Assembly (NCBI GenBank): GCA_024642665.1
Contig: JAHEAR010000010.1
Coordinates: 1 to 64,000 of the forward strand
DNA length: 64,000 nt
Direction: 5' to 3'
From: Bacteroidota bacterium
GTDB lineage: Bacteria > Bacteroidota > Bacteroidia > Chitinophagales > Saprospiraceae
The translations under genes and the position numbers were made by a program. Positions 1 to 64,000 of the stretch are shown here, piece after piece. The first letter of the stretch is position 1, and each line of letters begins with the position of its first letter. The notes beneath the pieces were generated by a model that saw only the letters and a program-made list of their open reading frames with translations, ran no database searches and was not told the origin of the DNA.

Positions 1-251
1 TAACAGTTAGTTCCAAAATAGCAAATGGCAGCGCAGTGATACGCGTAACGGATAATGGCAACGGTATCCCGCAACAAGTTTTAGATAAAATATTTCAACC
101 GTTCTTCACCACCAAGCCTACCGGACAGGGAACCGGGCTAGGCTTGTCACTGGCATTTGATATTGTTACAAAAGGGCATAGCGGCGAATTGAGGGTCGAG
201 ACAAAAGAAGGAGAAGGAACAACATTCATAATCCAACTTCCTAACCCATAA
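1..251 (+). CDS. Histidine kinase, C-terminal ATPase fragment (gene starts before the window)
   Basis: The frame is open from the first bases of the window to a TAA at 249-251, so this is the 3' end of a longer gene. What remains is the end of a HATPase_c domain: the G1 box (DNGNGIP), the F box (FQPFFTTKP) and the G2 box ([10 protein letters not shown]), which bind ATP. These are almost the same as in the two kinases downstream (299-2461 and 3715-4719), so the gene is a paralogue in a run of related sensor kinases. One oddity is a KGHSG sequence where the siblings have KAHGG. The sensor part is outside the window, so the signal cannot be judged. Confidence 0.85.
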
Positions 252-298
252 GTTAAACCTAAACATCCTGACGAAAAAAAAGACATTAAATAGTTTTC

Positions 299-2461
299 AT
301 GAAACGATATTATCTCATCACCACATTATCTCTCTTTTTCCTGCTGGTGACCACTATGTGCATAGGTCAGGACACAGTCTTCATGATCACTCCTGACCTG
401 TTCAATCAGAGTGGGATTTTTTATCTATCGCCAGATGATGAATGGGAATACAAAAAAGGAAATGACCCGGCCTGGGCAGATCCCGCATATCCTACGAAAG
501 ATTGGAAAAAAATTAAGTTGTCAGATATTAACGCCACCAGAATAGATAAAAATGGTTTTCTGGAAGGTTGGCTACGGCTCAAGATACAACCTGATAGTAC
601 CCTCATCCATCAGAACCTGAGCATTTTATCCTCTGAATGGGCAGCCTCAGATATTTATCTGGATGGCCACCTAATCAACTCTTTTGGAAACACGGGAGCA
701 TACGGAGGTGCTTTTAAAGAACATTTTCCGAAGCAAAATAAAACAGTCCCCATTCATCTGCCAGAGGTGAAAACATATACTATCGCTATTCATTTTGTCT
801 ATCATCCAGTCGGCTTTTTTAAATCATTAAGAAAGGGTAAACATGCTATAATCAACCTTATCGCCATCGCGTCACCAGAATATATTTCAAATATCAACCA
901 AAATATCTTGAATGCGAAAGCACTTATGCTGGGTATCTTTGCATTTGCATTTGTTTTATTCCTGCTTTTCTGGCTGCTATACCTCCAAAACAAAAAAGAA
1001 GATCACCTTCTTTATCTGGCCATCACCGTGACCTGCATATCCGGCGGACCATTGCTATTGTTAATTAATTTACATGGATCAGCTTTGACACAAATACAAA
1101 GCTGGACGTTAGAATACATCTCAGGCATCCTGGTGTTTAGCCTGATCATACTTTTCCCCCTAACGATCGCCAAAATATTTACGAACAAAATTCACCGCCT
1201 GCATTGGCTGTATTCAGGTATCCTGCTTATCCTGACCCTTCTTCAACTAGTGCAAGGCTACACCATAGTTATAGGAGCGATAATCATTTCCTCACTCATC
1301 TCCGTGTATTATGTGATTACCTCCTGGAAAAAGCTGACTGGATCAAAATGGGTGATTGCTGTTGGCTTGCTGGCCTCGATGGCCATCATTATTTCAATTC
1401 CCGTGCTCGTCCTGCTGCAAATGGATTCTTTTTTTAACAAATACGGTCAATTCTTAATGTTAGCCATTTTTCTCGTCTTCCCAATAAGCCTTGTAGTGTA
1501 CATCTCCGTATGGTTTAAGGATACCCTCCTGAAGGTAAAAGAAACGGCCAATCATCTAATTAAAATAACGGAAGAGAAAAAAGAGATTCTCGCTAATCAA
1601 AATATACAACTGGAGCAACAGGTGGCACATCGTACAGCTGAATTGAATGAATCAATGGAACATCTCAAGTCCACGCAAGCCCAACTTATTCAATCAGAGA
1701 AAATGGCCTCTCTCGGAGAACTTACCGCCGGCATTGCACATGAGATTCAAAACCCATTAAATTTTGTCAACAACTTCTCCGATGTTAATACAGAACTTAT
1801 CACCGAACTACATGAGGCCGCAGCGCAAGGTGATTTAAGGGAAGTAATGGCACTCGTAAAAGATATTAAAGAAAATGAGGAGAAGATCATGCATCACGGC
1901 AAACGAGCAGACGCCATTGTAAAAGGTATGCTTCAGCATAGTCGAGCAAGCGGAGGAACCACAGAACCAACAGACATCAATGCACTGGCCGATGAGTATC
2001 TACGACTAGCCTATCATGGTCTTCGGGCCAAAGACAAATCTTTCAACGCGACCATGAGGACTGATTTCGATCCATCTATTGGAAAGGTCAATGTCATCCC
2101 CCAGGATATTGGAAGAGTCATTCTGAATTTGATTACAAATGCTTTTTATGCCGTTTCCGAGAAGAAAAATTCAGGTATCGAAAACTATGATCCTACAGTA
2201 AATGTCAGGACAAAAAATATCGTCTCTTCAGATGGAAAAACTTACTTAGAAATTTCTGTACAAGACAATGGCCATGGAATGCCAAAATCAGTGATGGATA
2301 AAATATTTCAACCCTTTTTTACTACTAAACCTACCGGCCAAGGTACAGGTCTGGGATTATCATTATCTTACGATATTGTTAAAGCACATGGCGGTGAATT
2401 GAAGGTGCAGACTGATGAAGGCAAAGGATCGGTATTCACAATCCGCGTTCTACCTAGCTGA
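299..2461 (+). CDS. 7TM sensor histidine kinase
   Basis: This 720-residue membrane sensor kinase probably phosphorylates one of the response regulators encoded downstream. It has an N-terminal signal peptide (about residues 1-23), a periplasmic domain (about 30-190) resembling a jelly-roll carbohydrate-binding fold, and seven hydrophobic segments between about 207 and 410, the layout of 7TMR-DISM receptors. A cytoplasmic coiled coil (about 420-465) follows, then a HisKA domain with phosphoacceptor His481 in IAHEIQNP. The HATPase domain has an N box (NLITNAFYAV) and the [14 protein letters not shown] and GTGLGLS boxes. ATG at 299 gives the signal peptide and lies 47 bp after the preceding kinase gene. 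The domain order is clear; assigning the periplasmic fold and a sugar-like ligand is inference. Confidence 0.9.
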   Translation: MKRYYLITTLSLFFLLVTTMCIGQDTVFMITPDLFNQSGIFYLSPDDEWEYKKGNDPAWADPAYPTKDWKKIKLSDINATRIDKNGFLEGWLRLKIQPDSTLIHQNLSILSSEWAASDIYLDGHLINSFGNTGAYGGAFKEHFPKQNKTVPIHLPEVKTYTIAIHFVYHPVGFFKSLRKGKHAIINLIAIASPEYISNINQNILNAKALMLGIFAFAFVLFLLFWLLYLQNKKEDHLLYLAITVTCISGGPLLLLINLHGSALTQIQSWTLEYISGILVFSLIILFPLTIAKIFTNKIHRLHWLYSGILLILTLLQLVQGYTIVIGAIIISSLISVYYVITSWKKLTGSKWVIAVGLLASMAIIISIPVLVLLQMDSFFNKYGQFLMLAIFLVFPISLVVYISVWFKDTLLKVKETANHLIKITEEKKEILANQNIQLEQQVAHRTAELNESMEHLKSTQAQLIQSEKMASLGELTAGIAHEIQNPLNFVNNFSDVNTELITELHEAAAQGDLREVMALVKDIKENEEKIMHHGKRADAIVKGMLQHSRASGGTTEPTDINALADEYLRLAYHGLRAKDKSFNATMRTDFDPSIGKVNVIPQDIGRVILNLITNAFYAVSEKKNSGIENYDPTVNVRTKNIVSSDGKTYLEISVQDNGHGMPKSVMDKIFQPFFTTKPTGQGTGLGLSLSYDIVKAHGGELKVQTDEGKGSVFTIRVLPS

Positions 2462-2519
2462 CAAAACAGACCAATCAATGTAAACACACCAATTATATGT
2501 TAATTTAAATCTCCTACTC

Positions 2520-3041
2520 ATGAAATTTACCACACAAGACATTTCATTAATTCTGGTTACAGCCGTAAGCACTGCCATTATTACGGCTGCTGTTGCCTAT
2601 ACACTCTACCCCGATTGCAAGGAGGAAATGATTGTTTACCCGGACAACCCAGTGAGCGAACGTATTTCATGGGAGGAAGCCACAACCGGAAGGAATGAAT
2701 ACCTGAACTTTAAACCCTTACTTGTCAAATATGCTGATCCTACCACCGGAAGTGATCAAATTAGTCGATTAAAAGGCTTCACTTTTGAAGCAGCACATCT
2801 AAAAGAAATTATTAATCAAAATAGCAGCAGTCGCGGAAATCCGGATAAAATCACTTTTTATTTAAGTCAGAATGGCACATTTTCCGACAATTCATCTGGC
2901 ACCACCATTGAATATGGAAATATCAATCTCATTGCTGTAGGTGTGAAAAACAACAGGCAATTAATAGATGATATTTTATCAGGAAGACAGTTATCGGTAT
3001 TTGATAAAGCTGACCCATGCCCGCCAAATTGTCCTGATTAA
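2520..3041 (+). CDS. Uncharacterised membrane-anchored protein in kinase cluster
   Basis: This 173-residue protein has no family that I recognise. A single hydrophobic helix (about residues 9-29) near the N terminus is followed by a polar domain of about 140 residues that would face the periplasm. The helix has no lipobox, so it is probably a membrane anchor rather than a lipoprotein signal. The C terminus ends in a short proline- and cysteine-rich tail (PCPPNCPD) that could bind metal or form a disulfide. The gene lies 58 bp after one kinase and 6 bp before the next membrane protein, so it is probably cotranscribed with them. Its place in the cluster suggests an accessory or sensory role, which is inference from context only. 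Confidence 0.7.
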   Translation: MKFTTQDISLILVTAVSTAIITAAVAYTLYPDCKEEMIVYPDNPVSERISWEEATTGRNEYLNFKPLLVKYADPTTGSDQISRLKGFTFEAAHLKEIINQNSSSRGNPDKITFYLSQNGTFSDNSSGTTIEYGNINLIAVGVKNNRQLIDDILSGRQLSVFDKADPCPPNCPD

Positions 3042-3047
3042 ATTACA

Positions 3048-3710
3048 ATGGGTATCCAAGCTGATGTATTTGATGTTTTTTACTACTGCAGTTTACTGAT
3101 ATCCGCTGCAGCCGGCTGCGCCTATTATAAAAAAACAGACCTACCGTACAAATGGCTTACCACCCTCATGATCCTGACACTCGTCAGCGAACTGATCGCC
3201 AAGTATATCGCCTTTGGCATAGAAATTTCGAATAGTGTTGTGTATCATATTTTCACACCTATTGAATACACCATCTATGTTATCATTTTTATAAACTTTA
3301 TACAAAATAATAAACTGAATATTTTGCTTTGGACTAGCGCGCTTCTTTTGTTGCTGTTTGAAATTGGAAACACTATTTTCTTTCAACCTTTGCAGGAGAC
3401 GAATACAAATACGATGATTGCAGAAAGCACTTTATTAGTTATTTTATCCTTGCGCTTGTTTTTAAAAATAAGAGCGACACCCTCACAACAAAACATCCTG
3501 AAACGCGGAGACTTTTGGTTTGCCAGCGCCGTCCTATGCTATTACGCATTTAATATACTCATTTGGGGTTTTCATAGCATGAAGGTGTACTTACTGGATA
3601 ATCCGCCACAAATCATTTATAATGTGAATATGCTTCTGAGTGGCTTTTTATACATAACTTTCATCACAGCGATCATATTAAATGGTATGCCAAAACATCA
3701 AACACCCTAA
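3048..3710 (+). CDS. Uncharacterised multi-pass membrane protein in kinase cluster
   Basis: This 220-residue integral membrane protein has about seven hydrophobic segments with short loops and no soluble domain. I do not recognise a family. The start at 3048 lies 6 bp after the preceding stop and the stop lies 4 bp before the most likely start of the next kinase, so the genes are tightly packed. The following kinase (3715-4719) has only one membrane helix and no periplasmic domain of its own. This protein may therefore be its sensory partner, supplying the membrane receptor part that the 720-residue kinase carries in one chain. That pairing is a hypothesis from gene order. Confidence 0.75.
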   Translation: MGIQADVFDVFYYCSLLISAAAGCAYYKKTDLPYKWLTTLMILTLVSELIAKYIAFGIEISNSVVYHIFTPIEYTIYVIIFINFIQNNKLNILLWTSALLLLLFEIGNTIFFQPLQETNTNTMIAESTLLVILSLRLFLKIRATPSQQNILKRGDFWFASAVLCYYAFNILIWGFHSMKVYLLDNPPQIIYNVNMLLSGFLYITFITAIILNGMPKHQTP

Positions 3711-3714
3711 ATCC

Positions 3715-4719
3715 ATGGTTTACCTCAACACCATACAATCATCTGATATTATTGTGTTTTTCTTTGCCGGATTGATGACGATCATCCTGCTTTTTGGGTT
3801 TATCCTTTACTTCCTTTTTACCTACAGGCACAAACAAAGGGATTTCAACCTACTCCAGCTGCAAAAGGATGAAATTGACACTCAAAAGCATCTTCTTGAA
3901 AATACTTTAAATGATCTCAAGCTCACCCAAACCCAATTGATCCATTCAGAAAAAATGGCTTCGCTTGGCGAACTAACGGCAGGTATAGCGCATGAGATCC
4001 AAAACCCTCTAAATTTTGTCAATAACTTCTCGGATGTTAACATCGAATTGCTCAATGAAATGATCACCGCCTTAGACAACCAGAATTATTCAGAGATAAA
4101 AATAATGCTCAACGATGTCTTAATGAATGAAACAAAAATTAACGATCACGGCAAAAGAGCTGATGGAATCATCAAAAGCATGCTGCAACATAGCCGAAAA
4201 AGTAGTGGCATCAAAGAACCTATCAATATTAATACACTGGCAGACGAATATATGCGTCTTGCCTATCATGGCTTTCGTGCAAAGGACAAATCATTTAATG
4301 CAAAAACAGAAACTGATTTCGATGATTCCGTAGGTCCTGTCAACGTAGTTCCACAAGATATCGGCCGAGTGATACTGAATCTCATCACCAATGCCTTTTA
4401 TGCCGTTTCAGAAAAGAAAAAATCAACGAGTGAATCTTATGAACCTATAGTAAGCATCAACACCAGGAAGAAAATTGCACCTGGTGGGAAACCTACCGTT
4501 ATACTTTCTGTCCGCGACAATGGAAATGGCATCCCAAAGGAAGCTATCGACAAGATTTTTCAACCCTTTTTTACTACTAAACCTTCCGGACAAGGCACCG
4601 GCCTGGGGTTGTCACTGAGTTACGATATCGTCAAGGCACACGGAGGCGATCTAAAAGTATCTACAAAAGAAGGAGAATATGCAGAATTTATAATTACTTT
4701 ACCAATACAAAACGGATAA
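3715..4719 (+). CDS. Sensor histidine kinase with one membrane helix
   Basis: The protein has 334 residues from ATG 3715; an upstream in-frame ATG at 3682 would add 11 residues but overlap the preceding gene by 29 bp, so 3715 is preferred. One hydrophobic segment (about residues 9-33) is followed by a coiled coil (about 38-70), a HisKA domain with phosphoacceptor His93 in IAHEIQNP, and a complete HATPase domain ([33 protein letters not shown]). From the H box onward it closely matches the kinase at 299-2461, including the segment GFRAKDKSFNA. There is no extracytoplasmic sensor domain, so the input probably comes from the membrane protein encoded just upstream or from the cytoplasm. The response regulator gene starts 6 bp after the stop. 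Confidence 0.88.
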   Translation: MVYLNTIQSSDIIVFFFAGLMTIILLFGFILYFLFTYRHKQRDFNLLQLQKDEIDTQKHLLENTLNDLKLTQTQLIHSEKMASLGELTAGIAHEIQNPLNFVNNFSDVNIELLNEMITALDNQNYSEIKIMLNDVLMNETKINDHGKRADGIIKSMLQHSRKSSGIKEPININTLADEYMRLAYHGFRAKDKSFNAKTETDFDDSVGPVNVVPQDIGRVILNLITNAFYAVSEKKKSTSESYEPIVSINTRKKIAPGGKPTVILSVRDNGNGIPKEAIDKIFQPFFTTKPSGQGTGLGLSLSYDIVKAHGGDLKVSTKEGEYAEFIITLPIQNG

Positions 4720-4725
4720 GACCAA

Positions 4726-5097
4726 ATGAAAGTACTTGTAGTAGATGATGAAAGAGATGTTCAGATTCTCTTTGAACAACGATTTAGAAAAGAAATAAAA
4801 AATAATGACATGCAGTTTGCTTTTGCCTTTTCTGGGGAAGAAGCCCTTGATTACCTTAATATCCATCAGCATGAAGCCGTGCTGATTCTGTCAGATATTA
4901 ATATGCCCGGCATGAGCGGTCTTGAATTACTCGATCGAATCAAGAATAAATTCAAAACACCTCCACCCAAAGTGATGATGATAACGGCCTATGGAGATAA
5001 AGAAAACTTTGAAACCGCCATGCGCCTGGGAGCAGATGACTTCCTCACCAAACCGGTTGAATTTACTGTGCTCAAGGAAAAACTAAAAGCGATTTAA
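4726..5097 (+). CDS. Single-domain response regulator
   Basis: This 123-residue protein is a lone receiver domain with no output domain. The acidic pair Asp7-Asp8, the phosphoacceptor Asp57 in ILSDINMPG, the switch Thr in MMITAYG and the Lys in TKPVEF are all present. CheY-like proteins of this type act by protein-protein contact or as phosphate relays. It lies 6 bp after the kinase gene and 1 bp before the receiver-cyclase gene, so kinase, regulator and cyclase are almost certainly one transcript. It may compete with, or relay to, the receiver of the cyclase downstream; the direction is not visible in the sequence. Confidence 0.9.
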
Positions 5098-5098
5098 T

Positions 5099-6139
5099 AT
5101 GGCTAAGATTTTAGTGGTGGATGATGAAGTCGATCTGGAAACACTGATTAAACAAAAATTTCGACGAAAGATTCGTGAGCAGCAGTATGAATTCGTTTTT
5201 GCTAATAATGGCATCAGCGCATTAGAACAAGTATCCGCCAATGACGATCTGGATATTATTCTGACCGATATTAATATGCCGGAGATGGACGGGCTCACCC
5301 TGCTGTCTAAACTCAACGAACAAAACTCCCTCCTAAAAACCGTTATTGTCTCGGCTTACGGGGATATGGACAATATTCGTACAGCAATGAATCGTGGAGC
5401 TTTTGATTTTATTACCAAACCGATCAATTTTGAAGATCTTGAACTAACCATCCAAAAGACCCTCGGCTATGTGGCCCAAATGCGCGAAACGGTAAAAGCC
5501 ATTAAGGAGAATAATATTCTGAAAATGTATGTCGATGAGACTGTCCTCAAATTTATGAGCAGCCGGGAATATGAGAAAGCCCTGATTGAAAATGAAATGA
5601 TCCAGGCTACCGTAGCTTTTATTGATATCTGCAGCTTTACCAAAATTAGCGAAAATGCCCCGCCGGATACTGTCATTAAGTTGCTCAATAGCTATTTCGA
5701 TGTCATGGTCAAAGAAATCATCGCTCAGGGCGGTTATGTGGATAAATTTATTGGGGATGCCATCATGGCCGTCTTCAGAGGCGATTTTCACCTGGATCGC
5801 GCCATTGAATCCTGCCTGTCGGTTCGCAAACAAATTGAAGAATTACCGGAATTCCACGAAAATATAGATTTCGTCCCAAAAGTGTCGATTGGCATCAATA
5901 GCGGCGAAATGATTTCAGGAAATATTGGTTCTTCCAGCCTACGGCGACTCGATTACACCGTGATCGGGGACGCAGTCAATACCGCCCAGCGCCTTCAAAC
6001 CATCGCTGCGCCCGGACAAATTGCAATCAGTGGGGCAGCGTTTGACCTCATAAAGGAGTCTTTTCAATGCAAGGAGATTGGCGAGTTTAGTCTTAAAAAC
6101 AAAACAAAACCAGTCCTTGTGTATGAAGTAATGAAATAA
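5099..6139 (+). CDS. Response regulator-adenylate cyclase fusion
   Basis: This 346-residue protein joins a receiver domain (residues 1-120; phosphoacceptor Asp57, Lys in TKPINF) to a class III nucleotide cyclase domain (about 165-346). The cyclase part keeps the first metal Asp in AFIDICSFT, the second in [10 protein letters not shown], and the Asn and Arg that stabilise the transition state in [10 protein letters not shown]. The Lys before FIGD is the residue that usually selects adenine, so ATP to cAMP is the likely reaction. Phosphorylation by the neighbouring kinases would then control cAMP formation. The gene is the last of the cluster. Product identity (cAMP rather than cGMP) follows family rules and was not tested. 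Confidence 0.88.
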
Positions 6140-6289
6140 GGACTACGGACAGGGTCAATTACTCCCTGAATAAGCAATAAATATATCATTATTAAAGTTT
6201 TATATATTATAAATTAAATTAATTTGGATCCATATCGCCCTTCTCACAGTGTTCAATTATTGGGGCGAATGGAAGCATTGAACGCAAAA

Positions 6290-7132
6290 ATGAGACACAT
6301 TCTGCTTGCCGCACTATGTATTTTATTAAATGCTGCACTATCAGCACAGGCTTCCTATGTCCTGAATTCCCATATTCTTTCTGCGCACATTCAGGCAGAC
6401 GTGAGTCCGGGATTTTGTAATGAAGCCAACGGGGAAATTATTATCAACGCCATTGCTTCCGGCAATCTATCCTTTTCTATGGATGGTGAGTTGTTCCAGC
6501 ATGAGAATGTGTTTACCAGATTGCAAACCGGTGCCTACACTATTTATATCCGGAACACTAACCTGCAAACGGATTCGCTGGCTGTAGAGATAAGTAATAT
6601 CGAACCCATCCATATTACAGATATCTCAACTTCGCCTTCCAAATGCGGTGAAAAAACCGGTAAAATCCTGATTGAAACTTCAGGTGGAAAACAACCGGTT
6701 TCCTACATCCTCAACTATGGCTACCCTCAGCAAGCAGAATATTTTGATGAATTAAATGCAGGCACTTACCATCTGCGAGCCATCGATGCAAATGGATGTG
6801 TCACAGATACTTTGTTGACCATCACGCAAACAGGCTGTCCAATTTATATCCCTAATATTTTTTCTCCTAATGGAGACGGCATCAATGATTTTTTTCAGAT
6901 ACAGACAGCAGATGAAAACAATGTATTGATTACACGCTTTCTGATCTTCGATCGCTGGGGAAGCAAAGTGTATGAAAAATATGACCTTCCTATCCACTCT
7001 TCAGATGGCTGGTGGGATGGTACTTACAAACGCTTCACAATGAACAAAGGATACTTTGCATATTTCGTGGAAGTACAATTTGAAAATGGGGACAAAGAAA
7101 CCTTCAGGGGAAATGTTACCTTAATCAAGTAG
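6290..7132 (+). CDS. Small secreted protein with type B T9SS C-terminal domain
   Basis: The protein has 280 residues from ATG 6290. That start gives a clean signal peptide (MRHILLAALCILL, ending at about LSAQA); earlier in-frame starts (TTG 6224, ATG 6269) would put about 7-22 polar residues before it. Two short SprB-like units follow (about residues 30-180), each with the pattern of a Cys, a G-x-Y turn and a final DANGC-like segment. The last 90 residues are a gliding-motility-associated (CHU_C) domain with YIPNIFSPNGDGINDFF and FDRWGSKVY. That domain marks type IX secretion and usually surface attachment. It is a short relative of the four giant proteins at 39449-61114. Its function beyond secretion is unknown. 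Confidence 0.85.
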   Translation: MRHILLAALCILLNAALSAQASYVLNSHILSAHIQADVSPGFCNEANGEIIINAIASGNLSFSMDGELFQHENVFTRLQTGAYTIYIRNTNLQTDSLAVEISNIEPIHITDISTSPSKCGEKTGKILIETSGGKQPVSYILNYGYPQQAEYFDELNAGTYHLRAIDANGCVTDTLLTITQTGCPIYIPNIFSPNGDGINDFFQIQTADENNVLITRFLIFDRWGSKVYEKYDLPIHSSDGWWDGTYKRFTMNKGYFAYFVEVQFENGDKETFRGNVTLIK

Positions 7133-7148
7133 TCGCTGTTACAGACAC

Positions 7149-8381
7149 CTACTGAATCAACTTATTTACCTCTCCTTTAAATTCAATTATTTTTTTGCCT
7201 AGCTGACGCTTTACACCTGGCTTCAGGAGCATGATTTTGTATAAAAGATGAACAGGCACTCTGAAAAAAATACCGGACATCATGACCACCATCCATACCG
7301 GTACAATCCATAAAGGCCATCCGGCGATAAGAATTATCAGGAAGAAAAGTAAAGCGATAATTGGAAATAGCACCATGGCTGCACCCACTGATACAGGTGA
7401 TTGAAAAGTATCCTTTCTGATTTTGGAAAAAATAACATTCCTGGTCATTCGCCATATCCATCCTCCCGAAAGCAGCCAAACACTTTTCAACATAAGAAGC
7501 GCCAATAAACCAAGATGATTTAACCGAAGAATATCCGGAAAATAAACAGCCTCTTTTATTTTGCGCTTCATCAGGAGAGACCGAAATGAATGGATTTGAT
7601 CAAATAACTGAAGATTATTATCCGAATCACTGACAGCCTTTGCAATGATCACCAGATGCTGATGCACCCTACCCGTATCCTTACTTACTAATCCACAGCG
7701 CAGATAGATCGACGCAAGCACATCATAATCTTTTTCATGCCCACGCTCTCCTACTTCGATAATCAATGGACGCATGGCTTCTTCCAGTTGCCCGGTAAAA
7801 TGATCAATTGCCTTTCGATCATCACGTGTAGCATGTTCTGTGACGAAAGCAGGTCCAAACCTTACCACCACATCCGTACCGGGAATACGCGGATCAATAA
7901 AATTGACACCAACCGGAAGAACGTTTAGCTGATCCTCTGCTTTAAGGAATGGTATCGTGCCAAAAGCGAGATGAGCCGTGCCTCGCTGAATAGGCCGCAT
8001 TTTCTTCTCAAGAATGGTCTTCGCTTCCGGAAAAATCAGGACAGCCTCCCCATCTGCCAGTTTTTTATACGTCAGTTCAAAACTCGAAGCATTCTTTCGT
8101 AAATTACCTATGCCATCTTTTTGACGAAATATGGGGATTTGGTTGGTCCAGTTAAAAAGCCATTGAAATTTTGGATTGAACATATCGCCACGCACCAGAA
8201 AGTGTAGCGGTCGCCTGATGACCGTCCCTAGGATACTCGCCTCCATAAACGCACTGGGGTGATTGCTGGCGACGATCAGCGGCCCATCTTCAGGAATATG
8301 TTCCAACCCATAGACAATGGTCCGCCTGAAGTACAACCTGAGGAAAAAAGTAGCCCAACGCTGGATAATCTTATATACCAT
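7149..8381 (-). CDS. PlsC-like acyltransferase with C-terminal membrane segments
   Basis: The protein has 410 residues starting at ATG 8381; a start at 8444 is possible but would run into miaA. Residues about 25-210 form a lysophospholipid acyltransferase domain: the catalytic His41 lies in SNHPSAFMEA, and IFPEAKT replaces the usual FPEG motif. The normal HX4D is altered, with an acidic Glu two residues beyond the usual Asp position. The C-terminal third has two or three hydrophobic segments (about 310-380). The probable reaction is acylation of a glycerol-phosphate or related lipid at the inner membrane, but the changed motifs leave the acceptor open. It is divergent from miaA and has a -7 box at 8412-8419. 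Confidence 0.85.
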   Translation of the reverse strand: MVYKIIQRWATFFLRLYFRRTIVYGLEHIPEDGPLIVASNHPSAFMEASILGTVIRRPLHFLVRGDMFNPKFQWLFNWTNQIPIFRQKDGIGNLRKNASSFELTYKKLADGEAVLIFPEAKTILEKKMRPIQRGTAHLAFGTIPFLKAEDQLNVLPVGVNFIDPRIPGTDVVVRFGPAFVTEHATRDDRKAIDHFTGQLEEAMRPLIIEVGERGHEKDYDVLASIYLRCGLVSKDTGRVHQHLVIIAKAVSDSDNNLQLFDQIHSFRSLLMKRKIKEAVYFPDILRLNHLGLLALLMLKSVWLLSGGWIWRMTRNVIFSKIRKDTFQSPVSVGAAMVLFPIIALLFFLIILIAGWPLWIVPVWMVVMMSGIFFRVPVHLLYKIMLLKPGVKRQLGKKIIEFKGEVNKLIQ

Positions 8382-8411
8382 AAAGAAATACGAACTTTGC
8401 GTATAAGTGAA

Positions 8412-8419
8412 CAAAGATA
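8412..8419 (-). promoter_or_regulatory. Bacteroidota -7 box for the PlsC-like gene
   Basis: Read on the minus strand this is TATCTTTG, a full match to TAnnTTTG. It ends 31 bp before the proposed ATG at 8381 and supports that start over the one at 8444, which would lie upstream of the promoter. It overlaps the start of miaA on the other strand. No clear -33 TTTG is seen. Confidence 0.55.
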
Positions 8420-9336
8420 TGTCAAACAAACTTCTGGTCATCATAGCTGGCCCAACAGGTGTTGGAAAAACAGAAGTCGCTATCCAACTCGCCCAAAAAT
8501 ACCGGTCTGTTATTATTAGTGCTGACTCAAGACAAGTATATAAAGAATTGGCGATTGGTGTCGGCAGGCCCTCCCCGGATCAACTGGCTGCTGTTAAACA
8601 TCATTTTGTAGGACACTTAACCATTCACGAGCCCTACACGGCTTCCCGGTATGCCAAAGAAGTCCATTCTGCACTGGATCGCTTGTTTGCAGATCATGAT
8701 GTTGTTTTTCTGGCAGGAGGTACCGGTCTCTATATTAAAGCCGTCATAGAAGGGTTTGATGATATCCCGGAAGTCCCTGCATCCGTCTTTCAGACATGGC
8801 TTGACCTCTGGAAGAAAGAAGGAACTGAACATCTCTGGAAAAAGCTCAATGGTTTAGATCCGGACTATGCCAAAAAAGTGGATGCTTCAAATCATACACG
8901 ATTGATCAGAGCACTGTCCGTTATAGACGCTACAGGCAAAACGTTTAGTTCATTTCTAAAAGGTAAAAAAGTGCCTCTGTCTTTTAAAGTTCTGCCTATT
9001 GCTCTTGAACTACCTAGAGAGGAGTTGTACGCAAAGATCGACCGGCGAGTGGGTCAAATGATTGAAGACGGTTGGTTAGAAGAGGCCAAAACGCTTTACC
9101 CACAAAGACAACTACAGGCGCTGCAAACGGTCGGTTATAAAGAGCTCTTTTCCTATTTCGATGGAAACCTGTCGATAGCAGAGGCTATCCATGCTATTCA
9201 GCAGGCAACCAGAAGATATGCCAAACGGCAGCGTACCTGGTGGCGGAATCAAGGGAACTGGATAACTATTCACCCGACTGATATTGACCACATCAAAAAT
9301 CTAATCGATCAGAAATTAGATTCCAACCATTCTTGA
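8419..9336 (+). CDS. miaA: tRNA dimethylallyltransferase
   Basis: This 305-residue enzyme transfers a dimethylallyl group to N6 of A37 in tRNAs that read codons starting with U. It has the P-loop GPTGVGKT at residues 11-18, the DSRQVYKEL segment that positions the substrate, and the conserved GGTGLYIKA. The C-terminal part has RTWWRNQ, typical of MiaA. ATG 8419 is preferred to an in-frame GTG at 8407. Length is normal for the family. It is divergent from the PlsC-like gene, and the two start regions overlap. Confidence 0.95.
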   Translation: MSNKLLVIIAGPTGVGKTEVAIQLAQKYRSVIISADSRQVYKELAIGVGRPSPDQLAAVKHHFVGHLTIHEPYTASRYAKEVHSALDRLFADHDVVFLAGGTGLYIKAVIEGFDDIPEVPASVFQTWLDLWKKEGTEHLWKKLNGLDPDYAKKVDASNHTRLIRALSVIDATGKTFSSFLKGKKVPLSFKVLPIALELPREELYAKIDRRVGQMIEDGWLEEAKTLYPQRQLQALQTVGYKELFSYFDGNLSIAEAIHAIQQATRRYAKRQRTWWRNQGNWITIHPTDIDHIKNLIDQKLDSNHS

Positions 9337-9359
9337 ATTCAGGATGGTATTGCTCCTAA

Positions 9360-10109
9360 TCATTGTTGAAGCCAGGCGCCAACAATCGCTGCTACAGAAG
9401 CAACATTCAAACTCTCGGCACCAAGACTCTGTTGATTTGAAACCGCAAAAATCTTCTTTGCATTTTGCCTGCTATCGGGAGAGATACCCTGAGACTCATT
9501 GCCCAGCACAAAAATACCTTCTGCCGGAGGCGCCTGCTTTTGAATATCCTCGCCGCCCATATCACACGCATATACAGGAAAGTTTAAAGAGATTATTTGC
9601 TGGAGATCCACTTCACATGTTTTCACACGAAGAAAACTGGACATGGAGGATTGAATGACCTTCTGATTATATACGTCCGCGCAGTCCGGCGAAAGAAAAG
9701 CGTATTCCATGCCAAACCAGTCTGCGACTCTTAGTATAGTACCAAGATTACCGGGATCACGGATTCCTTCTAAATAAAATATTTTTTTGCCGTTTATGTC
9801 TTTTGGCAATTCCTCAACCGGAGGGAGTTTACACAAAGTCAGAATTCCGGGAGGCGTCGCGAGTTGCGAAATGGACTTCATTTCCTGAGGCGATACGGAG
9901 AGAATCTGGTCGTCTTTGCCATACTCGATTAGAATCGATTGATAATCAGGATTAGAAATATATATGGATTCGACCATATTTTGATGCCCGGCAAGCAACT
10001 CTTTAGTAATTTTAAGCCCTTCAACTATGAATTTATCATACTTTAGCCTATACTTTTTATGTTGAAGAGAGTGTATAAGTTTGATCCGCGCCTTGGATAG
10101 TTGCTCCAT
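9360..10109 (-). CDS. SpoU/TrmH-family RNA 2'-O-methyltransferase
   Basis: This 249-residue protein has the SpoU layout: an N-terminal RNA-binding part (about 1-95; KYDKFIVEGLK) and a knotted methyltransferase domain with the three motifs FYLEGIRDPGNLGTILRVAD, FVLGNESQGIS and LNVASVAAIV. These bind S-adenosylmethionine and methylate a ribose of rRNA or tRNA; the exact position cannot be read from sequence. It is divergent from the Omp85-type gene at 10081, with overlapping 5' ends. In many Bacteroidota an RNA methyltransferase gene sits beside an Omp85 gene in this way, to my recollection. Confidence 0.9.
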   Translation of the reverse strand: MEQLSKARIKLIHSLQHKKYRLKYDKFIVEGLKITKELLAGHQNMVESIYISNPDYQSILIEYGKDDQILSVSPQEMKSISQLATPPGILTLCKLPPVEELPKDINGKKIFYLEGIRDPGNLGTILRVADWFGMEYAFLSPDCADVYNQKVIQSSMSSFLRVKTCEVDLQQIISLNFPVYACDMGGEDIQKQAPPAEGIFVLGNESQGISPDSRQNAKKIFAVSNQQSLGAESLNVASVAAIVGAWLQQ

Positions 10110-12537
10110 TATAAAATTTTGTCGATCGGGACATCATCAGCGTAGCCTGTGGTGGTTGACCTGCACGTCCCTGGTGATTATCCTTTCTTCATGCAATAGT
10201 AAAAAAAATCTGCTGGAGAGTCAGTCATTTCTAACCACAAACAAGATTCAGATTAAATCTGACCATTCCATCCATAATAAAGTTGAACTCAAAGAGGCCC
10301 TGCAATCGATTTATCGCCAGCGTCAGACCAAGTATTCATTAGGATTTCCAAGACACGTCTTTTATTATAATTACCAAAAAAAAATCGCCAAAAAGCCCAA
10401 TTCCAAAAAATGGGATGAAGAGCGAATCATCAAAAATCGGCCGATTATTTTTGACTCGCTGAAAGCTGCTCAAACCCAGGTTGATTTTACCAAATACCTG
10501 GCCTTTCGAGGGTATCGCGCTGCCTTCGTCACCTATGATGCCAGGACAAGAAACAAAAGCACAGAAGTCCGGTATGCCATTAACCTTGGGCCAAGACTAA
10601 TGATTGACTCATTAATTATTATAGCCGAAGATTCCTCCCTTCAGGAGATCATCGATCAGCAACATAAAAGTGCATTTAGTCCGTCCAATAGTCCTCTGGA
10701 TATTCAATTATACAATCAGGAAAAAGTAAAACTGGCTCGCCTTATTCAAAATCAAGGATATGCGACGTTTGATGAGACCTACATACTTCCGCTGGAAGTG
10801 GATACAAGCCAACACCGCGTGATCGCCACCATGCGGCTGACCAACCCCACCGATAGCACATTTCATAAAAAATACCGGGTCGGAGAAGTTACTGTTTATC
10901 CTGATTATTCAATTGTTGCCCCCGTACCTTTAGAAGACACCCTCATAAACCATATCCGATATTTTGTACCAGACAAGAATAGTTTCACCTTAAAACCGGA
11001 TATGATTGAACGAAATATTTTTGTTCGTTCCGGTGACTTTACGAATACCGATCATTTGGAGCATACGCGAAAAAATCTTGCGCGCATTGAATTAATAAAA
11101 TTTGTTTCCCCCAGTGCCCTAATAGATACGTCCGCAAATGAGTTCCCCTCAGTAGACTACTCTTTTTATCTGACCCGTAATAAAAAAATAAACTTTGACT
11201 TAAGTGGTGAGCTGACGTATTCAAATATTGCCTCTCAAACCAGAAAATCACTTTTTGGCACCTCCTTCAGCAGCACCTATCGGGATCGCAATATCTTCGG
11301 AAAAGCAGAAGTGCTGAATGTCAATATGGAACTGGGGTTTGATTTCAACTTTGTCAATAAGGATCAGGCTGAAAAACCTCCACTATTGAATAGCTTTAAT
11401 ACAGGTCTGGAAGGAAGCCTTGCATTTCGTCGATTCATGGATCCATTGAATCTGTATCAACTATTTGGACGATCGCGTAAAGTTGAAAAATCCAATACCA
11501 TTGCTACAAAAATCAACAAATGGTTACTCGAAGATGCCACCACACGCGTTGGTGCAGGTTTCGATTATGTGATCATTTCTGATTTTTTCGATTACTACAA
11601 CGTCAATGTCAATCTGAGTTATGACGTTCAACCCGATCCCTTTAAAAAACTGTATATCACCCGAATTGGCTTTGATTTATATGTCCCTACGGCCAAACCA
11701 GCCTATCAGAAAATTCTTGATCAAAACAAATTTCTTGCCGAAAGTTTTGGTAACCAGTTATACACAGGACTACTCTTCAAAAGCTATTTGTATGAAATCA
11801 ACTCAAAAGACAAAGCGAGGATAGGCCGTTTTAAATTACTGCACAATTTTGAACTGTCAGGTCTTGAAATGCTTGGTATCAATTCTATTGTGAATGTCAT
11901 TAATAACAATACGAAGGAGATCGTTCTCAATCCAAATGGCGGGCCGGACAAAACAGTTCAATTCTCGCAGTATGCCAGAGGAGAAATTGATCTGCGATAT
12001 TACCTTCGACTTTCCAGTGAAACTACTTTTGCCGCAAAATTCAATATTGGTATCGCATCCCCTTTTGGTCCATTCACAAAACAAACCCCTTATCCAAGAC
12101 AGTTTTTTGTGGGTGGGGCACTAAGCAACAGAGCCTGGCAAGTAAGACAACTCGGACCCGGCGGCTATAATGATACGACAACCATAGATCCAAATCTTCC
12201 CTATTATCAAACAGGTGACTTCAAGCTTGATTTATCCGCCGAACTACGCTTTAATCTATTTTGGTATTTTAAAGGAGTCGTTTTTGTGGATGCTGCCAAT
12301 GTATGGATTTTAAAAAATGACCTCACCAGACCAGGGGCAAATTTAAGTTCTGATTTTATCAATCAATTAGGAATTGGCTATGGCTATGGAATAAGACTTG
12401 ATCTTGATTTCTTCATTATCCGACTGGATCTTGGCTATAAACTGCATAACCCATTTCCGGTGGATGGCTCACGCTGGCTAAAACAACGGTTTCCGAAAGG
12501 CTCCATTCCACAAATTGCAATAGGACATAAATTCTAA
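10081..12537 (+). CDS. TamL-like lipoprotein of the Omp85/BamA-TamA family
   Basis: The protein has up to 818 residues. It has a hydrophobic stretch ending in a lipobox (IILSSC, Cys at about residue 38), POTRA-like segments (about 170-350), and a C-terminal 16-stranded barrel domain (about 370-818) with GGALSNRAWQVRQLGPG, equivalent to the conserved loop-6 motif of Omp85 proteins. It would be inserted in the outer membrane and help insert other outer-membrane proteins; TamL is the lipidated Bacteroidota form of TamA. No tamB lies beside it. The start is uncertain: no ATG exists before the lipobox, and TTG 10081, TTG 10093 or a rarer codon near 10108-10111 are all possible. TTG 10081 overlaps the divergent methyltransferase gene by 29 bp. 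Confidence 0.85.
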   Translation: MIRALDSCSIIKFCRSGHHQRSLWWLTCTSLVIILSSCNSKKNLLESQSFLTTNKIQIKSDHSIHNKVELKEALQSIYRQRQTKYSLGFPRHVFYYNYQKKIAKKPNSKKWDEERIIKNRPIIFDSLKAAQTQVDFTKYLAFRGYRAAFVTYDARTRNKSTEVRYAINLGPRLMIDSLIIIAEDSSLQEIIDQQHKSAFSPSNSPLDIQLYNQEKVKLARLIQNQGYATFDETYILPLEVDTSQHRVIATMRLTNPTDSTFHKKYRVGEVTVYPDYSIVAPVPLEDTLINHIRYFVPDKNSFTLKPDMIERNIFVRSGDFTNTDHLEHTRKNLARIELIKFVSPSALIDTSANEFPSVDYSFYLTRNKKINFDLSGELTYSNIASQTRKSLFGTSFSSTYRDRNIFGKAEVLNVNMELGFDFNFVNKDQAEKPPLLNSFNTGLEGSLAFRRFMDPLNLYQLFGRSRKVEKSNTIATKINKWLLEDATTRVGAGFDYVIISDFFDYYNVNVNLSYDVQPDPFKKLYITRIGFDLYVPTAKPAYQKILDQNKFLAESFGNQLYTGLLFKSYLYEINSKDKARIGRFKLLHNFELSGLEMLGINSIVNVINNNTKEIVLNPNGGPDKTVQFSQYARGEIDLRYYLRLSSETTFAAKFNIGIASPFGPFTKQTPYPRQFFVGGALSNRAWQVRQLGPGGYNDTTTIDPNLPYYQTGDFKLDLSAELRFNLFWYFKGVVFVDAANVWILKNDLTRPGANLSSDFINQLGIGYGYGIRLDLDFFIIRLDLGYKLHNPFPVDGSRWLKQRFPKGSIPQIAIGHKF

Positions 12538-12545
12538 AGGAAGAA

Positions 12546-13181
12546 TTATTTATAATTAGGATTATACAAACTGCAGATCGGACAGTTGTCCACTATATGT
12601 CCTCTGGCCGGACAGTATTCTCTGCCGTAAAAGATAATCTGAAGATGAAGCTTATTCCATGTATCCTCCGGAAATAATTTTTTCATATCCCGCTCCGTTT
12701 GCTCCACATTTTTACCATTGCTTAATCCCCACCGATACGCAAGGCGATGAATATGCGTATCCACCGGAAAAGCCGGCACGCCAAATGCCTGAGACATCAC
12801 CACAGAAGCCGTTTTATGCCCCACACCGGGAAGTGCTTCCAAGTCCTCAAATGATTCAGGGACATTCCCCCCATGCCGTTCAAGCAGCAACCTGGACATC
12901 TCATGAATGTTTTTTGATTTAGTTGGGGAAAGCCCGCATGGTTTGATGATATCGCGAATCGTCCCAACCTTTAACCGTGCCATGTCTTTTGGATTATTAG
13001 CACGGGCAAAAAGTAAAGGCGTGATTTGATTCACCCTTGCATCCGTGCATTGCGCTGACAACATCACTGCGACCAGCAAAGTATAAGGATCTGCATGATC
13101 CAGCGGAATCGGGACTTCCGGATAAAGTCCATCAAGGATTTCACCTATTTTCTCTGCTTTACTTTTTTTGGAAATGCGCAC
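12546..13181 (-). CDS. nth: Endonuclease III (DNA glycosylase/AP lyase)
   Basis: This 211-residue enzyme removes oxidised pyrimidines in base-excision repair. The helix-hairpin-helix LPGVGHKTA carries the catalytic Lys123, and Asp141 lies in FPVDTHIHR; both sit three positions after their E. coli equivalents. The C-terminal iron-sulfur region is unusual: Cys190, Cys200 and Cys203 are present with spacing C-x9-C-x2-C, and the fourth ligand seen in the classic C-x6-C-x2-C-x5-C is missing before the protein ends at residue 211. The cluster may be absent or use another ligand. The gene is 9 bp after the acyl-CoA reductase gene and probably in the same transcript. Confidence 0.93.
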   Translation of the reverse strand: MRISKKSKAEKIGEILDGLYPEVPIPLDHADPYTLLVAVMLSAQCTDARVNQITPLLFARANNPKDMARLKVGTIRDIIKPCGLSPTKSKNIHEMSRLLLERHGGNVPESFEDLEALPGVGHKTASVVMSQAFGVPAFPVDTHIHRLAYRWGLSNGKNVEQTERDMKKLFPEDTWNKLHLQIIFYGREYCPARGHIVDNCPICSLYNPNYK

Positions 13182-13190
13182 GCCTCCGGC

Positions 13191-14207
13191 TTATAAGGTT
13201 GAAAGAAACGCCATCGTATCGACACCATCAGCATATTGATTCAAAGCAGGCAGCTGACTTTCACCAAAAGCAACATGATCCCACCCTTCTATCGGTGACC
13301 CACTGACCACACATTGTATTTCCTCTCTTTTGGCATGCAGATCATCCTGTAATGTCGCCGTTGAATTGTAGTAGCTGTAATGCAAACTACCAATCCGAGA
13401 AGCAATCGCATCATCTTCTTTCAATATGATATTCCCCAGATTGATGTGAGGAATTGAGTTAATGATATACAAGGCAAAATTATACTCCAGATTATTTTTA
13501 TACTTATTGTGATCTGACAAATAAGCCCACGTAGCGACCACTTCTTCCCATGGCTTAAAATCATAGCCTTGCGGGACGTAGATTTTTGACACATTTCTAC
13601 AGCCCAATCCAAAATATTGAAAGATATCCTTTGCAAGTTGCTTTAAGTCATCCATGCTTTCCTCACCGGTCAGCACGGCTATGCCATTGCGATTCCGACG
13701 AAGGATATGCGGATACGCGCTAAAATAATAGTCAAAGTATCGCGAACTATTATTACTGCCTGTCGCTATCACCGCATCGAAATGTTCAAGTCGCGAGGTA
13801 TAGGATATTGATTTGGCAAGAGAGGGTACCACATGAGTCCATTGCTCCACTACCCAGGGCAATAAATGTGCATCTTTATCACTTAGTTTGACAACGGCCT
13901 GATGACCACTCATCAGCACACAAAACAAATCATGAAATCCGACTAATGGCAAATTACCTGCCATGATCACCGCTACTTTCTTCGATTCGTTAGAAGCCGG
14001 ATATGTCGCAAGCCATAGTCTGCAATATTCCTCAACTAGAAATCTATCCGTAATGGAAGTAATAGCTTCTTTGATAAACGCATGTGTAAACCATGGATTA
14101 AATGCCTGAGCCTTATTAAACACTTCCTCTTTTAAGGACGTATCAGCAGCAAGAAGTTCACACAAATCAGGTAATGATTTCAAAAGTTCTGTCCTATTGT
14201 CCATCAA
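13191..14207 (-). CDS. LuxC-type acyl-CoA reductase
   Basis: This 338-residue protein matches the acyl-CoA reductase family common in Bacteroidota. NADPH-dependent reduction of a fatty acyl-CoA to the aldehyde is the expected reaction. The segment AVIMAGNLPLVGFHDLF binds the cofactor region, TGSNNSSRYF follows, and the probable active-site Cys lies in GLGCRNVSKIYVP (about residue 204). It overlaps the upstream pseudouridine synthase by 4 bp (ATGA) and precedes nth by 9 bp, so the three genes are probably cotranscribed though not linked in function. No luciferase genes are near, so a role in light production is excluded. Confidence 0.88.
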   Translation of the reverse strand: MMDNRTELLKSLPDLCELLAADTSLKEEVFNKAQAFNPWFTHAFIKEAITSITDRFLVEEYCRLWLATYPASNESKKVAVIMAGNLPLVGFHDLFCVLMSGHQAVVKLSDKDAHLLPWVVEQWTHVVPSLAKSISYTSRLEHFDAVIATGSNNSSRYFDYYFSAYPHILRRNRNGIAVLTGEESMDDLKQLAKDIFQYFGLGCRNVSKIYVPQGYDFKPWEEVVATWAYLSDHNKYKNNLEYNFALYIINSIPHINLGNIILKEDDAIASRIGSLHYSYYNSTATLQDDLHAKREEIQCVVSGSPIEGWDHVAFGESQLPALNQYADGVDTMAFLSTL

Positions 14208-15262
14208 CCCAGATTTTCTTTTTTATGGGATACATAGGCCCTCCACTTGTCCAGCAGCTGGGTCATATCTTCAGGCAATTCAGACTCGAAATACATATTT
14301 TGACCGGTGGTTGGATGAACGAAACCTAACGTACGGGCATGCAATGCCTGACGATTGCATATCTTGAAACAATTATCAACATACTGTCGATATTTTGTAA
14401 AAACAGTTCCTTTTACAATGTGGTCACCACCATAACGGGTATCACTGAACACCGGATGCCCCTTATGCTTCATATGCACTCTGATCTGATGTGTCCGACC
14501 GGTTTCCAAAACACATTTCACCAAACTCACATAATATAAATCCTCCAGCGTTTCATAATGCGTAATGGATTCCTTGCCCTCTTCCCCATCTTCAAAGACT
14601 GTCATCAAAAGACGGAAACGCGGATCTCTGCCGATATTCCCTTCAATGGTTCCTGATGGCGGATCAGGCGTACCCCAGACTATCGCATTGTACTCCCGAA
14701 GAATAGAATGATCAAAAAATTGTTTGGCCAGATGGGTCATGGCATAATCATTCTTTGCGATTAATAATAATCCTGACGTATCCTTATCAATTCGATGCAC
14801 TAATCCCGGTCGGTCCGGAGAATTCCCTTCCATCACGGGCATCTTCGTTTTGCGCAAATGATAGACCAGCGCATTTACCAGTGTACCAGTTTCATGACTG
14901 ATACCCGGATGCACCACTAAACCTGCCGGCTTATAAATCACCATCACATCGTCATCCTCATAACGTATATCCAAAGGAATATCTTCTGCCACAATACGCT
15001 CACCAATATTTGGTGGCTTGGGTAAAAGGATGGTGATCGTTTGGGAAGGTTTTAAAATAAAATTTGGCTTAATCACCTGATCATCGACTTTGATCGATCC
15101 TGCTCGAATACCATTCTGTATCTTATTACGTGATACACCTTCCATGTGCATCTGAATATACTTATCCGCCCGAACCGGCTTTAATCCCCCGGGAGTAATA
15201 AAACGAAAATGCTCATATAAGCCATCCTCCCCATCTAATTCTATTTCCTGATCTTCTATCAT
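14204..15262 (-). CDS. RluA/RluD-family 23S rRNA pseudouridine synthase
   Basis: This 352-residue protein has an N-terminal S4 RNA-binding domain (about residues 30-90) and a pseudouridine synthase domain with the catalytic Asp in HRIDKDTSGLLL. The segment GRTHQIRVHMKHKGHPVFSD is a further family signature. RluD forms pseudouridines in helix 69 of 23S rRNA and is the likeliest match by length and S4 domain. The ATG at 15262 sits 5 bp after a -7 box, which suggests a leaderless transcript. It is the first gene of a three-gene set with the acyl-CoA reductase and nth. Confidence 0.9.
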   Translation of the reverse strand: MIEDQEIELDGEDGLYEHFRFITPGGLKPVRADKYIQMHMEGVSRNKIQNGIRAGSIKVDDQVIKPNFILKPSQTITILLPKPPNIGERIVAEDIPLDIRYEDDDVMVIYKPAGLVVHPGISHETGTLVNALVYHLRKTKMPVMEGNSPDRPGLVHRIDKDTSGLLLIAKNDYAMTHLAKQFFDHSILREYNAIVWGTPDPPSGTIEGNIGRDPRFRLLMTVFEDGEEGKESITHYETLEDLYYVSLVKCVLETGRTHQIRVHMKHKGHPVFSDTRYGGDHIVKGTVFTKYRQYVDNCFKICNRQALHARTLGFVHPTTGQNMYFESELPEDMTQLLDKWRAYVSHKKENLG

Positions 15263-15266
15263 AATG

Positions 15267-15274
15267 CAAAAGTA
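15267..15274 (-). promoter_or_regulatory. Bacteroidota -7 box for the pseudouridine synthase
   Basis: Minus-strand TACTTTTG, a full TAnnTTTG match. Its last base is only 5 bp from the A of the start codon, so a transcript beginning at the usual distance would have almost no leader. Confidence 0.5.
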
Positions 15275-15296
15275 GCAGAAAGCTGACAGCTTCCCG

Positions 15297-16037
15297 TTAA
15301 AACAAATAACTCAACCCTGCAGAAATCTTCAACCAATTGCCGGAAGAGGTGTGTTTTTCAAAATAATCAATTGGAAACCCTGTAGTTCCTTTGTTGTTTT
15401 CATCTAGAGACATAAATGTCGCACTTGGATTAACAACAAAACCCATTCTGATATCGCCACGGACATACCAGATGTCGGGGACGATGTGAACGCCAAAATC
15501 TATTCCGTAGGATATCACAGCATCATTCGATTCGGAAATACGATCAATATTCTCCTGCGTATCACGATCCGTGATGATTGAGCTCGTTTGAAAGACAGCC
15601 ATCCCCACTCGTCCCTGCAGATAGGGCTGAAGCAACCAATTGATTTCAGGATAAAACCCGGCCGTAAGTCCAAAATCCAATCTGCGGGTTGTTGCCCGGT
15701 CTCGTGCATCGATTTGATCGTCCGGCGTAGCATAGGTATACTTCAAAACATATTTACTCAAAAAAGCTTCACTAAAATATAGTCCGCCTAAAAAAGGTTT
15801 ATTGTATTGCAAACGATACTGCGCCTCAATATGATATCCCCATTGCACATCATCCAGAAACATCTTTACCGGTGATTGGGGAATCATGGATATGCCATGC
15901 ACACTTACCAACCAGCGAGGGAGTGCTTCGATAATATATTGAGACGAACATTTGGTAGAGGAAATAGCAATCATAAAAACAATTGCACCAATTCCGGAAA
16001 CATATTTTACCAAATGACGAAAAGCAGAAATTTTCAC
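15297..16037 (-). CDS. Putative outer-membrane beta-barrel protein
   Basis: This 246-residue protein has an N-terminal hydrophobic signal (about residues 12-33) and then alternating strands rich in aromatic residues, ending in the hydrophobic ISAGLSYLF. A terminal Phe is the usual signal for outer-membrane insertion by BamA. I do not recognise a specific family. It starts 1 bp after valS ends and is therefore probably cotranscribed with it, a linkage that says little about function. The call as a barrel rests on the signal peptide, strand pattern and C-terminal Phe. Confidence 0.7.
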   Translation of the reverse strand: MKISAFRHLVKYVSGIGAIVFMIAISSTKCSSQYIIEALPRWLVSVHGISMIPQSPVKMFLDDVQWGYHIEAQYRLQYNKPFLGGLYFSEAFLSKYVLKYTYATPDDQIDARDRATTRRLDFGLTAGFYPEINWLLQPYLQGRVGMAVFQTSSIITDRDTQENIDRISESNDAVISYGIDFGVHIVPDIWYVRGDIRMGFVVNPSATFMSLDENNKGTTGFPIDYFEKHTSSGNWLKISAGLSYLF

Positions 16038-16038
16038 T

Positions 16039-18705
16039 TTAGTTTAATTGTTCTATACTCTTTCGCAACTGTTCAATTTTTGAAAGTCCGTCTGCATATT
16101 TTTGTTTTTCTTTCTCCACAACATCCGGATGGGCATTGGCGACAAACTTTTCATTTCCAAGTTTCTTGTCTACACTTTTCAAAAATCCCTCATAGTAGGC
16201 GATCTCTTCTTCCATTCGCTTTATCTCTGAATCCTTATCAACTGTCACTGTCAATGCTGCATAATACTGAAACTTGCCTGCCAGAAAAGAAACACCGGTA
16301 CCTTCCCCTACCTCGCATTCCGCATTTGCCAGTTTTTTCAAAACAAATTTTGCCCCTGGTGTATTCCACAAAGTTATCAATGATGCATCGGATGGAAATA
16401 CAATATCCATATTCTCCTTTGGAGATAGTTGATGTTGATTTCTCAATTCAAGCACGGATGTTTTAACTTCCAGCACATGCGCAAACAAATCATCGACAAC
16501 TTTATCAGCCTCCCCCAAAACATCCGGAAGTAAAGACATCATACAGTCATCTCCTTGTGGTCTCTCCTTCAATTGATGCCAGATTTCTTCCGTGATAAAA
16601 GGCATAAACGGATGCAGAAGCTTGCAGATATCTTCAAACACTTCAACGGTCGCATCATAACTTTCCTGGTCAGAAGCTTCACCAAAGGTTGGCTTAATGA
16701 CTTCCAGGAATATACTACAGAAGTCATTCCAGACAAATGAATATAACGTGGTGATCCCTTCCGACAATCTGAATTGTCTATAATCACTACGCAGTTCGTT
16801 ATCTACCTCTGCCATTCTTGATTTAATCCAACGAATCGCAATTGCGCGACCTTCATCTTGCGAAAGACTTCCATCCGTTTCCCATGACTTCACTAACCGA
16901 AGGGCATTCCAGACTTTATTGCAAAAATTTCTTCCCAGCTCACACTGCTTTTCATCAAATAAAATATCTCCACCGGCCGGCGCTGACGCCATGATACCAT
17001 AACGCACACCATCTGCCCCAAACTGTTCAATGAGTCCTAGTGCATCAGGGCTATTACCCAGTTGCTTACTCATTTTGCGTCGCTGTTTATCCCGCACCAT
17101 ACCCGTGAAATACACGGATTGAAATGGCTTTTCACCTTTCCATTCATAACCGGCCATAATCATTCTGGCTACCCATAGAAAAATAATATCCCAACCGGTC
17201 ACGAGGACACTGGTGGGATAGTAATAATCCAATTCTTTTGTGTCATTCCATCCATCAAACACACTGATGGGCCAAAGCCATGAAGAGAACCATGTATCCA
17301 GAACATCTTCATCCTGCCTCAAATTGGCTAAGGTCAAATCATCCCGACCGGTTATTCTTTTAGCTTCCAGAAGAGCCTCTTCAGCATTTTTTCCGACAAA
17401 CACCGGCTCATCGGCATCTGTGTTTAATCCGTCGGAATTACTATCGTTGAGGTACCATGCCGGTATTTGATGTCCCCACCACAATTGCCTTGAGATACAC
17501 CAGTCACGAATATTAGCCATCCAATGTCTGTAGGTATTCTTTAGATTTTCAGGATAAAACGCAATCTCATCTTCCATCACCGCTTTCAGGGCCGGATCTG
17601 CTAAAGCCTTTGTATCCACAAACCATTGAAGAGATAATCGTGGCTCCACAACCACTCGCGTTCGCTCCGATCGCCCTACATTATGCACCAACTCTTCGGT
17701 GCCCACCATGTGACCCGCCTCTTCAAGTGCCTCAAACATTTTCTTCCTGGCCTTTTCTCTGTCCAGCCCAACATAAAGCTGTGCAGCAGGACTCATCGTT
17801 CCATCAGGGTTAAGCACATCGATCACTTCGAGATTATGCCTTTTTCCAATTTCGTAATCATTGATATCATGTGCCGGCGTAACTTTCAATGCACCGGTTC
17901 CAAATTCGATATCAACATATGCATCGGCGATAATAGGTATCTCCCGATTGATCAAAGGAACAATCACCTTCTTGCCCTGAAGGGCAGTATATCGTTTATC
18001 ATCGGGATGGACCGCGATGGCAGTATCGCCCAGGATCGTTTCAGGTCTTGTTGTCGCAATTGTAATCCACTCCTCCGTACCAACGACTTTATATTTTACT
18101 TTATAAAGCAATGCTTTTTCTTCTTCATATAACACTTCTTCATTAGAGAGCACGGTCTGTGCTGCCGGATCCCAATTGACCATACGTTTTCCACGGTACA
18201 ATCTTCCCTTCTTATACAAATCCACAAAAATGCCGATGACGGCTTCGGAACGGATATCATCCATCGTAAAGGCAGTGCGCTCCCAATCACAGGAAGCTCC
18301 CAACTTTTGTAATTGATTGAAAATAATACCGCCATATTTTTCCTTCCACGCCCAGGCATGCGCCAGAAATTCTTCTCGCGTCAAATCGGATTTTTTGATG
18401 CCTTGTTCTCTCAACAAGGCAACGACTTTGGCCTCGGTGGCGATGGAGGCATGATCCATCCCTGGCACCCAACAGGCATTCTTGCCTTCCTGACGAGCTC
18501 TTCTGATGAGTGTGTCCTGGATGGTATTATTCAGGATATGACCCATATGCAGCTGCCCTGTCACATTTGGGGGCGGAATCACAATCGTAAATGGTTCCCT
18601 TTCATCCGGGACCGAATGAAAATAACCCGCCTGCATCCAATGCTGATACCATCGATCCTCAATATCTCCCGGCATGTACCGTTTGGATAATTCTTCCATA
18701 TTCAT
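16039..18705 (-). CDS. valS: Valine--tRNA ligase
   Basis: This 888-residue class I aminoacyl-tRNA synthetase charges tRNA-Val. The ATP-binding signature HMGH lies in PPPNVTGQLHMGHILNNT (about residues 45-62), and the second signature is KMSKQLGNSPD, the KMSKS variant. Between them is the CP1 editing domain (GTGALKVTPAHDINDYEIG), which removes mischarged threonine. The last 70 residues form a coiled coil, as in other ValRS proteins. Length is normal. A -7 box lies 24 bp upstream, and the barrel protein gene follows directly. Confidence 0.97.
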   Translation of the reverse strand: MNMEELSKRYMPGDIEDRWYQHWMQAGYFHSVPDEREPFTIVIPPPNVTGQLHMGHILNNTIQDTLIRRARQEGKNACWVPGMDHASIATEAKVVALLREQGIKKSDLTREEFLAHAWAWKEKYGGIIFNQLQKLGASCDWERTAFTMDDIRSEAVIGIFVDLYKKGRLYRGKRMVNWDPAAQTVLSNEEVLYEEEKALLYKVKYKVVGTEEWITIATTRPETILGDTAIAVHPDDKRYTALQGKKVIVPLINREIPIIADAYVDIEFGTGALKVTPAHDINDYEIGKRHNLEVIDVLNPDGTMSPAAQLYVGLDREKARKKMFEALEEAGHMVGTEELVHNVGRSERTRVVVEPRLSLQWFVDTKALADPALKAVMEDEIAFYPENLKNTYRHWMANIRDWCISRQLWWGHQIPAWYLNDSNSDGLNTDADEPVFVGKNAEEALLEAKRITGRDDLTLANLRQDEDVLDTWFSSWLWPISVFDGWNDTKELDYYYPTSVLVTGWDIIFLWVARMIMAGYEWKGEKPFQSVYFTGMVRDKQRRKMSKQLGNSPDALGLIEQFGADGVRYGIMASAPAGGDILFDEKQCELGRNFCNKVWNALRLVKSWETDGSLSQDEGRAIAIRWIKSRMAEVDNELRSDYRQFRLSEGITTLYSFVWNDFCSIFLEVIKPTFGEASDQESYDATVEVFEDICKLLHPFMPFITEEIWHQLKERPQGDDCMMSLLPDVLGEADKVVDDLFAHVLEVKTSVLELRNQHQLSPKENMDIVFPSDASLITLWNTPGAKFVLKKLANAECEVGEGTGVSFLAGKFQYYAALTVTVDKDSEIKRMEEEIAYYEGFLKSVDKKLGNEKFVANAHPDVVEKEKQKYADGLSKIEQLRKSIEQLN

Positions 18706-18728
18706 TTACAATGATTTGTATTTGACCG

Positions 18729-18736
18729 CAAAGATA
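18729..18736 (-). promoter_or_regulatory. Bacteroidota -7 box for valS
   Basis: Minus-strand TATCTTTG, a full TAnnTTTG match ending 24 bp before the valS ATG. Confidence 0.6.
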
Positions 18737-18857
18737 ATGGACATAGGCATAGTTCCATGACCTCTCAGCCGGAACAGAGGACAGAACCTATCCCTTTTTA
18801 TATGGTATAACGATTCTGAGAAACCCGACCCTTAATCAAATATTAATTATTAGCTGA

Positions 18858-20060
18858 TCAGGAATCAACAAACGGCTGCCGGGGAACCCAGTCCAAATCA
18901 GGTTTAAAAAAATTATAGGCCTTGGGAATCAGCCAGTTGAGGCTTTTCTTCGGATGGCGCATATAGGCCCACATTTGGACGCCTTCAGCACCGACAGAGC
19001 TTTTGATCTCTGTGGCAGTTCTGGAAAGTTGTAATTGCTGAAACCCTCTAGAAGCAGCCATATCAATCATCGCCAGGAGCATATTCAGGTATAGTTTATA
19101 CTGATGGTTAATCTCCGGATCATATCCGAGGAAATGGGCATCAAGGATATCGCCATCTTCAAAGACAGTAAAGAACGAAATAACTTCTCCTTTGTCTTTA
19201 TATACCCAAAGCTTGAATTTATCCCCTAAAGATCTTTTTAGCCTTGTAAAATATCCTTGTGAGAGAATAAACAGGTTAAAGCCAACATCTTCTACAACCT
19301 TGAGATATAGATCGTGCAGCTGTGCCTCAATAGCCTCAATCTCATCCGCATTAAGCTCCACTCGCTCCAGATGATCAGCCACAGACAAAGCCTTTTTTGC
19401 CCGCACCCTGTATTTAGATTTCAGGGAAGCCAGATAGCCATCAAGATTCCCCCAGGTTGTAGGAATCTCCATAATCATACTTGGCTGCGTATCAATTTTG
19501 TGGTATTTGAGACAATGTGGAGAGTCCGGGATGTCCTCAAAAATATCATGATAGAAATCCTTGATAAAAACCAATCCTATTTGTTTGAAATCCTTGAGTG
19601 TCAGCATCCAGTCAATGCTGCCCATCATCAGTTCAGTTTGCAGTCTATTGGACACCTGGGGTTGAAAGCAAAAGCCATAATCACCCGTCACCAGCGTATT
19701 ACCAAGACACAACACACTAAAATTGAGAAGTGATGCGACTTTGTATCTGGCTGCACGCACGATATTGCCATTGATTTGATTCTTAAGACTTTCCCCGGGA
19801 TTAAAATTTTTTATTTGAAAGCTTAGTAAGCCCAATAGCCTGCCATCTTTCTCCAATCGAACATAATAAAAGCTCATCTGTCCGGGAGGAGCCGCTTCCA
19901 GAACGGAGTGATAGGCTTTCTGCTGAAATATGCTCTCACAGCCCACATCCGTAAACAACGGATCATGGCAGGATTCAAACAGGATTGCCTTGTAAGATTG
20001 CCCGTCAACATGGAGTAATGTTGATCGATGTAGTACCTGGGCTTGAGCGACTTTCTGCAT
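18858..20060 (-). CDS. GNAT-like acyltransferase, FemAB-type fold
   Basis: This 400-residue cytoplasmic protein has two halves that look like tandem GNAT domains. The second (about residues 215-380) resembles the acetyltransferase domain of FemAB-like and peptidoglycan-related proteins: YLASLKSKYRVRAKKAL, then LWVYKDKGEVISFFTVFEDGDILDAHFLGYDPE. The substrate is unknown; amino-acid or acyl transfer to an envelope precursor is a guess from the fold. A -7 box lies 15 bp upstream of the ATG. The gene stands alone, divergent from the radical SAM gene at 20218. Confidence 0.7.
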   Translation of the reverse strand: MQKVAQAQVLHRSTLLHVDGQSYKAILFESCHDPLFTDVGCESIFQQKAYHSVLEAAPPGQMSFYYVRLEKDGRLLGLLSFQIKNFNPGESLKNQINGNIVRAARYKVASLLNFSVLCLGNTLVTGDYGFCFQPQVSNRLQTELMMGSIDWMLTLKDFKQIGLVFIKDFYHDIFEDIPDSPHCLKYHKIDTQPSMIMEIPTTWGNLDGYLASLKSKYRVRAKKALSVADHLERVELNADEIEAIEAQLHDLYLKVVEDVGFNLFILSQGYFTRLKRSLGDKFKLWVYKDKGEVISFFTVFEDGDILDAHFLGYDPEINHQYKLYLNMLLAMIDMAASRGFQQLQLSRTATEIKSSVGAEGVQMWAYMRHPKKSLNWLIPKAYNFFKPDLDWVPRQPFVDS

Positions 20061-20074
20061 TTTCAGTCAGATAA

Positions 20075-20082
20075 CAAATCTA
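20075..20082 (-). promoter_or_regulatory. Bacteroidota -7 box for the GNAT-like gene
   Basis: Minus-strand TAGATTTG, a full TAnnTTTG match ending 15 bp before the ATG at 20060. Confidence 0.55.
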
Positions 20083-20217
20083 TGTAGCTTTTGTTACATT
20101 AGATGGACTTAAAAGTGAAAAACATATAACCACTGCTGTCATTTAATTTAAGCAGGAAATGCTTAGTTTATTTTCGAATAAATTGATAAATCAGGTCAAA
20201 ATAGTAATGGAATAATT

Positions 20218-21282
20218 ATGGCTACCAAACAAATCGGAAAATCTTTAAAATCAAGGAAAAATCCACTTTCGGAATCAATTTTCCAGCTTAGTGTTTTGAA
20301 TAATACCCTTTCCCTTGAGTCTTCGGTTCCATCTTTTAAAAATATGATCAAGTCGTCTGGACACAAGAATCTAACACCAACTAAACTTGAGGTTTTACAG
20401 ATCAATATGGGGAAGCGCTGTAATCAAACCTGCAGTCATTGTCATGTAGATGCCGGTCCGGATCGGATAGAAAATATAACCAGAGAACTCCTTGAACAAT
20501 GCCTTAAGATCATAGCCCTGCATTCTATCCCTACCGTAGACATCACGGGCGGGGCTCCCGAGTTGAATCAAAATTTCAGATGGTTTGTTGAGTCATGTGC
20601 TCAACTAGGCTGCAAAATCATCAACCGCTGCAACCTGACGATTATCGTATCTAATCCGAAATATCATGATCTCCCTGAATTCTTTGCAAAGCATAATGTT
20701 CACTTAATCTGTTCTCTACCCTATATAAGTAAAGGATGCACGGATGCCCAACGTGGTGATGGAGTTTTTGAGGATAGTATCCGGGCCCTTAAAATGTTAA
20801 ATGAAATTGGCTATGGTGTTGAAGCAACTGACCTGAAGTTAGATCTGGTACACAATCCAATAGGAGCTGTTCTTCCTGCAGATCAACATACACTTGAACC
20901 CGAGTTCAAACGCGAACTCAAACATCAGCACGGCATTAGCTTTAACCAATTGTTAGTCATTGCAAATCTGCCTATCAGCCGGTTTCTTGACTTCCTGATT
21001 GAATCAGATAAATATGATCAATACATGCATCGCCTGGTAGATTCGTTTAATCCCAAAACACTGGATAGCCTGATGTGCAGAAATACATTAAGTGTTGGGT
21101 GGGATGGCTACATCTATGATTGTGATTTCAATCAGATGCTTGACCTCAAAGTCGAGACCCCACAACACCATATAAGCGACTTTAACATGGATGCTCTATC
21201 AAAAAGGGAGATTGTTGTCAATCAACATTGTTATGGCTGTACTGCCGGATCGGGATCGAGTTGTGGAGGAGCGCTTGTTTGA
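20218..21282 (+). CDS. arsS: ArsS-type radical SAM protein (arsenosugar biosynthesis family)
   Basis: This 354-residue radical SAM enzyme has the CxxxCxxC motif as Cys68-Cys72-Cys75 (GKRCNQTCSHC), which holds a 4Fe-4S cluster. VDITGGAPELN is the GGE-like S-adenosylmethionine site. A C-terminal region holds SVGWDGYIYDCDFNQML, and a Cys-rich tail (Cys338, Cys341, Cys349) follows with CYGCTAGSGSSCGG. This matches the ArsS family, in which some members have selenocysteine in the tail; here the codons are plain Cys. ArsS forms the carbon-arsenic bond of an adenosyl arsenical. No arsM methyltransferase lies within the window, which is odd for the pathway. Function is assigned by family. Confidence 0.85.
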   Translation: MATKQIGKSLKSRKNPLSESIFQLSVLNNTLSLESSVPSFKNMIKSSGHKNLTPTKLEVLQINMGKRCNQTCSHCHVDAGPDRIENITRELLEQCLKIIALHSIPTVDITGGAPELNQNFRWFVESCAQLGCKIINRCNLTIIVSNPKYHDLPEFFAKHNVHLICSLPYISKGCTDAQRGDGVFEDSIRALKMLNEIGYGVEATDLKLDLVHNPIGAVLPADQHTLEPEFKRELKHQHGISFNQLLVIANLPISRFLDFLIESDKYDQYMHRLVDSFNPKTLDSLMCRNTLSVGWDGYIYDCDFNQMLDLKVETPQHHISDFNMDALSKREIVVNQHCYGCTAGSGSSCGGALV

Positions 21283-21717
21283 GGAGTGAGAGGTGAGAAG
21301 TGATGTGAAATATATCAATGGAGAATTATAAATGGGTCAATTATGAATTATGATCTGCGAAAATCTGCGGTTCGTTTATTATTTGCGACATCTGCGGGAA
21401 GCCTTTTTTCGTCTCCAGAAAATATTTCCCGCTGATCTAGCTGAGTAAAATGCAGATTTCCGCAGAACTGCCTCCTTCATTTTGCTAATTATTCTACATT
21501 TTCCAGAAAGAAAGTCCTATCAACTATGACCAACCTAAACTAATAACCCGAATCACTAAATTACTCTTCACCCCTACACCGTCTAAACAAGGTGCTCCGG
21601 AGGTGCAGCGTCCTCAACAAAAGAAACCGTCAGGTTTCTTGACTCAACACATCTTCAAGTTGACAAGTTCAAAAAACCGTTCACCTTTAATCGTTCACCG
21701 TTTGCCCTTCCAACTTC
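21283..21717. other. Non-coding region with degenerate repeats
   Basis: These 435 bp hold no credible gene on either strand. Short imperfect repeats are visible: ATCTGCGAAAATCTGCGG near 21352 with related pieces at about 21390 and 21450, GTGAGAGGTGAGAAGTG near 21286, and two copies of CGTTCACC near 21678-21700. The region separates the convergent radical SAM gene and the ABC operon; no strong hairpin terminator is seen. Confidence 0.6.
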
Positions 21718-22527
21718 TCACTTAATTCCTGCTACCCGGATCATGGTATCTTCCACCTGCTGCACTAACTCCGTAAAGTGCGCTTCACGTTTTGTACTTC
21801 GGTCCCGCTTAAGCGGTAGATCAATATCAATGTGTTCGATAATGTTTGACGGTTGTGATTTCATGATATATATATCATCTGCGAGGTATACCGCTTCATC
21901 AATATCATGTGTCACAAAAACAATGGTCGAATGGAAGCGATGCCATAGATTGATAATCAAATCCTGCATCTGAAATCTTGTTTTGATATCCAAGGCACCA
22001 AAAGGTTCGTCCATCAATATAATCTGCGGATTAGCAATAATACTTCGCGCAATGGCTACGCGCTGCAGTTGCCCGCCGGATAGTGCAGGATATTGCGCAT
22101 ATTTTTTCTCATGCCCTGCCAGTCCTACCAATTCAATTAAATCCATTGCCCGTTCATATCGCTCCTTTTTTCCAACCCCCTGGTATTTTAAACCCAGTGC
22201 CACATTGTCCAGCACAGTCATCCAGGGCAGCGAAGAATATTGCTGAAACACCATGCTCACCCGATCCTTATCACTTATCGGCTGGCCATTGATCAACACC
22301 TGGCCTTCCGTCGGCTCCTGTAACCCGGCGATATAGCGCAACAAGGTGGACTTCCCGCTTCCTGACATACCCAGCAGGACGATAAACTGCCCCTGATCAG
22401 GTTTATCTTCTATGAGCAACTGAAGTCCTTTGATAATCCAGGATTGTCCACCATCATACGACTGGCCAATATCTTTCAGTTCAATGATATTGTTTCTGGC
22501 TGCCATGTCCTCAAATTTCACATTCAT
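21718..22527 (-). CDS. ABC transporter ATPase, nitrate/taurine type
   Basis: This 269-residue ATPase powers the transporter encoded by the genes before it. Walker A is GMSGSGKST (about residues 54-62), the signature is LSGGQLQRVAIAR, Walker B is IILMDEPFGALD, and the switch His lies in FVTHDIDEAVYLADD. The pattern is closest to SsuB/TauB/NrtD ATPases, which serve sulfonate, taurine and nitrate importers. Its ATG overlaps the permease stop codon by one base, so translation is probably coupled. It is the last gene of a five-gene operon. Confidence 0.93.
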   Translation of the reverse strand: MNVKFEDMAARNNIIELKDIGQSYDGGQSWIIKGLQLLIEDKPDQGQFIVLLGMSGSGKSTLLRYIAGLQEPTEGQVLINGQPISDKDRVSMVFQQYSSLPWMTVLDNVALGLKYQGVGKKERYERAMDLIELVGLAGHEKKYAQYPALSGGQLQRVAIARSIIANPQIILMDEPFGALDIKTRFQMQDLIINLWHRFHSTIVFVTHDIDEAVYLADDIYIMKSQPSNIIEHIDIDLPLKRDRSTKREAHFTELVQQVEDTMIRVAGIK

Positions 22528-23615
22528 CAGGCAGCAGATTTAGTGACTATTTCCCGCATCGCAAGCATATCCGTACGTTTGGTATACCATTTCCAGCCTG
22601 TAAAAAAAACAATAAGCACAAAAATCAGATAGACCACATTGACACTGTCGCCAAAGATATACCGCAAGGGCTTAGCATCTCCTAAGACAGCAGTGAGTTC
22701 CTGAATGATCAACACAAACATCAAACCAAGAGAAATCCAACCCAGCGCCACAAAAGCATAATCCAGTAAAACAGAAAAAGCTCCTTTCTGCTCTATTCTG
22801 GAAGATTTCATAGAAGCTTCATTCTGATACTTGTGGGGAAAAAGTTTTTTATCCATTCGAATAAAAACTCTGTCCTGAATAATCCCAATGACCATGATGA
22901 TAATCAGCAAAGCAAACATCTTATCAGATCGCACCTGCCGCATACCGGCAGAATAAATCAAACTACCCAATCCACCCTGACTGGCGTTAATAGATTCTGC
23001 AACAATAATGTAAGTCCATGAAATGGCAGTCAATACTCTGATATCATCGGATAGTCTGGAGACTACACTTGGAAAATAAACGGTTTTAAGTCTTTGCCAA
23101 CCGGTTGCACCAAGCGTATGCACTGTTTTCAAATATACATCATCCACTTCATCAATACGCTGAATCATGATCGGCAGCAGATAGATAATAATACCAAAGG
23201 CTAGAAAGTGTACTTTCATATCGGTGCCTATACCAAACCAAACAATAAACAATCCTGTCAATGCGGTCAGCGGTACATATCGCAAGGCATCCACTTGTCG
23301 TTGAAATCCCCACCTTGAGAATTTAATAAGACCAATGATAAAACCAAGAGGTATGGTGATCGCGATGGCTTCAATATAACCCGTGAGATTCAACCCAATG
23401 CTATAACCGATATTACTGATCAGATTATTTTTATTAAGCATTTCGGGAAATGCTTTAAGGACACTTAAAGGGGAAGGCAACGTCACCGGTTTCAGGATTG
23501 GTGTTGCACCGGAAGTCAGTGCAATCCATAGCATAAGTACCAGGGCAAACCCCACTACACCAAAAAATAATTTTTGGGATATCGTACCTTCTGAAGCGCC
23601 GCCAACTAATTTCAT
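22527..23615 (-). CDS. ABC transporter permease, TauC/SsuC-like, with C-terminal extension
   Basis: This 362-residue inner-membrane protein has a normal binding-protein-dependent permease domain (about residues 15-260) with the ATPase-contact EAA loop in TLGATGWQRLKTVYFPS. About 100 extra residues follow (260-362), with a charged linker (MDKKLFPHKYQNEAS) and two more hydrophobic segments at about 285-310 and 328-348. TauC and SsuC proteins usually stop near 260, so the extension is unusual and may contact the other operon products. It lies 17 bp after the binding protein gene. The substrate is not known. Confidence 0.88.
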   Translation of the reverse strand: MKLVGGASEGTISQKLFFGVVGFALVLMLWIALTSGATPILKPVTLPSPLSVLKAFPEMLNKNNLISNIGYSIGLNLTGYIEAIAITIPLGFIIGLIKFSRWGFQRQVDALRYVPLTALTGLFIVWFGIGTDMKVHFLAFGIIIYLLPIMIQRIDEVDDVYLKTVHTLGATGWQRLKTVYFPSVVSRLSDDIRVLTAISWTYIIVAESINASQGGLGSLIYSAGMRQVRSDKMFALLIIIMVIGIIQDRVFIRMDKKLFPHKYQNEASMKSSRIEQKGAFSVLLDYAFVALGWISLGLMFVLIIQELTAVLGDAKPLRYIFGDSVNVVYLIFVLIVFFTGWKWYTKRTDMLAMREIVTKSAA

Positions 23616-23632
23616 AAACGTATCGTCACCAA

Positions 23633-25216
23633 TTAGTCCGCGATCACCTGAAAGTCTGTACGGCGATTCATGGCCTTACATTCTTCATTCTGATTTTGTT
23701 CACACCCTGATACAGGATTGTCAGGCCCATTACCAATAATAATAAAACGATTTTTATCAATTTGATATTCAGCGGAAAGATAATCCGCAACCGCCTGGGC
23801 TCGTTTTTGAGACAAACTCATATTCATAGCTTTGCCTCCAACATTGTCTGTATTACCTTCTATTCTAATGCGTGAATTGGCAAATGATTTAGCTACGTCT
23901 GCAAACTGAAGATCAATAATGGTTTTAGCATTCGCATCCAATTGAAACTTACCGCTTGCAAAACTTATACTCACAGGCTTTGTCGCTATGGCCGGTGCTT
24001 TCTTTGACTCAGGAGTTGGCGCAGTAAATGTTTTACCTGCCTCAGAATCATATTGCGGGCCGGTCAATTTATCATTAGCGGCCTGCACAGCTCCGGTAAA
24101 TATCACACTTCGCCAGGAAGGAGCCTCTTGCTCTGCATCTCCTGTCAGCACAAAATTCTTACTCATTTTGGTATAGAGATCCTCCCCTCGCTGTCCTTTA
24201 TAACCCGAATTCATTCCAAAGAAATTAAGATTGTCTCCATGCCCGGTCCAATAGACTACATCCATCATGCCTTGTGCATCCTCCACGCCAAGTCCATTTA
24301 ATTCCGCAAGGTACTTAGCCGCTTTTTCGCGATTCACCGGATTATTTTTCAATTCAGCCACTGCTTTCATCCATCCCTCATAAAATCCATCGACCATCTT
24401 TCGGTTATTTTTCAAAAAAGATTCTTTAGCAAAAAAGATATCCGCAATTACATGCGACTGATCCTTTGTCGTCAAAAGAATTTTGGAACCGGGGACATCA
24501 TTGGTAGCCAACATATCATCAGGACTCCATACAACAGCAGCATCCACATCTGCACTTCGGAACAACTGAGCAGCTTTGAGATTGTCGGACGTTTTGATGA
24601 CTTCCACATCTGAGTATTTCAAATTAGCCGCTTCAAGCGCCGTCATCAAAAGAGTTTGCGCAGGTGAAGGCACGGCTACCGCTATTTTTTTTCCTTTCAG
24701 ATCATTAACATTATTGATGCCTCGCTTGACAATGATCGCATCTCCTCCACGAGACCAATCCACCTGCATAAAAGCTCTTGGTTTAAACTCCTGAAGATCC
24801 ACCGGACCGGTATATAATGGAAATGCATCTGCTGTCTGCACCGCTACATCATACTCATCCGCGATCCAGGCATTCATTGCGTTAATCAGATCATTCTCTA
24901 CGACAAAGCGTACCTTAAATCCATATTCTTTAAAAAATCTTGACTGCTCTGTTGGCTCAGAACCCTCATTGAAATAAAGCCCGGGACCATAACCACCCCA
25001 GGTGACTAATTGAACCACCAGTGTATTTTCATCGTCATTAAATCCCGTCTTAGGCGATTCCGCTGATTCACTACCCTGAGCTTCTGATTTTTCTTCGGAA
25101 CTCATAGATTTTCCCCAGGCTGTTTTATTAAGAAGATACCATCCTCCACCTACAATGACGCCAAGAATTAATAGAGTCATCAGCAATTTTGAAAATGCGG
25201 TTAGTCGTGTGGCCAT
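23633..25216 (-). CDS. ABC substrate-binding protein fused to OmpA peptidoglycan-binding domain
   Basis: This 527-residue protein combines three parts. An N-terminal helix (about residues 10-30) with no lipobox should anchor it in the inner membrane. A periplasmic binding domain of the NMT1/SsuA type (about 65-390) has GKKIAVAVPSPAQTLLMTAL and AAVVWSPDD. A C-terminal OmpA-like domain (about 410-527) has the peptidoglycan-contact Asp in IEGNTDNVGG, LSQKRAQAVADYL and a final NRRTDFQVI. The architecture would tie the importer to the cell wall. Homologues are called phosphate or nitrate binding in databases to my recollection, but no ligand can be read here. It lies 17 bp before the permease gene and 49 bp after the coiled-coil membrane protein. 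Confidence 0.9.
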   Translation of the reverse strand: MATRLTAFSKLLMTLLILGVIVGGGWYLLNKTAWGKSMSSEEKSEAQGSESAESPKTGFNDDENTLVVQLVTWGGYGPGLYFNEGSEPTEQSRFFKEYGFKVRFVVENDLINAMNAWIADEYDVAVQTADAFPLYTGPVDLQEFKPRAFMQVDWSRGGDAIIVKRGINNVNDLKGKKIAVAVPSPAQTLLMTALEAANLKYSDVEVIKTSDNLKAAQLFRSADVDAAVVWSPDDMLATNDVPGSKILLTTKDQSHVIADIFFAKESFLKNNRKMVDGFYEGWMKAVAELKNNPVNREKAAKYLAELNGLGVEDAQGMMDVVYWTGHGDNLNFFGMNSGYKGQRGEDLYTKMSKNFVLTGDAEQEAPSWRSVIFTGAVQAANDKLTGPQYDSEAGKTFTAPTPESKKAPAIATKPVSISFASGKFQLDANAKTIIDLQFADVAKSFANSRIRIEGNTDNVGGKAMNMSLSQKRAQAVADYLSAEYQIDKNRFIIIGNGPDNPVSGCEQNQNEECKAMNRRTDFQVIAD

Positions 25217-25265
25217 ATGTCAATTGGTTTTATTGGTAAAATGTTTATGAATGATAAAAATCAAT

Positions 25266-26285
25266 TTATTCAAAAAAGGTATTATACTGGTTTTGACGCG
25301 CTTCCACTTTTTCAGCCCGTTTCATCGGCGCATTAATATCGAGTACATTGGAATCATCTTCTGCTTCATTTAAGAGGGTTTGTTTTTGATCTCCAAGAAT
25401 ACTTGAAACACCTTCCTGCTCCCACTTCTCCAGCATACGCAACCCTTCCTCCTCGAAAATACCATTCTGCAGGTCAACGGACTTCATAAAGTTTTCGGAA
25501 ACATCCATGAATCGTTCCATCTCTCCCACTTTATTGGCCACATCATCAGCAATTGCTTCCAGCGCCATATCGAAGACCATTCGTTTGTCCTTATCCCCTG
25601 AGATGATATTCATGGCTGATTTCATCGCACTGTGACTGGCATGCATGGCTTTACGCTCCTGTTCTTTGATTTCCACCTGATCTTCAATATCCTCCAGCAT
25701 GACTTCACTATTTTCATACATCTTGCCGAGTACACGGTAGAGAATCTCCATCTTCTTGTACAGATCCTCCAACTTCATATTTGATTCTTTCAAGCGACCG
25801 GCTTTCCGACTTTTAAGTATCATCACAGATTTCATGTCAGACTCCTTCGCCTGACTTGCCAAATGCAGATTACTTTGTATTTCCTTTCGATTATTGATGA
25901 TCAGTTCCTGCAATTTATGCATCTGCCCTCGTAGCATACTGATCTGACGATTCATTTTTCGAAGATTTTCTTTCAGGTCACTCACATACCCTTTCAGAAT
26001 AGCTATTGGATCCAACTTGACAAAAATACCTGTGATGGATCGCATCACGCTCTTATACATATACCATATAAGATTACGAGACTTTTTATCCAGGGCGATG
26101 AATATGATCAGCCCTAATACAATGAGACTTCCTACCAACCCAAGCGTTGAAGATATGGCACCGACTATCAGGGCAGCGGATTTAATGGCCGCATAGATCA
26201 TTGCCGCTATTGCTGCTCCTATAAAAATGGCTCCGGTCACCCCTTCAGGACGTTGCCAAAATGTTTTCCTTTTATATCCTTCCAT
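25266..26285 (-). CDS. Membrane-anchored coiled-coil protein of the ABC-OmpA operon
   Basis: This 339-residue protein has two adjacent hydrophobic segments (about residues 18-64) followed by a long helical, charged region (about 90-270) with heptad patterns, for example in MNRQISMLRGQMHKLQELI. The helical region is Met- and Lys-rich and recalls PspA/IM30-type or ESCRT-III-like proteins in composition, but I see no diagnostic motif, so that comparison is weak. It lies 17 bp after the smaller coiled-coil gene and 49 bp before the binding protein gene, in the same direction. A structural or membrane-scaffold role beside the transporter is inferred from position. Confidence 0.75.
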   Translation of the reverse strand: MEGYKRKTFWQRPEGVTGAIFIGAAIAAMIYAAIKSAALIVGAISSTLGLVGSLIVLGLIIFIALDKKSRNLIWYMYKSVMRSITGIFVKLDPIAILKGYVSDLKENLRKMNRQISMLRGQMHKLQELIINNRKEIQSNLHLASQAKESDMKSVMILKSRKAGRLKESNMKLEDLYKKMEILYRVLGKMYENSEVMLEDIEDQVEIKEQERKAMHASHSAMKSAMNIISGDKDKRMVFDMALEAIADDVANKVGEMERFMDVSENFMKSVDLQNGIFEEEGLRMLEKWEQEGVSSILGDQKQTLLNEAEDDSNVLDINAPMKRAEKVEARQNQYNTFFE

Positions 26286-26302
26286 GCGTCTTGCGTCAGT
26301 AC

Positions 26303-26974
26303 TTATAGATGTGATTCAATATTCGATACGTCTTGTTGTATTTGCCCAAGTAAGGCTTGATAGGTAGCCTCAAAGTTAGCTGCAGTTTCCCCCAGTCGCT
26401 CACTGGCCTCATTAATTTCCACTTCCAATGCACCGATTTGTTTGCGATGAGCGGTAATCTCATTTTTAAGCCTTTCGATTTCCTCTTCTTTCTTTCGGAT
26501 GTCCTGTTCCTGGGCCAGAATTTCTTCATGCTTAGCCGTAAGATTCTTTTCTTTCTGACCTTCCAGCGCTTGTTGAAATTTTACCTGCTCCTCGCCTAAT
26601 ATTGAAATATATTCTTTAGCACTGTTGATGATATTTTCCTTGGTAGCACCCATCGTCTGTGCTGTAGCAAAAGCGGACTGATATCGGGTCTTATCTTCCA
26701 TCGGAACATTGGCCAGAGAGCGTAAAAACTCTTTAAACTCCATGTAGTCAAAGCCCTCCTTATTTTTTGCGTCTAAGGCACCAAAAAGGACTTCGAGGAA
26801 CTTGTCATCGACTTTTCCGTCCCCATTGGATTTGACCGAGCCTCTGAAGCGTGTACTCGAAGAAGGGGAAGTAATGTGGGCTTCTTTGCCCTCCGGAGCT
26901 GCTGTCGCCTGCTTTGACGCGTCCGCTTTGTCATCAACTACAAATAAGGACTTAAAATTTCTAAGAATTGCCAT
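26303..26974 (-). CDS. Coiled-coil protein with a TerB-like or EF-hand-like N-terminal domain, first gene of ABC-OmpA operon
   Basis: This 223-residue soluble protein has no signal peptide. The N-terminal third (about residues 40-110) is a compact helical domain with VKSNGDGKVDDKFLEVLF, which resembles an incomplete EF-hand loop and a paired helix (GFDYMEFKEFLRSLANVP). The rest (about 120-210) is a coiled coil rich in Glu and Lys (AQEQDIRKKEEEIERLKNEI). I do not recognise a family. As first gene of the operon it probably acts in the cytoplasm with the membrane coiled-coil protein encoded next. Calcium binding is only a possibility because the loop lacks the full ligand set. Confidence 0.75.
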   Translation of the reverse strand: MAILRNFKSLFVVDDKADASKQATAAPEGKEAHITSPSSSTRFRGSVKSNGDGKVDDKFLEVLFGALDAKNKEGFDYMEFKEFLRSLANVPMEDKTRYQSAFATAQTMGATKENIINSAKEYISILGEEQVKFQQALEGQKEKNLTAKHEEILAQEQDIRKKEEEIERLKNEITAHRKQIGALEVEINEASERLGETAANFEATYQALLGQIQQDVSNIESHL

Positions 26975-27114
26975 TTTTGGAAGATAATGGATGTTTTTCA
27001 GATATTAAAGCGTAAAAATACAGATTAGGTTCAAGTTGAGCCTACGGTTTAGATATAATGAGGATTTCCCCACATGAATATAACTACCTGAGGAGTTAAG
27101 ATTACCTTTACCTT

Positions 27115-28374
27115 ATGAATGATCCAGTAAATGTTCCATCGGAAATCGGGGCGCTGCACCGTGTTATTGTGCACCGCCCTGACAGTGGTATTGCTCGAAT
27201 TTCACCTCGCCAGGCCGGTGAATTGCTTTTTGACGATATTGTCCATCTGCCTAAAATGCAGGAAGAACACGACATATTTACGGAGGTACTTGCCCATTTT
27301 ATTGGCCGGGACAATGTCCTTGAAGTTGAAGATCTTATCCTGGAATCCTTACAAGCAGATCCGGGAGCAAAAGCCCATTTACTGGAATTAATCGCCATTT
27401 TTGAAGAACTGCCCACCCAATTTGTGGAAGAACTCATGGCCATGGGAAATGAGTTGCTTTCAACCGTACTGATCACCGGACAGGACCCAAATACAAATAA
27501 TATCTATTTCGATCCGGTGCCCAACCTGATTTTTACACGTGACATTGCAGTCGTTGTCAACAATCATATTGTGATTACAAAGGCTGCCAAAGAAGCACGC
27601 TATCGCGAGAATCTTCTGACCCGTTTTATTTTCTGGTATCATCCTTCGTATCAACATCTCAAAGAACAAAAAAGACTCATCAACCTGAATGATGTGAATA
27701 TGTTCCCGCCATCACGATCAGGTGAAAGAATTTCTATAGAAGGAGGCGATATGATGGTACTCAACAACAACTATTTATTAATTGGTTGCAGTGAACGTTC
27801 CACACAGCATGCATTTCATGCGTTGAAAAAAGTGTTGTTTGAAAGAAATGTTATCGACCATGTCGCAATGGTTGTCATACCGGCAGATCGATCCTATATG
27901 CATATCGATACGATCTTCACCCATATCAATACCGATCATATTGTGGCTTACAAACCGATCGTAGTCGATGGCTTGAGTAGCTATGTAGAAGTCTATGATA
28001 AAGACGGCGGGCAACGTGAATATTCTTCCATTCGGGAATTTGCCTGTAAAGAAATTAACCCCGAGATGAAGTTTATTCTAAGTGGAAATGGCAAATCGCC
28101 CTATCAGGAAAGAGAACAATGGACCGATGGCTGCAATCTTGTGGCTATTCGCCCCGGTGTCGCTATTACATACGATAGAAATCCCGAAACCGAAGTAGCT
28201 TTTCGGGAAGCGGGTTATACCATTCTCCCGGCCGAAGATTTTAATAAAAAAGCAAATGATAATCCGGCATATGCGTCATCTTTAGAACAAACTATCATTA
28301 CCCTTCCAAGTAATGAGTTGTCCAGAGCCAGAGGTGGTTCACATTGTATGACTTGCCCTATTCTGAGAACATGA
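27115..28374 (+). CDS. Arginine deiminase family protein
   Basis: This 419-residue guanidine-modifying enzyme most likely hydrolyses arginine to citrulline and ammonia. The active-site residues are visible: Glu and Asp in ISIEGGDMMVL, His in MHIDTIFTHI, and the nucleophile Cys411 in RARGGSHCMTCP near the C terminus. The N-terminal segment EIGALHRVIVHRPDSG binds substrate carboxylate in the family. No carbamate kinase or ornithine carbamoyltransferase gene is nearby, so a complete ADI pathway is not shown. Its stop overlaps the next start (ATGA), which implies cotranscription with the thioesterase and YihY genes. Confidence 0.87.
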   Translation: MNDPVNVPSEIGALHRVIVHRPDSGIARISPRQAGELLFDDIVHLPKMQEEHDIFTEVLAHFIGRDNVLEVEDLILESLQADPGAKAHLLELIAIFEELPTQFVEELMAMGNELLSTVLITGQDPNTNNIYFDPVPNLIFTRDIAVVVNNHIVITKAAKEARYRENLLTRFIFWYHPSYQHLKEQKRLINLNDVNMFPPSRSGERISIEGGDMMVLNNNYLLIGCSERSTQHAFHALKKVLFERNVIDHVAMVVIPADRSYMHIDTIFTHINTDHIVAYKPIVVDGLSSYVEVYDKDGGQREYSSIREFACKEINPEMKFILSGNGKSPYQEREQWTDGCNLVAIRPGVAITYDRNPETEVAFREAGYTILPAEDFNKKANDNPAYASSLEQTIITLPSNELSRARGGSHCMTCPILRT

Positions 28375-28781
28375 GTTATAACGCTACCTGTCAGTTAAGA
28401 GTGCGTTATGGTGAAACCGACCAAATGGGATTTGTGTATTACGGTATTTATGCGCAGTATTATGAAGTAGGTCGGGTAGAAGCCATACGCAACCTTGGGA
28501 TATTATATGCGGAAATGGAAACGAAACATCACATATTGATGCCGGTGATGAATATGCAGGTCCGGTACCTGCGCCCGGCCAGATATGATGACCTGCTAAC
28601 CATTCTTACAACTATTCCTGAATTACCTGAAAAGCATATCAGGTTCAGATATGAAATACATAACGAAAAAGGCGAGTTGTTAAACAATGCAATGGTTCAG
28701 CTATGTTTTCTTGATGCTACTTCTCAAAAGCGAATCAATGTACCTGAGTTTATTAAAAATCCATTAATGCCTTATTTTTAA
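28371..28781 (+). CDS. YbgC-like acyl-CoA thioesterase
   Basis: This 136-residue hotdog-fold protein should hydrolyse acyl-CoA thioesters. The catalytic Asp sits in RYGETDQMGFVYYGIYAQYYEVGR, of which YGETDQMG and VYYGIY are the family signature (4HBT, YbgC-like). ATG 28371 overlaps the stop of the arginine deiminase gene by 4 bp and is preferred to an earlier in-frame ATG at 28344. In many bacteria YbgC is linked to the tol-pal cluster, but no such genes are near here. The physiological substrate is unknown. Confidence 0.9.
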   Translation: MSYNATCQLRVRYGETDQMGFVYYGIYAQYYEVGRVEAIRNLGILYAEMETKHHILMPVMNMQVRYLRPARYDDLLTILTTIPELPEKHIRFRYEIHNEKGELLNNAMVQLCFLDATSQKRINVPEFIKNPLMPYF

Positions 28782-28785
28782 CGCT

Positions 28786-29706
28786 ATGATGGCATTTTTG
28801 AAGCGTCAATACCGCGTCATAAGAGCATTGTTGCACAAACAAACCCTTCCCGGATTCACCGGCATCCCTATTGCAGTCATTCTCAAATTTGTATGGAAAG
28901 AAATTCTTCGTGATGACATCGTGACCAGAGCTAATTCGATGGCTTATAGTTTCTTCCTGTCCATTTTTCCGGGCATGTTGGTGATGCTGTCACTGCTACC
29001 TTATTTTCCCATTGAAAATATGGTAACTGCATTTCAACGCAACTATGTTGATTTACTTCCGGGGGAAATGGCTACGTATATAAATACGATTATTGTAGAG
29101 ATGACTGCAGAGGGGAAGGAAGGTTTGTTGAGTGTGGGATTGTTGCTGGCGATTATTTTTGCTTCCAACGGTGTCAGTACGATGCTTAAGGGATTTCATA
29201 AAAGTTATGAGAGTACATACCATCCTGAAAACCTCTTTCAAAGACAATGGCGGGCACTTTATCTGACAGGGTTACTTGGGGTGTTGTTACTTTCTTCTTT
29301 GGTTGGTATTGTGGTAGGTAAATCGTTGCTCATTAGTTGGTTGACCGGATCTGATTTAGCATTGAAAGATGATAAGATATTCAGTTATATCAGGTGGGTG
29401 CTTGTTTTTGTTTTCTATTACATTGGCATCGGGATCATCTATCGCTTTGGCCCTGCGATGAAACAAAAATTAAAAATATTTTCTGCCGGAGCGACGATGG
29501 CTACAGTCCTTTCGGTCATTAGTTCAATTGGATTCTCTTTGTACGTCGAAAACTTTTTTCGGTATAACACCATTTACGGCTCCATTGGTGCACTGATCTT
29601 AATTTTAGTTTGGCTTCAAATCAACTCCTTCATCATCCTGATCGGTTATGAACTCAATGCTTCCATTGCCGTCAATCGGGATCTTTTAGCGCAGGAAGAC
29701 AACTAA
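28786..29706 (+). CDS. YihY/UPF0761-family membrane protein
   Basis: This 306-residue protein has six hydrophobic segments and the family features: ANSMAYSFFLSIFPGMLVML near the first helix, the central SNGVSTMLKGFHKSY and the C-terminal GSIGALILILVWLQINSFI. The family (formerly called BrkB or ribonuclease BN) has no settled biochemical function; the RNase assignment was withdrawn. It lies 4 bp after the thioesterase gene and ends the three-gene transcript. Confidence 0.9.
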   Translation: MMAFLKRQYRVIRALLHKQTLPGFTGIPIAVILKFVWKEILRDDIVTRANSMAYSFFLSIFPGMLVMLSLLPYFPIENMVTAFQRNYVDLLPGEMATYINTIIVEMTAEGKEGLLSVGLLLAIIFASNGVSTMLKGFHKSYESTYHPENLFQRQWRALYLTGLLGVLLLSSLVGIVVGKSLLISWLTGSDLALKDDKIFSYIRWVLVFVFYYIGIGIIYRFGPAMKQKLKIFSAGATMATVLSVISSIGFSLYVENFFRYNTIYGSIGALILILVWLQINSFIILIGYELNASIAVNRDLLAQEDN

Positions 29707-30344
29707 GCCCCCTTACTAAAAAGTGTATTATTTTTTTCTCCACAATTTGCTTTTTACCTTTTTTTTACTTAAGTTTATGCTATTGATTTAATTATCAATA
29801 AAGATTTTAGACTGCTACAAGTCCTCCGCTGTTTTGGTTCAACATTATAAACATTGGGGAATGTTTTTGGTATGCAAGTAGGGCGGGCCTCAATTCCAAT
29901 ATGGCTTAATAAGGTATGTTGGATTCCTAAGCGGGACCGGGGATTACTGAAAGCATATGGAGCTCTTCAGAATTAATTTTCGGGGCCAAAACAAACTTCG
30001 ACTTGTACAGTCTTTTTTTATGCCCAACTCAAATTCAATTACGAATGTGAGAATTACAAAAAGGTAGCCTCCAGACGCGAGACACGAGAGATTTTTGAAT
30101 CTAAACAACAAGCGCCAAAGGCACTTCGTGCTCAACTATCTAAACGCTTGCTCCAAATGACTGAACCCAATAAACCTTAAATCTAAGAGACGCGAGATTT
30201 TCTGACCTGTGATTCTTCGATACGCGATGAGCGACCACTATCAGCGCCTGCACTTACATCAAAGAGACATCAGACGTGAGAAATCAGATGCGAGACCATA
30301 TTGCGATATAGCTCCCTACCCCTATGCCCTTGGCTCTTCGCTTC
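29707..30344. other. Non-coding region with low-complexity GAGACG-like repeats
   Basis: These 638 bp hold no credible gene. The left half is AT-rich. From about 30074 to 30300 short imperfect copies of a purine-rich unit recur (AGACGCGAGACACGAGAG, AGAGACGCGAGA, CAGACGTGAGAAATCAGA). Such degenerate runs occur between genes in many Bacteroidota to my recollection and may be decayed elements. No tRNA or clear hairpin terminator was seen. Confidence 0.55.
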
Positions 30345-31004
30345 TCACCTGGCCTGCGCCTTCTTGTGATCCGCTAAAAATTGAGCAAGTCCTATATCCG
30401 TCAAAGGGTGTTTTAATAATCCCAGAATTGCTGATAAGGGACAAGTAACCACATCTGCACCTGCTTTAGCTGCATCAACAATATGACGTGAATTGCGAAT
30501 GGAAGCAGCCAGGATAGCCGTGCTATATCCCTGTATTGCATAGATCTCTGCGATCTCACTGATGAGCCCCATACCATCCCAGTTGATGTCATCAATTCGC
30601 CCAATAAAAGGACTCAGGTAGGTAGCCCCTGCTTTAGCAGCAAGGATGGCCTGACCGGAGGAAAACACAAGTGTACAATTCGTGCGAATATCATGGTCTG
30701 AAAACCAGTTGATGGCTTTTATACCATCCAGTGTCATCGGTACCTTGACCACAATATTGGGAGCAAGATCAGCCAACACCTTACCCTCTTCAATCATTTC
30801 CTGATAGTCGGTAGCGATTACCTCTGCGCTCACGTCACCATCTACAATGGCACAGATCGACTGATAATGTTTATTTATCTTTTCTGTTCCGGTAATTCCT
30901 TCCTTTGCCATGAGCGAAGGATTGGTGGTTACGCCATCTAAAATGCCAATAGCGGCGGCTTCTTTGATCTGATCAAGATTTGCTGTGTCAATAAAAAATT
31001 TCAT
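30345..31004 (-). CDS. fsa: Fructose-6-phosphate aldolase / transaldolase-like protein
   Basis: This 219-residue enzyme of the small transaldolase subfamily either cleaves fructose 6-phosphate to dihydroxyacetone and glyceraldehyde 3-phosphate or acts as transaldolase. The start is MKFFIDTAN, with [13 protein letters not shown] and the Schiff-base Lys87 in NIVVKVPMT. Length matches FsaA/TalC rather than the 320-residue TalB. ATG 31004 is chosen because an earlier start at 31052 would lie inside the SRP RNA. Aldolase and transaldolase members of this subfamily differ by few residues, so the activity is not settled. Confidence 0.9.
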
Positions 31005-31029
31005 ATCAGGGAGGATTTTGTTAAAAGAA

Positions 31030-31127
31030 ATGAGTGAGAAATCATATCGCACCGCTCAACCTTCTACCCTTGCTGCATTTCTGCCCTGGGGGATTTGAAA
31101 GGAGCTGGTCGTATGACTCTCACTCAC
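31030..31127 (-). ncRNA. ffs: Signal recognition particle RNA (small bacterial type)
   Basis: On the minus strand the centre reads CCCAGGGCAGAAATGCAGCA followed by AGGG, the universal SRP helix 8: a GAAA tetraloop closed by a short stem, with the asymmetric and symmetric internal loops that bind Ffh. The ends pair as GTGAGTGAGA with TCTCACTCAT, a 10-bp closing stem, giving a hairpin of about 98 nt. A TAnnTTTG box ends 3 bp before the 5' end. A T-rich stretch (TTTCTTTT) follows the 3' stem and may stop transcription. The RNA guides membrane-protein cotranslational targeting. Exact ends are estimated to within a few bases. Confidence 0.93.
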
Positions 31128-31129
31128 GG

Positions 31130-31137
31130 CAAAGGTA
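31130..31137 (-). promoter_or_regulatory. Bacteroidota -7 box for the SRP RNA
   Basis: Minus-strand TACCTTTG, a full TAnnTTTG match directly before the SRP RNA. The spacing puts the transcription start at about the first base of the closing stem. Confidence 0.65.
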
Positions 31138-31146
31138 AATTTTTAA

Positions 31147-31854
31147 TTAATAAATAGTCCCCAGAATACCGAAAATCTCTTTGCGATACCTGCTCCACAG
31201 GGTATTTGGGGGAAGATCTGCTGTCAATACCACCGGTTCATTCTTAATCGGATGTAAAAATTCCATCTTCCTGCAATGCAGCATGATGGAGGAAGCATCC
31301 TGAATATTTACCCCTTTATATTTCACATCACCCACGATTGGGCATCCTATCCAACGCATGTGCGCCCGAAGCTGGTGAGATTTACCTGTAATCGGATTAA
31401 GCTCCAATAAAAAATATGGTCCTACCTGACCAAGCGTCTTGTATTTTGTCCTTGCCTGAACCGCTCCGGGTTTCGCCTCACTGACCACATCGACAGTATT
31501 TTTTGATTTGTTTTTCAACAACCAGCCAGTCAAATCTCCTTCATAGGGATCCGGACATTTGGTCACCAATGCCAGGTAGGATTTTTGGACTTTATTTTCA
31601 GCAAACACCTGACGCATCCGCTCACGCCCTTTAGAGGTCTTGGCAAAAATCAAAACACCACTGACGGGCCGATCCAGCCGGTGACAGGAATGCAAAAAGA
31701 CATTGCCTGGTTTTTGATATTTCACACGGACGTATTCCATGACTATCTGCTCCAGACTAGTATCCCCGGTGATGTCTGAGTGAACGAGAAAGCCATTTGG
31801 CTTGTTTATGACAATGAGGTGATTATCTTCATAAATGTATTCCAGTTTCTTCAT
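31147..31854 (-). CDS. RluA-family pseudouridine synthase (TruC-like)
   Basis: This 235-residue protein lacks the S4 domain and consists of the catalytic domain alone, as in TruC and RluA. The catalytic Asp is in HRLDRPVSGVLIFAK, and ITGKSHQLRAHM is the second signature. TruC modifies U65 of tRNAs; the target here cannot be fixed by sequence. ATG 31854 (MKKLEYIYEDNHL) is preferred to an earlier in-frame start at 31881, which would add nine residues not typical of the family. It lies upstream of the SRP RNA on the same strand and divergent from mqnD. Confidence 0.9.
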   Translation of the reverse strand: MKKLEYIYEDNHLIVINKPNGFLVHSDITGDTSLEQIVMEYVRVKYQKPGNVFLHSCHRLDRPVSGVLIFAKTSKGRERMRQVFAENKVQKSYLALVTKCPDPYEGDLTGWLLKNKSKNTVDVVSEAKPGAVQARTKYKTLGQVGPYFLLELNPITGKSHQLRAHMRWIGCPIVGDVKYKGVNIQDASSIMLHCRKMEFLHPIKNEPVVLTADLPPNTLWSRYRKEIFGILGTIY

Positions 31855-31883
31855 AGCGAACACGCAAATTACAGATTTCAATT

Positions 31884-32675
31884 ATGGCAACGAATATAAC
31901 TTTGGGTTTTTCTCCTTGTCCTAATGATACTTATATGTTTGCTGCTCTGATCAATGGCTGGATCGATACCAAGAACCTTAAGTTCCAGCCCAGAATGGCC
32001 GATATCGAATCGCTTAACGAATGGGCTGCATCTTCCCTGCTGGATATATCTAAAATGAGCTTCAATCGTTATTTTGGCCTTAGTGAAAAGTACCGGATGC
32101 TATCGTCAGGAGCCGCACTTGGTCGCGGTTGCGGGCCGATCCTGATCGGTCGGAGTAAGCTGAATGACTCGACTATTCAACATTCGTCAGTTGCACTTCC
32201 CGGATGGTGGACGACTGCACATCTTTTATTCTCTATATTTTATCCCGAAACCGGTCAAAAACAGTTCATGGAATTCAATAAAATAGAGGATGCCGTGTTG
32301 AATGGCGAAGTGGATGCAGGTGTGATCATTCATGAAAACAGATTTACGTTTGAAGATAAAGGCCTGGTCAGGATTATGGATCTAGGAGAGGCCTGGGAAA
32401 ACAAGACACAGATGCCCATCCCATTGGGTGGCATATTTGCCAATAATTCCTTACCGGAGGAAATACAAATTCAGGTAGAAGACCTGATTAGAGAAAGTAT
32501 TCTTTTTGCCCGGGCTCATTCGGAGGTCGTCATGCCCTATGTCCGACAATACGCCCAGGAAATGGATGAGGAAGTAATGAAAAACCATATTAATCTCTAT
32601 GTCAATGACTATTCTTTGGATTTAGGGGCGGAAGGCCATTCGGCCATTTCTCAATTAAAAAATATGTTTTTGTAG
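31884..32675 (+). CDS. mqnD: 1,4-dihydroxy-6-naphthoate synthase (futalosine pathway)
   Basis: This 263-residue enzyme converts cyclic dehypoxanthinyl futalosine to 1,4-dihydroxy-6-naphthoate in menaquinone synthesis. The start LGFSPCPNDTYMFAAL, the central GRGCGPILIG and VIIHENRFTFEDKGL with its catalytic His are family hallmarks. It has the fold of a periplasmic binding protein but no signal peptide, as expected for MqnD. No other mqn gene lies within the window. The presence of mqnD indicates that the organism makes menaquinone by the futalosine route rather than by MenFDHCEB. Confidence 0.93.
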   Translation: MATNITLGFSPCPNDTYMFAALINGWIDTKNLKFQPRMADIESLNEWAASSLLDISKMSFNRYFGLSEKYRMLSSGAALGRGCGPILIGRSKLNDSTIQHSSVALPGWWTTAHLLFSIFYPETGQKQFMEFNKIEDAVLNGEVDAGVIIHENRFTFEDKGLVRIMDLGEAWENKTQMPIPLGGIFANNSLPEEIQIQVEDLIRESILFARAHSEVVMPYVRQYAQEMDEEVMKNHINLYVNDYSLDLGAEGHSAISQLKNMFL

Positions 32676-32718
32676 CCTTTGACTTTGGAAGGCCTATTCT
32701 CAAGATTTTCAATTAAAA

Positions 32719-32793
32719 ACATATTACGATTTTTAATAGTGTATTTTTTATTGATAAAAAGTGATTTACATATGACGAATAATCGTAATATGT
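32719..32793. repeat. 13-bp perfect inverted repeat downstream of mqnD
   Basis: ACATATTACGATT (32719-32731) is repeated in inverted form as AATCGTAATATGT (32781-32793), with 49 bp of AT-rich spacer. It could form a long-loop hairpin in RNA or be a pair of protein-binding sites. It lies 43 bp after the mqnD stop. Confidence 0.7.
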
Positions 32794-32811
32794 ATGTATA
32801 TTTGTTTTATC

Positions 32812-32852
32812 AAGCCGTAAAGCACACGTGATATACTCTTTTTACGGCTTTT
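32812..32852 (+). terminator. Hairpin with T-tract, probable terminator
   Basis: A perfect 10-bp stem (AAGCCGTAAA with TTTACGGCTT) encloses a 19-nt loop and is followed by further T residues. It could end the mqnD transcript or a short RNA from the region before it. Confidence 0.6.
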
Positions 32853-32944
32853 AACCATCCACCGAGAAACCGAAAATTAGCGGGTATCAGTCTGCCTGAT
32901 AGCCAATAGTAAAGATGTGTGATCTTAGTTTTAGTTAACCTTTA

Positions 32945-32972
32945 GCCTGCTCAACGGAGCGGGCTTTTTTTT
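32945..32972 (+). terminator. Intrinsic terminator (GC stem, eight T)
   Basis: GCCTGCTC pairs with GAGCGGGC around an AACG loop, followed by TTTTTTTT. It is the strongest terminator in this region and lies about 140 bp before ald. Between it and the hairpin at 32812 is a further stem (GGTATCAG with CTGATAGCC, near 32882-32905), so the DNA at 32855-32972 may encode a small structured RNA. Confidence 0.75.
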
Positions 32973-33085
32973 GCCTGCCCACAATAAAACAATGTCTTGC
33001 ACCCCACCATTTGATGTGATCTGCGTCTTATACTGTAGGGTGCAGAGCGGCCCAATTTCCAACCGGTTTTTCAAACTGAATTATA

Positions 33086-33093
33086 TACCTTTG
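33086..33093 (+). promoter_or_regulatory. Bacteroidota -7 box for ald
   Basis: TACCTTTG, a full TAnnTTTG match ending 24 bp before the ald ATG. A T-rich stretch at 33067-33071 is in the place of a -33 element but is not a clear TTTG. Confidence 0.6.
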
Positions 33094-33117
33094 GTTCACT
33101 AAAAACTAAACCGCCTT

Positions 33118-34230
33118 ATGATTATTGGTGTACCTAAAGAAATAAAACCAAGTGAAAATCGTGTAGCCCTGACCCCCGGGGGAGCATTGGAATTAACTAA
33201 AAGAGGACATAGCGTCTATATTCAGAAAGGTGCCGGAGAAAATTCCGGATTTCCGGATGCAGACTACGAACAAAGAGGAGCCCAAATTCTTCCAACGATT
33301 GAAGAAGTCTATGCTATTGCAGAGATGATCATTAAAGTTAAGGAGCCTATTGCCGCAGAATACCCACTCATCCGTAAAAATCAATTGCTTTTTACCTATT
33401 TCCATTTTGCTTCCTACGAACCACTGACAATGGCCATGATTGAGAATGAGTCCATCTGTCTGGCGTATGAGACCGTAGAACTTCCTGATCGTTCCCTCCC
33501 TCTTCTTGTACCTATGTCAGAGGTAGCCGGAAGGATGTCTGTACAGGAAGGTGCTAAATTTCTTGAAAAACCTGAAGGAGGAAGAGGCGTATTACTGGGT
33601 GGAGTACCTGGTGTGCCCCCTGCCAATGTTTTAATTCTCGGCGGAGGTGTCGTTGGTACGCAAGCGGCCAGAATGGCGGCAGGACTGGGAGCAAATGTTA
33701 CGATTATGGATATCAGTCTAAACCGACTTAGATATCTGGCTGATGTAATGCCGGCAAATGTGCATACTGAATTTTCAAGCGAAGTCAATATTCGCGATCA
33801 CATAGGCAATCATGACCTGATCATTGGTGCCGTACTAATCCCAGGAGCCAAAGCTCCACACCTCATCACAAGAGATATGCTGAAGGATATGCGCCCCGGC
33901 ACCGTCCTGGTGGATGTAGCAGTGGATCAGGGCGGATGCATTGAGACCTGCAAACCAACCACACACGATGATCCTATCTTTATCATTGATCATGTCGTTC
34001 ATTATTGTGTCGCTAATATGCCGGGAGCCGTCCCATATACCTCCACTAAAGCACTGACTAATGCTACCCTTCCTTATGCCATCAGACTAGCCGATAAAGG
34101 CTGGCAGCAAGCATGCAAAGAAGATAAAGCATTGCGATTAGGACTTAATATTGCAGGTGGCAAGGTGGTATATAAAGGCGTAGCAGATGCCTTTAACCTG
34201 CCATTGGTTGATGTGGACTCAGTTCTGTAG
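33118..34230 (+). CDS. ald: Alanine dehydrogenase
   Basis: This 370-residue enzyme oxidises L-alanine to pyruvate and ammonia with NAD, or runs in reverse. Arg15, Lys75 and His96, the substrate and catalytic residues of the family, are all at the expected positions. The Rossmann nucleotide site is LILGGGVVGTQAARMAAGLG (about residues 171-190). The length is normal. The gene has its own promoter and is flanked by terminators or empty DNA, so it is probably monocistronic. Confidence 0.95.
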   Translation: MIIGVPKEIKPSENRVALTPGGALELTKRGHSVYIQKGAGENSGFPDADYEQRGAQILPTIEEVYAIAEMIIKVKEPIAAEYPLIRKNQLLFTYFHFASYEPLTMAMIENESICLAYETVELPDRSLPLLVPMSEVAGRMSVQEGAKFLEKPEGGRGVLLGGVPGVPPANVLILGGGVVGTQAARMAAGLGANVTIMDISLNRLRYLADVMPANVHTEFSSEVNIRDHIGNHDLIIGAVLIPGAKAPHLITRDMLKDMRPGTVLVDVAVDQGGCIETCKPTTHDDPIFIIDHVVHYCVANMPGAVPYTSTKALTNATLPYAIRLADKGWQQACKEDKALRLGLNIAGGKVVYKGVADAFNLPLVDVDSVL

Positions 34231-34402
34231 TGATCCGTGGAATGATTTAGGTTTTAACAATTGTAAAGACATCCCATTGTTGAAAAACAATTTAATCCCC
34301 TGAATCAGAATCATTAATAATGTTTTTGTTTGTTTTTGAGACGCCCCACTCGACTGATAATATGCGCATCGAACAATAATTGAACGAACTTTAAAGTTAA
34401 TT

Positions 34403-34423
34403 TTTAGAAAAAATTTTTCTAAA
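34403..34423. repeat. 21-bp perfect palindrome upstream of the HTH gene
   Basis: TTTAGAAAAA and TTTTTCTAAA flank a single central A. It lies 66 bp before the start of the small HTH protein gene (34490) and could be an operator for it or another regulator. The AT-rich composition raises the chance of a random match. Confidence 0.5.
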
Positions 34424-34489
34424 TGGCTATTATGCGTTAACTTTCAAACGAGAATAGTAATCATGTAGTTTTACATAAAGCTTTAAAAT

Positions 34490-34753
34490 ATGAATATAAC
34501 TTTTGAGGATTTAAGAAAAATCAAGCATGCCTTACCAACCGGCAGCGTGAAAAGAATCGCAGACGAACTCCAAATTGAGGAGCAAACGGTTAGAAATTAT
34601 TTTGGCGCACATAAATATGAGAATGGTCAAATCGTTTCTCAAGCTATTGAGCCCGGACCAGATGGGGGAATCGTTCATCTTGAGGATGACACCATTTTAA
34701 ACGTTGCAAAACGAATCATCAAAGAGTCCATTCACGATATGTCGCACAGTTAA
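34490..34753 (+). CDS. Small helix-turn-helix DNA-binding protein
   Basis: This 87-residue protein has an N-terminal HTH-like segment (about residues 5-45): LRKIKHALPTGSVKRIADEL, then a turn and QIEEQTVRNYFGAHKY, which looks like the recognition helix. A short linker and a C-terminal helix (DDTILNVAKRIIKES) follow, perhaps for dimer formation. Similar small DNA-binding proteins are widespread in Bacteroidota to my recollection, but I know of no characterised member. The gene stands alone with a strong terminator directly after the stop and a palindrome 66 bp upstream. Targets are unknown. Confidence 0.8.
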   Translation: MNITFEDLRKIKHALPTGSVKRIADELQIEEQTVRNYFGAHKYENGQIVSQAIEPGPDGGIVHLEDDTILNVAKRIIKESIHDMSHS

Positions 34754-34790
34754 AAAAAAGTGATACTGCATTCAGTATCACTTTTTTTAT
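34753..34790. terminator. Bidirectional intrinsic terminator
   Basis: AAAAAAAGTGATACTG and its complement flank a CATT loop, so each strand has a stem followed by seven T. It separates the convergent HTH gene and trmN6 and probably ends both. Confidence 0.85.
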
Positions 34791-34799
34791 TAGCACTGT

Positions 34800-35552
34800 T
34801 CAGATATTACGATTAGCCTTTTGGCTTCCTTCTTTTGCAATACCTGTAAACGTCAAGTACTGCTTGCTGTAGGTGTTATCCGATTGATATATTGTAAGTC
34901 TGGATAAGTTAGGCTTTTGCAATGCATGCCTAAAGCAAAGCAATGTTCTTACGGGTGACGGGTCAATATCAAAGGAATAAACATCCATTCGATTGGTATT
35001 ATAAAACTTTTGATGATTCGCTGCACGTATCCAGTTTTGGGCTGTATTTGAAGGTACTATAATACAGCAGCACCCATGATCAGCAGTGCTTTCGAGTAAC
35101 TTGTACATCCAATCTTCAATGGACCCGTGCATGTGCTTTGCCATCTTCTTATACATATTGTCCGTCGGATTTTGCGTCGTGTAATAAGGCGGATTGGACA
35201 TGACCAGATCATATTTTTTTGATGCCCTGAATGCTTTTAATATATCTTCTTCTACAATAGTAATACGATCACCATATCCCGACGCCTGTACATTCCGCTG
35301 TGCCAAAAGAAGTGCATTGTCATTTATATCGATTGCTTTAATCTTTGCTTCCGGATGGGCCTTTGCCATGATTAAAGCAAGTATTCCCGTCCCCGTCCCA
35401 ATGTCCAAAATGCTTTCTGCGGAAGAAATTATTTGAGGAATCCAGGATCCCAGCAAGATCGCATCTGTGCCAATCTTATGGACTTGTTCATGCTGATGAA
35501 GTGCAAGCCCTGCCCACAAAAAAAACGTAGTAGTATCGTTGGCGTCACTCAT
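34800..35552 (-). CDS. trmN6: tRNA1(Val) (adenine-37-N6)-methyltransferase
   Basis: This 250-residue SAM-dependent methyltransferase has motif I in ILDIGTGTGILALIMAK and the N6-adenine motif NPPYYTTQ (about residue 125), the mark of the TrmN6/YfiC family, which methylates A37 of tRNA-Val. ATG 35552 is preferred to an in-frame start at 35582; it overlaps the lectin-domain gene by 8 bp. The overlap implies translational coupling with that gene, although the two products have no evident link. The gene ends at a shared terminator. Confidence 0.9.
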   Translation of the reverse strand: MSDANDTTTFFLWAGLALHQHEQVHKIGTDAILLGSWIPQIISSAESILDIGTGTGILALIMAKAHPEAKIKAIDINDNALLLAQRNVQASGYGDRITIVEEDILKAFRASKKYDLVMSNPPYYTTQNPTDNMYKKMAKHMHGSIEDWMYKLLESTADHGCCCIIVPSNTAQNWIRAANHQKFYNTNRMDVYSFDIDPSPVRTLLCFRHALQKPNLSRLTIYQSDNTYSKQYLTFTGIAKEGSQKANRNI

Positions 35553-36666
35553 CGCCGGTAAACGCAATACGGATAGCTTCACTGGATTCCATATTGGATT
35601 CGAGACTTATGCGTTGTGTGGATTCTCCGTCATACACGCTGATCGAAGCAGTATTGGGAGGAACCATTCCAACATTATGCGCATATAAGATAAGATCTTG
35701 TCCAAATCCAACCAGCGTACAATTGATCAGCATTTTCTCTGCCGTAAGCGTATGCTCCGTCAAAATCCACTCATCCCCCAATTTCAGGGAGACGATGTCC
35801 CCATCAATGGTATTATGATCCCATACACCGATCGTCAGTTTTCTGTGTTTCACTTCAATCGTACCTTTGGCCTTGACCAAAACGGAATCCACCGCTATAT
35901 CTTTAGGTGCAGCAGGAGCCTCTTTGATCACCCAGGATAAAAGATCATGGTTGGCATGATTCTCTGAAGTAGAAGCTGTAAATCCGAGCCATGCCGTGTG
36001 ATCCGGACTGTTTATTTTTTCAGCGATATCAAGCTTTACAGAGAGCACCGGAAATAAATATGAGTCCAGATAAATCTGTAACCTTCCATCGCGATATACT
36101 ACTCTCGTAAAATGAGATTTGCCATCCGTAATCTCCGGTATCTCGTGGACTGTCGCATATTGTCGATACGATTTGGTCTCAGGATTGTAAAATGAAAGAT
36201 TAATATGATTGCGGCTTCCTTCGTCATTATCCTTAATATCAAATTCCAACGCAACACCATAAGGGATTTCTTTATATCCGATATTATCACCAATTCCTCC
36301 GGTAATCTCCGGGGACTGGGACTGAATCACAAAAGCAAAACCATCACCTGGTAATATGCCCGGTTTTAAATTTGAAATAATAAAAGTAAACTCCGTTTCA
36401 AATCCGTGTGTAAAATCAATCTTCTCTGCTTTATACCAGCATGCACCAGCCTGATTTGGCTTATCCGGAGCGATCCTTAGTTTCCCATCGACTATCTCAC
36501 TACTTCCTTCCAGATTTATACTCTGGTCAGAAGCGACAAAACTGTTTATCTGAAACAACGCAGATTGTGCCCCGGATAGGAATGAACCTAAAAAAAATAA
36601 AATGGATAAAAGTCCATATCCACCACGCCCGGGAGAAAATATCTTTCGCAAGTGATTAGCCTTCAT
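35545..36666 (-). CDS. Secreted L-type lectin-domain protein
   Basis: This 373-residue protein has an N-terminal signal (about residues 18-35) and a legume-type lectin domain (about 38-250), with GDGFAFVIQSQSPEITGG and YGVALEFDIKDNDEGSRNHI, the strands that carry the carbohydrate- and metal-binding Asp residues. A beta-rich C-terminal domain of about 110 residues (WVIKEAPAAPKDIAVDSV onward) follows, of unknown family. There is no CHU_C domain, so export by the general route and not by T9SS type B is likely. A role in binding polysaccharide is inferred from the lectin fold. Confidence 0.82.
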   Translation of the reverse strand: MKANHLRKIFSPGRGGYGLLSILFFLGSFLSGAQSALFQINSFVASDQSINLEGSSEIVDGKLRIAPDKPNQAGACWYKAEKIDFTHGFETEFTFIISNLKPGILPGDGFAFVIQSQSPEITGGIGDNIGYKEIPYGVALEFDIKDNDEGSRNHINLSFYNPETKSYRQYATVHEIPEITDGKSHFTRVVYRDGRLQIYLDSYLFPVLSVKLDIAEKINSPDHTAWLGFTASTSENHANHDLLSWVIKEAPAAPKDIAVDSVLVKAKGTIEVKHRKLTIGVWDHNTIDGDIVSLKLGDEWILTEHTLTAEKMLINCTLVGFGQDLILYAHNVGMVPPNTASISVYDGESTQRISLESNMESSEAIRIAFTGDE

Positions 36667-36722
36667 TTAAAAAAATAACATTTAAATATAATTCAGAATC
36701 CGTAAGCGGTTGAATCACAAGA

Positions 36723-36730
36723 CAAATGTA
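36723..36730 (-). promoter_or_regulatory. Bacteroidota -7 box for the lectin-trmN6 pair
   Basis: Minus-strand TACATTTG, a full TAnnTTTG match 57 bp before the lectin ATG and downstream of the tRNA terminator, so the tRNA and this pair are separate units. Confidence 0.5.
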
Positions 36731-36775
36731 TAGAAATGACCGTTATAATCAGATATTATCTTTGTTTCGATTCCG

Positions 36776-36818
36776 ACAAAAAGAAGCCGTTAACATTTTA
36801 TAATGCTAACGGCTTCAT
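36776..36818 (-). terminator. Terminator of tRNA-Glu
   Basis: On the minus strand GAAGCCGTTAGCATT pairs with AATGTTAACGGCTTC around a short loop (one G:T pair) and is followed by TTTTT. It lies 11 bp after the tRNA. Confidence 0.8.
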
Positions 36819-36828
36819 CTAAAAAAAG

Positions 36829-36900
36829 TAGCCCCTAGGGGAATCGAACCCCTCTCTGCAGAATGAAAATCTGCTGTCCTAACCGATAGACGAAGGGGCC
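36829..36900 (-). tRNA. tRNA-Glu(UUC)
   Basis: The minus strand folds into a 72-nt cloverleaf: acceptor GGCCCCT with AGGGGCT, D-arm with GGTTAGGA, anticodon stem GCAGA/TCTGC with loop TTTTCAT (anticodon TTC), and T-arm AGGGG-TTCGATT-CCCCT. The discriminator is A and CCA is not encoded. It decodes GAA and GAG. A -7 box lies 31 bp upstream. Confidence 0.97.
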
Positions 36901-36931
36901 AAAAGTCAGGATGCTTCCTTGAAAAGCAGGG

Positions 36932-36939
36932 CAAAATTA
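36932..36939 (-). promoter_or_regulatory. Bacteroidota -7 box for tRNA-Glu
   Basis: Minus-strand TAATTTTG, a full TAnnTTTG match ending 31 bp before the tRNA, which leaves room for a short 5' leader. Confidence 0.55.
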
Positions 36940-37111
36940 TAATTTTTTGGATGTTATGCATGAAAAAATTTACCCGTATGTCCCCTTGCATTTCCTCCGA
37001 GACATCTTAAGTCTTGTGTATCAAGCCAATAGAAATCATTTTACAATACATGGAATTCTTGCAAATCCGAAAAAAAATAGAATTGACGGCTATTTCCTGA
37101 TAGAATGACCT

Positions 37112-37119
37112 TACTTTTG
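37112..37119 (+). promoter_or_regulatory. Bacteroidota -7 box for gap-pgk
   Basis: TACTTTTG, a full TAnnTTTG match ending 31 bp before the GTG start of gap. Confidence 0.6.
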
Positions 37120-37150
37120 CTCCTCATTTTGCACCTTAAAAAATTAGTAC

Positions 37151-38152
37151 GTGGCTAAGAGAATTGCAATAAACGGATTTGGACGAATAGGACGCTTAAC
37201 CTTTCGCCAATTATATAATATGCCTGATGTGGAAATTGTAGGAATTAATGACCTCACTGATCCCGCAACACTGGCCCATCTGCTAAAATATGATTCTGCT
37301 CATGGTATTTTTGACAAAGCCATTAGTGTCGATGGTGATTTTCTAATTGTAGAAGATGAACGAATTAAGATCACCGCGATCAAATCCCCCGCCGAACTTT
37401 GGAAAGGATTGGAAGTAGATACAGTCCTGGAATGCACCGGAAGATTTACACAAAAAGACGAGGTCATAGCCCACGTCAGGCCGGATGGCGCTAAACGCGT
37501 AATCATCAGTGCGCCAGCAAAAGGGAAAGAATATATTCCTACCATTGTACTAGGCGTCAACGAAGAGCTTATTGATCCAAATGAACTCGTGCTTTCCAAT
37601 GCATCCTGTACGACCAACTGCCTGGCCCCAATGGTCAAAATACTTGAAGACAATTTTGGTTTGAAGTCAGGTGCCATGACCACCATACATGCTTATACCG
37701 CTGATCAAAGACTACAGGATGCACCTCATTCAGATCTTAGAAGAGCACGGTCTGCTGCGATAAATATTATTCCAACGAGCACCGGTGCGGCGTCCACATT
37801 GAAAAAAGTCATCCCATCTGTTGGCAATAAACTTAGTGCCATCGCCTACCGTGTGCCGGTCATTACCGGCTCTTTAGTAGAGCTTAATGTCGTCCTCAAC
37901 AGCACTCCGACAGCAGAAGAAATCAATAGTGCTTTTCTGACAGCCTCTCAGCAACCATCTTTCAAAGGAATCCTTGAATATAGCACAGACCATTTAGTAT
38001 CTACGGATATCGTCGGCAATACCCATTCATGTGTGTTTGACTCGTTGCTGACCAGTGTCAATGAAGGCATGGTAAATATTGTTGGCTGGTATGACAATGA
38101 ATCCGGCTATGCTAGACGACTAGCTGAGCTTGCCTTCAAAGTAACCATTTAG
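37151..38152 (+). CDS. gap: Glyceraldehyde-3-phosphate dehydrogenase, type I
   Basis: This 333-residue glycolytic enzyme oxidises glyceraldehyde 3-phosphate to 1,3-bisphosphoglycerate. The NAD site is INGFGRIGR at residues 7-15, the catalytic Cys153 lies in SNASCTTNC, and WYDNESGYARR is at the C terminus. Asp34 in GINDLTD favours NAD over NADP. The start is GTG (37151), fixed by the family's N terminus. It is followed 16 bp later by pgk, which uses its product. Confidence 0.97.
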   Translation: MAKRIAINGFGRIGRLTFRQLYNMPDVEIVGINDLTDPATLAHLLKYDSAHGIFDKAISVDGDFLIVEDERIKITAIKSPAELWKGLEVDTVLECTGRFTQKDEVIAHVRPDGAKRVIISAPAKGKEYIPTIVLGVNEELIDPNELVLSNASCTTNCLAPMVKILEDNFGLKSGAMTTIHAYTADQRLQDAPHSDLRRARSAAINIIPTSTGAASTLKKVIPSVGNKLSAIAYRVPVITGSLVELNVVLNSTPTAEEINSAFLTASQQPSFKGILEYSTDHLVSTDIVGNTHSCVFDSLLTSVNEGMVNIVGWYDNESGYARRLAELAFKVTI

Positions 38153-38168
38153 TATAAACACTTTATTT

Positions 38169-39386
38169 ATGAAAGGTGATCTGAGAGCCATAGACGTAAA
38201 GGACAAAAAAGTTCTCGTCAGAGTCGACTTTAATGTTCCTCTTTCAAAAGATTATAAGGTAACAGATGATACCCGTATTCGCGGGGCACTGCCTACGCTG
38301 CTATATTTAGTGGATCAGGGGGCTAAAGTCATTGTCATGTCTCACCTTGGACGTCCACTCAAAAAACTTTTGCCTGATGGTACCGTAGATAGAGATCAGT
38401 TTTCTCTTCGACATATCGTTGCTGATTTCAGCAAATTAATCGGCCAACCTATTGCATTTGTAGATGATACGATTGGAGATGAGGTTTCCAAAAACATTAA
38501 CACATTGCAATCAGGAGATATTTTGTTACTTGAGAATACACGCTTCTATCCGGGAGAAGAAAAAGGCGATCCTCAATTAGCCAATCAATTAGCCTCTTTA
38601 GGGGAAGTATATGTCAATGATGCTTTTGGTGCCGCTCATCGGGCTCATGCATCAACAACACTTGTAGCCGATCATTTTGACGAATCACACAAAGCATTTG
38701 GTTTCCTAATGCAGAAGGAGCTTGATAATGCAAAAAAAATACAGACTAATCCTGCGAGACCTTTCATCGCAATTTTAGGGGGCGCAAAAGTTTCGGATAA
38801 AATTTTACTGATTGAAGCACTCCTTGAAAAAGCTGATAAAATAATTATTGGAGGTGGTATGGCGTACACCTTCCTAAAAGCACAGGGAGGGAATGTCGGA
38901 AACTCCATGGTGGAAGAAGATAAACTTTCGCTCGCCATTGAATTAATGAATAAGGCGACTTCTATTAACAAACAGATAGTGCTGCCCACAGATAGTATTG
39001 CTGCCGATAAATTTGCACCGGATGCTACGTATCGCAATGTTTCCTCTGATGCAATTCCTGATGGATGGATGGGCCTTGATATTGGTCTTGAAGCCAGAAT
39101 AGATTATACCCGACAGCTTGAAGGCGCAGGCACCGTTTTATGGAATGGTCCAATGGGTGTCTTTGAAATGGAAGCCTTTGCACATGGTACTAAAGCTGTT
39201 GCCCAGGCTGTGGCTCAAGCCACTAAGAATGGAGCTTTCTCATTAATTGGCGGTGGAGATTCTGCCGCTGCCATCGAACAATCAGGACTTGCCGACCAGG
39301 TCAGTTTCATCAGTACCGGAGGAGGAGCTATGCTAGAATTGCTTGAGGGCAAAACACTGCCCGGCGTTACAGCCATTCTAAAATAA
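38169..39386 (+). CDS. pgk: Phosphoglycerate kinase
   Basis: This 405-residue enzyme transfers phosphate from 1,3-bisphosphoglycerate to ADP. Substrate-binding residues are in VLVRVDFNVPL and VMSHLGRP, and the nucleotide site in FIAILGGAKVSDK and LIGGGDSAAAIEQ. Length is normal. With gap it forms a two-gene glycolytic operon. The gene is convergent with the first giant protein gene, and the hairpin at 39389-39424 lies between them. Confidence 0.97.
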   Translation: MKGDLRAIDVKDKKVLVRVDFNVPLSKDYKVTDDTRIRGALPTLLYLVDQGAKVIVMSHLGRPLKKLLPDGTVDRDQFSLRHIVADFSKLIGQPIAFVDDTIGDEVSKNINTLQSGDILLLENTRFYPGEEKGDPQLANQLASLGEVYVNDAFGAAHRAHASTTLVADHFDESHKAFGFLMQKELDNAKKIQTNPARPFIAILGGAKVSDKILLIEALLEKADKIIIGGGMAYTFLKAQGGNVGNSMVEEDKLSLAIELMNKATSINKQIVLPTDSIAADKFAPDATYRNVSSDAIPDGWMGLDIGLEARIDYTRQLEGAGTVLWNGPMGVFEMEAFAHGTKAVAQAVAQATKNGAFSLIGGGDSAAAIEQSGLADQVSFISTGGGAMLELLEGKTLPGVTAILK

Positions 39387-39424
39387 AAAATAGCTTACCA
39401 GCTTTTACAAGCCAATAAGCTATT
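39381..39424 (-). terminator. Terminator of the first giant gene
   Basis: AATAGCTTA pairs with TAAGCTATT across an 18-nt loop. On the minus strand the stem is followed by TTTTTTATTTT, so it should end the giant gene that stops at 39449. On the plus strand the T-tract is weak, and termination of pgk there is uncertain. Confidence 0.65.
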
Positions 39425-39447
39425 AGTACAAATGAGGGCTTTAGTCT

Positions 39448-42208
39448 TTTATCGAATGATCGTGACTTCTCCAGTCACTGTTTCTTTTATTCCCTCAAAG
39501 TCCATTTCTGCTATGTATGCATAGACTCCGGGAAGCATATATTTTCCATCAAACTTTCCATCCCAGCCTTCATTTGCTACTCCGGGACTCGTACCGTTAC
39601 TTTCAAAAAGCTGATTACCCCATCGATCAAATATCCGCAGATATACAATTGTCGTCAGGTTGGCCTTGCCGGTAATGAAAAAGTAATCGTTCAGCCCATC
39701 CCCATTCGGTGAAAAGACATTCGGAATATAGTAGATTCTCGGAACCAGCACTCGCAGTCGCATCGAATCCTCTGCTACACATCCTGATGTATCACTGATC
39801 ATCGCTGAGATCGTTGCACTTGATACAGCTATAAACTCAAACTTTGTACATCCTGCACAGGCAGCTCCATTGTATTCACTCCATACGATAGCGTCGGTAC
39901 CTCCCGGTGTCAGATTTGTATTTAATGCGATTGATACGGAATCGTCCACATTAACGGTTCTGTCCGGTCCAAGATCAAGGGTCACCAGATCAGGTTCAGT
40001 AATCTGATAACTTTCTACATAAGAACATCCATTGGCATCGGATACCGTTAATGTATATATTCCTGGTCCGAGGGATGTCAATGCCGTTCCACTTTGTGAC
40101 GTGCCACTCCACTGATACGTAAATGGACCTGTTCCGCCGGTAACACTATTGACGGTCAGTGCTCCATTATTCTCTCCATTACATACGATATTCATCAGAC
40201 TGACATCGACGGCATTTATGATTTCACTGCTCTCCTCTACTACCACATCTTCACTATTCATGCAGCCATTTAATTTGCTCAGTATCGTCAGCGTATAGGT
40301 ACCTCCTTGTGATACATTTATGGTTGCGCCTGTAGTCCCCCCTTCTATCTTTCCATCTGCAGTGCTCCAATTCAATGTATAATTTGACACCGGTTCACTT
40401 AACATCGCTTGTGCTGTAGTGATCGGTGTATTACAATCGATCGTATCCCCCGGCGTAAGTGTGATCATCGCCACAACAGTATCGATCCCGATCAATACCT
40501 GATCAGTACTCTGACAACCATTAGAGGTATCCCGTACTAAAATATTATACGTACCCGTAGCATCGGCCTGGATGCGCAATCCGTTTGTGGCACCTACTAT
40601 ATTGCCATTCGGTGTTGTCCAATTATATATAATATTTGTTCCCGTGGTGGAATTACCTCCCAGCGTAAACTGTAGTGAATCACAACTCAGTGTTTTGTCC
40701 GGACCTGCTATGGCTGTCGGTATATTTGCATCCTGCGTTACTGTCACAGAAACAGAGTCCACACATCCTGAAACCGTATTCGTTACTTTCAATTTGTATA
40801 CGCCCTGGGCCGTTGCTTCGGCCATACTTGTATTGGCACTACCCGCAATGACTCCATTAGTGGTTGTCCATTGATAACTTAACGGACCGCCTGAAGATCC
40901 TGACCCATCCAGAAAAATCGATCCTGCAAGACAGGTAATCATCAGATCTGAATTACTAATAAAGGCCTGTGGTGGATCATACACATCGATCGTTATACTA
41001 TTTACAAAATTACAACCGTCATCGGTGTAATTGTAGGACACCTGATGAGATCCCGTTCCTGCCGTCACCGGATTGAATATTCCATTCACGGGATCGGTTA
41101 CTCCATTACCTGACCAGGTCCCTGTGCCATTGCCTCCGACTACCGTCACTTCCAACGCTACTGTGCCGGTGCCCGGATACAAACAAATATCACTGACTGG
41201 CTTAACGGTAATGCCCGGCATCGGACAATCTCTTGCAATACATTCCAGCGTGTCTCGTCGATCAGGGCATGGACCTGCGGATACCGTTACGATTTCTATC
41301 ATCACGGGATCACCTGGATTTAGTCCGGTAAACTCAAGACTATCTGTTCCGATGGGTGTACCTACAGGTCCAACCAACGTATTGACCATATGTGTTGCTG
41401 CGTTCGGATCCACTGTCCATGAAAATATAATGCCACTTGTATTTGGCGTACAATTGATCGTCGGTGCATTTAAAGTGGCTCCTACATTTGTGGTTTGACT
41501 AATCACATCAGAAACACATCCATTTTCTGTAATCTGAAGACGTACGGTTTTCGATCCGGCCCCGGCCCAACGCAGTTGATATGGTCCGGCTGCTGACCCT
41601 GAAACAACAATGGCTGTTCCAAAATTATAATCAAAAGAGGCTGTCGATACAGAGGCATTACCGGTATAGGTTAGCGTCGCCTGATCCGTGATACAGATCA
41701 CCGGATCCAACATAAAATCAGCAGTGATCGAATCAAATACGGTAATCGTATAGGGCTCTGTAAATGGACAACCAGAAGCTGTTGTGGTATATGTTATCTG
41801 ATGTTGACCAGCCGTTGCAATCGCAGGATCAAACAGACCTAACATTGGATCAATGATTCCGGGACCGGCCCATATTCCATTATCCGGATTGCCATCCACG
41901 GTGACTGACAAATCTATAATTGTGGGATTATTCAGGCAAGCACTATCCTGTCCGGTAATATCAACCACTGGTGGCGGACAATCAACTGCAGTACATTGTG
42001 CATCGATCACTATATCAGGACATGGTCCGGCACTAACTATGGTGAGGGTCATATTGACCATTGTGCCAGGTGATAAGCCAGATACTGTCCAGGTACTCAC
42101 AGCACTAGGCATGGCCGGTCCGGCATCAATAGAAACCAGATATCCACTGGCACCCATAACATCCGCCCAATCAAATGTGACGGAAGATAAAGTAGACGAA
42201 CAATTGAC
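39448..42208. repeat. 2761-bp duplicated block, copy A
   Basis: This block reads as identical to 44432-47192, a constant offset of 4984 bp. It begins one base before the stop codon of the giant gene at 39449 and ends abruptly within the gene at 42208; the next base differs and the flank falls to paralogue-level similarity. It encodes the C-terminal 919 or so residues. Identity was compared by eye and by translation, not by alignment software. Confidence 0.9.
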
Positions 42209-44089
42209 TACCGGTGCTTGTAATGTGCTGACTGCAATGACCTGAGAGAAGAAGGCGGTATCACAACCCGGCTCAATCACCTGAACGGATACTGTTTTAT
42301 TCCCTGGCACGCCCCAGCTCACGGTATATGGACCATACCCGGATCCTGTAATCGTTGAAGGGTTATCAAAGTCCCAGTAGACTTCAGCATTGACACTGGC
42401 ATTACCCGTGAAAGTAATGACGGTGGTTGAATCGGCACAAACCAGTGGCTCATATGTAAAGCTTGCTGCCGGAGGTGGTATTATAGTAACTTCAAAACAA
42501 GTTGGCTCTCCAGCGCCACAATCATTCGTAGCAAATACACACACCTGACCACCACTCGAATTAGAAAAATCCATTTCAACTGTTTCACTACCATCCTGAA
42601 ATACAGGTACATTGAATGGGGCTGACCAGGTATATTCTAAAGGATCAAATTCAGGTACAACATAAAAGAATACACCCTCTTGTCCGCACATGAGTGTATC
42701 ACCGTTGGTTAATTGAGGTGGATCAGGTTGAAGCGTCTCAGCACTAAAGGTAACGGTCTCAATAAAATAGGTACACTGACCCATTTGACCAATGACCGTG
42801 ATTTCTAAATCATATGCCCCATCCTGTAATGTATAAAAAGGGTTTTCGTCGGACACAATAATATTACCATCATACCAGGCGAAATCAAGATCCGCATTGA
42901 AAGGAACAACATCCTGAGGATAAGCTGTTAAAACAAATTCTCCATTCTCACATGTAACTTCTACAAAGGCATTAATCCCAATTAACTCAAGATTTAATTC
43001 TGCCATTGAGTCACATCCATTAAGTCCCATTCCGGGATACATCAGATCATAACTTCCTGAGTTATCATAGGCTTCTCCTTCATAATAATACGAAGATTCA
43101 CCTATTGGCAAACAATATACTGTATCAATAATCCCAAGTGGCACATCAGGATATACTTCAACCATCCAGGTGCTATCAAACAAACAACCTTCTGGTGAAG
43201 TATATGATTGTTCATACATTCCGGGTCCGGAAATAGTTAGTGAGCCCCATGAGAAAGGAAATTCTTCAGGACAATAAATCTCCGGATCTCTTTCTTCAGG
43301 ATCCAAAACATATATTTCTACTTCAAAACACAAGTCATTGTCCGTTGTGTCACATCCACTAAAAGCCCGCACACATATTTCATATATACCTGGATCAACC
43401 GTGGTAGGCACTGAAATAGTCGTTGTAGGTAACGTAGAAGTTATGGTATCCCCACTCCAACCGAGCACCCAATAATATCCATGCGCTAGTGGAATTGGTG
43501 GATCCGCTACAAATGTTAAACTATTATACCCTGCGCATACAGATTCAGGTATAGCTTCTGCCGTTTGAAGCTCCTCACTAAATCCCGGATTATATATGCC
43601 TGAGGTATAAGTGATGGTGTAATTACAAAAAGCTCCTGAAAATCCGTCCAACATAAGATAATAGGTTGCTCCTACAACAAGTCCAGTTCCCGTCAATATC
43701 ATCGTACCTCCGGGAGGAGTGCCCGGATCACAATCGATCACATCATTAACGTCCCATGGACAATCACTGATCAGTGCACTCTGCAAACTGGTTCCGTTAT
43801 CACAATCATCCACATGAATATGTATCTCGATATCCGGCTGGGTTGGAATTACCTGAAAGTATTGTGGATTCTGAATAGACGTATTACCACCACAGAAGCC
43901 ATCAGGTCCAGTTTCCGGAATATTCAAGGTCTCATAACAGGCATTCAAAAGACAAACCAATGGCGCATCCTGGCAGACCGGTGTTGGCGTCTGCTCGGGT
44001 GGATCACATTGCCCAACTAATTGAAGGCTAAATGCCGATAGAAAAGTTAACGTTAATACTAATCTAGTCTTGAATAAATTGGATACCAT
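39449..44089 (-). CDS. Giant secreted adhesin-like protein A, type B T9SS cargo
   Basis: This 1546-residue protein has a signal peptide (about residues 1-26) and a Cys-rich N-terminal domain (about 30-165) of the type seen in proteins with a pre-peptidase-like fold. A series of Ig/PKD-like domains follows (PAASFTYEPLVCADSTTVI and similar), then repeated units ending in DCP-type Cys pairs, a SprB-like segment (NGENNGALTVNSVTGGTGPF) and a CHU_C domain (about 1450-1546; YIPNVFSPNGDGLNDYFF, FDRWGNQLF). The protein should cross the outer membrane by T9SS and stay on the surface, probably for adhesion or matrix formation. From about residue 627 to the end it is identical to protein B; before that the two are only moderately alike. 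Confidence 0.88.
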   Translation of the reverse strand: MVSNLFKTRLVLTLTFLSAFSLQLVGQCDPPEQTPTPVCQDAPLVCLLNACYETLNIPETGPDGFCGGNTSIQNPQYFQVIPTQPDIEIHIHVDDCDNGTSLQSALISDCPWDVNDVIDCDPGTPPGGTMILTGTGLVVGATYYLMLDGFSGAFCNYTITYTSGIYNPGFSEELQTAEAIPESVCAGYNSLTFVADPPIPLAHGYYWVLGWSGDTITSTLPTTTISVPTTVDPGIYEICVRAFSGCDTTDNDLCFEVEIYVLDPEERDPEIYCPEEFPFSWGSLTISGPGMYEQSYTSPEGCLFDSTWMVEVYPDVPLGIIDTVYCLPIGESSYYYEGEAYDNSGSYDLMYPGMGLNGCDSMAELNLELIGINAFVEVTCENGEFVLTAYPQDVVPFNADLDFAWYDGNIIVSDENPFYTLQDGAYDLEITVIGQMGQCTYFIETVTFSAETLQPDPPQLTNGDTLMCGQEGVFFYVVPEFDPLEYTWSAPFNVPVFQDGSETVEMDFSNSSGGQVCVFATNDCGAGEPTCFEVTIIPPPAASFTYEPLVCADSTTVITFTGNASVNAEVYWDFDNPSTITGSGYGPYTVSWGVPGNKTVSVQVIEPGCDTAFFSQVIAVSTLQAPVVNCSSTLSSVTFDWADVMGASGYLVSIDAGPAMPSAVSTWTVSGLSPGTMVNMTLTIVSAGPCPDIVIDAQCTAVDCPPPVVDITGQDSACLNNPTIIDLSVTVDGNPDNGIWAGPGIIDPMLGLFDPAIATAGQHQITYTTTASGCPFTEPYTITVFDSITADFMLDPVICITDQATLTYTGNASVSTASFDYNFGTAIVVSGSAAGPYQLRWAGAGSKTVRLQITENGCVSDVISQTTNVGATLNAPTINCTPNTSGIIFSWTVDPNAATHMVNTLVGPVGTPIGTDSLEFTGLNPGDPVMIEIVTVSAGPCPDRRDTLECIARDCPMPGITVKPVSDICLYPGTGTVALEVTVVGGNGTGTWSGNGVTDPVNGIFNPVTAGTGSHQVSYNYTDDGCNFVNSITIDVYDPPQAFISNSDLMITCLAGSIFLDGSGSSGGPLSYQWTTTNGVIAGSANTSMAEATAQGVYKLKVTNTVSGCVDSVSVTVTQDANIPTAIAGPDKTLSCDSLQFTLGGNSTTGTNIIYNWTTPNGNIVGATNGLRIQADATGTYNILVRDTSNGCQSTDQVLIGIDTVVAMITLTPGDTIDCNTPITTAQAMLSEPVSNYTLNWSTADGKIEGGTTGATINVSQGGTYTLTILSKLNGCMNSEDVVVEESSEIINAVDVSLMNIVCNGENNGALTVNSVTGGTGPFTYQWSGTSQSGTALTSLGPGIYTLTVSDANGCSYVESYQITEPDLVTLDLGPDRTVNVDDSVSIALNTNLTPGGTDAIVWSEYNGAACAGCTKFEFIAVSSATISAMISDTSGCVAEDSMRLRVLVPRIYYIPNVFSPNGDGLNDYFFITGKANLTTIVYLRIFDRWGNQLFESNGTSPGVANEGWDGKFDGKYMLPGVYAYIAEMDFEGIKETVTGEVTIIR

Positions 44090-44364
44090 TATTTCAAAAT
44101 TGAAGGGTTATTCGTTGGAGACTCGTGATAAAATAATCAAAGGTTAAGTAGTAATTTAGAAAGATAACGAATATCTCTGATTATAAGAATAAGTGCTTGA
44201 CATACTATGGTTAATATTATTAATGAACAACCATTTAATGTCAGTGGATACTAAATGATAAAGCAGCCAAGTCGACAGATGGTATTAAAAAATATAAACA
44301 ACTTTTACCATAAACAAGCGAATTTCTACACTTAAAGCTCACTGAAAAAATCATAGATGATAAA

Positions 44365-44406
44365 TTAAAATGGGCTGGGAAAACATTTGTTCACAGCCCA
44401 TTTTAA
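44365..44406. terminator. Terminator of the second giant gene
   Basis: TTAAAATGGGCTG pairs perfectly with CAGCCCATTTTAA (13 bp). A/T runs are built into the stem ends, so it could work on both strands. It lies 26 bp after the stop of the gene at 44433 and isolates it from the first giant gene. Confidence 0.75.
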
Positions 44407-44431
44407 TTAAACGGTTTCTATTTAAAAAATC

Positions 44432-47192
44432 TTTATCGAATGATCGTGACTTCTCCAGTCACTGTTTCTTTTATTCCCTCAAAGTCCATTTCTGCTATGT
44501 ATGCATAGACTCCGGGAAGCATATATTTTCCATCAAACTTTCCATCCCAGCCTTCATTTGCTACTCCGGGACTCGTACCGTTACTTTCAAAAAGCTGATT
44601 ACCCCATCGATCAAATATCCGCAGATATACAATTGTCGTCAGGTTGGCCTTGCCGGTAATGAAAAAGTAATCGTTCAGCCCATCCCCATTCGGTGAAAAG
44701 ACATTCGGAATATAGTAGATTCTCGGAACCAGCACTCGCAGTCGCATCGAATCCTCTGCTACACATCCTGATGTATCACTGATCATCGCTGAGATCGTTG
44801 CACTTGATACAGCTATAAACTCAAACTTTGTACATCCTGCACAGGCAGCTCCATTGTATTCACTCCATACGATAGCGTCGGTACCTCCCGGTGTCAGATT
44901 TGTATTTAATGCGATTGATACGGAATCGTCCACATTAACGGTTCTGTCCGGTCCAAGATCAAGGGTCACCAGATCAGGTTCAGTAATCTGATAACTTTCT
45001 ACATAAGAACATCCATTGGCATCGGATACCGTTAATGTATATATTCCTGGTCCGAGGGATGTCAATGCCGTTCCACTTTGTGACGTGCCACTCCACTGAT
45101 ACGTAAATGGACCTGTTCCGCCGGTAACACTATTGACGGTCAGTGCTCCATTATTCTCTCCATTACATACGATATTCATCAGACTGACATCGACGGCATT
45201 TATGATTTCACTGCTCTCCTCTACTACCACATCTTCACTATTCATGCAGCCATTTAATTTGCTCAGTATCGTCAGCGTATAGGTACCTCCTTGTGATACA
45301 TTTATGGTTGCGCCTGTAGTCCCCCCTTCTATCTTTCCATCTGCAGTGCTCCAATTCAATGTATAATTTGACACCGGTTCACTTAACATCGCTTGTGCTG
45401 TAGTGATCGGTGTATTACAATCGATCGTATCCCCCGGCGTAAGTGTGATCATCGCCACAACAGTATCGATCCCGATCAATACCTGATCAGTACTCTGACA
45501 ACCATTAGAGGTATCCCGTACTAAAATATTATACGTACCCGTAGCATCGGCCTGGATGCGCAATCCGTTTGTGGCACCTACTATATTGCCATTCGGTGTT
45601 GTCCAATTATATATAATATTTGTTCCCGTGGTGGAATTACCTCCCAGCGTAAACTGTAGTGAATCACAACTCAGTGTTTTGTCCGGACCTGCTATGGCTG
45701 TCGGTATATTTGCATCCTGCGTTACTGTCACAGAAACAGAGTCCACACATCCTGAAACCGTATTCGTTACTTTCAATTTGTATACGCCCTGGGCCGTTGC
45801 TTCGGCCATACTTGTATTGGCACTACCCGCAATGACTCCATTAGTGGTTGTCCATTGATAACTTAACGGACCGCCTGAAGATCCTGACCCATCCAGAAAA
45901 ATCGATCCTGCAAGACAGGTAATCATCAGATCTGAATTACTAATAAAGGCCTGTGGTGGATCATACACATCGATCGTTATACTATTTACAAAATTACAAC
46001 CGTCATCGGTGTAATTGTAGGACACCTGATGAGATCCCGTTCCTGCCGTCACCGGATTGAATATTCCATTCACGGGATCGGTTACTCCATTACCTGACCA
46101 GGTCCCTGTGCCATTGCCTCCGACTACCGTCACTTCCAACGCTACTGTGCCGGTGCCCGGATACAAACAAATATCACTGACTGGCTTAACGGTAATGCCC
46201 GGCATCGGACAATCTCTTGCAATACATTCCAGCGTGTCTCGTCGATCAGGGCATGGACCTGCGGATACCGTTACGATTTCTATCATCACGGGATCACCTG
46301 GATTTAGTCCGGTAAACTCAAGACTATCTGTTCCGATGGGTGTACCTACAGGTCCAACCAACGTATTGACCATATGTGTTGCTGCGTTCGGATCCACTGT
46401 CCATGAAAATATAATGCCACTTGTATTTGGCGTACAATTGATCGTCGGTGCATTTAAAGTGGCTCCTACATTTGTGGTTTGACTAATCACATCAGAAACA
46501 CATCCATTTTCTGTAATCTGAAGACGTACGGTTTTCGATCCGGCCCCGGCCCAACGCAGTTGATATGGTCCGGCTGCTGACCCTGAAACAACAATGGCTG
46601 TTCCAAAATTATAATCAAAAGAGGCTGTCGATACAGAGGCATTACCGGTATAGGTTAGCGTCGCCTGATCCGTGATACAGATCACCGGATCCAACATAAA
46701 ATCAGCAGTGATCGAATCAAATACGGTAATCGTATAGGGCTCTGTAAATGGACAACCAGAAGCTGTTGTGGTATATGTTATCTGATGTTGACCAGCCGTT
46801 GCAATCGCAGGATCAAACAGACCTAACATTGGATCAATGATTCCGGGACCGGCCCATATTCCATTATCCGGATTGCCATCCACGGTGACTGACAAATCTA
46901 TAATTGTGGGATTATTCAGGCAAGCACTATCCTGTCCGGTAATATCAACCACTGGTGGCGGACAATCAACTGCAGTACATTGTGCATCGATCACTATATC
47001 AGGACATGGTCCGGCACTAACTATGGTGAGGGTCATATTGACCATTGTGCCAGGTGATAAGCCAGATACTGTCCAGGTACTCACAGCACTAGGCATGGCC
47101 GGTCCGGCATCAATAGAAACCAGATATCCACTGGCACCCATAACATCCGCCCAATCAAATGTGACGGAAGATAAAGTAGACGAACAATTGAC
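44432..47192. repeat. 2761-bp duplicated block, copy B
   Basis: Partner of 39448-42208. The right edge is a C at 47192; next to it copy A has T and copy B has G, and beyond it the proteins still agree closely (both read VIEPGCDTAFFSQV) while the codons differ. That sudden change from identity to synonymous difference marks a recombination edge. Confidence 0.9.
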
Positions 47193-49073
47193 GACTGGTT
47201 CCTGCAGAACACTGACAGTAATCACTTGGGAAAAGAAAGCGGTATCGCAGCCGGGCTCGATGACCTGAACGGATACAATCTTACTTCCTGGTGTACCCCA
47301 ACTCAGGGTGTAGGGACCTAATCCACTCCCCATTAGAGTCGTGGGATTATTAAAATTCCAAGTTACTTCTGCCGATGGGCTGGCCTCACCGGTAAAAACA
47401 ATTACGGTAGATGAATCTGCACATAAAAGAGGCTCAAAATCGAAACTCGCTACAGGAGCAGGTTTTAAATCCACTTGAAAACATGTTTCCGGTCCCGGTC
47501 CACATTCGTTAATGGCATAAACACAAATTTCTGCAGGACCTGTATTACTAAAATCAAATTCGGCGATATTGGATCCATCCTGGAAAATAGGAACATTACC
47601 CATAGTGCTCCATACATATGTTAACTGGTCAAATGGATCGTCAATAACCTCAAAAAATACATTTGATTGTGCACAAATCAGTGTATCAGTAAAACCAAGA
47701 TCAGGTGGATCAGGGCGGTAATCTTCAGCATTAAATGCAAAAGTGGGCAGTGGAAATTGACATTCACCAGCAGAAGTGATTACCCTGACGATTACATCAT
47801 ATACTCCTCCATCGAGGGTATAGAGTTGTTCTTCAGTAGAAATCAGAATCCCACTTTCATACCATTCATATTCAACATCCGCATTGAACGGAATCAATTC
47901 CTGAATCAATACAGTTAAGACAAACTCTCCATTTTCACAGGACAATTCCAAAAAAGCATCTAAATCTGCTAAGGTCAATGTCATTTCAGCTGAGGAGTCA
48001 CAACCATTCAAGCCTCCTCCCGGATAAAACAAGTCATAGGTGCCCGGTGAATCATAAGCATCTCCTTCATAGAACAAAGTTCCCATACAGTGAAGTGTAT
48101 CCAATATGCCAAGCGGAACAATGGGATATTCTTCAACGAGCCAACTACTATCAAAAGAACAACCTTCAGCTGTGTTAAAATTTTGAAAATATTCTCCCGG
48201 GCCACCAACAAAAACGGCTCCCCATTGAAATGGAAACTCTTCAGGACAATAGATTTCGGGGTCTTTCACCTCATCGGGTATCTCATAGACTTCAACTTCA
48301 ATACACAACTCAAAATCCATAGTATCACATCCACTGAAAGCGCGCACGCATATTTCATAAATACCCGCATCCAGATCGTCAGGAACTGAAATGGAAGCAA
48401 ATGGATCTGTCGTTTCTGTTGTATCGTTTGTATTCCAGGAAGGAACCCACCAATAACCGTGTGCGCCAACTGCCTCTGGTTCGGCCGACAACTGCAAATC
48501 ATCATATCCCTGGCACACGTAGTTAGGATCTATGGAGACGGTTTCAAGATCATTCTCGAGCACAGGTTCATATATCCCCGTTGCGATATCAATCGTGTAG
48601 TCACATTGAGAACCGGCACTTCCATCAAAAACAAGCCAGTAAGATTGACCAATGACTAATCCGGATACAGCTAAGGTAAATGTACTTCCTTCCGGAGATC
48701 CCGGATTACAATCCAAAACATTATTAGCACCCTGCCAGGGACAGGCATCTAGTATAGCGGCCTGAATGGCATTCTGACCTCCACTACAATCACCCACTGT
48801 AATTTGAAAGAATACATCCGTTGATGTGGCAATAAACTCAAAATATTGAGGATTGTGAATTGCTGTATTCGGACCACACCATCCAAGATAGGCACCATCC
48901 GGTTGATTATCTTCTGTCGCATCACAAAGATTGTTCAGGCACACCAGTGGTGCTTCCTGACAAGTTGCCCCCCCTTCCTCCGGGTTGCACTGACCATAAA
49001 TATTGGAAACAGAAAACACCAGGGCAAGACAATAAAAAAGCCTGGTGTAGAGGGATATCCTGAGTAATTTCAT
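44433..49073 (-). CDS. Giant secreted adhesin-like protein B, type B T9SS cargo
   Basis: The protein has 1546 residues, exactly the length of protein A. Its order is signal peptide (about residues 1-27), Cys-rich N-terminal domain (about 28-165), Ig/PKD-like domains, Cys-paired repeats, SprB-like segment and CHU_C domain. Residues 1 to about 627 are roughly half identical to protein A (both have GLNGCDSxAE and CENGEFVLT), while the rest is identical. The equal length of the divergent halves shows they descend from one gene duplication. A -7 box lies 49 bp upstream and a terminator follows, so the gene is its own transcription unit. Function is probably surface adhesion, by analogy with SprB-like proteins. 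Confidence 0.88.
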   Translation of the reverse strand: MKLLRISLYTRLFYCLALVFSVSNIYGQCNPEEGGATCQEAPLVCLNNLCDATEDNQPDGAYLGWCGPNTAIHNPQYFEFIATSTDVFFQITVGDCSGGQNAIQAAILDACPWQGANNVLDCNPGSPEGSTFTLAVSGLVIGQSYWLVFDGSAGSQCDYTIDIATGIYEPVLENDLETVSIDPNYVCQGYDDLQLSAEPEAVGAHGYWWVPSWNTNDTTETTDPFASISVPDDLDAGIYEICVRAFSGCDTMDFELCIEVEVYEIPDEVKDPEIYCPEEFPFQWGAVFVGGPGEYFQNFNTAEGCSFDSSWLVEEYPIVPLGILDTLHCMGTLFYEGDAYDSPGTYDLFYPGGGLNGCDSSAEMTLTLADLDAFLELSCENGEFVLTVLIQELIPFNADVEYEWYESGILISTEEQLYTLDGGVYDVIVRVITSAGECQFPLPTFAFNAEDYRPDPPDLGFTDTLICAQSNVFFEVIDDPFDQLTYVWSTMGNVPIFQDGSNIAEFDFSNTGPAEICVYAINECGPGPETCFQVDLKPAPVASFDFEPLLCADSSTVIVFTGEASPSAEVTWNFNNPTTLMGSGLGPYTLSWGTPGSKIVSVQVIEPGCDTAFFSQVITVSVLQEPVVNCSSTLSSVTFDWADVMGASGYLVSIDAGPAMPSAVSTWTVSGLSPGTMVNMTLTIVSAGPCPDIVIDAQCTAVDCPPPVVDITGQDSACLNNPTIIDLSVTVDGNPDNGIWAGPGIIDPMLGLFDPAIATAGQHQITYTTTASGCPFTEPYTITVFDSITADFMLDPVICITDQATLTYTGNASVSTASFDYNFGTAIVVSGSAAGPYQLRWAGAGSKTVRLQITENGCVSDVISQTTNVGATLNAPTINCTPNTSGIIFSWTVDPNAATHMVNTLVGPVGTPIGTDSLEFTGLNPGDPVMIEIVTVSAGPCPDRRDTLECIARDCPMPGITVKPVSDICLYPGTGTVALEVTVVGGNGTGTWSGNGVTDPVNGIFNPVTAGTGSHQVSYNYTDDGCNFVNSITIDVYDPPQAFISNSDLMITCLAGSIFLDGSGSSGGPLSYQWTTTNGVIAGSANTSMAEATAQGVYKLKVTNTVSGCVDSVSVTVTQDANIPTAIAGPDKTLSCDSLQFTLGGNSTTGTNIIYNWTTPNGNIVGATNGLRIQADATGTYNILVRDTSNGCQSTDQVLIGIDTVVAMITLTPGDTIDCNTPITTAQAMLSEPVSNYTLNWSTADGKIEGGTTGATINVSQGGTYTLTILSKLNGCMNSEDVVVEESSEIINAVDVSLMNIVCNGENNGALTVNSVTGGTGPFTYQWSGTSQSGTALTSLGPGIYTLTVSDANGCSYVESYQITEPDLVTLDLGPDRTVNVDDSVSIALNTNLTPGGTDAIVWSEYNGAACAGCTKFEFIAVSSATISAMISDTSGCVAEDSMRLRVLVPRIYYIPNVFSPNGDGLNDYFFITGKANLTTIVYLRIFDRWGNQLFESNGTSPGVANEGWDGKFDGKYMLPGVYAYIAEMDFEGIKETVTGEVTIIR

Positions 49074-49121
49074 GTAAATATTCGTTTAATAAAGGAAGTT
49101 TATTTGTAAGGTTAAAATTAA

Positions 49122-49129
49122 CAAAATTA
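49122..49129 (-). promoter_or_regulatory. Bacteroidota -7 box for giant gene B
   Basis: Minus-strand TAATTTTG, a full TAnnTTTG match 49 bp before the ATG at 49073. Confidence 0.5.
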
Positions 49130-49204
49130 AACAAGCTAATCTTTGGCTAAAAGTGTAGGCAAACCGTCAATTTATCTATCAGATACCGATTCAGGCAATT
49201 TCGC

Positions 49205-52200
49205 TTACCGAAGTAACGTTATCTCGCCGTGATGGACCTCTCTTTTTCCACTAATAAGCTGAAATTCAATCACATAAGGAAATACACCCGGATTAGGAAA
49301 TTCACCTGTAGACGTTCGGCCGTTCCAAAATACGGATGAATCCATAGGATCAAAGTTGGTTGCACCAAATACGGCATTTCCCCAACGATCATAAATCGTC
49401 CATTGGATCACACGCTCAATACCGCCGGTACTGTTCAAATTGACAAAATCATTCACCCCATCCTCATTAGGGGAAAACACATTTGCAATAAAATACTTTG
49501 CTTTTTCGATTACATAAACTATCACATCATCTGCTAATACACAACCAGTGTTGGAGGACACCTGAAAAGTATAAGAAGTAGTTTCCACTGGTTGAACTTG
49601 CAGAAGGGGGCAATCCTTACAAATCGTCCCATTATAGTCGATCCATTCATCCATCGCAAAGTAAACCATCGGCAAATCCGTTACACCAGATAAATCTGCC
49701 TCTTCCCCAAGATATATTTCAATATCCGGACCGGCATCCACAGTAAAAACTATAGTTGTATCAATCTCAATCAATGTATCAAACACACAGTTTTTTTCAT
49801 CTATAAGGGTGAGCAAATATTGACCTGCATTCAAACCTGAAAAAACAGGTGTAGATTGAAGCGCCCCGGAATCTAATTGAAAACTTACCAATCCGGCTCC
49901 ACCACTTATCTGGTCAATCATAATTGAAGCATTGCCTTGCCCATGACACTCCGGAGAATTAATAATCAGACTGACATCGGTAATAGCATCCGGATGTTCA
50001 CTCACCATTAAACTATCACTTCCAATACATCCATTACTAATTTGGGTTATACTCAATACATACAAGCCTGTATCCTGAATATTTATATTTGACAATGTTG
50101 GATTACTGAGTATGTTTCCATTTGCAGTGGTCCAGGCAAAAATCAATGGCTGTGGATTTGAACCACTTCCGTCAAGTAACGCATCACGAAATTGACATCT
50201 GATCTCTCCATCCAAAAGTATAATTGCCTTTGGTGGAATCGTATCATGAACGGCGAAAATTGTATCGCGTGTGGTACACGCATTTTGTCCAGTCACCGAA
50301 GCGATGAACGGACCCGGACTTGTAACATTAATTCCTGATGCCTGACTAATGGTATCTTCATTAAAATCCAACCATGCAATCGTATAGGATGGCACATCCA
50401 CCGTAGAAGAAATATCCACTGCTATCCGGGAGCATGTAAAGGTGTCCGAGAAAAGTTCTACCAATGGATATTCCAAAGAATCCAACAAAACAGTATCAAA
50501 GGCAATACATTGATTGACGCCAACCATTTGCAACGAATATTCTCCGGGCTGATTGACAACAACAAATGAATCAGACGAAATTAAAGTTGATGAAGGGTCG
50601 TACCAACTGTAGGAAAAGTTTGTTCCAACCGGTATTGCAGTCAAAACTGCAGACTTATCGCAACGCAAAGAATCTGTCAGCAGAGCATATGCCGGCAAAG
50701 TAAAATTGCTGTCAACAAAAATATCAAAAGGAGATGGGCAACCGTTAGGTCCTGTAGCAATAAGGTGATACCATCCAGGCTGATTTACCTGAATTATGAA
50801 ATCTTCCATTTCAATAATGCCGGCCCCATCCCATTGGTAAGTAGAAACTGAGTCAAGAGATTGTGCAACAATCGCAATGGTATCACTGCACAATAATGTG
50901 TCCGCATTAAGAATTAAGAATGGACTCAAAGTATCTATTGGTACATGTACTATGGTGGTTCGCTGACATCCGTTTATTCCAATGGCCACTAATTTATAAT
51001 CGCCGTCCAGTGGAGAAGAGACAACAGGTCCTTGCACAACAGTTTGATCGGGAAGTTCCCAATACATGGAGCTATAGGTAAAACCGGGCAATGGAACAAA
51101 ACTTAAATCTGCCACAGGATCAAAACAGTTAATGGTATCCAGGACATAATCAAAAGAAGGAATCACCCGATCCACTTTCACAGTAATATATGCCGTCGTC
51201 TTACATCCGGTAACTGAATTAGTCATTTCCAGGATATACTTACCCCCTTTATCAACTTGTATCAATGCCTGATCATCACCAGGCCCCGTATAGTTAATCC
51301 AATCATATACGTCAGCCTCCGGGGCTATCACCCCGATGGTTACAACGGTTTTCAAACAAGTTAAGGTGTCATTAATAATTTGATACGTAAAAATGTCATT
51401 CCCTTGAATTACCTGCACGGTATCCGTGTTTTTACACCCATTTGGTGCCAATACCTGAGCATAATAACTTCCGGCCTCCTCAGTCATCACCACCGCTTGT
51501 GGATCACTGAAACCATCCGGCCCCTGCCACAAGTAGCTCACACCGGGCGTATTGGAAGAAGCTGACAAGGTTAATATTTCATTACAATTAAGGGTATCAT
51601 TTGGAGAGACCTGAATATCAGGCTCGGAAAAATCACCATCAAATAGAAAAGCACCTGATCGTTGACATCCGTTATTAAAAGTAACTGTCAGGTTGTACAA
51701 CCCGGGGGTCGATATGCCGGGCCTCCATACTTTGGCAGAAAAAGCGTTAGGGCCTGTCCAATCCCATAATACCTCCGTACTGGAAAAATTGGCACCTAAG
51801 GTAGCCACCATGATATCACATTTTTTATCCACTATCGAGATAACTACAGGGGTTGTCGCAGTATCTATGTCAATATTGACTGATTTTTTTGTGGTGCAGC
51901 CTGCTGCATTTGTTATGTTCAAGGTGTAAGTACCCGGAACCGTCACTCCTATGTTCGGTTGATTAGACGTAAAACCCATCGGCCCATTCCACAAAACGCT
52001 TGCGCTTGAAGGGGAATAAATTGGTTTTATATTGACGACTGGCCTGCTACAGGTAATGGTGCCACCGGAAAAAACAACTTGAGGAAAATTTGGACCTGCA
52101 ACCACATTTGTACTACCGGTACCAGAACAAATCCCATCAGATATCTCTACAAAATATTGTCCTGACTGATTGACGGTGATTGATGCAGTATTTGAAGGCG

Positions 52201-53434
52201 ATGTAATATTTCCGTTTAGTGTGGTCCACTGATAGGTGAATGGTCCCACACCCCCACCCGGCGTCGCCTGCAAAACAACATCTCCTGCTCCGCAAAATAA
52301 CGTATCCGGTGCATCCACAGAAACAGTTAAGGATCTTGGGTAAATCCTTATTTCAATGGTTGTATCACATAATCCGGGACCGTCTTTCGTCTGAAAATAA
52401 ATTCCATCCGTAAAATAATCCTGTCCCCCAAAAGAAAATATTTCACCATTGCACAAATCCCCGGTTATAATGACAGTATCCGGCTTACCAGTTACGTTTA
52501 AAGCAATACAAGAGCTCGACAGATCAGCACATATACTCCCTTGATCGATAGCCTGCAATAACTGATTATAATCACTCATTGCGATCAAGGCATCCACGGC
52601 AGAAGTATCACTTGTTAAATAATTTAAACCGCAGATAGCGTAGCTGCCAATGGGGGGCGTAATTGAAAAACTAGTGCCACTCTGAAGTATGACATTCCCG
52701 GAAATAAAAAGATATTCATACGTATACAACAAAGGTGATGGCGTATTTCCTCCATAATCAATTGTTACCTGAGAAGATTGAATATTCTCTCCTGAACATA
52801 TGTTTATTGCCATAGGAGAAAGCGTTCCTGCATTAGGGGTACAAGGCAAACATTCCAATCCTAAAGGATTACAGAACAACAACGTAACATTAGCCACACT
52901 TCCCAGTTGGAATACATCATGATCTTCAATGACAATTTGCCAGACACCATTAGCCGAACCACTGTTGAAATCCTCCAGACAACCACTCTGTGGAAAGTAT
53001 GTACCTGTATATGCGGTTAGTGCCTGCCAGGGTTGAAGATTCGACCAAGTAGGTGTGAATCCCGGATCAGGCGATGCTGCTGCTAGGCATTTAACAAAAT
53101 TAATTTTCCAGGAAGACAAATTTGTTGGCGAAATCAAAGTTGTTGGAGGCCCAATTAAGTCAACAGTCGTACCCGAGGGCGAAACAAGTGACATCGTCAA
53201 ATCACCAAGATATTCATGAACAAATTCAATTTCAACGCCACAAATACCTTGCGTCGGACTTGCAAGATCACTATCCACCAGTCCACTCACAATCAGATTA
53301 ATAGTAGTACTATTATTATCAGCAATTGGTGTCGAAATATCATACGTGCATTGAGCAGTTGCCTCTTGCGAGAGCAGCCATAAACTCCCAAGGATAAAAT
53401 GGAAAAGAAATAATTTATATAAGCTATTGCTCAA
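49205..53434 (-). CDS. Giant secreted protein C with P-domain, type B T9SS cargo
   Basis: This 1409-residue protein has a signal peptide (about residues 1-27) and a proprotein convertase P-domain (about 30-185; VEIEFVHEYLGDLTMSLVSP, and GVWQIVIEDHD), a beta-sandwich usually found beside subtilase domains but here with no protease. A long run of Ig-like repeats of about 85 residues follows, each with a Cys early and a GxY/W-x-L turn before a final GC (for example PGTYTLNITNAAGCTTKKSV). The last 95 residues are CHU_C (FIANVFSPNEDGVNDFV, IYDRWGNAVF). Surface display by T9SS is expected; the ligand is unknown. Codon and composition look like those of its neighbours. Confidence 0.87.
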   Translation of the reverse strand: MSNSLYKLFLFHFILGSLWLLSQEATAQCTYDISTPIADNNSTTINLIVSGLVDSDLASPTQGICGVEIEFVHEYLGDLTMSLVSPSGTTVDLIGPPTTLISPTNLSSWKINFVKCLAAASPDPGFTPTWSNLQPWQALTAYTGTYFPQSGCLEDFNSGSANGVWQIVIEDHDVFQLGSVANVTLLFCNPLGLECLPCTPNAGTLSPMAINICSGENIQSSQVTIDYGGNTPSPLLYTYEYLFISGNVILQSGTSFSITPPIGSYAICGLNYLTSDTSAVDALIAMSDYNQLLQAIDQGSICADLSSSCIALNVTGKPDTVIITGDLCNGEIFSFGGQDYFTDGIYFQTKDGPGLCDTTIEIRIYPRSLTVSVDAPDTLFCGAGDVVLQATPGGGVGPFTYQWTTLNGNITSPSNTASITVNQSGQYFVEISDGICSGTGSTNVVAGPNFPQVVFSGGTITCSRPVVNIKPIYSPSSASVLWNGPMGFTSNQPNIGVTVPGTYTLNITNAAGCTTKKSVNIDIDTATTPVVISIVDKKCDIMVATLGANFSSTEVLWDWTGPNAFSAKVWRPGISTPGLYNLTVTFNNGCQRSGAFLFDGDFSEPDIQVSPNDTLNCNEILTLSASSNTPGVSYLWQGPDGFSDPQAVVMTEEAGSYYAQVLAPNGCKNTDTVQVIQGNDIFTYQIINDTLTCLKTVVTIGVIAPEADVYDWINYTGPGDDQALIQVDKGGKYILEMTNSVTGCKTTAYITVKVDRVIPSFDYVLDTINCFDPVADLSFVPLPGFTYSSMYWELPDQTVVQGPVVSSPLDGDYKLVAIGINGCQRTTIVHVPIDTLSPFLILNADTLLCSDTIAIVAQSLDSVSTYQWDGAGIIEMEDFIIQVNQPGWYHLIATGPNGCPSPFDIFVDSNFTLPAYALLTDSLRCDKSAVLTAIPVGTNFSYSWYDPSSTLISSDSFVVVNQPGEYSLQMVGVNQCIAFDTVLLDSLEYPLVELFSDTFTCSRIAVDISSTVDVPSYTIAWLDFNEDTISQASGINVTSPGPFIASVTGQNACTTRDTIFAVHDTIPPKAIILLDGEIRCQFRDALLDGSGSNPQPLIFAWTTANGNILSNPTLSNINIQDTGLYVLSITQISNGCIGSDSLMVSEHPDAITDVSLIINSPECHGQGNASIMIDQISGGAGLVSFQLDSGALQSTPVFSGLNAGQYLLTLIDEKNCVFDTLIEIDTTIVFTVDAGPDIEIYLGEEADLSGVTDLPMVYFAMDEWIDYNGTICKDCPLLQVQPVETTSYTFQVSSNTGCVLADDVIVYVIEKAKYFIANVFSPNEDGVNDFVNLNSTGGIERVIQWTIYDRWGNAVFGATNFDPMDSSVFWNGRTSTGEFPNPGVFPYVIEFQLISGKREVHHGEITLLR

Positions 53435-53542
53435 TGGTGGCCTTAGTTTTCAGTGTCCTGAAATCAAAACCCTGATATAATACATATATCCATTGGGTCT
53501 GATTTTTGGTTAATGCAATTTTCAATACGTCTGCTTATTCCT

Positions 53543-53574
53543 AAAAAGAGCCCTCCATTTGGAAAGGAGGGCTC
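53543..53574 (-). terminator. Terminator of giant gene D
   Basis: GAGCCCTCC pairs with GGAGGGCTC; on the minus strand the stem is followed by TTTTT. It lies about 75 bp after the stop at 53648 and before the start region of gene C. Confidence 0.85.
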
Positions 53575-53647
53575 AGAAACAAGAGAAATGGGCAAGTAAA
53601 CTCTATACTTTTCTGTTATTTAAATAACAAATTATTCAACTATAATA

Positions 53648-56600
53648 TTATTTGACGATGGTAATATCTCCTGCAAAATCTGCCTTAACATCATCTCCAT
53701 ATATGACTTCAATCCGATATACATAAACTCCCGGATTAAGTTCATCGCCATCAAAAGTTCCATCCCATCCTGTATTTGGATCATTAGGCAGCAATCCTGA
53801 TTTTCTATAGACTAACTCGCCCCATCTGGAATAAATCTCCATCAATGTAATTTCTTTTACATCAGAATCAGAAAATAAAGTGAATATATCATTCAGTCCA
53901 TCGCCATTTGGACTAAATACATTTGGAATATAAACATCTCTTTTTCTTACTACCTGGAATGTAACCGTTTCCTTAATGAAGCAACCCCGCACATCATATG
54001 CTTCCAGCGTAATTGTACTTGCCAAATAAGCTTCCATTTCAAGGAACAAGCAGTTCGTGCAAAGTACACTATCCCCTATCTTCCATACTAAGGAATCAGG
54101 TGTTGTTGATGAGCCTGCATAGATGTAGCTAAACTTAATTGAATCTCCCAGATCAAAGACAAGTGAATCGTGCACAAAATTAATGATCTCGAGATCAACT
54201 ACTACCAGTTCCTCAATCGTAAACGTATCACTGACTTTACAGCCGATGGCATCTGATACCTCAATCGTATAATCCCCGGCAGGTAAATTATTAAAGACCG
54301 GAGAAGCAACCGGTGTTGCTCCATTCAGCGAATAACTATAAGGAGCTGTACCACCCATGACAAAAGTGACTTGCATAGAACCCGGAGCATCTCCTTCGCA
54401 GTCTGGAGAAGTTACAAGCATTTCAATAGAGGTAGGGAATGTACCGATCTGATCAATCACAACCTGATCAGTAGCACTACAACCAGTCACAATATTTACC
54501 ACAGTCAGTACATACGTTCCTGAAGCCATAGCAGTGGCAATTGGTTGATTAGCATTGGAGAGTATACCATCGGTTGTTGTCCAGGTATACATGAAATCTG
54601 CCCCAATACTTGTACCTGAACCACCTAATTGTGCAGTAGGTGTAATACAGTCTATCGTGCTTGAACTTCCGGCATCCGCAATTGGATTAGCTTCAATAAC
54701 AACCTCTACAGTAGTCATGTCATCGGGACATGGACTTGTTCCTTTGAGCAGATAGACAAAAGTATAGGTGCCAGGCGCCTGACCTGATACATCAAATGAT
54801 CCAGCTGTAGCATTAAATGCTCCTCCGGAACTTGGAAACTGAGAGGTTTCATTCCACTCACCTCCACCATCAGCACCAATCAGTAATGTTGACAAGTTCA
54901 CAACCTGGTTTTCTCCAAAACAGAAATCAACCGGCACAGCTGCAACACCTGCATCAGGTGTTCTTTGCACTTCAATATCAACTGTAGCATCTGCATTACA
55001 ATATGACGCTAATCCTGAAACATGGTACTGTAAAGTATAGGTACCGGGATCAGCCATTGTTCCAACAAAAGTTGCCGGTGGTGTTATGGTTGCCGGATTA
55101 GAACCCGGAGGTGTTGTCAATATACTCCATGTTCCACCGGAAGGTGTTTGCGGATCTACAATCGAATTTAAATCAAGCGTCCCCATTCGGTTACAAAGGT
55201 CAGGTGCCATACCCAATAAAACTTGTGGGCAGCTGCAATCCTGAATGGTAACTGTCAGCGGATACGATTGATCTAAACATGGTGGAACAGCAGAAGCTGT
55301 TCTATAGGTAAACGTATAGGTTCCTGCACTTAATCCATTAAAATTAACTGCTGAGAGATTGGTAAGGTTTACAGTTGATGGTCCTGAATTTTGTGTCCAT
55401 CCTCCTCCCATATCACCGGCAGTAACTAATGCATTAAAATCAATAATAGTGGTCGGACCACCTGGTTCCAGTATATCACATGCTGTAGCTGTTGGTGTCA
55501 CAGTTGCAGAAGGTGATGAAAATGCAGTAACCACAAAATCATCTTCACCCATACAGCCTGAATTACTGCTTACAGTCACCGAATAAGTACCAGCACCATT
55601 TACAGTGACTGTCTGAGTGGTTGCAGAACCTGCGTTTGCTGACCAAATATAATTATCAAAACCAGGACCTGCATTAAGCACCGTGGTACCATTGTCACAA
55701 ATAGTTGCTATACCCGTAATATTTGGACTCAGCAATGCATTTGCTTCTGTGGTCACTGTATCATATGCAATACATCCGTCGACGTCGACTACAATTACGC
55801 TGATATCACCTTCTGTAGCGACATTGATCAAGTCAGTTGATTCACCTGTTGACCAAAGCACGGAAGCGTATCCCGCAGGAACTTCCAGCGTAGCCTGATC
55901 ACCAGGACAGAAAACAAACGACCCACTAATATCGACCATTTCCTGGTATGGATTATTGACAGTGGTCGATGAGGTATTTGTACATCCATTATCATCCGTA
56001 ATAGTCACACTATAGGCACCGGGTGTATTAATCGTAATGGTTGGTGTGACTTCTGCATTATTCCATTCATAACTTACATACCCTGGGGTTGCATTCATTT
56101 GCGTACTACCACCTACACAAAAATCAGGTGAACCAAGAATACTTACAAATGGCACAGGATAATTTGCAACTGTAAATGCGGCAGTGCCTACACATCCGGA
56201 AGCATCAACAATGGTAACTGTATATGTCCCAGCTGATGAAACAGTAACTGTTTGAGTGATTGCAGAGCCTGTATTAGCTGACCACGTGTAACTAGCATAT
56301 GGACCACCTGCATCCAAAACAGATGTTTCTGAAGTTCGGCATATTGAATCCTTACCGGTGATGACCGGTATAAATGGCGTCTCAATAATTGTAGTACTTG
56401 CTACTGCTGTACACCCGTCACTACTGGTGACCGTTACGGTATGCGTGCCGTCATCTACCTGAATCGTTTGCGTCACCTCGTTTGTAGACCACAAATAGGT
56501 ACCACCGGCAGGCTGAGCGGTGATCGTTGCAAGTACATTAGCACAAATAGCTGTAGGACCGTTAATACTCGCAACAAAATCTCCTGAAACAATCTCTATG

Positions 56601-59600
56601 CTGTCAATTCCCACACAACCCATATTGTCTTCAACGGTTACATAATAATTACCAATCGAAGTTACATCAGCTGTATTGGTGGTACTGCCTCCTGCATTGG
56701 GCGACCATTCATAAGTATTAAAACCTGGTAAAGCAGAGAGTGTAATGGTTTCGCCGGTACACATTATCTGATCGCCATCGAGTCCTGCCATGACAGAAGA
56801 GTTTTCAATAACTTCAAATTGTTGTGTCGCCGTACATCCATTAAAATCATAAACAATCACGGAATAAATACCCGGTGTGCTTACTGTAATTTCATTAATA
56901 CATAGTGGGCATTGTAACCAGATATAGTTGTCCCATGGCCCGCCAAAATCATCAGCATCAATAGTCACTGATCCACCCGGACAATATTCAAATGTATCCG
57001 GCATGACAAAAGGAGGTTGAGGGAATGTCAGAATCTCCATTGACACATCTCCTGTACATCCAAATTCGTTCGTTACCGTGACGGTATAAATTCCGGCATT
57101 ATAAACTTCTATTGATTCCAAACCATCTGCACCACTACCAATGGACCATGCATAGTCCTCAAATTGTGGTGTTACAATTAATTCTACCGGATCCTCAAAA
57201 TCACAAACTATAAGATCAGGGCCTAAATCAGGCATTGGTTCCGGTTGTGCTTCGATTTCAATTTCTGCGCTGTTAGTACATCCATGAGCATCTTCAACAG
57301 TAACCGTATATAGGCCTGGTGTGAAAGCTTCAATATTTTTTCCGGACTCTAAACCTTCAGGTGTATCCCATTCATATAAATATGGTGAGGTTCCCATAGA
57401 GGCAACTCCTGCAAGTTCAGTAGATTCCCCTTCGCATATGGCTAAAGCCCCATCCACGGCATCTATATATACTTCAGGCGTAGGAAAGAAGGAAATGACA
57501 ACAGAATCTTTTCCAACACAACCTTCAGTATCTGTTACAATCACCAGATGTTGACCAGATAAACTTGTTGTAATAGCTTCTGTGGTTTGATTAGTTTGAT
57601 CCGGTAAAGTCCATTCAAAATTATATGGATCCATGCCACCCATCGCTGAAGCTTCAAGGTTTATATCTCCTTCCTGAACACATTGTTCGGTGATCGGCGC
57701 ATCAATATCGACTGGGAAGGTTGTATACACGGTAATGGCCATTTTAGCTGTTCCAAAACAACCTACCTCATCAGTTACACTAACAGTATACAACGTTCCA
57801 TTTACAGGATTTGGCACCATGATCGTAGGGGTTGTTTCCCCACCCGGTGACCATTGATATTCATAGTTTCCTGACCCACCTATAACATCCGGAATAATTT
57901 CATACGGCTCTGTAGGCGTAGAACACATTACTAAAGGCGTAAGTGTCACCTGAATTTTTGGATAAACGTCTATTGTCACTTCCTTTTGGAAAACGGGGCA
58001 TGCCCCACCTGCAAAACCAAGGAAAGTGTAGGTTACGGTTTCAGGATCAGAACCTCCATTTGTAAGTGTGTTAATTATAGTAGTTCCCGGTCCACCGGAA
58101 CCTGGTGTAGCACCAGTGACGATACCAGCATCTACAGTCCATTCCCAATAATCTACATCGGGCTCGTCAATGGAATAAACCATTTGTTGTCCACTACAAA
58201 TAGGATCGAGCATATCAAAGCCTTCCATTAATTCAGAACAACACATGGGTAAGGTGACAAAGGCAGGTTGATCCAGATTACATACACTCGCACTACCAGT
58301 CCAAGCACCTGTTTCACCATCGGCAGTCGTAAAAAATCCAAGACTCAATGTCATTGTAGATACATCTTCAAGACAATCGGGATATTCACGTACGTTCAGG
58401 TCAAAGCAAAACGCCCAGGGACCCATACCGCCACCACAGGTATTACCATCTCCCCAGTCTACGCGGATTGGGGGTCCGGGAATATTGCAACTGCCATTAA
58501 TACCATAAGCAAACCATCCACCTGGAAGAATGGTCCCTAAAGGAGCACCCCAACAAGGATTACAACATCCACCCATCAATCCACCGGTATTTGGACAATC
58601 CGGGTCATAAAGAATATTACACATGTCAATCGTGCCATTTCCATCAAAGTCACCTAATTGATAAAAAACGTGATCATGATGATAATCAACATCCGTAAAC
58701 CAGTCCCACTGAGCAGATCCGTAAAGACCATTTCCTGCTTGTGGAATTGGATTACCATTTACTGTAGCATTTAATGGTTGACCATTACCATCGAAGGAGG
58801 AGGGATCCCATCCATTTCCAAAAACTGGAATAAGACCCTGAAACCACTGACAACCATTATTGGCTGCTGTATATGAATCGACATTCATACATATACTTAC
58901 TGTTTCACCCGGGAAGAATGGCCCTTCGAGAGGCCCATTGGAGGATCTCCCCGTAATTTCGATATCTCGAGAGGTTACACAATTTGAGGCGGATGAAATG
59001 GTATTGACACAAATTGAAAAATCTCCCCCAACATTATTTAATGAACTAACTGCTATATAATATATGGAACTGGCCCCAACATCAGAACCAAAAGCTTCTG
59101 CTTCTCCATTCGAACCTACGACACATGGAAGATTACTGGTTGTCAAGGGCACTGGTGTAAGGGCATCGCAATCGGTGGTTTGCCAAAACAAAGATATTGT
59201 AGGTGCATCAAAGTCATCACTATTCACCTGAATATTCATTAAGGTGGCAGCACCATCAGTTTGTACCTGAAACCAAACAGTTGGAAAGTTACCTACCCCA
59301 CATGAATTATTAAATAATTCAGGGTCAGCAAACAAGTTACATCCGTCGATACAAACAAATGCCATATCGGACATAACATCGGGGATTGGAGTAGCTTCTG
59401 CACAAATATCATTTTCAAAACAAGGCGGAACTTCATCAACACAAAGTGTAAAATCGGCTTCGTTTACTGTAGACGTAGAAACTGATAAATAGTAGGTCGT
59501 ATTCTCATCAATTGGTCCCCACATTAATACGTCAGATGGTGGTGCACCACAATTGAAAAAGGAGATTGTGCCCGGTTGGTTACAATCGGTCACTTCCCAT

Positions 59601-61114
59601 AAAATAATTGACACTTCCGCTCCATTGGGGGCATTGATAAAACTAAAATCAATTTCAAATCCGACATTATCCGGATCGTTTAATGATAACGTATACCAAA
59701 CGGTACTTTGTACTGAGGTTTGACACGTACCCGGCACAAAATACCCTTCTGAACTGGCATATATGGTAGTTCCTGATTCACATCCTCCATCCGTATCTAA
59801 TGCAATCGCATTACAAGGCAAATCATTTGGCGGCGGCACCGGATTAAATACATTCATGCAAAAATCCCCAACAGCATCGCCATCAAATCCTACCGCGAAA
59901 TAATAGGTATTGCCAATCACCAAATCATCATTAAATTCTAAATAATTATTTGTAACACAGCGAAGTAATATAGCGCCAGCAATTTCACATGGAGCTCCGG
60001 TAAATTCTACCAGGGCAATCTGAGCATCTTCCGGAAAAGAAGGATCAATGGTGATCTGAACATCTGGTCCCTGTGCGACAAATGAATACCAAATGTTAGT
60101 ACTAAAGTTAGCATCCCAACAACCAAATAAGCCAACATCTGTGGATGGCCAGTCATTATTTAAATCAACTCCTGCTATTGTGGTATAACAAGTGGTCGGA
60201 TCACTAAGTACACTTGGTGGCACCACCACTGCCATGTCACAATCATCATTTGGTGCGGGCTCAGGGTTATCAACACACAATTCAAAACTCCCTATGCCAT
60301 TCCCATCAAAATCAGAATTCTGAAATCCAACGACAATATAGTAGAGATCTCCTATCGTCAATTCATTATCCAGCACAATGTGATTAGTACCGGTAGCACA
60401 TCCAAGTGTTACAGCACCAGCCGCGACACAATTGGTAGCAAAATCTATAACTGCAACCTGAGATACACCGGGACCACCGGCAGGAATGTTTACATCTAAA
60501 CTAACTCCTTGAGCAACAAACGAAAACCAAACATTGTATGTGGATCCGGTGAAACATCCCGGAATCAGAACATCCGTCGAAGGGAAATCATTATTTGAAG
60601 TATAACATGCATCGTCCAGAAGGGTTAGTGGTGTTGCCGTGATGCAATTATCATTCGGAGCTGGGTTAGGATTATCAATACATATATCAAAAAAGCCGTC
60701 TGCATTATTAGAGAATGCCACCATCACGTAATAGGTATTACCTATCGTCAGTGTATTGTCGGTGACCAGGGTGGTTCCTGTGACACAGTCTACTTCCTGC
60801 GCATCGGCACCACTACAAGGCGTGGTAGGAAACTCAACGATGGTAATCTCAGGGGTACCAATAGCATTCGTAACCGTAATCTCAGCACTTACCCCGATAG
60901 CTGTAAAGCTAAACCAAACATTTTTGTTGCTCCCTACAGTACATGATCCAGGTCCTATGTCCTCAGTGGCCAACATCATGTCTTCGGAGGTGTTACAGGT
61001 GCCATCCAGATTAGTAATAGGCGTGGCCATGCCACAAGGATTGTTAGAGGGTTGTGCTACGCTGTATAGGTAGGAGCCTACGCAAATGCATAGCAAAAGA
61101 AGTCTTGTTCGCAT
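53648..61114 (-). CDS. Giant secreted multi-repeat protein D, type B T9SS cargo
   Basis: The protein has 2488 residues. After a signal peptide (about 1-20) come about five Cys-rich units of 110-140 residues (to about residue 640), each with an NVWFSF- or WFSFVAQG-like strand, a TIGxxYYxxV turn and a final ICIDNP-like end; they resemble the N-terminal domains of proteins A and B. A unique region (about 700-950) carries Gly-, Trp- and Cys-rich segments. Then follow 11 repeats of 65-75 residues (about 1060-1860), each with an opening Cys, a Y-x-W-S strand, GxYxVTV and a closing GC. SprB-like units and a CHU_C domain (YIPNVFSPNGDGLNDIF, YSRWGELVY) complete it. It should be a surface fibre or adhesin. 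Confidence 0.88.
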   Translation of the reverse strand: MRTRLLLLCICVGSYLYSVAQPSNNPCGMATPITNLDGTCNTSEDMMLATEDIGPGSCTVGSNKNVWFSFTAIGVSAEITVTNAIGTPEITIVEFPTTPCSGADAQEVDCVTGTTLVTDNTLTIGNTYYVMVAFSNNADGFFDICIDNPNPAPNDNCITATPLTLLDDACYTSNNDFPSTDVLIPGCFTGSTYNVWFSFVAQGVSLDVNIPAGGPGVSQVAVIDFATNCVAAGAVTLGCATGTNHIVLDNELTIGDLYYIVVGFQNSDFDGNGIGSFELCVDNPEPAPNDDCDMAVVVPPSVLSDPTTCYTTIAGVDLNNDWPSTDVGLFGCWDANFSTNIWYSFVAQGPDVQITIDPSFPEDAQIALVEFTGAPCEIAGAILLRCVTNNYLEFNDDLVIGNTYYFAVGFDGDAVGDFCMNVFNPVPPPNDLPCNAIALDTDGGCESGTTIYASSEGYFVPGTCQTSVQSTVWYTLSLNDPDNVGFEIDFSFINAPNGAEVSIILWEVTDCNQPGTISFFNCGAPPSDVLMWGPIDENTTYYLSVSTSTVNEADFTLCVDEVPPCFENDICAEATPIPDVMSDMAFVCIDGCNLFADPELFNNSCGVGNFPTVWFQVQTDGAATLMNIQVNSDDFDAPTISLFWQTTDCDALTPVPLTTSNLPCVVGSNGEAEAFGSDVGASSIYYIAVSSLNNVGGDFSICVNTISSASNCVTSRDIEITGRSSNGPLEGPFFPGETVSICMNVDSYTAANNGCQWFQGLIPVFGNGWDPSSFDGNGQPLNATVNGNPIPQAGNGLYGSAQWDWFTDVDYHHDHVFYQLGDFDGNGTIDMCNILYDPDCPNTGGLMGGCCNPCWGAPLGTILPGGWFAYGINGSCNIPGPPIRVDWGDGNTCGGGMGPWAFCFDLNVREYPDCLEDVSTMTLSLGFFTTADGETGAWTGSASVCNLDQPAFVTLPMCCSELMEGFDMLDPICSGQQMVYSIDEPDVDYWEWTVDAGIVTGATPGSGGPGTTIINTLTNGGSDPETVTYTFLGFAGGACPVFQKEVTIDVYPKIQVTLTPLVMCSTPTEPYEIIPDVIGGSGNYEYQWSPGGETTPTIMVPNPVNGTLYTVSVTDEVGCFGTAKMAITVYTTFPVDIDAPITEQCVQEGDINLEASAMGGMDPYNFEWTLPDQTNQTTEAITTSLSGQHLVIVTDTEGCVGKDSVVISFFPTPEVYIDAVDGALAICEGESTELAGVASMGTSPYLYEWDTPEGLESGKNIEAFTPGLYTVTVEDAHGCTNSAEIEIEAQPEPMPDLGPDLIVCDFEDPVELIVTPQFEDYAWSIGSGADGLESIEVYNAGIYTVTVTNEFGCTGDVSMEILTFPQPPFVMPDTFEYCPGGSVTIDADDFGGPWDNYIWLQCPLCINEITVSTPGIYSVIVYDFNGCTATQQFEVIENSSVMAGLDGDQIMCTGETITLSALPGFNTYEWSPNAGGSTTNTADVTSIGNYYVTVEDNMGCVGIDSIEIVSGDFVASINGPTAICANVLATITAQPAGGTYLWSTNEVTQTIQVDDGTHTVTVTSSDGCTAVASTTIIETPFIPVITGKDSICRTSETSVLDAGGPYASYTWSANTGSAITQTVTVSSAGTYTVTIVDASGCVGTAAFTVANYPVPFVSILGSPDFCVGGSTQMNATPGYVSYEWNNAEVTPTITINTPGAYSVTITDDNGCTNTSSTTVNNPYQEMVDISGSFVFCPGDQATLEVPAGYASVLWSTGESTDLINVATEGDISVIVVDVDGCIAYDTVTTEANALLSPNITGIATICDNGTTVLNAGPGFDNYIWSANAGSATTQTVTVNGAGTYSVTVSSNSGCMGEDDFVVTAFSSPSATVTPTATACDILEPGGPTTIIDFNALVTAGDMGGGWTQNSGPSTVNLTNLSAVNFNGLSAGTYTFTYRTASAVPPCLDQSYPLTVTIQDCSCPQVLLGMAPDLCNRMGTLDLNSIVDPQTPSGGTWSILTTPPGSNPATITPPATFVGTMADPGTYTLQYHVSGLASYCNADATVDIEVQRTPDAGVAAVPVDFCFGENQVVNLSTLLIGADGGGEWNETSQFPSSGGAFNATAGSFDVSGQAPGTYTFVYLLKGTSPCPDDMTTVEVVIEANPIADAGSSSTIDCITPTAQLGGSGTSIGADFMYTWTTTDGILSNANQPIATAMASGTYVLTVVNIVTGCSATDQVVIDQIGTFPTSIEMLVTSPDCEGDAPGSMQVTFVMGGTAPYSYSLNGATPVASPVFNNLPAGDYTIEVSDAIGCKVSDTFTIEELVVVDLEIINFVHDSLVFDLGDSIKFSYIYAGSSTTPDSLVWKIGDSVLCTNCLFLEMEAYLASTITLEAYDVRGCFIKETVTFQVVRKRDVYIPNVFSPNGDGLNDIFTLFSDSDVKEITLMEIYSRWGELVYRKSGLLPNDPNTGWDGTFDGDELNPGVYVYRIEVIYGDDVKADFAGDITIVK

Positions 61115-61446
61115 GTTAGAATTGTATAATTACTTGCCCAATAAAAAAATTTGTCCAAATGGTTTTTTAAAGTTACCCGCAAGATACAAATTATATATTG
61201 CTAAATTCTCAAAGGACAGTAGAATATATTTCCTAAAACAGCCCTAAAGTATTTATTATTTATATGTAATTAGTTGTATCTCAAACTTTTATATAATTTA
61301 GTTTTGATTGCCCATCCCCCATCAGCACATTTAAAAGCCCTTTAATTGAAGAGAAAATGAGCCCAATTTCAAAAAATGATACGATCCTGATATGACCCTA
61401 TTTTTCTTTGATACCTAGGAGCCCAAAAGTGCTGCCTGAAGCAGAA
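61115..61446. other. AT-rich intergenic region upstream of giant gene D
   Basis: These 332 bp separate giant gene D from prmC, both on the minus strand. They must hold the promoter of gene D, but no full TAnnTTTG match was found on the minus strand (nearest is a partial match near 61187). No gene, tRNA or clear hairpin is seen. Confidence 0.5.
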
Positions 61447-62289
61447 TTATTCTGATTTTGCTTTAAGCATTCTGGGAAAACCTTGTAAATCATTTCTGAT
61501 TTCAAGATTTTTCCACCGATTGCTTTCAAAAAGCGTATGAATTTGCTCTTTCCTGAATTCATTTAGTTCAATATAGCAGGATCCTTCAGGAGACAGCAAT
61601 TTGCCGCGAAGTTCGCTTATCCTTCTATAGAAAATATCCACGTCCTGACCTTCCGGATACAATGCAATGGGCGGTTCATATCTAAGCATCGCTTGCATCT
61701 CTGCAGAAATCAGGTTTCTACCAACATAAGGGGGATTACTAACGATGATATCGAAGGGCATACCAAAATCTCCATCAGTCTGAAGAAAATCCATTTCAAG
61801 AAATTCAACCTCAGCCTCCAGTATTAGACTATTCTGTTGAGCAACACTAAGAGCCTGCGTAGAAATATCAATGGCCACCACCTCGCAATTTTCACCCAGT
61901 TCCTTTTTTAGCGTGATGGCAATGCAACCACTGCCTGTCCCAACATCCAATATCCTTATCAGTCTATTCAATTGTTTTTTGACATCTCTCAAAATCCAGT
62001 CAACCAATTCCTCTGTTTCCGGCCTTGGAATCAGCACATGCTGGTTAACCAAGAACGAATAACCAAAGAACCAAGCATGTCCCGCAATATATTGAACAGG
62101 CTCACCTGCTTCCAAACGCTCCAGTGTGTTTTTAAGTAGCAGATATTTTTCCTGTATCACCAGCTGCCCCTCTTTCAAATTTAAAACATCATCAAATACC
62201 CATTTGGCAAGACTTATTGCCTCCCGACCAGTTGCAATGTTTCTATTTTCCAATTGTGTTTTAATATCTTTTATATGCCAAACATCCAT
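61447..62289 (-). CDS. prmC: Peptide chain release factor N5-glutamine methyltransferase
   Basis: This 280-residue enzyme methylates the Gln of the GGQ motif in release factors RF1 and RF2. It has an N-terminal helical domain (about residues 1-80), a SAM site in ILDVGTGSGCIAITL and the glutamine-binding motif NPPYV (about residue 185). IPRPETEELVDW before the SAM motif is typical of PrmC. It overlaps the flippase gene by 19 bp, and translation may be coupled, although the functions are unrelated. Confidence 0.95.
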   Translation of the reverse strand: MDVWHIKDIKTQLENRNIATGREAISLAKWVFDDVLNLKEGQLVIQEKYLLLKNTLERLEAGEPVQYIAGHAWFFGYSFLVNQHVLIPRPETEELVDWILRDVKKQLNRLIRILDVGTGSGCIAITLKKELGENCEVVAIDISTQALSVAQQNSLILEAEVEFLEMDFLQTDGDFGMPFDIIVSNPPYVGRNLISAEMQAMLRYEPPIALYPEGQDVDIFYRRISELRGKLLSPEGSCYIELNEFRKEQIHTLFESNRWKNLEIRNDLQGFPRMLKAKSE

Positions 62290-63569
62290 TGAGAAAAAAT
62301 AAATGTTGAAACTAAAAGACTACTATATACTAACCAAACAAATGGGTTGACTAATCTTGAAGGACTTATATCATACTTTCTGTACACCAATACCATTAAT
62401 ATAAGTTTTTCAGAAGCAAAAGCGATCAAGGTACCAAATGCTATTCCTACCAATCCAAAAACATTAAGAAGAATTAGGCTGGCGATCACATTGATCATCA
62501 ATTCGGCCAAAGACACAAACCATAACACTTTGGTTTCTTCTCGGGCAATCAAAATAGATTGTGGAAAGATTAATTGCGTTAATGCTAGAAGTAAATAGAC
62601 ATTAAAAATAATCGCACTTGCTCTGTATGCCTCACCAAAAAAAAAGGTAAAAAGAATTGGGCTTAATACCATCACCAATGCGACCCCTGGATAAGCAATA
62701 TGCATAAGCCTGGTGGACCTTTGTTTCAATTCCTTCAGCGCTTCGTTTGATTTCAATCTGGGGATCATAACGGTGCTTAATCCGGCAGCAAATGCCACCA
62801 CGATCGGGAACTCTCTCGCCCCATACCTGAAAAAAGCAAAAGTAGCCTCACTAAATTCTCTCGCGACCAGCCACAAATCAAAACTTCTGGCCAACCCCGC
62901 TGATATCGCATACATCGCCAAAGGCCAGGTGACTGGCCAAAGTGCATGCAACAATTTCCTGAGATTAATCCTTGTAACAAATTTTGTTTGCACAACCACC
63001 CAACACAGGCCAACTAAGGCATAACAAATCAATCCCATCAAAACGCCACTCAAAGCAGCCCCGGCATGAAACCCAATCCAGCAGGCGACAGATGGTCCCA
63101 CTAAAACGTAAATGGAAATTAAAAATGCATTATGCCGTTTTAAAACACCAATGAATGGGGCTATCCATAAGGGAACTATGAACGCCTGATACAATGCAAA
63201 TAAGCCTATCCCGGATAGCGCCTGCCGACCTACAAATAAGGGCAGTAGAATGCTTTGCCCCACTAAGAGGAGCCCCATCGAAACAAAAGCAGCAATAATA
63301 AAAAACCAAAGAAAAGAGGAACTGCTATGCTGCTCCATAGCGCCTGAAGGATTTGCCAAATAACCTTTTAATAAAGCATCGGACCAAAAAAAAGTCATCA
63401 AATAACCACACAGCATTAACATCTCAAAAACCCCGACGTCGGCTAAAGAAAGAGACCTTGCGATAACAATGGAAGACAGTATGACTCCCAATTGCCGACA
63501 CAACATAAACAGCTGCGCCATGCGTATCTGGTCCCTTATAACACGTTGAAAGATCGCGATCAAATTCAT
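62271..63569 (-). CDS. Polysaccharide flippase-like membrane protein (MATE/Wzx type)
   Basis: This 432-residue integral membrane protein has about 12 hydrophobic segments and the N-terminal ARSLSLADVGVFEMLMLCGY seen in oligosaccharide flippases of the MOP superfamily, in which a lipid-linked sugar is moved across the inner membrane. The middle has FRYGAREFPIVVAFAAGLST. No glycosyltransferase genes are next to it, so it is not in an obvious capsule or O-antigen cluster. Substrate is unknown. The family assignment is by overall pattern rather than a catalytic motif. Confidence 0.82.
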   Translation of the reverse strand: MNLIAIFQRVIRDQIRMAQLFMLCRQLGVILSSIVIARSLSLADVGVFEMLMLCGYLMTFFWSDALLKGYLANPSGAMEQHSSSSFLWFFIIAAFVSMGLLLVGQSILLPLFVGRQALSGIGLFALYQAFIVPLWIAPFIGVLKRHNAFLISIYVLVGPSVACWIGFHAGAALSGVLMGLICYALVGLCWVVVQTKFVTRINLRKLLHALWPVTWPLAMYAISAGLARSFDLWLVAREFSEATFAFFRYGAREFPIVVAFAAGLSTVMIPRLKSNEALKELKQRSTRLMHIAYPGVALVMVLSPILFTFFFGEAYRASAIIFNVYLLLALTQLIFPQSILIAREETKVLWFVSLAELMINVIASLILLNVFGLVGIAFGTLIAFASEKLILMVLVYRKYDISPSRLVNPFVWLVYSSLLVSTFIFSQWMFGI

Positions 63570-63773
63570 TTAAAAGTCGAAAGATGGTAAAACCTTCTTT
63601 ATTGCAGTGAAAAAAGTCTCTGCTTTGAAAATATTGGCAAAACTAAACCTTTACCCATTATCCCTAACAAACAAACGCTCAGGCTTTTTAATGATTGATT
63701 ATTTACACACTTCACTTACTGCAGGTATTGAAGAGACCTATCAATTACAGATTAGTTCCTATCTTGAAACACT

Positions 63774-64000
63774 ATGGAAACCTATCAATACAAGTTTGAT
63801 TACAATGTCTATAAGGACAAACGTTCGCTTTCATCTGTTGATCAGGCCTTAATTAATGAAGCTGCTATGACCAGTCAAAAAGCCTATGCCCCCTATTCAA
63901 AGTTCAAAGTTGGGGTTTCTATTCGGACCACTGATCAAACCATATCCAGTGGAGCCAATCAGGAGAATGGTGCATTTCCCATCGGACAATGTGCTGAGCG
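63774..64000 (+). CDS. cdd: Cytidine deaminase, N-terminal part (runs off the window)
   Basis: An open frame from ATG 63774 to the window end gives 75 residues with YAPYSKFKVGVSI (substrate-binding segment) and SGANQENGAFPIGQCAER. In the latter the Asn and Glu of NxEN bind the ribose, and the Cys and Glu of CAE are the first zinc ligand and the catalytic acid. It deaminates cytidine and deoxycytidine to uridine and deoxyuridine. The PCxxC second zinc motif would lie beyond the window. The gene is divergent from the flippase, with about 200 bp between. Confidence 0.9.
   Translation, partial: METYQYKFDYNVYKDKRSLSSVDQALINEAAMTSQKAYAPYSKFKVGVSIRTTDQTISSGANQENGAFPIGQCAE

Follow-up and report, generated by a model that had tools for sequence, protein, structure and literature searches.

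Two adjacent genes for giant surface proteins, here called A and B, carry diverged heads on a stalk that is identical in both over 2.76 kb. We consider it probable, at roughly 80%, that A and B are old tandem paralogues in which a recent intragenomic recombination replaced the 3′ 2.76 kb of A and left both heads untouched, with the stalks evolving in concert. Both genes lie in a 64,000-nt stretch of DNA (the window) from genome G000, which forms a genus group of two with the same-genus genome G001. The features discussed below are these:

39387 to 39448, minus strand: region past A with a hairpin, present too after the single G001 gene
39448 to 42208, minus strand: stalk block in A, with an SprB repeat and a CHU_C sorting domain by Pfam
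39449 to 44089, minus strand: gene A, 1546 aa, predicted type IX (T9SS) type-B giant surface protein; apparently the older paralogue and likely acceptor of the block
42209 to 44089, minus strand: divergent head of A, residues 1–627, 52% aa identical to B over residues 1–605
44090 to 44432, minus strand: A–B intergenic region, 343 bp, 28% GC, with a hairpin past the stop codon of B; unlike the downstream flank of A
44432 to 47192, minus strand: stalk block in B, identical to that in A
44433 to 49073, minus strand: gene B, 1546 aa, orthologue of the single G001 gene and likely donor
47193 to 49073, minus strand: divergent head of B, residues 1–627, 84% aa identical to the G001 orthologue over residues 1–605
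49205 to 53434, minus strand: P3, upstream neighbour, a CHU_C protein of 1409 aa, syntenic in G001 (60% aa)
53648 to 61114, minus strand: P4, upstream neighbour, a CHU_C protein of 2488 aa, syntenic in G001 (84% aa)

Comparison of the whole window with itself at an offset of 4984 bp reveals one exact run of 2761 bp (39448–42208 with 44432–47192), as the initial annotation had proposed; the next-longest run at that offset is 14 bp (42279–42292), and no third run reaches 14 bp. All 13 of the 200-bp bins lying fully within the block are free of mismatches, whereas 23 of the 25 bins fully outside it (36000–39399 and 42400–43999) have 130–162 each. The remaining two have 72, beside the mid-gene edge where the paralogues are in register, and 105. 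The edges are as sharp as had been claimed, with no scattered differences inside. The block comprises residues 628–1546 of both genes, the stop codon and one further base (39448). The annotation had correctly set one edge at the end of the gene, but not "one base before the stop": the entire stop codon and one base past it are included, so that the end of the block is the end of the coding sequence. A and B have the residues VIEPGCDTAFFSQV in common at the other, mid-gene edge while their codons differ, again as first described. The last mismatch before the block is gene base 1881, DNA identity falls from 60/60 to 41/60 bases across adjacent 20-codon bins, and residues 608–627 are alike at 17 of 20 positions. 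The half-identical heads and equal protein lengths that had been noted hold as well (52% aa; 1546 residues each).

Outside the block, the two loci have little DNA in common. In any register, the longest word that the head of A together with the spacer has in common with the head of B and its upstream region is 14 bp, and the flanks past the two stop codons have no common word of 9 bp or more. The hairpin after B differs from the one common to the flanks of A and of the G001 gene. A DNA search of the source genome returned the two long copies of the block and three further matches of 32–65 bp, but no third long copy; the window holds no Ns.

A and B are predicted to be giant surface proteins secreted by the type IX route. 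Using Pfam PF13573 (SprB repeat) and PF13585 (CHU_C) together with NCBIfam TIGR04131, we find one SprB repeat in each protein and a type-B T9SS sorting domain at the C-terminus, with TIGR04131 scores of 48.5 and 48.4 bits (cut-off 35) and CHU_C scores of 60.5 and 60.3 (cut-off 27) for A and B, respectively. The rest of the stalk appears PKD/FN3-like by eye and by its one other Pfam match, to a PKD model at residues 1047–1117 and under the cut-off. In the heads, PKD_6 exceeds its cut-off in A (best at residues 455–532), and B has no such match; a structure predicted from the alignment of both window heads has a mean pLDDT of 32.7, too low to be of use. We suppose that the heads would bind, and that the stalk would serve display and export. 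P3 and P4 are assigned to the family by CHU_C, the TIGR04131 score of P3 being under the cut-off. The genome encodes the type IX translocon gene sprA (TIGR04189, 2307 bits, contig C5) and has 29 TIGR04131 matches, of which 27 are over the cut-off; one of the remaining two is a fragment at the end of a contig. Downstream of A lies a gene that is, judged by eye from its translation, presumably a phosphoglycerate kinase. We note a promoter-like TAnnTTnG site, weak as motif evidence, 56 bp upstream of B; none was found upstream of A (44090–44432).

The gene order of G000 recurs on contig C32 of G001, where P4 and P3 are followed by a single 1545-aa gene and the kinase-like gene. Gene B is the 82% identical orthologue of this one full-length copy found at the same place, and the two are alike along their full length (head 84% aa, block 80% aa), whereas the A head is 53% identical to it. 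A counterpart of A was not found in G001, which is listed as 94% complete: all 115 candidates were scored, and one match reached E 1e-100 or better. Across the family, a search with the head profile gave matches at E 1e-40 or better in 20 of 298 genomes. With up to four candidates scored per genome, the counts are lower bounds: at least one match in 18 genomes, at least two in G049 and at least three in G000. The third copy in G000 (C60, positions 14292–16527) is a head paralogue cut by a contig end, whose short tail looks by eye like a type-A sorting domain and not CHU_C, that is, the same head with another export tail. In a further genome, G105, the orthologue on contig C39 (positions 6998–12535 of stretch L064) is 1846 aa long, and additional matches spaced by about 250 residues suggest that its stalk has one repeat more, so that stalk length would vary between genera.

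The head tree joins B with the G001 gene (support 100/99) and leaves A outside that pair, while the placement of the C60 copy is unsure because of its long branch. An AU test rejects A and B heads together (p 2.3e-6), although this grouping was picked after the identities were known and the test assumes groups named beforehand. In the stalk, by contrast, A and B are identical where B and G001 agree at 80% aa, so that paralogues are closer than orthologues. Fourfold sites give the same picture: 0 of 501 differ between the A and B blocks (by the rule of three, an upper bound near 0.6% per site), but 97 of 147 differ between their heads. Between B and G001, the head differs at 164 of 237 sites and the block at 256 of 385. 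Since the block of B is as far from G001 as its head is, the stalk of B would be native and the direction most likely B into A. A head outside the B–G001 pair on a stalk equal to that of B points to an old paralogue whose 3′ part was recently overwritten. A thus appears to have split from B before the two species separated, and yet to carry the stalk of B, which supports the proposal in the initial annotation that an old duplication came first and that the repeat and CHU_C part was recently converted.

The same data bear on two other histories. If the whole gene had recently been duplicated in tandem and one head had then diverged very rapidly under selection, the stalks would likewise be identical and the lengths equal. 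However, the A and B heads differ at fourfold sites about as much as the heads of the two genomes do (97/147 and 164/237), a divergence that selection on the protein would not produce, and their joint grouping is rejected by the AU test above (p 2.3e-6); we regard this history as exceedingly improbable. Alternatively, a segment with head A and a copy of the stalk could have been inserted beside B, for instance from a circle by a single crossover at the stalk. G001 has the B-type gene and downstream flank only, with no counterpart of A found in its listed 94%, and the arrangement in G000 equals that of G001 plus a spacer–head–stalk segment, both as an insertion would leave them. Yet the A head is homologous to that of B over its full length and in register, both proteins have 1546 aa, the GC content of the A head (42.4%) is near that of the B head (43.2%), and at a second array, described below, stalks were replaced between genes with heads that both genomes possess. 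We therefore find such a capture unlikely.

An exact-repeat test (60 bp or more) on 29 stretches revealed that, other than 7-bp tandem runs, which occur in two of them, exact repeats are confined to the window, contigs C69 and C68 of G000, and contig C93 of G001. C93 carries five CHU_C-type genes in a row (g1 to g5), the outer two cut by contig ends; their homologues in G000, which form one family with them, lie on C68 (c68x and c68y, one of them cut) and C69 (c69). Genes c69, c68y, g3, g4 and g5 are over the TIGR04131 cut-off. Head and stalk trees of this second array conflict. With heads (7 rows), G001 g2 pairs with G000 c69 and g4 with c68x, at 100/100 each; with stalks (8 rows), the tree splits between G000 and G001 at 100/100. 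AU tests reject G000 heads forced together (p 8.6e-48, for a grouping picked after the identities were known) and orthologous stalks forced together, for pairs defined by collinearity (p 4.9e-6 and 1.6e-4; two of the stalk rows are only 38% and 27% filled, and one of these short rows enters the last test). Heads were taken as alignment columns 1–780 and stalks as columns from 831, a cut set after inspection of the identity profile.

The edges of similarity in this array, given approximately as residues from the start of each open frame, differ from pair to pair. Between c69 and c68x, similarity rises at about 720, from 66% to 100% nt between adjacent 30-codon bins; between c69 and c68y it rises at 663 (52 to 74) and ends about 40 residues short of the C-terminus. 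Similarly, within G001, it rises at 665 (47 to 76) between g2 and g3 and, less abruptly, at 928 (62 to 78 to 88) between g3 and g4. Edges at different residues in different pairs argue for repeated events with no fixed site. The second array, and not the window pair, is the strongest evidence for a real, recurrent process: the same pattern is seen again, with heads sorting by orthologue and stalks by genome.

Head-swapping as a route to surface variation, which the initial annotation had also raised, is not supported in these two species. Two of the three G000 heads of the second array (c69 with g2, c68x with g4) follow orthology in collinear order; exchange is testable for these two because g5, the counterpart of c68y, is without a head, and the heads of g1 and g3 have no G000 counterpart among the sequences in hand. 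Comparison of G000 with G001 reveals exchange of stalks, but neither of the two testable heads at another position or on another stalk.

An assembly artefact, which had likewise been considered, would mean that the stalks of A and B differ, or that only one exists, and that the assembler collapsed or duplicated it. The graph of B head, stalk, A head, stalk and flank is a simple loop, which a short-read assembler can write out with one consensus stalk. C68 and C69 end in stalk DNA that is 94–99% identical elsewhere, as in short-read assemblies, and the public record taken as matching the G001 contig bears a SPAdes-style NODE name. However, both junctions are local and hard to fake: the A head passes into the stalk in frame and at the homologous residue, and the stop codon into the distinct 343-bp spacer. 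Sequence common to A and B outside the block does not exceed 14 bp, which is too short for the usual false join, and the second array repeats the homogenisation with diverged, uncollapsed sequences. Mutual comparison of 32 contig ends (from 20 of 72 contigs), and of these with the G000 sequence in hand, found a single end-to-end overlap, about 180 bp between the end of C70 and the start of C54 along a tract of 7-bp repeats in which the two differ by one unit (7 bp), and one contig end repeated inside its own contig (C69). While the two junctions speak against an artefact, which we judge very unlikely, a loop that can be written out with a consensus stalk means that the true identity may fall slightly short of perfect, if the reads were short, and that the copy number is uncertain. 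Neither the junctions nor the conflict between trees depends on this effect.

We therefore return to recombination within the genome, which could have proceeded as follows. A and B would have arisen as old tandem paralogues with type IX sorting domains. Homologous recombination would then have started inside the stalk: shared words of at most 14 bp outside the block are poor for initiating recombination, which places the start in the part that is now overwritten. The B strand would have been copied from residue 628 as far as the stop codon, where homology would end, replacing the repeat stalk and C-terminal sorting domain of A and leaving the heads in place. If homology had not stopped there, a 3′ edge at this point would be a coincidence. 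We infer gene conversion rather than another copying mechanism. The exact block pair was seen in one genome; taken with the second array, the pattern is best described, on sequence comparison, as concerted evolution of stalks within a genome by intragenomic gene conversion, with heads diverging.

To gauge how far this extends, 3′ ends of sorting-domain genes were sampled in three other genera (G021, 22 of 24 matches; G058, 18 of 30; G016, 20 of 54; nearly all the best-scoring). None of the 574 pairs (231 + 153 + 190) shares 200 bp at 75% identity; of those sampled, a pair in G016 with 192 bp at 76% and one in G021 with 662 bp at 70.5% come nearest. An exact repeat of 60 bp was not found in seven stretches that surround homologues of the head in other genomes of the family. 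The behaviour is therefore documented for this genus only and is not indicated as a habit of the whole family. Among the 29 loci of G000, no pair passed besides the window pair and C68/C69. In G001 (20 of 34 ends, and C93), one further pair did, C136/C48, with 2289 bp at 80.6%, a possible third case. These two (C136, 31154–34029; C48, 16589–19461) are dispersed sorting-domain genes with internal repeats. Left out of the counts were a 100-bp identity in L109, where two overlapping reading frames cover the same DNA, and the pairs L073/L089 and L107/L209, which are overlapping stretches of the same sequence. A scan of a contig database returned one distant sorting-domain match besides the contig of the relative.

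Related arrangements are known from other surface genes. The hom and bab genes of H. pylori lie at separate loci, and hagA, rgpA and kgp of P. gingivalis are not known to lie in tandem. In the passages available, the 3′ segment of homA and homB clusters by strain and the 5′ segment by orthologue, with gene conversion as the process (PMC2795765); for babA and babB, concerted evolution of the 3′ segment is attributed to Pride et al. (PMC2795765; PMC4552749) and gene conversion is described (PMC4552749). As far as these passages go, the likeness is close: paralogous surface genes with a homogenised 3′ part and an orthologous 5′ part. Unlike these outer membrane proteins, A and B are tandem genes with T9SS type-B sorting domains, and the shared part is a stalk and export signal of 919 residues. 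Passages of PMC5266723 describe repeats identical within and between hagA, rgpA and kgp; like A and B, these encode T9SS substrates with differing front domains on shared adhesin regions and modular recombination. Their shared part consists, however, of adhesin modules in varied order, and the same passages describe no single uniform 3′ block running to the stop codon. A and B resemble the SprB-repeat/CHU_C class of T9SS type-B proteins in carrying both the sorting domain and an SprB repeat. Searches of open-access papers listed no report of homogenised stalks in T9SS type-B proteins; in the passages available of PMC7323717 and PMC5714932, a T9SS term is present and the conversion term occurs only in a reference title.

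In sum, two loci in this genus indicate that recombination renews the stalk together with the export signal, whereas the heads go on diverging. G000 alone has 29 type-B sorting-domain matches, and the finding bears on how such families remain exportable as they diversify. Trees built from the stalks of such genes, or their assembly from short reads, may be misleading. More tentatively, and with considerable doubt on our part, the constant stalk could act as a recombination platform, on which conversion would maintain a uniform stalk and export signal and the long direct repeats so formed would let arrays gain or lose heads. If true, this would provide a variable surface repertoire in an uncultivated Bacteroidia genus.
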